From positions 1 through 20,884 of the IMG/VR virus record IMGVR_UViG_3300037493_002493: DNA of 20,884 nt; one strand, written 5' to 3'. The DNA is from a virus. Below the pieces are notes generated by a model, which did no database searches, was not told where the DNA came from, and saw only the letters and a program-made list of their open reading frames with translations. Positions 1 to 20,884 of this stretch are shown in pieces; position 1 is the first letter of the stretch, and each line of letters starts with the position of its first letter. Made by a program: the position numbers and the translations under genes.

Positions 1-1931
1 TGTCGGCTAGTATCGAGGTTGACGGGCTTCCTTTCTTTATAGGGCGCTGCCAGCTGCAGTCGGTTACACTCAGGCAAGACCAATATTTCTGGCAGGGGAA
101 GAGTTATAAGGTGGCTTTTTATGGTAACAATGCGGATTGGAGCACGCGGATCGGAGACCTTTTGATTAAGGATTTAACGTTTACGGCTCATACCTATTCT
201 TACGCCGACAATCTTGCGCACTGGGTCAACACCTACCCGGCGGATGACTTTAAATATTTGCCTTTAAAGCTGAAAGATTATACAACTTTCGGCCAGCTTG
301 ACGCTTTGGAGGACTCACACCCTGCAATCTTTATTGTCGATGTGCTTAATAAAGCCTTTGCGACGATAGGTTACACAATGGTAAGCGGGTTTTTTCTTAC
401 TGACTTTGCAAATAGGTTAATTATGCCAGTGCCATTGCTGAGCAGATATTTGGCTGGTAAATATGGAGAGGACTATCTTAATGTATCAGTAAACGAAACG
501 ATAGTAGATCCGAATGGCAATTACTTTCCAGTTGTTTTTACTAATCAGACAGTATTTCCTTTAGTAGGGCCTAATCCTTACAATTCAGCAGGGTTTTACG
601 CTGGTTACTACGTTGCGCCATCGACTGGATATTACGTCGTAAGGTTTCGGATTCAAGTTTTTTCTACTATAAGTACATGGCAGGCAGAAGGAGGGATTGT
701 TAAAAACGGCAGCTTTGCGCTTACGATTGGAGCAACTTATTTTAATACTTTTGTTTCAAGTGGTAATTTTGATTTATTAATTGAAAGTCAAGTTATACAA
801 TTGAATGCTGGAGAATACATTGGATTAAAACTTGCAGCCGCTTCGATAGATCCGAGTACATACTTTGTTATAAATATGGATATTATTGGCGAAGCTGAAC
901 TGGTAGACGGCACTCAGCTTGACTTAAAATATGTCATTGATCCTTCGCTCAAAGTTATAGATTTCATTCGAGGCTTGTCTCACGCTTTCAACTTAGTATT
1001 TGAAACAAACGAGGGCAGCAGAACGGTTTATATTGAGCCTGCGGACGATTACGTTCTCGACAGCAGGCCATCAACAACAGATCTCGAGGACGGATTTTAC
1101 ACGGCTCAAAAAGCAATCGATTATACACCTTATGTAGATTTAAGCAAGGGCGGAGAATTGGTAAGCGATACTAAGCAATTAAGCCAACTCCGACTAAAGT
1201 GGAAGGACGACAGCAGCGATCCGACAGTCGAGGCGCTTAATCTAAATCAAAATTTGGGAATATTGGAGGCTCGCTTTCAGTTCTTAACAAACAGATTTAA
1301 AGAGGGAGAAACGGTTGTTGAAAATCCTTTCTTTGCTCCTACATTAGTGTTAGCAGATAACGAGATTGTGGAAGTAACCAGCGTAAAAACGCCAATGATT
1401 CCGATTATTTGGGTGGTCAACTATTTAGAGACAAGCACCAGTGCCGAAACAGTTACTCAGATAGTGCCGCGCTTATTAGTATCAGATCCTATTCCAACGG
1501 GCGAAGAAAACGGAGTGATAAATGTATATAACGGCACGGCGGTGGTAGGTTTAAAAAATCCGCTTAACTACATGATCGATTACAATGATACGACGGGCTT
1601 CCAGACCTCGCTCAGCTTTGGCGATGTGACGGTCAACGGCTTTGCGGTTGCAGGTTTATTGAAACGCTTATATCTTTCGGAAATGGTAAGGCGGAACGGA
1701 GGCAAGTATCTTGAATTATTTATCCTTTGGGACGTGCTTAAAATCCAAAATTTGACGTTTAGAGACAAGATATACATCAATAACAATACTTATATCCTGC
1801 AGGAAATAAACACCTTTAACGTGGCGAAAAATCAAAGCACTAAGACTTATTTTGTACTCGATAATAAGGAAGTCGGAGCGGATGCCAATATACAAAGCAC
1901 AATTTTAGCAGCAAAATTAAATACAGTATAA
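1..1931 (+). CDS. Tail/baseplate-like structural protein, 5' end missing
   Basis: The reading frame is open from base 3, so the gene starts left of the window. A GTG at 111 is only an internal codon. At least 643 residues are present. The order (this gene, then the tape measure protein two bases later) and the sequence style suggest a tail hub, distal-tail or baseplate component, but I recognise no catalytic motif. The N-terminal part (about 3-480) and the C-terminal part (about 900-1931) look like one continuous structural protein. Between them, about 540-905, lies a beta-rich, Gly/Tyr/Phe-rich stretch whose pattern (GFYAGYYVAPSTGYYVVRF, later LNAGEYIGLKL) resembles a C1q/TNF-like jelly roll, a fold used by phage adhesins. 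That stretch is visibly more AT-rich than its flanks, as if inserted. The stop TAA 1929-1931 is followed closely by the next ATG at 1933, so the two genes are probably cotranscribed. Structural role is likely; the exact position in the tail is inferred. Confidence 0.7.
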   Translation, partial: SASIEVDGLPFFIGRCQLQSVTLRQDQYFWQGKSYKVAFYGNNADWSTRIGDLLIKDLTFTAHTYSYADNLAHWVNTYPADDFKYLPLKLKDYTTFGQLDALEDSHPAIFIVDVLNKAFATIGYTMVSGFFLTDFANRLIMPVPLLSRYLAGKYGEDYLNVSVNETIVDPNGNYFPVVFTNQTVFPLVGPNPYNSAGFYAGYYVAPSTGYYVVRFRIQVFSTISTWQAEGGIVKNGSFALTIGATYFNTFVSSGNFDLLIESQVIQLNAGEYIGLKLAAASIDPSTYFVINMDIIGEAELVDGTQLDLKYVIDPSLKVIDFIRGLSHAFNLVFETNEGSRTVYIEPADDYVLDSRPSTTDLEDGFYTAQKAIDYTPYVDLSKGGELVSDTKQLSQLRLKWKDDSSDPTVEALNLNQNLGILEARFQFLTNRFKEGETVVENPFFAPTLVLADNEIVEVTSVKTPMIPIIWVVNYLETSTSAETVTQIVPRLLVSDPIPTGEENGVINVYNGTAVVGLKNPLNYMIDYNDTTGFQTSLSFGDVTVNGFAVAGLLKRLYLSEMVRRNGGKYLELFILWDVLKIQNLTFRDKIYINNNTYILQEINTFNVAKNQSTKTYFVLDNKEVGADANIQSTILAAKLNTV

Positions 1932-1932
1932 A

Positions 1933-4900
1933 ATGTCCAATACAGTTGTCGGTTTTACTATTCAGATAGACGGAATACAATCAATAAACCAACTAAACAG
2001 CGAGATAAATCAGACTAAGGAAGCGATGAACGCGCTTGACATTAGTACTGAGGAAGGCAGGAAGGAATTTGAGCAGTTAAGCCAGACGCTCGGCAAAATG
2101 ACAGCTCAGCAAAAGGCCCTTCGGAAGGCTCAGGATGAGGTCAATAAATCTTTTTTAGAGGAAAGTTCGCTCGGGGCTTATGACAAAGCCAGTGCAAAGC
2201 TTAACAGATTGCGGAAGGAGTTTAAAAATGCTGCCCTGGATGGGTCGAAAAGTGCTGAGGAACTTGATAAACTGCAAAAGGAGATACAACAGCTCGACAA
2301 AACACTCAAAAATGTAGATGGGCAGGTCGGGCAGTTCCAAAGAAACGTCGGTAATTATCCAAAGACCTTCCAAAGAATACAGCGATCCTTAATGGCAACG
2401 ATACCAGGCTTTGAAATGTTCAGCACTCAGCTGAGAAATTCAGAGGGGAATATATCAGGCTTTGGGAAGGCTTTAATTGGTGGCTTTGTGGCCTTTCAGG
2501 CAGCTAATTTAATAGGCAGAGCTATCGGTCAGCTTGACGAGTTTAATAAAAAAATAACTGAGACGCGTAATACTGTAATGGACTTGTCGGGCGCTTTCGG
2601 CTCAAATCTTGATGCCTTAACAGCTCAAACAACTGCACTGGCAGAAACATTTGGGACGGATGCAAAGACAATCGGGGAAGCAGCTAAGGCGCTCGCTGGC
2701 AAAATGGGCATATCTTTCGAGGAAGCACTCGGAAAATTAGAGGGAGCTCTTGTCGAGGGTAGAGGAAATGCAGACGATTATCTAAACAAAATTAAAGAGC
2801 TACCCGGTGCTTTTACTGAGGCAAGCAATGAGTTAAGCGATGTCGCAGTCGGGAATAAGAGGGTTTTAGAGTCTAACAAAGAGCTTGCAAAAAGTCAAAT
2901 AAACGTATCTAAGCAGACAAAAGAGATTGTTAACACTTTTAAGGAGTTCAAGAATGCAGCAACTTCAAATTTGATAAATATTTTAATACATGTTTATGAA
3001 GCTTTAAAGCCTATCGGAATGGCTTTTTTTAATCTCGGTAAAACTATTTTTAATTTTATAGGTGCTATAGTTGGGGTTTTTTCTCCCGGCAATAAAGCTA
3101 TAGATATATTTAAATTTTGGACTACATCAGTTCAATTATTACTTTCTCCTATTACTTTTTTAATAAATTTAGTAAATGGATTAATACAAGTATTGACATA
3201 TTTAGCTCCGATTATTAGCACGGCAGCGGTTGCGCTTGGCATATTTGTTATAGGCATTAATGCAGGTAAGGTTGCAATGTTTTTGTCAGCGGTTGCAACA
3301 GGAATTCAAACGGCTGCACTTGCTGCTTACGAGGTTGTTCTTGGTATTGCAAAAGCGGCTCAGATAGCTTTTAATAATGCGGTAAAAGCTAATCCTGCAG
3401 GCTTAATTATTTCAGGTATTATTGCGGCGGGTGGTGCGGTTGCAGCCTATACATTAACTCAAGAAGATGCAACGGCAGCGGTCGATGATAATTCCGCAGC
3501 AATGGAAAAGCAAAAAAAGATACTTGATGAGCAAACGGCAGCGGCAAAGAAAGCAGCTGAGGAAGAAATGAAAATTTTGAAGGACAAGCAAGACGAGGAA
3601 AATAAAGTTGCAGAGGAAGAAAGAAAACGTCAACAAGCAGCTGAGGATAAGGCTCGGAATTATACGGCTGCAGTTGAAAAATTAGGGCAGGATCGCAATA
3701 AGTTTATAGAGTCAGAGCTTTCTGCTCAAAAAAACGCACTGGCATTATTGGCAGACCTTCGCGCTAGATATATTGACGAGCAAATTAAAAGTATAAAGGA
3801 CGATCAGGCACGCCAAATAAGAGAGATTGAGATTGGAACAGAGCGACAGATTGCAGCTCTTAATGACCAATTAAAAAAGCTGCAGGAAGAGAATCAAGAA
3901 AGAGCGAAAGAGGCTGAGGCTCAACTCAAAGAGGCAATAAAACTAAATGTCGCAGAGATTGGGAAGATTAGGGAAGAGAATGCAAAGTCAGCTGCAAAAA
4001 GTGCAGAGGATGAGAAAAAACTTTCGGAAGAAATTGCAAGATTGAAATTAGAAATTGAGAAAAACTCGGAAGCTCAGATTGCTGTCGTAAAGGCGGAAGC
4101 GCGAAGCGAGGAACTGGCCAAAGCAAAAGAGCAGGCCGAAAAATTAATTGAATTTAGAAACATGGCGCTTAGCTCAGAGCTTGATTCGATTGGTAATTTT
4201 TACGAACTTAGCAACCTTAAAAATCAAGAGGCCCTTAATAAGGCTTTGGCGCTTGAAAAAGATGCAAAGAAAAGGGAGCAACTAATCAGGGACGCAGCAG
4301 AGAAGGATAGGCTCGAAAGAATAAAGCAAATTAACAACGAGATCCAAGCCCTTAACGATGCTGAGCTTGAAATAGTAGACGAAAATGGAAAGCTAAAGGT
4401 TGGAATTACTCAGGAAGAGTATGACAAAATTTTATTAGCTCGTCAAAAGCTGTTTACAGACCTTTCAGCTGAGGAGAAAAAGCAGACAGACGATGTGGCG
4501 AAAAATGCAGACGAGCAGGCGAAAATAAAACAAGACCAATTTGAGCAGGTTCTTGGGTATTTTAATGAGGGTATCGGCTTAATTGGTGAGGCCTTTGCAG
4601 TTGCTAATGAAAGACAGCAGGCGGCATTTGATGCGGATATAGAAAGGAGTCAGTTAAGACAAGAAAACTTGCAGGCGGAACTTGAAAACAGTACCGGGCT
4701 AAGACGTCGATATTTCCAACAGCAACTCGATGCTGAAATTGCAAACCAAGCAGCATTAGAAAAGGCAAAAGAGGATTCAAGAAAGCGAGACGCAAAAAGA
4801 CAAAAGGCAATTGCCATAATTCAGTCTATTATACAAACGGCTTTGGCAGTTACCGCGGCTTTATCAGCAGGTGGAAACGCTTTAAAAATTGCATCGGGTG

Positions 4901-5397
4901 TAAATGTTATTGAAGCCATTGCAGCCGGTATAGTCGGAGCAGCACAAACGGCACTTATTGCAGCACAACCACTTGCAAAGGGAGGCGTGGTTGGTTTAGG
5001 TGACGAGATAGTACAATTCGCCAGCGGTGGACGTGTTACGAGTAGGGGCAATATAAAGCCGCTCAGCAATGGAGATAACGTCTTAGCGACTTTAAAAACT
5101 GGCGAGGTTGTACTTAATAGGGAGCAGCAAGGGCGGATCGGTTACTCGACATTAAAGGCGGCACGGATTCCGAACTTTGCGCTCGGTGGAGTTGTGGGCG
5201 CTCCGTCTGGCTTTCTGCAAGATAGCCTCAACAGAGCAGGCGAAGAGCAAAACAGATTTAAAGTAATGCAGGATCTAGTAATGGAGACGCAGAGACGTAT
5301 TGACAGATTGCAGGTTATTTATACAGCCAGTACTGACGACGATGTGGAGAAAGGAAGGAGCGAAAGGAAAGAGATCAGAGCTACAGCATCATTCTAA
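1933..5397 (+). CDS. Tail tape measure protein
   Basis: This 1154-residue protein sets tail length and is carried inside the tail tube. Residues about 15-150 are coiled coil rich in Glu, Lys and Gln, ending in a VGNYP motif I associate with Bacteroidota phage tape measures. Residues about 340-510 are a long hydrophobic stretch with several potential membrane helices. Residues about 520-950 are a highly charged coiled coil. A second Ala-rich hydrophobic segment (about 960-1020) precedes Gly-rich GGVVGLGDEIV and LKTGEVVLNREQQ motifs typical of tape-measure C termini. At the usual scaling of about 1.5 angstroms per residue, the tail would be roughly 170 nm; that is an inference. No sheath gene is visible, which favours a siphovirus but does not prove it. 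Bases about 2960-3215, within the first hydrophobic stretch, are clearly more AT-rich than the rest, suggesting a recombined patch. Confidence 0.93.
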   Translation: MSNTVVGFTIQIDGIQSINQLNSEINQTKEAMNALDISTEEGRKEFEQLSQTLGKMTAQQKALRKAQDEVNKSFLEESSLGAYDKASAKLNRLRKEFKNAALDGSKSAEELDKLQKEIQQLDKTLKNVDGQVGQFQRNVGNYPKTFQRIQRSLMATIPGFEMFSTQLRNSEGNISGFGKALIGGFVAFQAANLIGRAIGQLDEFNKKITETRNTVMDLSGAFGSNLDALTAQTTALAETFGTDAKTIGEAAKALAGKMGISFEEALGKLEGALVEGRGNADDYLNKIKELPGAFTEASNELSDVAVGNKRVLESNKELAKSQINVSKQTKEIVNTFKEFKNAATSNLINILIHVYEALKPIGMAFFNLGKTIFNFIGAIVGVFSPGNKAIDIFKFWTTSVQLLLSPITFLINLVNGLIQVLTYLAPIISTAAVALGIFVIGINAGKVAMFLSAVATGIQTAALAAYEVVLGIAKAAQIAFNNAVKANPAGLIISGIIAAGGAVAAYTLTQEDATAAVDDNSAAMEKQKKILDEQTAAAKKAAEEEMKILKDKQDEENKVAEEERKRQQAAEDKARNYTAAVEKLGQDRNKFIESELSAQKNALALLADLRARYIDEQIKSIKDDQARQIREIEIGTERQIAALNDQLKKLQEENQERAKEAEAQLKEAIKLNVAEIGKIREENAKSAAKSAEDEKKLSEEIARLKLEIEKNSEAQIAVVKAEARSEELAKAKEQAEKLIEFRNMALSSELDSIGNFYELSNLKNQEALNKALALEKDAKKREQLIRDAAEKDRLERIKQINNEIQALNDAELEIVDENGKLKVGITQEEYDKILLARQKLFTDLSAEEKKQTDDVAKNADEQAKIKQDQFEQVLGYFNEGIGLIGEAFAVANERQQAAFDADIERSQLRQENLQAELENSTGLRRRYFQQQLDAEIANQAALEKAKEDSRKRDAKRQKAIAIIQSIIQTALAVTAALSAGGNALKIASGVNVIEAIAAGIVGAAQTALIAAQPLAKGGVVGLGDEIVQFASGGRVTSRGNIKPLSNGDNVLATLKTGEVVLNREQQGRIGYSTLKAARIPNFALGGVVGAPSGFLQDSLNRAGEEQNRFKVMQDLVMETQRRIDRLQVIYTASTDDDVEKGRSERKEIRATASF

Positions 5398-5407
5398 ATT
5401 ATTATAT

Positions 5408-5644
5408 ATGTATATCAGAGAAATACCAGCGGAGCACCTGCCAGAGGTTAAGCAAATAATCGAGCGTAACAAAAGTTCCATGCTCGTGCCATACCAAGAC
5501 CTCGAAAGAATGTTTTATTTTTACTATCGGTTTATAAAGGTATTCCAGAGGGGCGAGAATGTAGAAAAGCGTATGAAAAAAGATTTGAGCTGTTCATCTT
5601 GCAAAGGCAAAGTAATAATGTATTTCCGAAATTTGGAGCTATGA
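5408..5644 (+). CDS. Small protein downstream of tape measure, CxxC near C terminus
   Basis: A 78-residue, mostly helical, charged protein that I do not recognise. It ends with a CSSC pair followed by a short basic and hydrophobic tail (KGKVIMYFRNLEL). The frame is open upstream to an ATG at 5342 inside the tape measure gene. I prefer ATG 5408 because it lies just after the tape measure stop, behind an AT-rich leader, and because the extra N-terminal residues are a low-complexity basic string. Its stop TGA (5642-5644) overlaps the next ATG (5641) as ATGA, so translation of the next gene is probably coupled. Just before the stop is an in-phase A AAT TTG heptamer that could permit a -1 shift into the next gene. 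Its position beside the tape measure and this overlap recall tail assembly chaperone pairs, although those usually precede the tape measure gene. Confidence 0.72.
   Translation: MYIREIPAEHLPEVKQIIERNKSSMLVPYQDLERMFYFYYRFIKVFQRGENVEKRMKKDLSCSSCKGKVIMYFRNLEL
5629..5635 (+). other. Candidate -1 frameshift heptamer AAATTTG
   Basis: The heptamer reads A AAT TTG in the frame of the 5408 gene, so it fits the X_XXY_YYZ rule for -1 slippage. A shift here enters the frame of the 5641 gene with no intervening stop (GGA GCT ATG) and would give a fused protein of about 186 residues. It could be chance, since the ATGA overlap already explains expression of the second gene. Confidence 0.3.
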
Positions 5645-5967
5645 TCATAAACCTAACAAGGGACAGGCAGAAAAACTCGAGGCGCTTGTTTTGTCATTTG
5701 CTATCAGTCGAACTGCAGGAAAAGCTCGGAGAGATACCGAACTTGCAGTCGATTATATTTTACCTGCTTAAATACAATATTGTAAGGCAATCGGTCATAA
5801 ATCGCTATGTTGTTGTCAAAGTTTATCCTGAGTATTTGGAAAGATACGGCAAAAAGGCAATTGCAGTGACTGAATTAACAAAGGTTTTACCCGTCGAAGA
5901 GACAGCGATTTACCATATTTTAGGCAATCACGCTGCTTATTTCCTACCAAATAAGTTCGATTTTTAG
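5641..5967 (+). CDS. Unknown protein coupled to the 5408 gene
   Basis: A 108-residue protein with no family I can name. It is predicted mainly helical, with a basic N terminus (INLTRDRQKNSRR), a hydrophobic centre and a C-terminal part (about residues 65-100) that could be a small helix-turn-helix. ATG 5641 is chosen because it overlaps the previous stop as ATGA. An in-frame ATG at 5599 lies inside the upstream gene and would make a longer overlap. If the slippery heptamer at 5629 works, this sequence would also be made as the C-terminal half of a fusion, as in the G/GT chaperones of lambda-like phages. This is the last gene before a promoter region, so it probably ends the tail operon, although I see no clear terminator hairpin after it. 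Confidence 0.72.
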   Translation: MIINLTRDRQKNSRRLFCHLLSVELQEKLGEIPNLQSIIFYLLKYNIVRQSVINRYVVVKVYPEYLERYGKKAIAVTELTKVLPVEETAIYHILGNHAAYFLPNKFDF

Positions 5968-6017
5968 GGCTTAAAAAAAATAATTTACATTTTTATGAAA
6001 GTTTTTTACTAAAATGT

Positions 6018-6060
6018 TTTGTTTTTGAATAACTAGTTCTATCTTTGTATCAACATATAA
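6018..6060 (+). promoter_or_regulatory. Phage promoter P1
   Basis: TTTG (6018-6021), 18 bases, then TATCTTTG (6040-6047), matching the Bacteroidota TTTG/TAnnTTTG promoter. Bases 6034-6060 (27 nt) are identical in two other places (17640 and 18291), each ahead of small unknown genes. The conserved block continues past the -7 element through TATCAACATATAA, so the start of the transcript is conserved as well. Confidence 0.85.
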
Positions 6061-6096
6061 CGAAAGGGAATTATTCACACACAAAAAATTAAGATT

Positions 6097-6312
6097 ATGC
6101 AAAATTTCAAAGTAATAACAGAAATAAATTCAAATCCAAAAATTGAGATTGAAGGCGTAGGAACTATTATGCAAATTACTTTAGCTGATAAGTTATTTAA
6201 AGCAAATATAATTACTTGGAAAGTTAGATGTTTATCAAATACAATCAGATTAACGGATGATTTAATAGATATAGCTATCAATAAATTAAACCTATATCCA
6301 AAACAATTTTAA
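6097..6312 (+). CDS. Small unknown protein (71 aa) behind promoter P1
   Basis: The first gene after P1, with a leader of about 40 bases. The 71-residue product alternates hydrophobic and polar residues as in a small alpha/beta protein (FKVITEINSNPKIEIEGVGT, then a helical half ending LNLYPKQF). I recognise no motif. It has no signal peptide or membrane segment, so it is probably cytoplasmic. The gene is AT-rich compared with the tail genes. It ends just before the first copy of the intergenic hairpin element. Because its promoter matches those of the early region at 17.6 and 18.3 kb, it probably belongs to the same expression class. A host-takeover role is possible but only a guess. Confidence 0.7.
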   Translation: MQNFKVITEINSNPKIEIEGVGTIMQITLADKLFKANIITWKVRCLSNTIRLTDDLIDIAINKLNLYPKQF

Positions 6313-6320
6313 CCAGCCTA

Positions 6321-6347
6321 CGGGGCGCAGTATCCGACCAACTGCAA
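6321..6347 (+). repeat. Intergenic hairpin element, copy 1
   Basis: CGGGGC, then a 5-bp stem GCAGT (6327-6331) / ACTGC (6341-6345) closing a 9-nt loop ATCCGACCA. It sits between the stop at 6312 and the start at 6378. These 27 bases recur exactly at 6582-6608, and a third diverged copy at 18767 keeps the stem by compensatory change. No T-tract follows this copy, so it is not a plain terminator. Confidence 0.75.
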
Positions 6348-6377
6348 TATTATTAAACAATTTATATATCAAACACA

Positions 6378-6575
6378 ATGACAACCGCAGAAAAAATCGT
6401 ATCAAAAATGAATGTATTAGCATTCAACAGCAATGAACTTAATGAAAGTGGGGATTTTTACCCTACAGAACAAGATTACATTGAAACCATTGGATATGCC
6501 TTAATACATGGTTGGGTTGCAAGCCCCACCGTATTTACATCTGAAGAGATGGAATTTATTAAAGCACTAATATAA
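6378..6575 (+). CDS. Small unknown protein (65 aa)
   Basis: The product is acidic and soluble, rich in Glu, Asn and Thr, with two helical segments: near the N terminus (TAEKIVSKMNVLAF) and at the C terminus (FTSEEMEFIKALI). No recognised domain. The gene is bracketed by two identical hairpin elements (6321 and 6582), suggesting that the gene plus one hairpin behaves as a cassette. It is probably transcribed from P1 with its neighbours, since I see no separate promoter in the short gap before it. Coding status is supported by clean spacing within the series of small genes and by ordinary codon use. The function is unknown. Confidence 0.65.
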   Translation: MTTAEKIVSKMNVLAFNSNELNESGDFYPTEQDYIETIGYALIHGWVASPTVFTSEEMEFIKALI

Positions 6576-6581
6576 TCCTAT

Positions 6582-6608
6582 CGGGGCGCAGTATCCGACC
6601 AACTGCAA
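6582..6608 (+). repeat. Intergenic hairpin element, copy 2
   Basis: Identical over 27 bases to copy 1: stem GCAGT (6588-6592) / ACTGC (6602-6606), loop ATCCGACCA. It lies just after the stop at 6575 and before the TTTTTAAAAACCTTATT leader of the 6642 gene. The copies lie in different gaps between different genes, so the repeat is selected or mobile independently of coding sequence. Confidence 0.75.
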
Positions 6609-6620
6609 ATAATTTATCAC

Positions 6621-6637
6621 TTTTTAAAAACCTTATT
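6621..6637 (+). promoter_or_regulatory. Conserved start-codon leader, copy 1
   Basis: TTTTTAAAAACCTTATT ends four bases before ATG 6642. Close matches stand directly before five other starts (6857, 7333, 8081, 18355, 18819). There is no Shine-Dalgarno sequence, so this may be a host-type translation leader or a transcript 5' element. Confidence 0.55.
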
Positions 6638-6641
6638 TATT

Positions 6642-6836
6642 ATGAATACTTATTCAATGCCAATTTTCGAAACCAAGACAACTGACAAAGTTGTTAGATG
6701 GATTCATTCATCACAGTTAACAGAATATTTTTCCGAAGCCTATGCAAAAAAGATTGTTAAGGCGCAAGAACAAGGCGCTTTTTGGGGTTTATACCTGACA
6801 AAGACTGGAAGATTAAGAGCAGCTATTTTACCATAA
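6642..6836 (+). CDS. Small unknown protein (64 aa)
   Basis: A basic, soluble protein of 64 residues (VVRWIHSSQLTEYFSEAYAKKIVKAQEQGAFWGLYLTKTGRLRAAILP). The middle looks helical and the end like a beta hairpin. No recognised motif. It follows the second hairpin element and carries the conserved TTTTAAAACCTTATT-type leader. The gap to the likely start of the next gene (6857) is 20 bases and holds another copy of the leader, so the genes are probably read from one transcript and initiated separately. The function is unknown; a small regulatory or host-modifying role is a guess from position. Confidence 0.65.
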   Translation: MNTYSMPIFETKTTDKVVRWIHSSQLTEYFSEAYAKKIVKAQEQGAFWGLYLTKTGRLRAAILP

Positions 6837-6839
6837 TCA

Positions 6840-6853
6840 TTTTAAACCTTATT
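6840..6853 (+). promoter_or_regulatory. Conserved start-codon leader, copy 2
   Basis: TTTTAAACCTTATT ends three bases before ATG 6857. It supports ATG 6857 over the longer reading frame that opens at 6782 inside the previous gene. Confidence 0.5.
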
Positions 6854-6856
6854 AAC

Positions 6857-7300
6857 ATGTTTGCATTCGTAGAGCTGACAGACACGACACAAAAGCCTTA
6901 TCGCAGCGTTTTAACCTTTGTTAAGGTTGTAGAGTTGACGCACGAAAAAAGTCTGAACAAACGGGCCGTTATTGAGTACAAGTCCAAAGGCGAAAAGCTT
7001 CAACATTACCTAACTAGAGACAGACTGATTGCTCCAAATATTGTACATAGCGAAATTTTATATTACGCTTATCACTCGGGCTTTGAATATCGAGTTGATG
7101 TAAGAGCAGATTTTTTTAAGCATCCAGAGGAGCACTATGTAAGCATGGCTACAAAGTATATTATCACAGAGCTAAAAGTCAACCGTCACAAAATGGAGGA
7201 CGTTTCAGAAGCTGCAGAATTTATGAAAGCCGACAAGTATGAACTCGAAAGACAAATATTAGCGAGGTTGGTAGATTATGCTGACGAGCTACCTTTTTAA
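6857..7300 (+). CDS. Unknown soluble protein (147 aa)
   Basis: I place the start at ATG 6857 (MFAFVELTD) rather than the in-frame ATG at 6782. The latter would overlap the 6642 gene by 55 bases and lacks the leader motif that precedes 6857. The first half reads as beta strands (FAFVELTDTTQKPYRSVLTF), the second as charged helices (KMEDVSEAAEFMKADKYELERQILARLVDYADELPF). No signal peptide, membrane segment or known domain is visible. It sits between the small-gene series and the lysis genes, and its stop is followed 32 bases later by the first lysis gene, again with the shared leader. The function is unknown. Confidence 0.75.
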   Translation: MFAFVELTDTTQKPYRSVLTFVKVVELTHEKSLNKRAVIEYKSKGEKLQHYLTRDRLIAPNIVHSEILYYAYHSGFEYRVDVRADFFKHPEEHYVSMATKYIITELKVNRHKMEDVSEAAEFMKADKYELERQILARLVDYADELPF

Positions 7301-7314
7301 TCAATTATTATCAA

Positions 7315-7330
7315 TTTTAAAAACCTTATT
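7315..7330 (+). promoter_or_regulatory. Conserved start-codon leader, copy 3
   Basis: TTTTAAAAACCTTATT, two bases before ATG 7333, the first gene of the lysis cluster. Confidence 0.55.
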
Positions 7331-7332
7331 TT

Positions 7333-7647
7333 ATGAAAACCTTATTTTTGATTTTAGCGCTTTCAGTTAGCGCAATCGCTCAGCAAGCAGACACTTTTTA
7401 CTGCATCCAGATTATGAGCACAAAGACTCCGCAGTACATTAGAGCTGAGCATCTGGCGATGTGCACCTTCGACTCTGCAAAAGTTGAGCAGCAGGGCGAA
7501 TATTACAGGATCCTATTTGTTTACGAAACGGAGGAGGAGGCCGACTTTATGATCGCTACCTGGCAGAGGGCCCACAAAGATGCTTTCATCTGCACGCGGA
7601 CCAGACAAGAGGTTGACGAGCTTAAAAGCTTTGTTCCGAAATCATGA
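7333..7647 (+). CDS. Secreted SPOR-like protein in the lysis cluster
   Basis: This 104-residue protein begins with a clear signal peptide (MKTLFLILALSVSAIA, probable cleavage before QQAD), so the mature part of about 87 residues should be periplasmic. The mature part has the rhythm of a SPOR peptidoglycan-binding domain: FYCIQIMS near its start, YYRILFVYETEEEADFMI in the middle, then a helix. Members of that fold bind denuded glycan strands. This assignment is by pattern only. It is followed by a 57-aa membrane-anchored gene (ATGA overlap), a holin candidate and a GH73 enzyme, so a part in envelope disruption is likely. It could be the periplasmic partner of an atypical spanin-like pair, which a phage of a Gram-negative host needs for outer membrane disruption. 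Confidence 0.75.
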   Translation: MKTLFLILALSVSAIAQQADTFYCIQIMSTKTPQYIRAEHLAMCTFDSAKVEQQGEYYRILFVYETEEEADFMIATWQRAHKDAFICTRTRQEVDELKSFVPKS

Positions 7648-7817
7648 GGGACATATTAGCGGTAATAGTTTTGTCGATCTTGGCTTACCAACTATTACGT
7701 TGCGAGTTTAAGCAGGAGTACAAAGCACCAGAGCAGTCTTTTAATGGTGCCGATACGCTAAAAATATTTTTTGTGAATGATAGCATCACGGAAATAAAAC
7801 CTTTGAAAAAACTTTAG
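7644..7817 (+). CDS. 57-aa membrane-anchored protein, spanin-like candidate
   Basis: A short gene, easily missed. ATG 7644 overlaps the previous TGA as ATGA and the frame runs to TAG at 7815-7817. The product has one N-terminal hydrophobic segment (DILAVIVLSILAYQLL), then Arg-Cys and a polar 37-residue tail (from about residue 21). It is therefore probably a membrane protein with the tail in the periplasm. Cys20 is preceded by LLR, which does not fit a lipobox well, so I favour a membrane anchor over a lipoprotein. The overlap with a secreted protein and the holin start two bases downstream (7820) are typical of compact lysis cassettes. The small size, single anchor and position fit an inner-membrane spanin-like subunit, but there is no sequence signature to prove it. 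Confidence 0.65.
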   Translation: MRDILAVIVLSILAYQLLRCEFKQEYKAPEQSFNGADTLKIFFVNDSITEIKPLKKL

Positions 7818-7819
7818 CC

Positions 7820-8065
7820 ATGAAATACACAATCCTATTCCTTGCCGCAGTCATTATCGAAATTGCATCGACATTTTACATTAGTGCCGTATCTGATAGG
7901 CAGTTGGTGCCAATGGTTTTTTGGGCGTTTGTAGGGCCTTTCTTAGGGCTGCCTTTCCTTGCATACCAAATAGAGGCAAAGAACAACTGGCAGCGCGCAA
8001 AATTAGCTTTGTGCTATGGTTTAGGCTATGCAGTAGGTGCAGCTTTGGTAAACATCTTTTTATAA
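7820..8065 (+). CDS. Holin candidate, three membrane helices
   Basis: An 81-residue, strongly hydrophobic protein. Helices lie at about residues 3-22 (TILFLAAVIIEIASTF), 30-50 (VPMVFWAFVGPFLGLPFLAY) and 61-81 (LALCYGLGYAVGAALVNIFL), with a short charged loop (EAKNNWQRAK) between the last two. Size and three-helix layout match class I holins, which form lesions in the inner membrane at the end of infection. It stands immediately before the GH73 enzyme, the usual holin-endolysin order. A second holin-like protein is encoded at 17012, so one of the two may have another role. I cannot name a specific holin family, and a small membrane protein of other function is the alternative. Confidence 0.65.
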   Translation: MKYTILFLAAVIIEIASTFYISAVSDRQLVPMVFWAFVGPFLGLPFLAYQIEAKNNWQRAKLALCYGLGYAVGAALVNIFL

Positions 8066-8079
8066 TTTAATACCTTATT
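8066..8079 (+). promoter_or_regulatory. Conserved start-codon leader, copy 4
   Basis: TTTAATACCTTATT, one base before ATG 8081. A slightly diverged copy of the same leader, in the gap between the holin candidate and the glucosaminidase. Confidence 0.45.
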
Positions 8080-8080
8080 T

Positions 8081-8599
8081 ATGAAATCGACAATCTTAAT
8101 TTTAACAATTTTACTCTTTTGTTCAGCAACCTTTCCAGCCCTGAAGAGACAGCCAGCTCCGCAGCATATCGAGCGATACATCAAAAAGTATTTGAAGACT
8201 GCAAGGAAGGAAGCGGAACTTTACAATATACCTGCCAGCATCACATTGGCTCAGGGTATAATCGAAAGCAACTGCGGAAAGTCAAGTTTGGCCCGAAAGC
8301 ATAACAATCATTTTGGGGTAAAATGGCATCGTGGGCGAAAAGAAAAGTTTGCAGTTTACCGGGACGACACTCCGACGGATCGCTTCGTTGTTTACCGTTC
8401 CGCCTGGTGGTCATATCGAGATCACTCCAGACTCTTGACGTCAAAACATTATAGGCATTTAACAAAGCTCAAAAGGACTGATTATAAAAACTGGGCTCGG
8501 GGTTTAAAAAAGTGCGGATATGCAACAGCTCCAAAGTATGCAGAAATTTTAATCTCAGTTATTGAAAAATATGAGCTTTGGCGCTACGATCTGAAATAA
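8081..8599 (+). CDS. Endolysin: GH73 glucosaminidase with N-terminal export signal
   Basis: This 172-residue enzyme should cut the glycan strands of peptidoglycan (endo-beta-N-acetylglucosaminidase, FlgJ/GH73 type). The family core is recognisable: SITLAQGIIESNCGKSSLA with Glu62 as the expected catalytic acid, NNHFGVKW at about 76-82, FVVYRSAWWSYRDHSRLL at about 102-119, and YKNWARGLKKCGYATAPKYA towards the end. The first 20 residues (KSTILILTILLFCSATFP) are a signal peptide or signal anchor, so export may use the host Sec system rather than depend wholly on the holin. Cys14 follows LLF, a poor lipobox. The gene ends the lysis cluster and is followed by a strong terminator at 8648. The family call is confident; the details of export are inferred. 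Confidence 0.93.
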   Translation: MKSTILILTILLFCSATFPALKRQPAPQHIERYIKKYLKTARKEAELYNIPASITLAQGIIESNCGKSSLARKHNNHFGVKWHRGRKEKFAVYRDDTPTDRFVVYRSAWWSYRDHSRLLTSKHYRHLTKLKRTDYKNWARGLKKCGYATAPKYAEILISVIEKYELWRYDLK

Positions 8600-8612
8600 A
8601 GATTTATATTTG
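8577..8612 (+). promoter_or_regulatory. Possible promoter after the endolysin gene
   Basis: TATATTTG (8605-8612) fits TAnnTTTG. TTTG at 8577-8580 is 24 bases upstream, slightly longer than ideal. No gene starts before the terminator at 8648, so if active it would make only a short RNA of about 60 nt. Confidence 0.35.
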
Positions 8613-8647
8613 TGTTTGTGTTATAATTCCATTGGTTTTTAAGTTTG

Positions 8648-8680
8648 ACCGTTACTCTGCAGGGGGTAACGGTTTTTTTT
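8648..8680 (+). terminator. Rho-independent terminator after the lysis genes
   Basis: ACCGTTAC (8648-8655) pairs with GTAACGGT (8666-8673). The stem can extend inward by three pairs, two of them G-T wobbles, around a GCAG loop, and a run of eight T follows. It separates the lysis genes from the head operon. Confidence 0.85.
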
Positions 8681-8712
8681 ATTTATCGTTTTTTTTTGAG
8701 TAAATGGCTTTT

Positions 8713-8720
8713 TATCTTTG
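8713..8720 (+). promoter_or_regulatory. Promoter -7 element of the head operon
   Basis: TATCTTTG, the same -7 octamer as in the P1-P3 promoters, lies 16 bases before ATG 8737 and just after the terminator. The -33 part is not clear: TTTG at 8695-8698 is only 14 bases upstream. The site lies within the longer frame opening at 8704, which argues for ATG 8737 as the real start. Confidence 0.55.
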
Positions 8721-8736
8721 TGTAAAATCTATAAAG

Positions 8737-9711
8737 ATGTTTGAAATAAATATTTTCGGCACAATAGGCAGCAAAGATACGGAGACGAAAGACTCAGTAA
8801 AAAAAGCCCTTAACGATGCAGGCGGTCAAGATGTCCTAATCAATATATCAAGCTCTGGCGGGTCTATTATTGAGGGCATGGCAATTAGTGAAATGATTGC
8901 TTTATATGCTGGCAAAACGACGACAAGAGGCATCGGGATTGTTGCCAGTGCTGCGACAATTATCTTGATGGCAGGTAAGAGAAAGGAAATGACAAAGAAC
9001 TCCTTTTTCATGATGCACAATAGCTGGGGCGGAGTTGAAGGGAACGCTATGGAGCTTGAAAAGACTATCGAGCTTTTGAAAATGTTTGACGATCAAATGG
9101 CCCAAATTTATACTGCTCAGCTCGAAAGCAAAGGGAAGTTAATCGGAGGAGATAAAAAGAAAACCATTGAAGAAGTCAAACGAATGATGTCGGCGGAGAC
9201 TTGGTTTACTGCAGAGGAAGCGCTCGAAATGGGCTTTATTGATATGATTGTCGAAGAGAAAAAAGAAGAACAAACTATATACGAGGAGACCTACGCAATG
9301 ATAAGAGCGGAGGCAAGATTTAAAAATATTCCAAATAAAATCAAAAACAGTATGCAAGTAGAAAAAAAGACTTTTCTCCAGCAACTCGCTAAAATGTTTG
9401 GTTTTAAGGCAGAAATTACTGAGAACGAAGTCGACGAGGCTGCTGTTTCTGAGGACAAAGCCGTAGAGCCAGCCGTTGAAGTGAAAGAGGAAGTAAAGAG
9501 CGACGACAAAGCCGAAATGGAAGCCAAAATCGAAGCATTAGACAAACAGCTTGAGGAAAAACAATTGAAACTTGAAGCTTTAGAAGCCGAAATACAGGCC
9601 AAAATTAGCTACAAAAGCGATGTGAAGGCCGAAAAAACTGCTGAGATTGGTTTCACTCAAGACCAGATCGTACAGGCTTCAAAATTTATTAACTCACTAA
9701 TCAAAAACTAA
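8737..9711 (+). CDS. Head maturation protease (ClpP-like, S14) fused to scaffold
   Basis: A 324-residue protein. Residues 1-175 are a ClpP-type serine protease: LINISSSGGSIIEGMAI near 34-50, the nucleophile Ser71 in IVASAAT, His94 in FFMMHNSWGG, and the ETWFTAEEALEMGFID end motif. By alignment with ClpP, the third catalytic position is Glu154 instead of Asp, as I recall for other phage relatives. Residues about 206-324 are a charged coiled coil (Glu, Lys, Ala) typical of a capsid scaffold, so protease and scaffold are one polypeptide. An in-frame ATG at 9352 (Met206) would yield the scaffold alone, as lambda does with Nu3. ATG 8737 is chosen over ATG 8704, which lies upstream of the likely transcription start. 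The next gene, for an Ig-domain protein, starts six bases after the stop. Confidence 0.9.
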   Translation: MFEINIFGTIGSKDTETKDSVKKALNDAGGQDVLINISSSGGSIIEGMAISEMIALYAGKTTTRGIGIVASAATIILMAGKRKEMTKNSFFMMHNSWGGVEGNAMELEKTIELLKMFDDQMAQIYTAQLESKGKLIGGDKKKTIEEVKRMMSAETWFTAEEALEMGFIDMIVEEKKEEQTIYEETYAMIRAEARFKNIPNKIKNSMQVEKKTFLQQLAKMFGFKAEITENEVDEAAVSEDKAVEPAVEVKEEVKSDDKAEMEAKIEALDKQLEEKQLKLEALEAEIQAKISYKSDVKAEKTAEIGFTQDQIVQASKFINSLIKN

Positions 9712-9717
9712 CATAAA

Positions 9718-10512
9718 ATGTCATTCAATAAAGAAAACTTTTTTGTGGAGGGGAACTCAGAGGAGTTCTTTTTCAGTCGCACGAATCCGCTTGCAAACGC
9801 TGCAAATGCTGAGATACTAAAAATTGAAAACTGCGGAGGTTGCTGCGATCTTCAATTGGACTTTAGTGCTGAGACAACTTCGAGCGTTACCACTTTCACG
9901 TTTAACGCACCGACAAGCGGCTATGATACAAAGTATATCAAAGTTCAAATAACAGACGGAGCAGGTAATTTTGTTACTGGCGTTGGCACGGGTACCGTTT
10001 CAAGTATTGCAATAGATGTTTCAACACTAACTGGAAGCAATTGGTCTGTAATTATCGAAATTGCAACAGGTGATCTTGACATACTCGGCTGCGATTGTGT
10101 TAGAAGATTCTCATTCGGATATGATGGCGGAACTTTGGCAATTGATACGGAGGCTCTATGGGCTCCTGCATTAAGATTGTTAAAAGCTGACAATGCAACA
10201 ATAGTTGCCGACAATGGTAATTATATAATTGGTAGTTTTACCTCAGGTGGAACGACTGAGCCTTTCACGGTTTATGTTAGAAATGTAGGTAATCAGGTTT
10301 TGACGGTTTCTTCAGTATCTTTTTTAGCAGATGTTGCTTCCTTTGCTTTAGCTCCTTTTTCGGGTGTTATTTATCCGGGTCAGTCAATCGCTTATAGTGG
10401 AACAGTTGACACTTCAGGCGCAGCTGGTGCTTACGGTGGGGCAATAACAATAAACAGTAACGACCCGTTAAATCCTGCTTATTATATAAACATACTTTTT
10501 ACTTTAGTATAA
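9718..10512 (+). CDS. Probable virion protein with C-terminal Ig-like (HYDIN/ASPM-type) domain
   Basis: A 264-residue protein placed between the protease-scaffold and the major capsid gene, where head decoration proteins often lie. Residues 39-43 (CGGCC) and 125-127 (CDC) form a cysteine group around a beta-rich domain (about 45-135). Residues about 165-264 have the pattern of the ASPM/SPD-2/Hydin Ig-like fold: EPFTVYVRNVGNQVLTVSSVS, IYPGQSIAYSGTVD, then AITINSNDPLNP near the end. Ig-like domains on phage heads can bind carbohydrates, as in T4 Hoc and BACON-bearing gut phages. The last 330 bases are more AT-rich than the first part, hinting that the Ig domain was acquired separately. Decoration is inferred from position; tail attachment is an alternative. 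Confidence 0.65.
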   Translation: MSFNKENFFVEGNSEEFFFSRTNPLANAANAEILKIENCGGCCDLQLDFSAETTSSVTTFTFNAPTSGYDTKYIKVQITDGAGNFVTGVGTGTVSSIAIDVSTLTGSNWSVIIEIATGDLDILGCDCVRRFSFGYDGGTLAIDTEALWAPALRLLKADNATIVADNGNYIIGSFTSGGTTEPFTVYVRNVGNQVLTVSSVSFLADVASFALAPFSGVIYPGQSIAYSGTVDTSGAAGAYGGAITINSNDPLNPAYYINILFTLV

Positions 10513-10544
10513 TTCATCTTTTAATAAATAAAAAATAATATATA

Positions 10545-11534
10545 ATGGCAACATTTGAAGCAGGCCAATTCCGTATTGGATTAGTTGGCACTCAGGCGCA
10601 GGAAATGCTTTTCAAACCAGTATTTTTTGATGCAGAAATTGAAGACATTTTCGAGACTATGGTACTCGTAAATAATAAGCAGCAAATCGGTTATGTGGGC
10701 GTAATGGAGGATATTATGCAGCTGTCAGGCGGTTGCGGTTGGACTCCAAAGGGTGCACTCGGATTGTTCGAAAGATGTATCGAAGTTGACGAAATCAAAG
10801 TAAATCTTGAGCTTTGTTACGACGAATTTTTAGGTACTGTTTATAAGCAAAAACTTAAAGCAGGAACTCAGATCAGCAACTTAGAAGGTACAATCTTCAT
10901 GCAAATTTTGATGACTCGCATGGTACAGGCTTTGCGCAAACAGATGTTAAAGGTTGCTTTCTTTGGTAACAAGGCAAGCGTTGACGATGCAGTAAATATT
11001 ACAGACGGTATGTGGTCTGTTTATATTCCGCAATTAGTAGCTAATAACTTGGTTCCTTACATCAATTCTAATTCGGGTACTCCACTCGGCGCTGGCGATG
11101 GTATTGACTTGCTTAGTGCAGTATGGGAAAATAGCACAAACGTACTTTCAGCGGTACCGGAAGCTCAAAAAGTATTCTTAGTATCTGCTAACGTTTACAG
11201 ACAATATCTGCAAGACCTTCAGAACAATGGCGTAAGCTCTGCGGCTCATTTGACGCTTTTGACTGATGGCGCTCAGCGTTTAACGTTTAACGGTATCGAA
11301 GTAAAACCAATGTACGAATGGCAGCAATATGCGGACTCTTATTTGAATGTACAGGATGCAAACTTTGTACTTTACACAGAGCGTACTAACTTTGTTTTGG
11401 GTACTGACATCGCTAATCCGATCAATCAGGCAATGGCTTGGCACGATATGGAAGAGGAAAAATTAAAAGTTAGATCAAGATTTTATCTTGGTTTTAACTA
11501 CAAGCACTCTGATCTTATCACGGTTGCGTACTAA
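10545..11534 (+). CDS. Major capsid protein (HK97 fold)
   Basis: A 329-residue protein with the size and position of a major capsid protein, directly after protease-scaffold and decoration genes. Features consistent with an HK97-type coat are the N-terminal arm (to about residue 50), a long helical stretch near 120-150 (IFMQILMTRMVQALRKQMLKVAFFG, with Gly/Asn after it), a central A-domain-like region (AVPEAQKVFLVSANVYRQYLQDL), and a C-terminal LKVRSRFYLGFNYKHSDLI. There is no obvious cleavage signature, so processing by the ClpP-like protease is assumed from the neighbours. Cysteines lie at about residues 64, 78 and 92. The leader (10513-10544) is AT-rich with no Shine-Dalgarno sequence. As the most abundant virion protein it should be the easiest to confirm by mass spectrometry. 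Confidence 0.85.
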   Translation: MATFEAGQFRIGLVGTQAQEMLFKPVFFDAEIEDIFETMVLVNNKQQIGYVGVMEDIMQLSGGCGWTPKGALGLFERCIEVDEIKVNLELCYDEFLGTVYKQKLKAGTQISNLEGTIFMQILMTRMVQALRKQMLKVAFFGNKASVDDAVNITDGMWSVYIPQLVANNLVPYINSNSGTPLGAGDGIDLLSAVWENSTNVLSAVPEAQKVFLVSANVYRQYLQDLQNNGVSSAAHLTLLTDGAQRLTFNGIEVKPMYEWQQYADSYLNVQDANFVLYTERTNFVLGTDIANPINQAMAWHDMEEEKLKVRSRFYLGFNYKHSDLITVAY

Positions 11535-11561
11535 ATTTTTTAACCTAATAAAAATATAACT

Positions 11562-12095
11562 ATGAGCTGTTTAACAGTTGGTTTAACAATAGATTGCGCA
11601 AACGCCTGCGCTGGTGGTTTAGCAAAGTTCTGGGTAGCTTCGAAAGAGGATGTCTCAGCTTTGAATATCACGGCTGGCGAAATCGATACAATTACAATGG
11701 TAGGGGCTACAAAATTTTACCTATTTGAGCCCTATCAAGAGACGGGGAACTTTACAGAAACCGGCGAAAGAGCTAACTGCAATACGGTAATTACTCAGAC
11801 TTTAGTTGCTATCTTTCCGTGTCATGCTTTGGCAACGAGAGAGGCAATTAAGGAGCTGCAAGATTGTTGCTGCGGCTTTATCGTAATCCACGAAGAGAAT
11901 AACGGAACGCGCTGGATGTGGGGTGCTCCCAATGATTTAACAACTTTGGGGATTGCTTATCCTGCTCAGCTGACAAACTTCGAAACGGTTACCGGTACTG
12001 CAATCAATGACCAGAACCAGTCGACTATTACGCTAACATCACGCGGAACAGTACAGGCTATTCCAGTTGCTTCGACGGTAACTATTCCAGTCTAA
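11562..12095 (+). CDS. Probable tail tube (major tail) protein, cysteine-rich
   Basis: A 177-residue beta-rich protein downstream of the capsid gene. The pattern of strands, a charged helix around 92-100 (TREAIKELQ), FIVIHEENNGTRWMWGA in the middle and a polar Thr/Ser-rich C-terminal strand pair fits phage tail tube subunits, which stack as hexameric rings around the tape measure. I cannot confirm the family from sequence alone; a neck or head-tail joining protein is the main alternative. It has eight cysteines: C3, C12, C16, C73, C87 and a C102-C104 triplet. That is unusual for a cytoplasmically assembled virion protein and parallels the cysteine clusters in the 9718 and 13750 products. A terminator follows at 12123, so this gene closes the capsid transcript. 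Confidence 0.6.
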   Translation: MSCLTVGLTIDCANACAGGLAKFWVASKEDVSALNITAGEIDTITMVGATKFYLFEPYQETGNFTETGERANCNTVITQTLVAIFPCHALATREAIKELQDCCCGFIVIHEENNGTRWMWGAPNDLTTLGIAYPAQLTNFETVTGTAINDQNQSTITLTSRGTVQAIPVASTVTIPV

Positions 12096-12122
12096 CTTTG
12101 GATTTTGGGGAATTCATACGGA

Positions 12123-12153
12123 GGGGGAGGGTTTTTATCCTTCCCCTTTTTTT
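12123..12153 (+). terminator. Rho-independent terminator after the capsid operon
   Basis: GGGGGAGG (12123-12130) pairs with CCTTCCCC (12139-12146), eight pairs with one G-T, loop GTTTTTAT, followed by seven T. Since I see no strong promoter in the short gap before 12173, read-through may supply the portal genes at a lower level than the capsid. Confidence 0.8.
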
Positions 12154-12172
12154 AAATTAAAAATCTGTTTTT

Positions 12173-12370
12173 ATGTTTAAAGTAAAAGAAAAATTCATCG
12201 ATTGCACGGTTTATAATACAGAATTTACCGTACATTTGTCAAAGGCTACGCAAGATCAACTAGAGCACTTATATCATATAGGTTTCAAAGGTGTTGAGCT
12301 AGTAGGGAAAAAGCCTAAAAACAAGGCAATAGACAACTTTAAAGCAGAAACGACAGATATCAATGAGTAG
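12173..12370 (+). CDS. Small unknown head-region protein (65 aa)
   Basis: A 65-residue basic protein: an N-terminal beta segment (FKVKEKFIDCTVYNTEFTVHL), a helix (SKATQDQLEHLYHIGFKGVELV), then a charged tail. I do not recognise a family. The gene begins after the capsid-operon terminator and its last eight bases overlap the portal start (ATGAGTAG at 12363-12370), so its translation is probably coupled to that of the portal. Small proteins in this position often act in head completion or joining, but nothing in the sequence shows this. The leader is AT-rich and lacks a Shine-Dalgarno sequence, like the other genes here. Confidence 0.68.
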   Translation: MFKVKEKFIDCTVYNTEFTVHLSKATQDQLEHLYHIGFKGVELVGKKPKNKAIDNFKAETTDINE

Positions 12371-13775
12371 GAGAAAAACCGTTATACAGGCAGAAATTAA
12401 GCCAAAAACAGACGTTTACGCTTGGGGCTCACTAAATAACGGAGTGCACCCTTTCAAAGTAGATGATATTTTTCGGGAACCTTCAAGGGAAATTTTAAAT
12501 AATACGGTCTGGACGTACGTTCCGTTCAGTACTTACGATCTTTGTAGGCTTGACAGATTGCAGGCTATTTGCAACAATAGCCCGACAACGGCTGGCATTA
12601 TTCAGCAGAAAGTCAATTATTTTGGCGGTGACGGCTTTTATACGGTTCCTGCGGCTACAATGTCAATGCTCGCAAGTTTAAAGACAGCAAAAGTTGAGGC
12701 TCAGGAAATAACAGAGGACCAGATCCAAAGTCTTAACGACTGGCTCACGGTATTGACTCCAGAGGGTTTAAATGTCGAAGAGTTGACCTCTAAAATTTGC
12801 AAAGATTTTGCAAGCTTTGGCAATGCCTTTATTGAAGTGCAGAGGATTAAAGTAGGTCAGACAAAAAAGTATTATTTGCGCTGCTTACCGATTAACTGGT
12901 GCCGACCTCGAAAGGCTGCAAAAGACAGTATTTATCCGACGCATATTGGCGTTTCTGACGAGTTTGAAGAAGCGTGGGAGATAACTCCGCAAAATGTGAC
13001 GGACTTACCTATCTTTCCAGTATTTGAGAAAATCGGAGGGGTTGAAAAGTCAATCGTTCACTTGAAAAATTACGAGCCGACGCTTGTTTATTGGGGCATT
13101 CCTGACTGGGTAAGCGCTAAAATCTGGGCAGAGCTCGAATATAGGATCCCGAAATATAACCAAAGCAAATTTGAAAACGGTTTCACTCCTTCTGCAATTA
13201 TCAGTTTGTTTGGCTCAGCTAATCAAGAGGAAGCTCAGCAAGTTGTTAGGGCGATGAAGGAATGCTTTACCGGTACTGGGAACAACTCTAAAATGTTTAT
13301 TCAGGCATTAAGAGATCCGACTTACAAATCAGACGTGCAAGTTTTAAATAGCTCAGCAGAGGGCGAATTTTTGAACCTGCAAAATATGGCTCAGACTAAT
13401 ATTATTACAGCACATCGTTGGTCGGTATCGCTCACGGGCCTTCGCACGGCTGGCAGCTTAGGAACAAATCAACAGATCCGATCAGAGTTTGACATTGTTT
13501 ATAATACAGTCATACGTCCGATGCAAAGGCTGTACTTGACAAAGTTCCTCAACCCTATTATTCAAGACGCTGGCAAATGGCTCGGGTATGACTGGTCAAA
13601 TATTGCGGTCGATATAGCCAAGCCAATGCCAGTATCTTTTGCAGGCGACATACATATAAAGGACATTTTAACAATCGATGAGATGAGGGCGGAGTTAGGC
13701 TTTCAACAAATTGAAAATGAAGAAATAATTGATGAAAAACACGATATAAATGACGACACTAATCAAGCCGGGTGA
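12363..13775 (+). CDS. Portal protein
   Basis: A 470-residue portal protein, the dodecameric DNA channel at one vertex of the head. The most telling part is about residues 235-400: the TLVYWGIPDWVSAKIWAEL and EYRIPKYNQSKFENGFTPSA segments, a FTGTGNNSKMFI loop, then GEFLNLQNMAQTNIITAHRW and the LTGLRTAGSLGTNQQIRSEF stretch. All follow the pattern of PBSX/P2-type portal proteins, in which a long helix and the substrate-clip region precede a C-terminal basin. The acidic C-terminal tail (ENEEIIDEKHDINDD) overlaps the start of the next gene by 26 bases. It lies after the major capsid gene here, whereas in most tailed phages the portal precedes it. The matching terminase is not in the window. Confidence 0.9.
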   Translation: MSRRKTVIQAEIKPKTDVYAWGSLNNGVHPFKVDDIFREPSREILNNTVWTYVPFSTYDLCRLDRLQAICNNSPTTAGIIQQKVNYFGGDGFYTVPAATMSMLASLKTAKVEAQEITEDQIQSLNDWLTVLTPEGLNVEELTSKICKDFASFGNAFIEVQRIKVGQTKKYYLRCLPINWCRPRKAAKDSIYPTHIGVSDEFEEAWEITPQNVTDLPIFPVFEKIGGVEKSIVHLKNYEPTLVYWGIPDWVSAKIWAELEYRIPKYNQSKFENGFTPSAIISLFGSANQEEAQQVVRAMKECFTGTGNNSKMFIQALRDPTYKSDVQVLNSSAEGEFLNLQNMAQTNIITAHRWSVSLTGLRTAGSLGTNQQIRSEFDIVYNTVIRPMQRLYLTKFLNPIIQDAGKWLGYDWSNIAVDIAKPMPVSFAGDIHIKDILTIDEMRAELGFQQIENEEIIDEKHDINDDTNQAG

Positions 13776-14385
13776 GGTAGTTAATACAGGTATTTATAGA
13801 CCTGCTCCAGTTACGGCTCGCTTCGACGTTAATCAAATAAGCCCGCACATTAAGGACAGCGAAGAGCGATTTTTGCAGCCATTACTCGGCGTAGCTTTAT
13901 ATGAAGATATGATACTGCAACAAAATGCTTTAGAAAGCAATTACAACCCTGCAGTCGGGGCAATTGTCAATAAGTTTATTGCTCCAGCGCCTGCGATATA
14001 TGAGACGTTCTGGGTGCAGTTCCTGCTCAGATATACTGCTTATGCTGTTTATTACGAAGTTCTGCCTTATTTGACTATGCAAGTAAGTAGTAAGGGCATA
14101 TATCAAAACGATAGCGAATTTGCGCAAAATGCAGGTGTTAACGGCGTGCGATTCCTTCAGGATAACATGATGCAGCGTATTGACAATTTAAAGCCTTTAA
14201 TCGAAAACTTTCTTTGTGCTAATAAGGCAGATTTGCCTTTGTTTGACGCTAATAATTGCCCGTGTGAGGACGATTGTGGAAGCTGCCATACAAACTGCGG
14301 ATGCGGTTATTTCAATATGACTGGCAAGCACTGCCATACATGCGAGACGAAAAAAAATACATCAACAAACATAATATTTTACTAA
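13750..14385 (+). CDS. Head-tail connector-like protein with C-terminal cysteine cluster
   Basis: A 211-residue protein. Residues 1-155 are helical and resemble the DUF6712-type proteins found next to portals in Bacteroidota phages, likely head completion or connector subunits. The pattern is ISPHIKDSEERFLQPLLG at 30-47 and WVQFLLRYTAYAVYYEVLP in the middle. Residues 170-198 hold eight cysteines (170, 172, 176, 179, 183, 185, 195, 198) plus histidines 180, 194 and 196, with two CxxC pairs. That looks like one or two metal-binding knuckles or a disulfide cluster, unusual for a connector. The start overlaps the portal gene by 26 bases, and no better in-frame start is visible downstream. The next gene begins two bases after the stop. 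Connector role is by similarity and position. Confidence 0.75.
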   Translation: MTTLIKPGEVVNTGIYRPAPVTARFDVNQISPHIKDSEERFLQPLLGVALYEDMILQQNALESNYNPAVGAIVNKFIAPAPAIYETFWVQFLLRYTAYAVYYEVLPYLTMQVSSKGIYQNDSEFAQNAGVNGVRFLQDNMMQRIDNLKPLIENFLCANKADLPLFDANNCPCEDDCGSCHTNCGCGYFNMTGKHCHTCETKKNTSTNIIFY

Positions 14386-14386
14386 T

Positions 14387-15328
14387 ATGAATATTGTAAA
14401 ACAATCGACTGGGAACGTCGTTTTAACAGATGCCGCTAACAACATCCAAAAGGTTTTTGTCAACGTCAACGCTTTGGATGTCAAAGGCACTGACGAGGTG
14501 ATCGTAAAATTTGGCTTCAATCAGTGGCACTCACTTTTTGCCAGCCAGATTGCAAACACTCAGGTGGAGCCTGCAGGCGCTGTCGCTTTCTCGGGTAATG
14601 CTTTTGATTTGGTCGCTTTACTTTCGAGCTCTTTTTTTTTTGAGTTAAGCGGGGGCGGTGGTGATGACCTTGCAACGGTTTTAATAGCTGGTAATAGTGC
14701 AGGTGCTAATGATATTGACATGAATGGCAACGACCTTTTAAATGTAGATGAAATAACAAGCACAGGTGATATAATTTTAAATCCAGTTGGTAAGATAGAT
14801 TGCAATGGAAAAACAATTGACATGACTGGCGGAGAGATTCACAAAATTCCGTTAATACATAGTCAAAACAATATCGACCTAACAATTGAGGGCAAAGGAA
14901 CTGCGGATTTAATATTCAAAACGAACAATGTCGATAGGCTTAAAATAACTGATACAGGTGTTTTTACTGGCCTTCCCGAAGCGATACAGCTTGCAGCAAG
15001 CGACGAAACCACAGCACTAACAACAGGTACTGCAAAGGTTACATTTAGAATGCCTTTCGCTATGACCTTGACGGCTGTTCGTGCTTCGCTTACAACTGCT
15101 CAGGCAAGTGGTACTATTTTTACCGTTGACATAAATGAAAGTGGAACAACAATACTAAGTACTAAGCTTACAATTGACAATACAGAAAAAACAAGTACAA
15201 CAGCTGCAACACCTGCGGTTATATCTGATACTGCCTTAGCAGATGATGCCGAAATAACTATCGATATTGACCAAATTGGTAACGGAACTGCAACAGGATT
15301 GAAAATCACTTTAATCGGCACAAGATGA
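14387..15328 (+). CDS. Tail fibre or adhesin-like protein
   Basis: A 313-residue protein with three parts. Residues 1-90 are a possible attachment domain. About residues 100-190 contain short repeated strands (DIDMNGNDLLNVDEITSTGDIILNP and similar), typical of beta-helical or pectate-lyase-like fibre shafts. Residues about 200-313 (KVTFRMPFAMTLTAVRAS, then FTVDINESGTTILSTKLTID and GLKITLIGTR) match a C-terminal domain common in phage appendage proteins. Such proteins contact the host surface. A Gly-rich linker (SGGGGDD) and a poly-Phe codon run (about 14630-14642) separate the first two parts. The stop overlaps the start of the next gene as ATGA (15325-15328), so the two probably form one structure. 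Which host receptor is involved cannot be read from the sequence. Confidence 0.78.
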   Translation: MNIVKQSTGNVVLTDAANNIQKVFVNVNALDVKGTDEVIVKFGFNQWHSLFASQIANTQVEPAGAVAFSGNAFDLVALLSSSFFFELSGGGGDDLATVLIAGNSAGANDIDMNGNDLLNVDEITSTGDIILNPVGKIDCNGKTIDMTGGEIHKIPLIHSQNNIDLTIEGKGTADLIFKTNNVDRLKITDTGVFTGLPEAIQLAASDETTALTTGTAKVTFRMPFAMTLTAVRASLTTAQASGTIFTVDINESGTTILSTKLTIDNTEKTSTTAATPAVISDTALADDAEITIDIDQIGNGTATGLKITLIGTR

Positions 15329-16122
15329 TAATAAATCCATACGCTTTTGGGGTAAGTTACGACCCTGACGCACAGGCATTTTTCACGGCATCAGGGCTAA
15401 CAGGTGCAACAAATTTAACAGCTATAAATACTTTGGTAGTTGCGCTGAAAGGTTACGGCATTTGGTCAAAGATGAAAGCTATTTATCCGATTATCGGTGG
15501 TACGGCTGCATTACATAAATGGAATTTAAAAGACCCGCGCGATTTAGATGCGGCTTTTAGGCTGGTGTTTAATGGGGGATGGACTCATAGTAGTACAGGT
15601 GCGCTGCCAGGAGGTGTTAATGGATGGGCTGATACGTTTTTAGGTACTAATGTTATGAGTTTAGATAGTATTCATTTATCTTATTATAGTAGAACAAATA
15701 ATACAAGCGGCACAGTAGAAATGGGAGTTTTAAAAAGTACTCCAAATTCATATACAGATTTAGGTGTTGGATATTTAACTAATGGAGCATTTACAAGACT
15801 TAATAATGGTGGCGGTGTAGGATTTGTAGCAAATGCTGGTTCAAATGGATTTTTTCAAGGTAATAGAATTATATCAAGTACAACAAAATTGTATAAAAAT
15901 AGTATTTCTATTCAAACTTTGACAGCTACATCAAATGCTACAACAACATTTCCAATATCAATAGGTGCTCTAAATAATATTGATACTGGAATGAAAACTT
16001 TTTACTCTAATAAAGAATGCGCCTTCGCTTCTATCGGTGACGGACTTACAGATACCGAAGCCGCTAATTTTTACACAGCCGTACAAGCATATAACACAAC
16101 TTTAAGCCGCCAAGTAATTTGA
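15325..16122 (+). CDS. Tail fibre/receptor-recognition protein (Bacteroidota phage type)
   Basis: A 265-residue protein. The opening (DPDAQAFFTASGLTGATNL, then TLVVALKGYGIWSKMKAIYP and KWNLKDPRDLDAAFRL) matches a module I know from many Bacteroidota phages. It continues into a beta-rich, Gly/Asn/Ser-rich region (about 110-240) resembling a concanavalin-like lectin sandwich, ending with the GDGLTDTEAANFYTAVQAY motif that usually closes these proteins. The DNA encoding residues about 110-230 is distinctly more AT-rich than either end. That suggests the receptor-facing part has been exchanged between conserved ends, as expected of a host-range module. An independent HNH gene follows, which may have inserted between this gene and its small downstream partners. 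Confidence 0.82.
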   Translation: MIINPYAFGVSYDPDAQAFFTASGLTGATNLTAINTLVVALKGYGIWSKMKAIYPIIGGTAALHKWNLKDPRDLDAAFRLVFNGGWTHSSTGALPGGVNGWADTFLGTNVMSLDSIHLSYYSRTNNTSGTVEMGVLKSTPNSYTDLGVGYLTNGAFTRLNNGGGVGFVANAGSNGFFQGNRIISSTTKLYKNSISIQTLTATSNATTTFPISIGALNNIDTGMKTFYSNKECAFASIGDGLTDTEAANFYTAVQAYNTTLSRQVI

Positions 16123-16131
16123 TAATATAAA

Positions 16132-16163
16132 TTTGTAAAATCCAATTGTTTTTACTATCTTTG
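16132..16163 (+). promoter_or_regulatory. Promoter of the HNH gene
   Basis: TTTG (16132-16135), 20 bases, TATCTTTG (16156-16163): a textbook Bacteroidota spacing. It lies in the 67-base gap before ATG 16190, so the HNH gene seems to carry its own promoter. Confidence 0.75.
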
Positions 16164-16189
16164 AGTATTATTAAATAAAATCAAATAAT

Positions 16190-16786
16190 ATGAAAGAGAT
16201 ACAAAAAAACCCTGAAAGTAACTACAAGGTTATTGGATTTAGCCACAAAAACAAATATTACATAAAATTTTATGATGTTATATGTATTTGTGGAAAGGAA
16301 AATAAATTAACTGCTCAAGATTTAAAGAAAAATATATCTTGCGGATGTTGTAAAAAAAATGAACATTTGTCAACTCATAAACTTTCAAAATCATCTGAAT
16401 ACAAATCTTGGCAGTCAATGAAAGAAAGGTGTTATAATTCTAATAGTCCAAGTTATAAACATTATGGAGAAAGGGGTATAACTGTTTCTGAAAGTTGGTT
16501 AAATAGTTTTGAACAATTTATAAATGATATAGGAAAAAAGCCAAATAAAAATGATACACTAGAGCGAATAGATGTAAATAAAGGTTATTCAAAAGAAAAT
16601 TGTATTTGGGCATCAAGAAAAAATCAAGCCAATAACAGAAGGACAAATTATTTTTTAACTTATAATGAAATAACAAAAACAAGAAGCGAGTGGGCAGATT
16701 TAATAGGTGTAAATGTTAGAACATTAACGAGTAGGTGTAGGGCTAATAAATCAATTGAACAAATTTTAAAAGAATATATTATATGA
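16190..16786 (+). CDS. HNH homing-type endonuclease with zinc-finger and helix-turn-helix ends
   Basis: A 198-residue free-standing endonuclease of the kind that spreads through phage genomes. N-terminal Cys32, Cys34, Cys51, Cys53 and Cys54 form a probable zinc knuckle. Residues about 71-151 carry the HNH-like core (YKSWQSMKERCYN, HYGERGITVSESW, LERIDVNKGYSKENCIWASR, NQANNRR). Residues about 158-195 (TYNEITKTRSEWADLIGV, VRTLTSRCRA) look like a NUMOD-type helix-turn-helix that reads the target. The gene is much more AT-rich than its flanks and has its own promoter. Its stop overlaps the next ATG as ATGA (16783-16786). Such genes nick or cut a site in related phages lacking them and are copied in by repair. 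No intron is evident. Confidence 0.88.
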   Translation: MKEIQKNPESNYKVIGFSHKNKYYIKFYDVICICGKENKLTAQDLKKNISCGCCKKNEHLSTHKLSKSSEYKSWQSMKERCYNSNSPSYKHYGERGITVSESWLNSFEQFINDIGKKPNKNDTLERIDVNKGYSKENCIWASRKNQANNRRTNYFLTYNEITKTRSEWADLIGVNVRTLTSRCRANKSIEQILKEYII

Positions 16787-17010
16787 GCGTTGTATATGTA
16801 GGTTTATTGACCGAACAGCAAAAAGACTTATTAGTTGGTCAAATGTATGACGAAGATAGTTTCTTCAATCCAATTTTGGATTTTTACGACCAGTACATAA
16901 TTTCAGTTGAAGAAATGGAATTTTGCGTAACTCCAGAGTTTCAATGGGTAAAAGATTTGCCGCTTATTGAATATAAACCAAAACCATCACCGCCATTCCC
17001 ACCAATTTAA
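16783..17010 (+). CDS. Small protein paralogous to the next gene's N terminus
   Basis: A 75-residue acidic protein. It aligns over its length with residues 1-68 of the 17012 product: VGLLTEQQKDLLVGQMYDED against VGILTAEEKEAIEGKQYAKG, then WVKDLPLIEYKPKP against WVKHLPIIDYKPKQ. It ends in a Pro-rich tail (PKPSPPFPPI). The pair is a tandem duplication of one small domain. The domain lies just downstream of receptor-recognition genes, so it may be a fibre tip, chaperone or capping module, but no function is established here. Its start overlaps the HNH stop, and one base separates its own stop from the next ATG. Before the HNH insertion it probably followed the 15325 gene directly. Confidence 0.7.
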   Translation: MSVVYVGLLTEQQKDLLVGQMYDEDSFFNPILDFYDQYIISVEEMEFCVTPEFQWVKDLPLIEYKPKPSPPFPPI

Positions 17011-17011
17011 A

Positions 17012-17533
17012 ATGTGCAAAACTAAGGTCGGAATTTTGACAGCGGAGGAGAAGGAAGCGATCGAGGGGAAGCAATACGCAAAGGGGCGATACTTTACGCC
17101 AGTGAAGGATGAGGACGGGAATTGGGTGCTAACTTTGGACCAAATAAACAACAACAAAAACATAGACTTTTGGTGGGTAAAACACCTGCCCATTATAGAT
17201 TATAAACCCAAACAAATGGACAAATCAGTAATTCCAGACATAATGGCTCTTTCTGGCCTGCTTTTATTTACCGGTGCAGAGCTTTCGATCGAGAGCGCAA
17301 TTTTTGAGATTATATCAAAGTTTGGCGTGGTTGCTGTCCTTTGGTTTTGGCTGCGAGAAATGAAGGAACAGATGAAGGAACAGAGCAAAGACTTTTACTC
17401 AGAAACAGAAAAGTTACGTACTGAGCACAAAAATACTATGCACGAGTTCCAGGAGATCCACAAAGAGCACAAAGAGTTATTGACAGATCAACTCAAAGCT
17501 AAGGACGAGATTATCAAGACTTTGAAAAAATAA
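17012..17533 (+). CDS. Paralogous domain fused to BhlA-like holin segment
   Basis: A 173-residue protein. Residues 1-68 duplicate the 16783 product. Residues about 75-115 contain a hydrophobic stretch (IMALSGLLLFTGAELSIESA) and a membrane helix (IFEIISKFGVVAVLWFWL). These run into a basic/acidic coiled coil (REMKEQMKEQSKDFYSETEKLRTEHKN and onward) to the end. The helix followed by a charged coil is the layout of BhlA/UviB-type holin-like proteins. Start 17012 (MCKTKVG) is one base after the previous stop. The frame also opens at 16967 inside the previous gene, which I reject. An in-frame ATG at 17216 (MDKSVIPD) begins exactly at the membrane part and could give a short holin-only form. A holin role is inferred; a fibre-anchoring membrane protein is possible. 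Confidence 0.7.
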   Translation: MCKTKVGILTAEEKEAIEGKQYAKGRYFTPVKDEDGNWVLTLDQINNNKNIDFWWVKHLPIIDYKPKQMDKSVIPDIMALSGLLLFTGAELSIESAIFEIISKFGVVAVLWFWLREMKEQMKEQSKDFYSETEKLRTEHKNTMHEFQEIHKEHKELLTDQLKAKDEIIKTLKK

Positions 17534-17606
17534 ATTAGGTAAGTAAAAGGACGCTTTTATCGTACCTTTGAGCTTTCGGCAAAAAATAATTTCATGTTTT
17601 GGAAAG

Positions 17607-17666
17607 AAATATTGTCAAAAGCTTTTTTATTCAAATAAGTAGTTCTATCTTTGTATCAACATATAA
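17607..17666 (+). promoter_or_regulatory. Phage promoter P2, 60-bp repeat copy A
   Basis: It contains TATCTTTG (17646-17653). The whole 60 bases match 18258-18317 at 59 positions; the last 27 (17640-17666) also match P1 exactly. No TTTG lies at the usual -33 distance (a T-run instead), yet the upstream conservation suggests that region matters. It drives the 17703 and 18038 genes. Confidence 0.85.
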
Positions 17667-17702
17667 GCAAAAGGAATTATTTAAACTATAAAAACTAAGA
17701 TC

Positions 17703-18011
17703 ATGACAACTATTATTAAATGCGGATACGCAGACAGAGCAAACAAAGCATTGGAACTAATTGCAAACGGCGGTTTTTTTAACGGAACTGTTTACTGCAA
17801 AAACGCAAACAAAAACAATACAGATGTTTCTATATATGTAGATGGCGCTTTTATTTCTTTGGGTCGCATTTGGCCTGCAGATGCAGCGGCGTTCAAAACA
17901 GAATTTCTTCAAGCTGTTGCAATGATTACAAACAGCACAATTAAAAGCGAAACAAAAGGCTTTGCTACATCTTGCGAAGAGTTCAGAATAACTGGACAAA
18001 TTAGCGAATAA
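17703..18011 (+). CDS. Unknown early protein (102 aa) behind P2
   Basis: A 102-residue protein, probably soluble and alpha/beta. An N-terminal helix (RANKALELIANGGFF) is followed by strands (GTVYCKN, DVSIYVDGAFISLGRIWP) and a second helix (AAAFKTEFLQAVAMITNS). No known motif. It is the first gene after promoter P2 and its codon use is moderately AT-rich. The layout of strong conserved promoter, short leader and one or two small genes is typical of early phage genes that modify the host or counter defences. That role is a position-based guess. The gap to the next start is 26 bases with no terminator, so 18038 is probably on the same transcript. Confidence 0.72.
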   Translation: MTTIIKCGYADRANKALELIANGGFFNGTVYCKNANKNNTDVSIYVDGAFISLGRIWPADAAAFKTEFLQAVAMITNSTIKSETKGFATSCEEFRITGQISE

Positions 18012-18037
18012 ATAAAACTTTAGAAAAACTAACTACT

Positions 18038-18238
18038 ATGAAAAACTTTAGAAAATTAGCAGAACAAGCAGGGCGAAAAGTTTACTCAGTTCGCAAATAC
18101 AAAAACAGACACGGCGAAGGGTATACAATCGAATACGCTGCAATTTTAAACGCTTATACAGTAAGCACACAACAAAAACGTAGCTTTCATAAAATGGAGC
18201 TGCAGGACATTCTAAACGAATGGAACGGCGAACAATAA
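18038..18238 (+). CDS. Small basic unknown protein (66 aa)
   Basis: A 66-residue, strongly basic protein (FRKLAEQAGRKVYSVRKYKN, then a strand pair GYTIEYAAILNAYTVS and a terminal helix FHKMELQDILNEWNGEQ). The charge and size would suit nucleic-acid binding or an inhibitor of a host enzyme, but no motif supports either. It follows 17703 closely and is followed 19 bases later by the second 60-bp promoter copy, so it ends the P2 transcript or reads into the P3 genes. The function is unknown. Confidence 0.65.
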   Translation: MKNFRKLAEQAGRKVYSVRKYKNRHGEGYTIEYAAILNAYTVSTQQKRSFHKMELQDILNEWNGEQ

Positions 18239-18257
18239 ATATTCATAAATAAAAAAT

Positions 18258-18317
18258 AAATATTGTCAAATGCTTTTTTATTCAAATAAGTAGTTCTATC
18301 TTTGTATCAACATATAA
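18258..18317 (+). promoter_or_regulatory. Phage promoter P3, 60-bp repeat copy B
   Basis: TATCTTTG at 18297-18304 within a 60-bp block nearly identical to P2, with one mismatch (T for A at 18271). It drives the 18355 gene and probably the ERF gene beyond. Confidence 0.85.
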
Positions 18318-18335
18318 AGAAATCGAATTTTATAC

Positions 18336-18351
18336 TTTTTAAAACCTTATT
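18336..18351 (+). promoter_or_regulatory. Conserved start-codon leader, copy 5
   Basis: TTTTTAAAACCTTATT, three bases before ATG 18355. Here it lies in the transcript leader of P3, showing that the motif belongs to the RNA 5' region rather than to the promoter itself. Confidence 0.55.
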
Positions 18352-18354
18352 ATT

Positions 18355-18747
18355 ATGAGCACGATCATTCAAAAACAGTACGAAACAGCAAAAGAAATTC
18401 TAAAATCAGCAGAATTTAATTTCAACTTTTACAAAACCTGCGGAAAAAGCCAAGAAGACTTTGATCATTTTTATAAAATTGCGACATCTTTATTAACTAT
18501 TGTCGGAGGTGTTTCTGTAGCTGGACAAGTTTATCAGTCGACAAGAGATTATAATATCGAAATTATTGATCATTGCCGACTACTGTTTGCAGCATACGAA
18601 GCGGAGTTGATGCAGGCTGGCTTAATTCCTTCGAAGTGGGAGCAAATACTTGCAGATGTCGAACCAACTGAGCCAGCGGAAACAATCAAATACAGCGAGG
18701 AGCAGGAAGCGCAAATGTGGTATGAGCACATTAAGCAAATTGACTAA
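18355..18747 (+). CDS. Unknown early protein (130 aa)
   Basis: A 130-residue, mostly helical acidic protein. The N-terminal half is polar helix (IIQKQYETAKEILKSAEF). A short hydrophobic stretch (ATSLLTIVGGVSVAG at about 43-57) is too short and polar to be a confident membrane helix. The C-terminal half is acidic (VEPTEPAETIKYSEEQEAQMWYEHIKQID). No recognised domain. It is the first gene after P3 and precedes the recombinase, separated from it by the third hairpin element. It could be an accessory protein of replication or recombination because of its neighbours, but this is not shown by the sequence. Confidence 0.72.
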   Translation: MSTIIQKQYETAKEILKSAEFNFNFYKTCGKSQEDFDHFYKIATSLLTIVGGVSVAGQVYQSTRDYNIEIIDHCRLLFAAYEAELMQAGLIPSKWEQILADVEPTEPAETIKYSEEQEAQMWYEHIKQID

Positions 18748-18766
18748 TATACACAATTTTAATAAC

Positions 18767-18798
18767 CGGGTGCGGTATCCGATAAGCCGCTTTTTTTT
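18767..18798 (+). repeat. Intergenic hairpin element, copy 3, with T-tract
   Basis: CGGGT, stem GCGGT (18772-18776) / GCCGC (18786-18790), loop ATCCGATAA, then eight T. Relative to copies 1 and 2, stem position 3 has changed A-T to G-C on both sides and position 5 is a T-G wobble, so pairing is kept. The T-tract makes this copy terminator-like, perhaps a partial attenuator before the ERF gene. Confidence 0.7.
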
Positions 18799-18800
18799 AT

Positions 18801-18815
18801 TTTTTAAAACCTTAT
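18801..18815 (+). promoter_or_regulatory. Conserved start-codon leader, copy 6
   Basis: TTTTTAAAACCTTATT-type motif three bases before ATG 18819, directly after the third hairpin, the same hairpin-then-leader order as before the 6642 gene. Confidence 0.55.
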
Positions 18816-18818
18816 TTT

Positions 18819-19382
18819 ATGAATTACAAACAAACTGACAACCTTTGCGAGCTCATCCTCGCTATGGTTAATTTTAACTTAGAATTTCAGACAACTAAGC
18901 TGATCAAGGATGGCAAAAACGAGCACCTAAGAAACAAATATTTGACGCTCGATAATATACTCAACACGGTTCGTCCTATCCTAACAAAGAACGGTTTAGT
19001 TATCATACAGGCCCTTGCAGGTGAATATCTGGTGACAACTATTTACCACGTCTCAGGCCAATTTATCCAAACTGATATGCCTTTCCACCCGATGAGCGGC
19101 AATAAGGGGACAAACGCGCTGCAAGAACTTGGAGGAGGTATCACGTATGCGAAGCGGTACGCAATTAGCGCAATGCTTGGAATTTCTGTTGATGCGGACG
19201 ACGATGCGCAAAGCTCTAAAATCAAGCCTGAGCAACTTAAAAGTAAAAAGAAAGTCAATACTATCGACGAGCTGCAAAAGTTACTAGGATGGCTTATAAA
19301 CAACCCAGAGAAGCAAGACACGTATCTTGACTTATTCGAGCTTACAAAGGAGCAGAAACAATTTATTGAAAACAATCTTTAA
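18819..19382 (+). CDS. ERF-family single-strand annealing recombinase
   Basis: A 187-residue protein of the ERF family, which anneals complementary single strands during phage recombination and replication. The signature is clear: YLTLDNILNTVRPILTKNGLVI at 41-62, the VTTIYHVSGQFIQTDMPF strand pair, and LQELGGGITYAKRYAISAMLGI at 101-122 followed by the acidic DADDDA. The core ends near residue 130. The remaining C-terminal part (KIKPEQLKSKKKVNTIDEL and a helical, acidic end) is the variable tail where partner proteins such as SSB usually bind. Length is normal for the family. The gene lies behind the hairpin and leader elements and two bases before the next gene, which may be its partner. It serves genome recombination in the early phase. 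Confidence 0.93.
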   Translation: MNYKQTDNLCELILAMVNFNLEFQTTKLIKDGKNEHLRNKYLTLDNILNTVRPILTKNGLVIIQALAGEYLVTTIYHVSGQFIQTDMPFHPMSGNKGTNALQELGGGITYAKRYAISAMLGISVDADDDAQSSKIKPEQLKSKKKVNTIDELQKLLGWLINNPEKQDTYLDLFELTKEQKQFIENNL

Positions 19383-19384
19383 TT

Positions 19385-19840
19385 ATGAAATTTACGATAT
19401 TAAAAAATACTGACGCGGTCCACGTGACGCTCGAAAAGATTACTAATCCAACGCTTCCCGAAAGGGGGGCGAAGGATTGTATAAGATCACTGACTGTTAT
19501 GCTTACGGATCAAGCCAGCGAGGCAATCGGGGCTTTCTCTGGAGGCATGAATACAGGGCGTCCGAAAAAAGGCGAAGAGAAGGGCTACAATAAAAAAGAG
19601 CTCTGCTCTATGCTGTTATCCGCTTATTGCAAGAACTGGCGCAGGTCGGGCCCCGAATGGCAGGCAAAGGAGCTGCAGGAGCTTAGGATAATTTGCATTC
19701 AACTATTACCGGAAACACGTCAAAAGCTGGCGAGTAATATAGGCCGACTAAAGCTAACAAAGCAATTGATGGCGGCGGCTATCCTTCAGAGAGTTGTTAT
19801 TACTCAGGACTTGAAAGAATTTTTTGATAAAATGCTTTGA
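19385..19840 (+). CDS. Unknown protein following the recombinase (151 aa)
   Basis: A 151-residue basic protein. The first half is alpha/beta (KFTILKNTDAVHVTLEKIT, then RSLTVMLTDQASEAIGAFSG). A Gly/Lys-rich stretch (GRPKKGEEKGYNKKEL) follows, and a helical C-terminal half (PETRQKLASNIGRLKLTKQL, ILQRVVITQDLKEFFDKML). The basic linker suggests nucleic-acid contact. No named family is evident. It starts two bases after the ERF stop, so the two are almost certainly cotranscribed, and a recombination or replication accessory role is likely from context alone. The 19836 promoter region overlaps its last codons. Confidence 0.72.
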   Translation: MKFTILKNTDAVHVTLEKITNPTLPERGAKDCIRSLTVMLTDQASEAIGAFSGGMNTGRPKKGEEKGYNKKELCSMLLSAYCKNWRRSGPEWQAKELQELRIICIQLLPETRQKLASNIGRLKLTKQLMAAAILQRVVITQDLKEFFDKML

Positions 19841-19864
19841 TTTAAAATATTATTTCTATATTTG
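19836..19864 (+). promoter_or_regulatory. Promoter of the replication genes
   Basis: TTTG (19836-19839), 17 bases, TATATTTG (19857-19864). Transcription would begin near 19871, giving a leader of about 130 bases before ATG 20002, unusually long for this phage. Confidence 0.7.
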
Positions 19865-19870
19865 CATATA

Positions 19871-19985
19871 GAATTTACGTTTGAGTAGCAGCGAACCTAA
19901 ATTCGATAGTATTCATAAATAAGGTTTAACCCGATTTAATCAAAGGCAACTGCTACTGCTGGAGATTATCTCGGGTTTTTTATTT
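19871..19985 (+). promoter_or_regulatory. Structured leader RNA with alternative or pseudoknotted stems
   Basis: Three helices are visible. Stem A: AGTAGCAG (19884-19891) with CTGCTACT (19950-19957). Stem B, nested inside A: AACCT (19894-19898) with AGGTT (19922-19926). Stem C: AACCCGA (19928-19934) with TCGGGTT (19971-19977), followed by a T-rich tract. Stems A and C interlock, so they must either form a pseudoknot or exclude each other. This is the logic of an attenuator or riboswitch. I cannot match it to a named class. Confidence 0.5.
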
Positions 19986-19987
19986 TT
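19928..19987 (+). terminator. Possible intrinsic terminator inside the leader
   Basis: Stem C (seven pairs, GC-rich centre) with a 36-base loop, followed by TTTTTTATTTTT. The long loop makes it weaker than the 8648 terminator. It lies 5' of a gene rather than 3', consistent with regulated read-through. Confidence 0.45.
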
Positions 19988-20001
19988 AAAAATTAACGGT
20001 T

Positions 20002-20244
20002 ATGGAATTTGTATATTGGAACGGAATTAAAATTTATGGCTACGATTATAAAAGAATGATAGCCTACCTTAAAACACTTGACAAAGCTTATTTAGATAAT
20101 TTAATTGAGTGTATTGCTGAAGAGGGAACTTGCTGCTTTACTTGGGATTCAGAAAGAAAAAAGCATATTTTTTCAGATGGAATTGATATTCCAGACGGAG
20201 ACTATTGGAGCGTACAAAATGACTTTAACGAATTTACAGATTAA
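20002..20244 (+). CDS. Small acidic protein (80 aa)
   Basis: An 80-residue, strongly acidic protein rich in aromatic residues (EFVYWNGIKIYGYDYKRMI, a helix AYLKTLDKAYLDNLIECIAEEG, then CCFTWDSERKKHIF and an Asp-rich end). The first gene after the structured leader, and it ends two bases before the initiator gene, so the two are almost certainly one operon. High acidity and small size would suit a DNA mimic, a regulator, or a partner of the initiator, but there is no motif to choose between these. The frame is supported by tight spacing on the 3' side. Confidence 0.7.
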   Translation: MEFVYWNGIKIYGYDYKRMIAYLKTLDKAYLDNLIECIAEEGTCCFTWDSERKKHIFSDGIDIPDGDYWSVQNDFNEFTD

Positions 20245-20246
20245 CT

Positions 20247-20884
20247 ATGAGCTTGTTAAAAATCTTGGGCTCATCCTCTTTCCTAATAGCAAATAAAGAA
20301 ATCGTAAAAGCTACTGATTTAGAATGCGCCGTTTTGCTTTCAGATTTGGCTGGAGCTTATGATTATTGGAAAGAAAAAAATCTTTTACAAGACGGCTATT
20401 TTTTTAGAACTCAAAGCGATATTGAGCAAAATACAACCCTATCCGCAAAAGTTCAGTTAAGGTGTTTAAAAGTGCTAATTTCAAAAGGTATTTTAAAAAC
20501 AAAATTGAAAGGAGCGCCTCCAGTTAAATACTTTTGCATAGATGAAAAAGCGATACTTGCTATAATTAGCCAAAAGGGAGAATTTGAAATAGCCGAAAGG
20601 GAGAAATTAAATTCTACAAATGGTATAATTCAAGATGTACAAAAGGGAGAATTTGAAATAGCCGAAAGGGAGAAATTAAATTCTACAAAAGGGAGAACAA
20701 ATAATAATAGAGTTAATAATAATAAAGTAATAATAATAGATAATAAAGAACAAAGCAATTTTTCTTTTTCTGAAAGTAGTCAAGATCTTACTTCCTTAAA
20801 TGATAAAAAACAACTCGAAAAAGTAAGTAGGGCTAATTTCGTAAATGACAAAGAAAGTGAGCCAGCAGAAAACGCAAAGTATTA
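20247..20884 (+). CDS. Replication initiator-like protein containing the candidate origin, 3' end missing
   Basis: At least 212 residues, running off the right edge. Residues about 20-100 look like a winged helix-turn-helix of phage replication proteins (DLAGAYDYWKEKN, DGYFFRTQSDIEQNTTLSAK, CLKVLISKGILKTKLKG, PPVKYFCIDEKAI): a DnaD-like or lambda O-like DNA-binding head. Residues about 108-150 contain a duplicated 23-residue segment (KGEFEIAEREKLNST twice), which reflects six tandem 23-bp DNA units rather than a protein need, since 23 is not a multiple of three. Asn/Ile-rich low-complexity residues follow (NNNRVNNNKVIIIDNK), coded by an AT-rich tract. The helicase-loading C terminus expected for this layout lies outside the window. 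ATG 20247 is two bases after the previous stop. Initiator function is inferred from domain style and the embedded repeats. Confidence 0.78.
   Translation, partial: MSLLKILGSSSFLIANKEIVKATDLECAVLLSDLAGAYDYWKEKNLLQDGYFFRTQSDIEQNTTLSAKVQLRCLKVLISKGILKTKLKGAPPVKYFCIDEKAILAIISQKGEFEIAEREKLNSTNGIIQDVQKGEFEIAEREKLNSTKGRTNNNRVNNNKVIIIDNKEQSNFSFSESSQDLTSLNDKKQLEKVSRANFVNDKESEPAENAKY
20571..20708 (+). repeat. Six tandem 23-bp iterons, candidate origin
   Basis: Units start at 20571, 20594, 20617, 20640, 20663 and 20686. Five carry AAAGGGAGAA at the same place (20573, 20596, 20642, 20665, 20688); the third is degenerate (AATGGTATAA at 20619). Units 1 and 4 are identical, as are 2 and 5, giving a 69-bp higher-order repeat. 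The phase is exactly 23 bp throughout, about two helical turns, so bound initiators would line one face. Confidence 0.85.
20698..20752 (+). other. AT-rich tract beside the iterons, candidate unwinding element
   Basis: Nearly all A and T, with repeated AATAAT and few G or C, directly after the last full iteron core. In lambda-type origins an AT-rich segment adjoining the iterons is where the strands first open. It also encodes a low-complexity linker in the initiator. Confidence 0.6.

Follow-up and report, generated by a model that had tools for sequence, protein, structure and literature searches.

An iteron origin lying inside the gene of its initiator is a known kind of origin. In the O gene of phage lambda, a winged-helix domain is followed by iterons, an AT tract and a C-terminal part, all within the gene. 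The annotated lambda iterons occupy nt 348-433 of the gene and follow a 6-5-6 dyad plan with a central AAA (TCCCTC-AAAAC-GAGGGA); P22-like and other O genes have their iterons at the same gene position and on the same 6-5-6 plan. Stx phages carry six iterons in an in-gene origin as in lambda (PMC7466680). In phage SPP1, gp38 binds direct repeats in its own gene 38 (oriL), beside an AT-rich unwinding element (PMC6316719). The RepA_N plasmid pSK41 has its origin inside rep, with four Rep boxes in which an A+T tract is important for binding, and the central region of Rep is a linker (PMC5703833).

The window, by which we mean the whole 20,884-nt stretch of viral DNA analysed here, ends within an O-like initiator gene that carries phased repeat units and an AT-rich tract (Table 1). 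We consider it highly probable that a theta-type phage replication origin is housed in the initiator gene and that the winged helix of the initiator binds the six units; the in-gene iteron origin is very probably functional. The layout is like that of lambda, with units 325-450 nt into the gene. As in the lambda O origin, phased palindromic iterons and an in-gene AT tract are both present, although the dyad is weaker (p=0.03 in a 6-5-6 dyad test of the window array alone). The iteron number is that of Stx phages. The spacing differs, being 20/24/23 in lambda and in P22-like phages and 21/21/21 in PHB10, whereas the window array keeps a strict 23. The resemblance to SPP1, which has a second origin, consists of in-gene repeats and the AT element. 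In fold, the N-terminal domain is best matched by RepA_N initiators such as pSK41 Rep, which likewise have in-gene sites, but theirs are plasmid genes and the window gene is a phage gene whose product gave no sequence match to PF06970 (RepA_N) in a Pfam scan at E<=1.

Table 1 Features of the initiator gene and its putative origin. Positions are those of the window. Iteron sequences are written as left half-site, centre, right half-site and spacer (lower case).
Feature	Start	End	Strand	Sequence or remark	Basis
O-like replication initiator gene	20247	20884	+	incomplete at window end, 212 codons seen	PHROG and Fpv5 matches
Winged-helix domain, N-terminal (predicted)	20247	20606	+	residues 1-120	AlphaFold2 pLDDT 88; Foldseek against PDB
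Recognition helix (predicted)			+	residues 67-79	
Codon of K68 in the recognition helix	20448	20450	+		
Iteron 1	20566	20588	+	TTAGCC-AAAAG-GGAGAA-tttgaa	23-bp period and 6-5-6 register
Iteron 2	20589	20611	+	ATAGCC-GAAAG-GGAGAA-attaaa	23-bp period and 6-5-6 register
Iteron 3, degenerate, in phase	20612	20634	+	TTCTAC-AAATG-GTATAA-ttcaag	
Iteron 4	20635	20657	+	ATGTAC-AAAAG-GGAGAA-tttgaa	23-bp period and 6-5-6 register
Iteron 5	20658	20680	+	ATAGCC-GAAAG-GGAGAA-attaaa	23-bp period and 6-5-6 register
Iteron 6	20681	20703	+	TTCTAC-AAAAG-GGAGAA-caaata	23-bp period and 6-5-6 register
AT-rich tract	20698	20752	.	87% AT; encodes Asn-rich linker; presumed DNA unwinding element	

The preliminary description of this DNA had reported five exact cores spaced 23, 46, 23 and 23 bases, with a degenerate sixth unit in the right phase. 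Both observations were reproduced. Exact AAAGGGAGAA cores begin at 20573, 20596, 20642, 20665 and 20688, the degenerate core CAAATGGTATAA lies in phase at 20617-20628, and TRF independently calls a period-23 array of 5.7 copies at 20567-20697. The six units together span 20566-20703, about 320 nt into the gene. Six units are thus present as had been claimed, but their independence was overstated. Positions 20571-20616 are identical to 20640-20685, units 4 and 5 being an exact 46-bp copy of units 1 and 2 produced by a recent in-frame 69-bp (23-codon) duplication, and because of this duplication there are about four independent units (1, 2, 3 and 6). The right half-site GGAGAA is constant except in unit 3; the left half-site is variable and weakly palindromic. 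The core pair AAAGGGAGAA-N13-AAAGGGAGAA was absent from all viral contigs searched, so the core is not shared.

In order to assess how far chance or the encoded protein could account for the repeats, we compared the window repeat score with shuffled, control and recoded sequences. None of 60 dinucleotide shuffles matched it (z=10.7), and it exceeds all 379 control segments of the same loci, with one of 658 equalling it in a wider control set. None of 1000 protein-preserving synonymous recodings attained the score (maximum 15.3, observed 20.6), and more than three cores did not arise in any of 20,000 recodings, compared with five observed. By the shuffles, the 379 control segments and the recodings, neither chance nor protein constraint explains the repeats. 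The independent units are mutually out of codon phase, and the AAAGGGAGAA core is translated in all three frames (QKGE, AERE, TKGR). The array is therefore under selection beyond the protein sequence, and the earlier argument that a 23-bp period breaks codon phase and points to selection on DNA stands.

The N terminus of the gene product had been read as a winged-helix initiator, and profile and structure searches agree. The product matches PHROG 9773 'replication initiation O-like' (E 1.7e-14) and PHROG 428 'replication initiation protein' (E 5.7e-13), and PHROG 9773 was also matched by 31/31 aligned relatives. Over residues 1-117 the protein is 44% identical to the replication initiation protein of the Flavobacterium psychrophilum phage Fpv5, its closest named relative. 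AlphaFold2 predicts a confident winged helix, for which the first six Foldseek ranks against the PDB are 4pql, 4pt7 and 5kbj (E about 7e-4 to 1e-3, TM about 0.6); these entries are N-terminal domains of RepA_N plasmid initiators. DnaD is also among the fold matches. The model thus suggests a winged helix of the DnaD/RepA_N type, and the TM of about 0.6 with high rmsd would indicate a common fold, descent not being proven by the fold match. The sole Pfam match at E<=1 was DnaD_N (0.019, below the cut-off), and PDB sequence searches returned nothing relevant. The gene is cut off at the window edge, with its C-terminal domain and the downstream gene lying outside.

The origin had also been called lambda-like, which holds for layout and design but not for family membership. 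Lambda O matches PF04492 (Phage_rep_O) at 5.7e-36, whereas the Pfam scan of the window protein gave no match to it at E<=1, and hhalign of the family profiles gave a probability of only 22%, over 37 helix columns. With no PF04492 match and a weak profile link, membership in the lambda O family was not shown; the window initiator nevertheless probably works like lambda O.

The earlier description had further proposed a comparison with related initiator genes. Relatives were not recovered by searching viral and genome contigs with single sequences and required alignments, and positions 16783-20884 have zero DNA-level relatives in the phage collection. The relatives found come from phages and contigs of Bacteroidota, Bacillota, Fusobacteriota and cyanobacteria; a PHROG 9773 search of Bacillota genomes gave 21/348 matches. 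For non-redundant genes, repeat lags of 14 to 40 bp were scored across the region that follows the winged helix, and the best one was taken. This was 23 bp in 40/75 discovery relatives, compared with 12/658 control segments drawn from the same loci (Fisher 2e-34; p-values are nominal, since the relative clusters are phylogenetically non-independent). By group, this was the case for 25/47 window-like and 15/28 Staphylococcus-phage-37-like genes. New queries gave 45 hold-out clusters, of which 28 had 23 bp as the best lag, as did 21/24 of the high-scoring ones; the remaining three peak at 15 bp, as is expected from the AAT-rich tract. Most relatives thus retain the 23-bp phase with other cores and are not plain coding sequence, which favours the earlier reading, and about half show no clear 23-bp array in the lag scan. 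In Fpv5 the 23-bp array is degenerate and the best lag is that of a 15-bp AAT tract. Especially clear in-gene arrays are seen in the initiator genes of L118, L092, L094, L129 and L134, which belong to uncultured phages or prophages. Those of L198, L202, L177 and L187 have a best lag of 22 bp, not 23, perhaps a second pitch class. In 9/10 sampled relatives the initiator gene is followed by one for a helicase or loader. Five of these encode DnaC-like loaders (one weak), and the others a P-like loader, a further helicase loader or a DnaB-like helicase. The initiator of Fpv5 is followed by a DnaC-like loader homologue.

The units follow a common plan of a 6-bp half-site, a 5-bp A-tract centre, a second 6-bp half-site and a 6-bp spacer. 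We tested the dyad per unit, since a periodic dyad has two centres, which makes array-averaged statistics ambiguous. Over 32 arrays the 6-5-6 dyad gave z 11.8 against column shuffles, with related odd gaps of the same centre scoring too. Among 39 arrays, A stands at unit positions 8, 9 and 10 in 36, 34 and 31, which is partly built in as the choice of register favoured a central A, and the spacer tends to AC-W-R-G-W. Half-sites are more alike where recognition helices are more alike, beyond what overall domain identity accounts for (partial Mantel r 0.17-0.20, p 0.001-0.01). Residue 68 is the chemically clearest single position. With K or R, a G is present at base 1 or 2 of the right half-site in 12/12, and with Y, H or F in 2/24. 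The rule, which covers K/R versus Y/H/F only, was fixed ahead of the hold-out analysis, where it gave 9/10 and 0/5; the lone exception, L343, appears to be mis-registered. Although partly confounded by common descent, which inflates all these counts, this covariation supports binding of the initiator to its own units.

An AT-rich tract directly after the repeats, as had been noted, was confirmed. The AT maximum of the gene begins 1 nt past the array, and the 50-mer at 20698, with 90% AT, ranks by AT content within the top 14 of the 20,834 in the window. Over 32 arrays, AT content in the 60 nt 3' of the array is 0.096 above the gene mean (p 7e-6), and the 60 nt upstream have no excess. The tract is presumed to be the DNA unwinding element. 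Positions 20700-20746 are AAT-rich with a 14-15-bp quasi-repeat encoding the Asn-rich linker, and a 15-bp lag is seen in several relatives. The GC-skew check that had been suggested gave no origin signal, the skew being monotone without a turning point in both the window and Fpv5.

The linker could have been extended by tandem duplication at the protein level, leaving the DNA repeat as a functionless by-product. The in-frame 69-bp duplication, which preserves the protein repeat QKGEFEIAEREKLNST, is what such a process would leave, but the 23-bp sub-period does not keep the reading frame, the cores are exact while spacers differ, and relatives with unrelated cores retain the 23-bp lag. Together with the failure of all recodings to attain the score, this makes a protein-level origin of the repeat very improbable. 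We assign a similarly slight probability to an origin whose units are bound by a host protein or a second phage protein, because half-sites track the encoded recognition helix, hold-out loci included; no result directly favours such a protein.

A somewhat larger, though still small, probability remains for units that serve as sites of the initiator or another regulator in expression or copy number (operator, handcuffing), with replication starting elsewhere. Iteron arrays have a known copy-control role in plasmids (PMC5703833), and an origin is not provable from a site array alone. However, the array lies deep inside the gene, away from a promoter, is coupled to the AT tract family-wide, and sits where lambda, SPP1 and pSK41 have their origin.

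For an origin within the initiator gene, we infer the following course of unit binding, tract melting, helicase loading and firing. The winged-helix domain would bind the six phased units, each a 17-bp imperfect dyad with an A-tract centre plus a spacer, and the bound initiators would assemble into an O-some-like complex, after which the AT-rich tract next to them would melt and the C-terminal part of the protein would recruit a helicase loader or helicase.

The rest of the window contains further observations. The product of 18819-19382, just 5' of the initiator, is a single-strand annealing protein resembling Erf (Pfam ERF 2.7e-20, PHROG 2324); the two form a recombination/replication block. 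On the + strand, within 1-13775, the order is tape measure (1933-5397), head protease (8704-9711) and portal (12363-13775). A tail gene thus stands ahead of the head genes, in contrast to the usual phage order of portal, protease, capsid and tail. The low-GC gene at 16190-16786 (1-kb bin 29% GC) is by eye a candidate HNH-type homing endonuclease and was probably inserted.

In the open-access literature searched, we found no account of a family-wide strict 23-bp pitch and no description of half-site/helix covariation across the family. We give an even chance to a broader proposal, in which an undescribed origin grammar is common to phages of several bacterial phyla. Its units would lie within the gene at a 23-bp pitch kept exactly (6-5-6-6); pitch, A-tract and spacer would be constant, and the half-sites alone would diverge together with recognition-helix residues, residue 68 first. 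If so, origins and their specificity would be readable from sequence alone. Most phage origins beyond the model phages are unmapped, and the strict pitch may provide a simple sequence-based finder; the covariation would make initiator-origin specificity directly testable. By design and fold, the locus may also link lambda-type phage origins to the origins of RepA_N plasmids.
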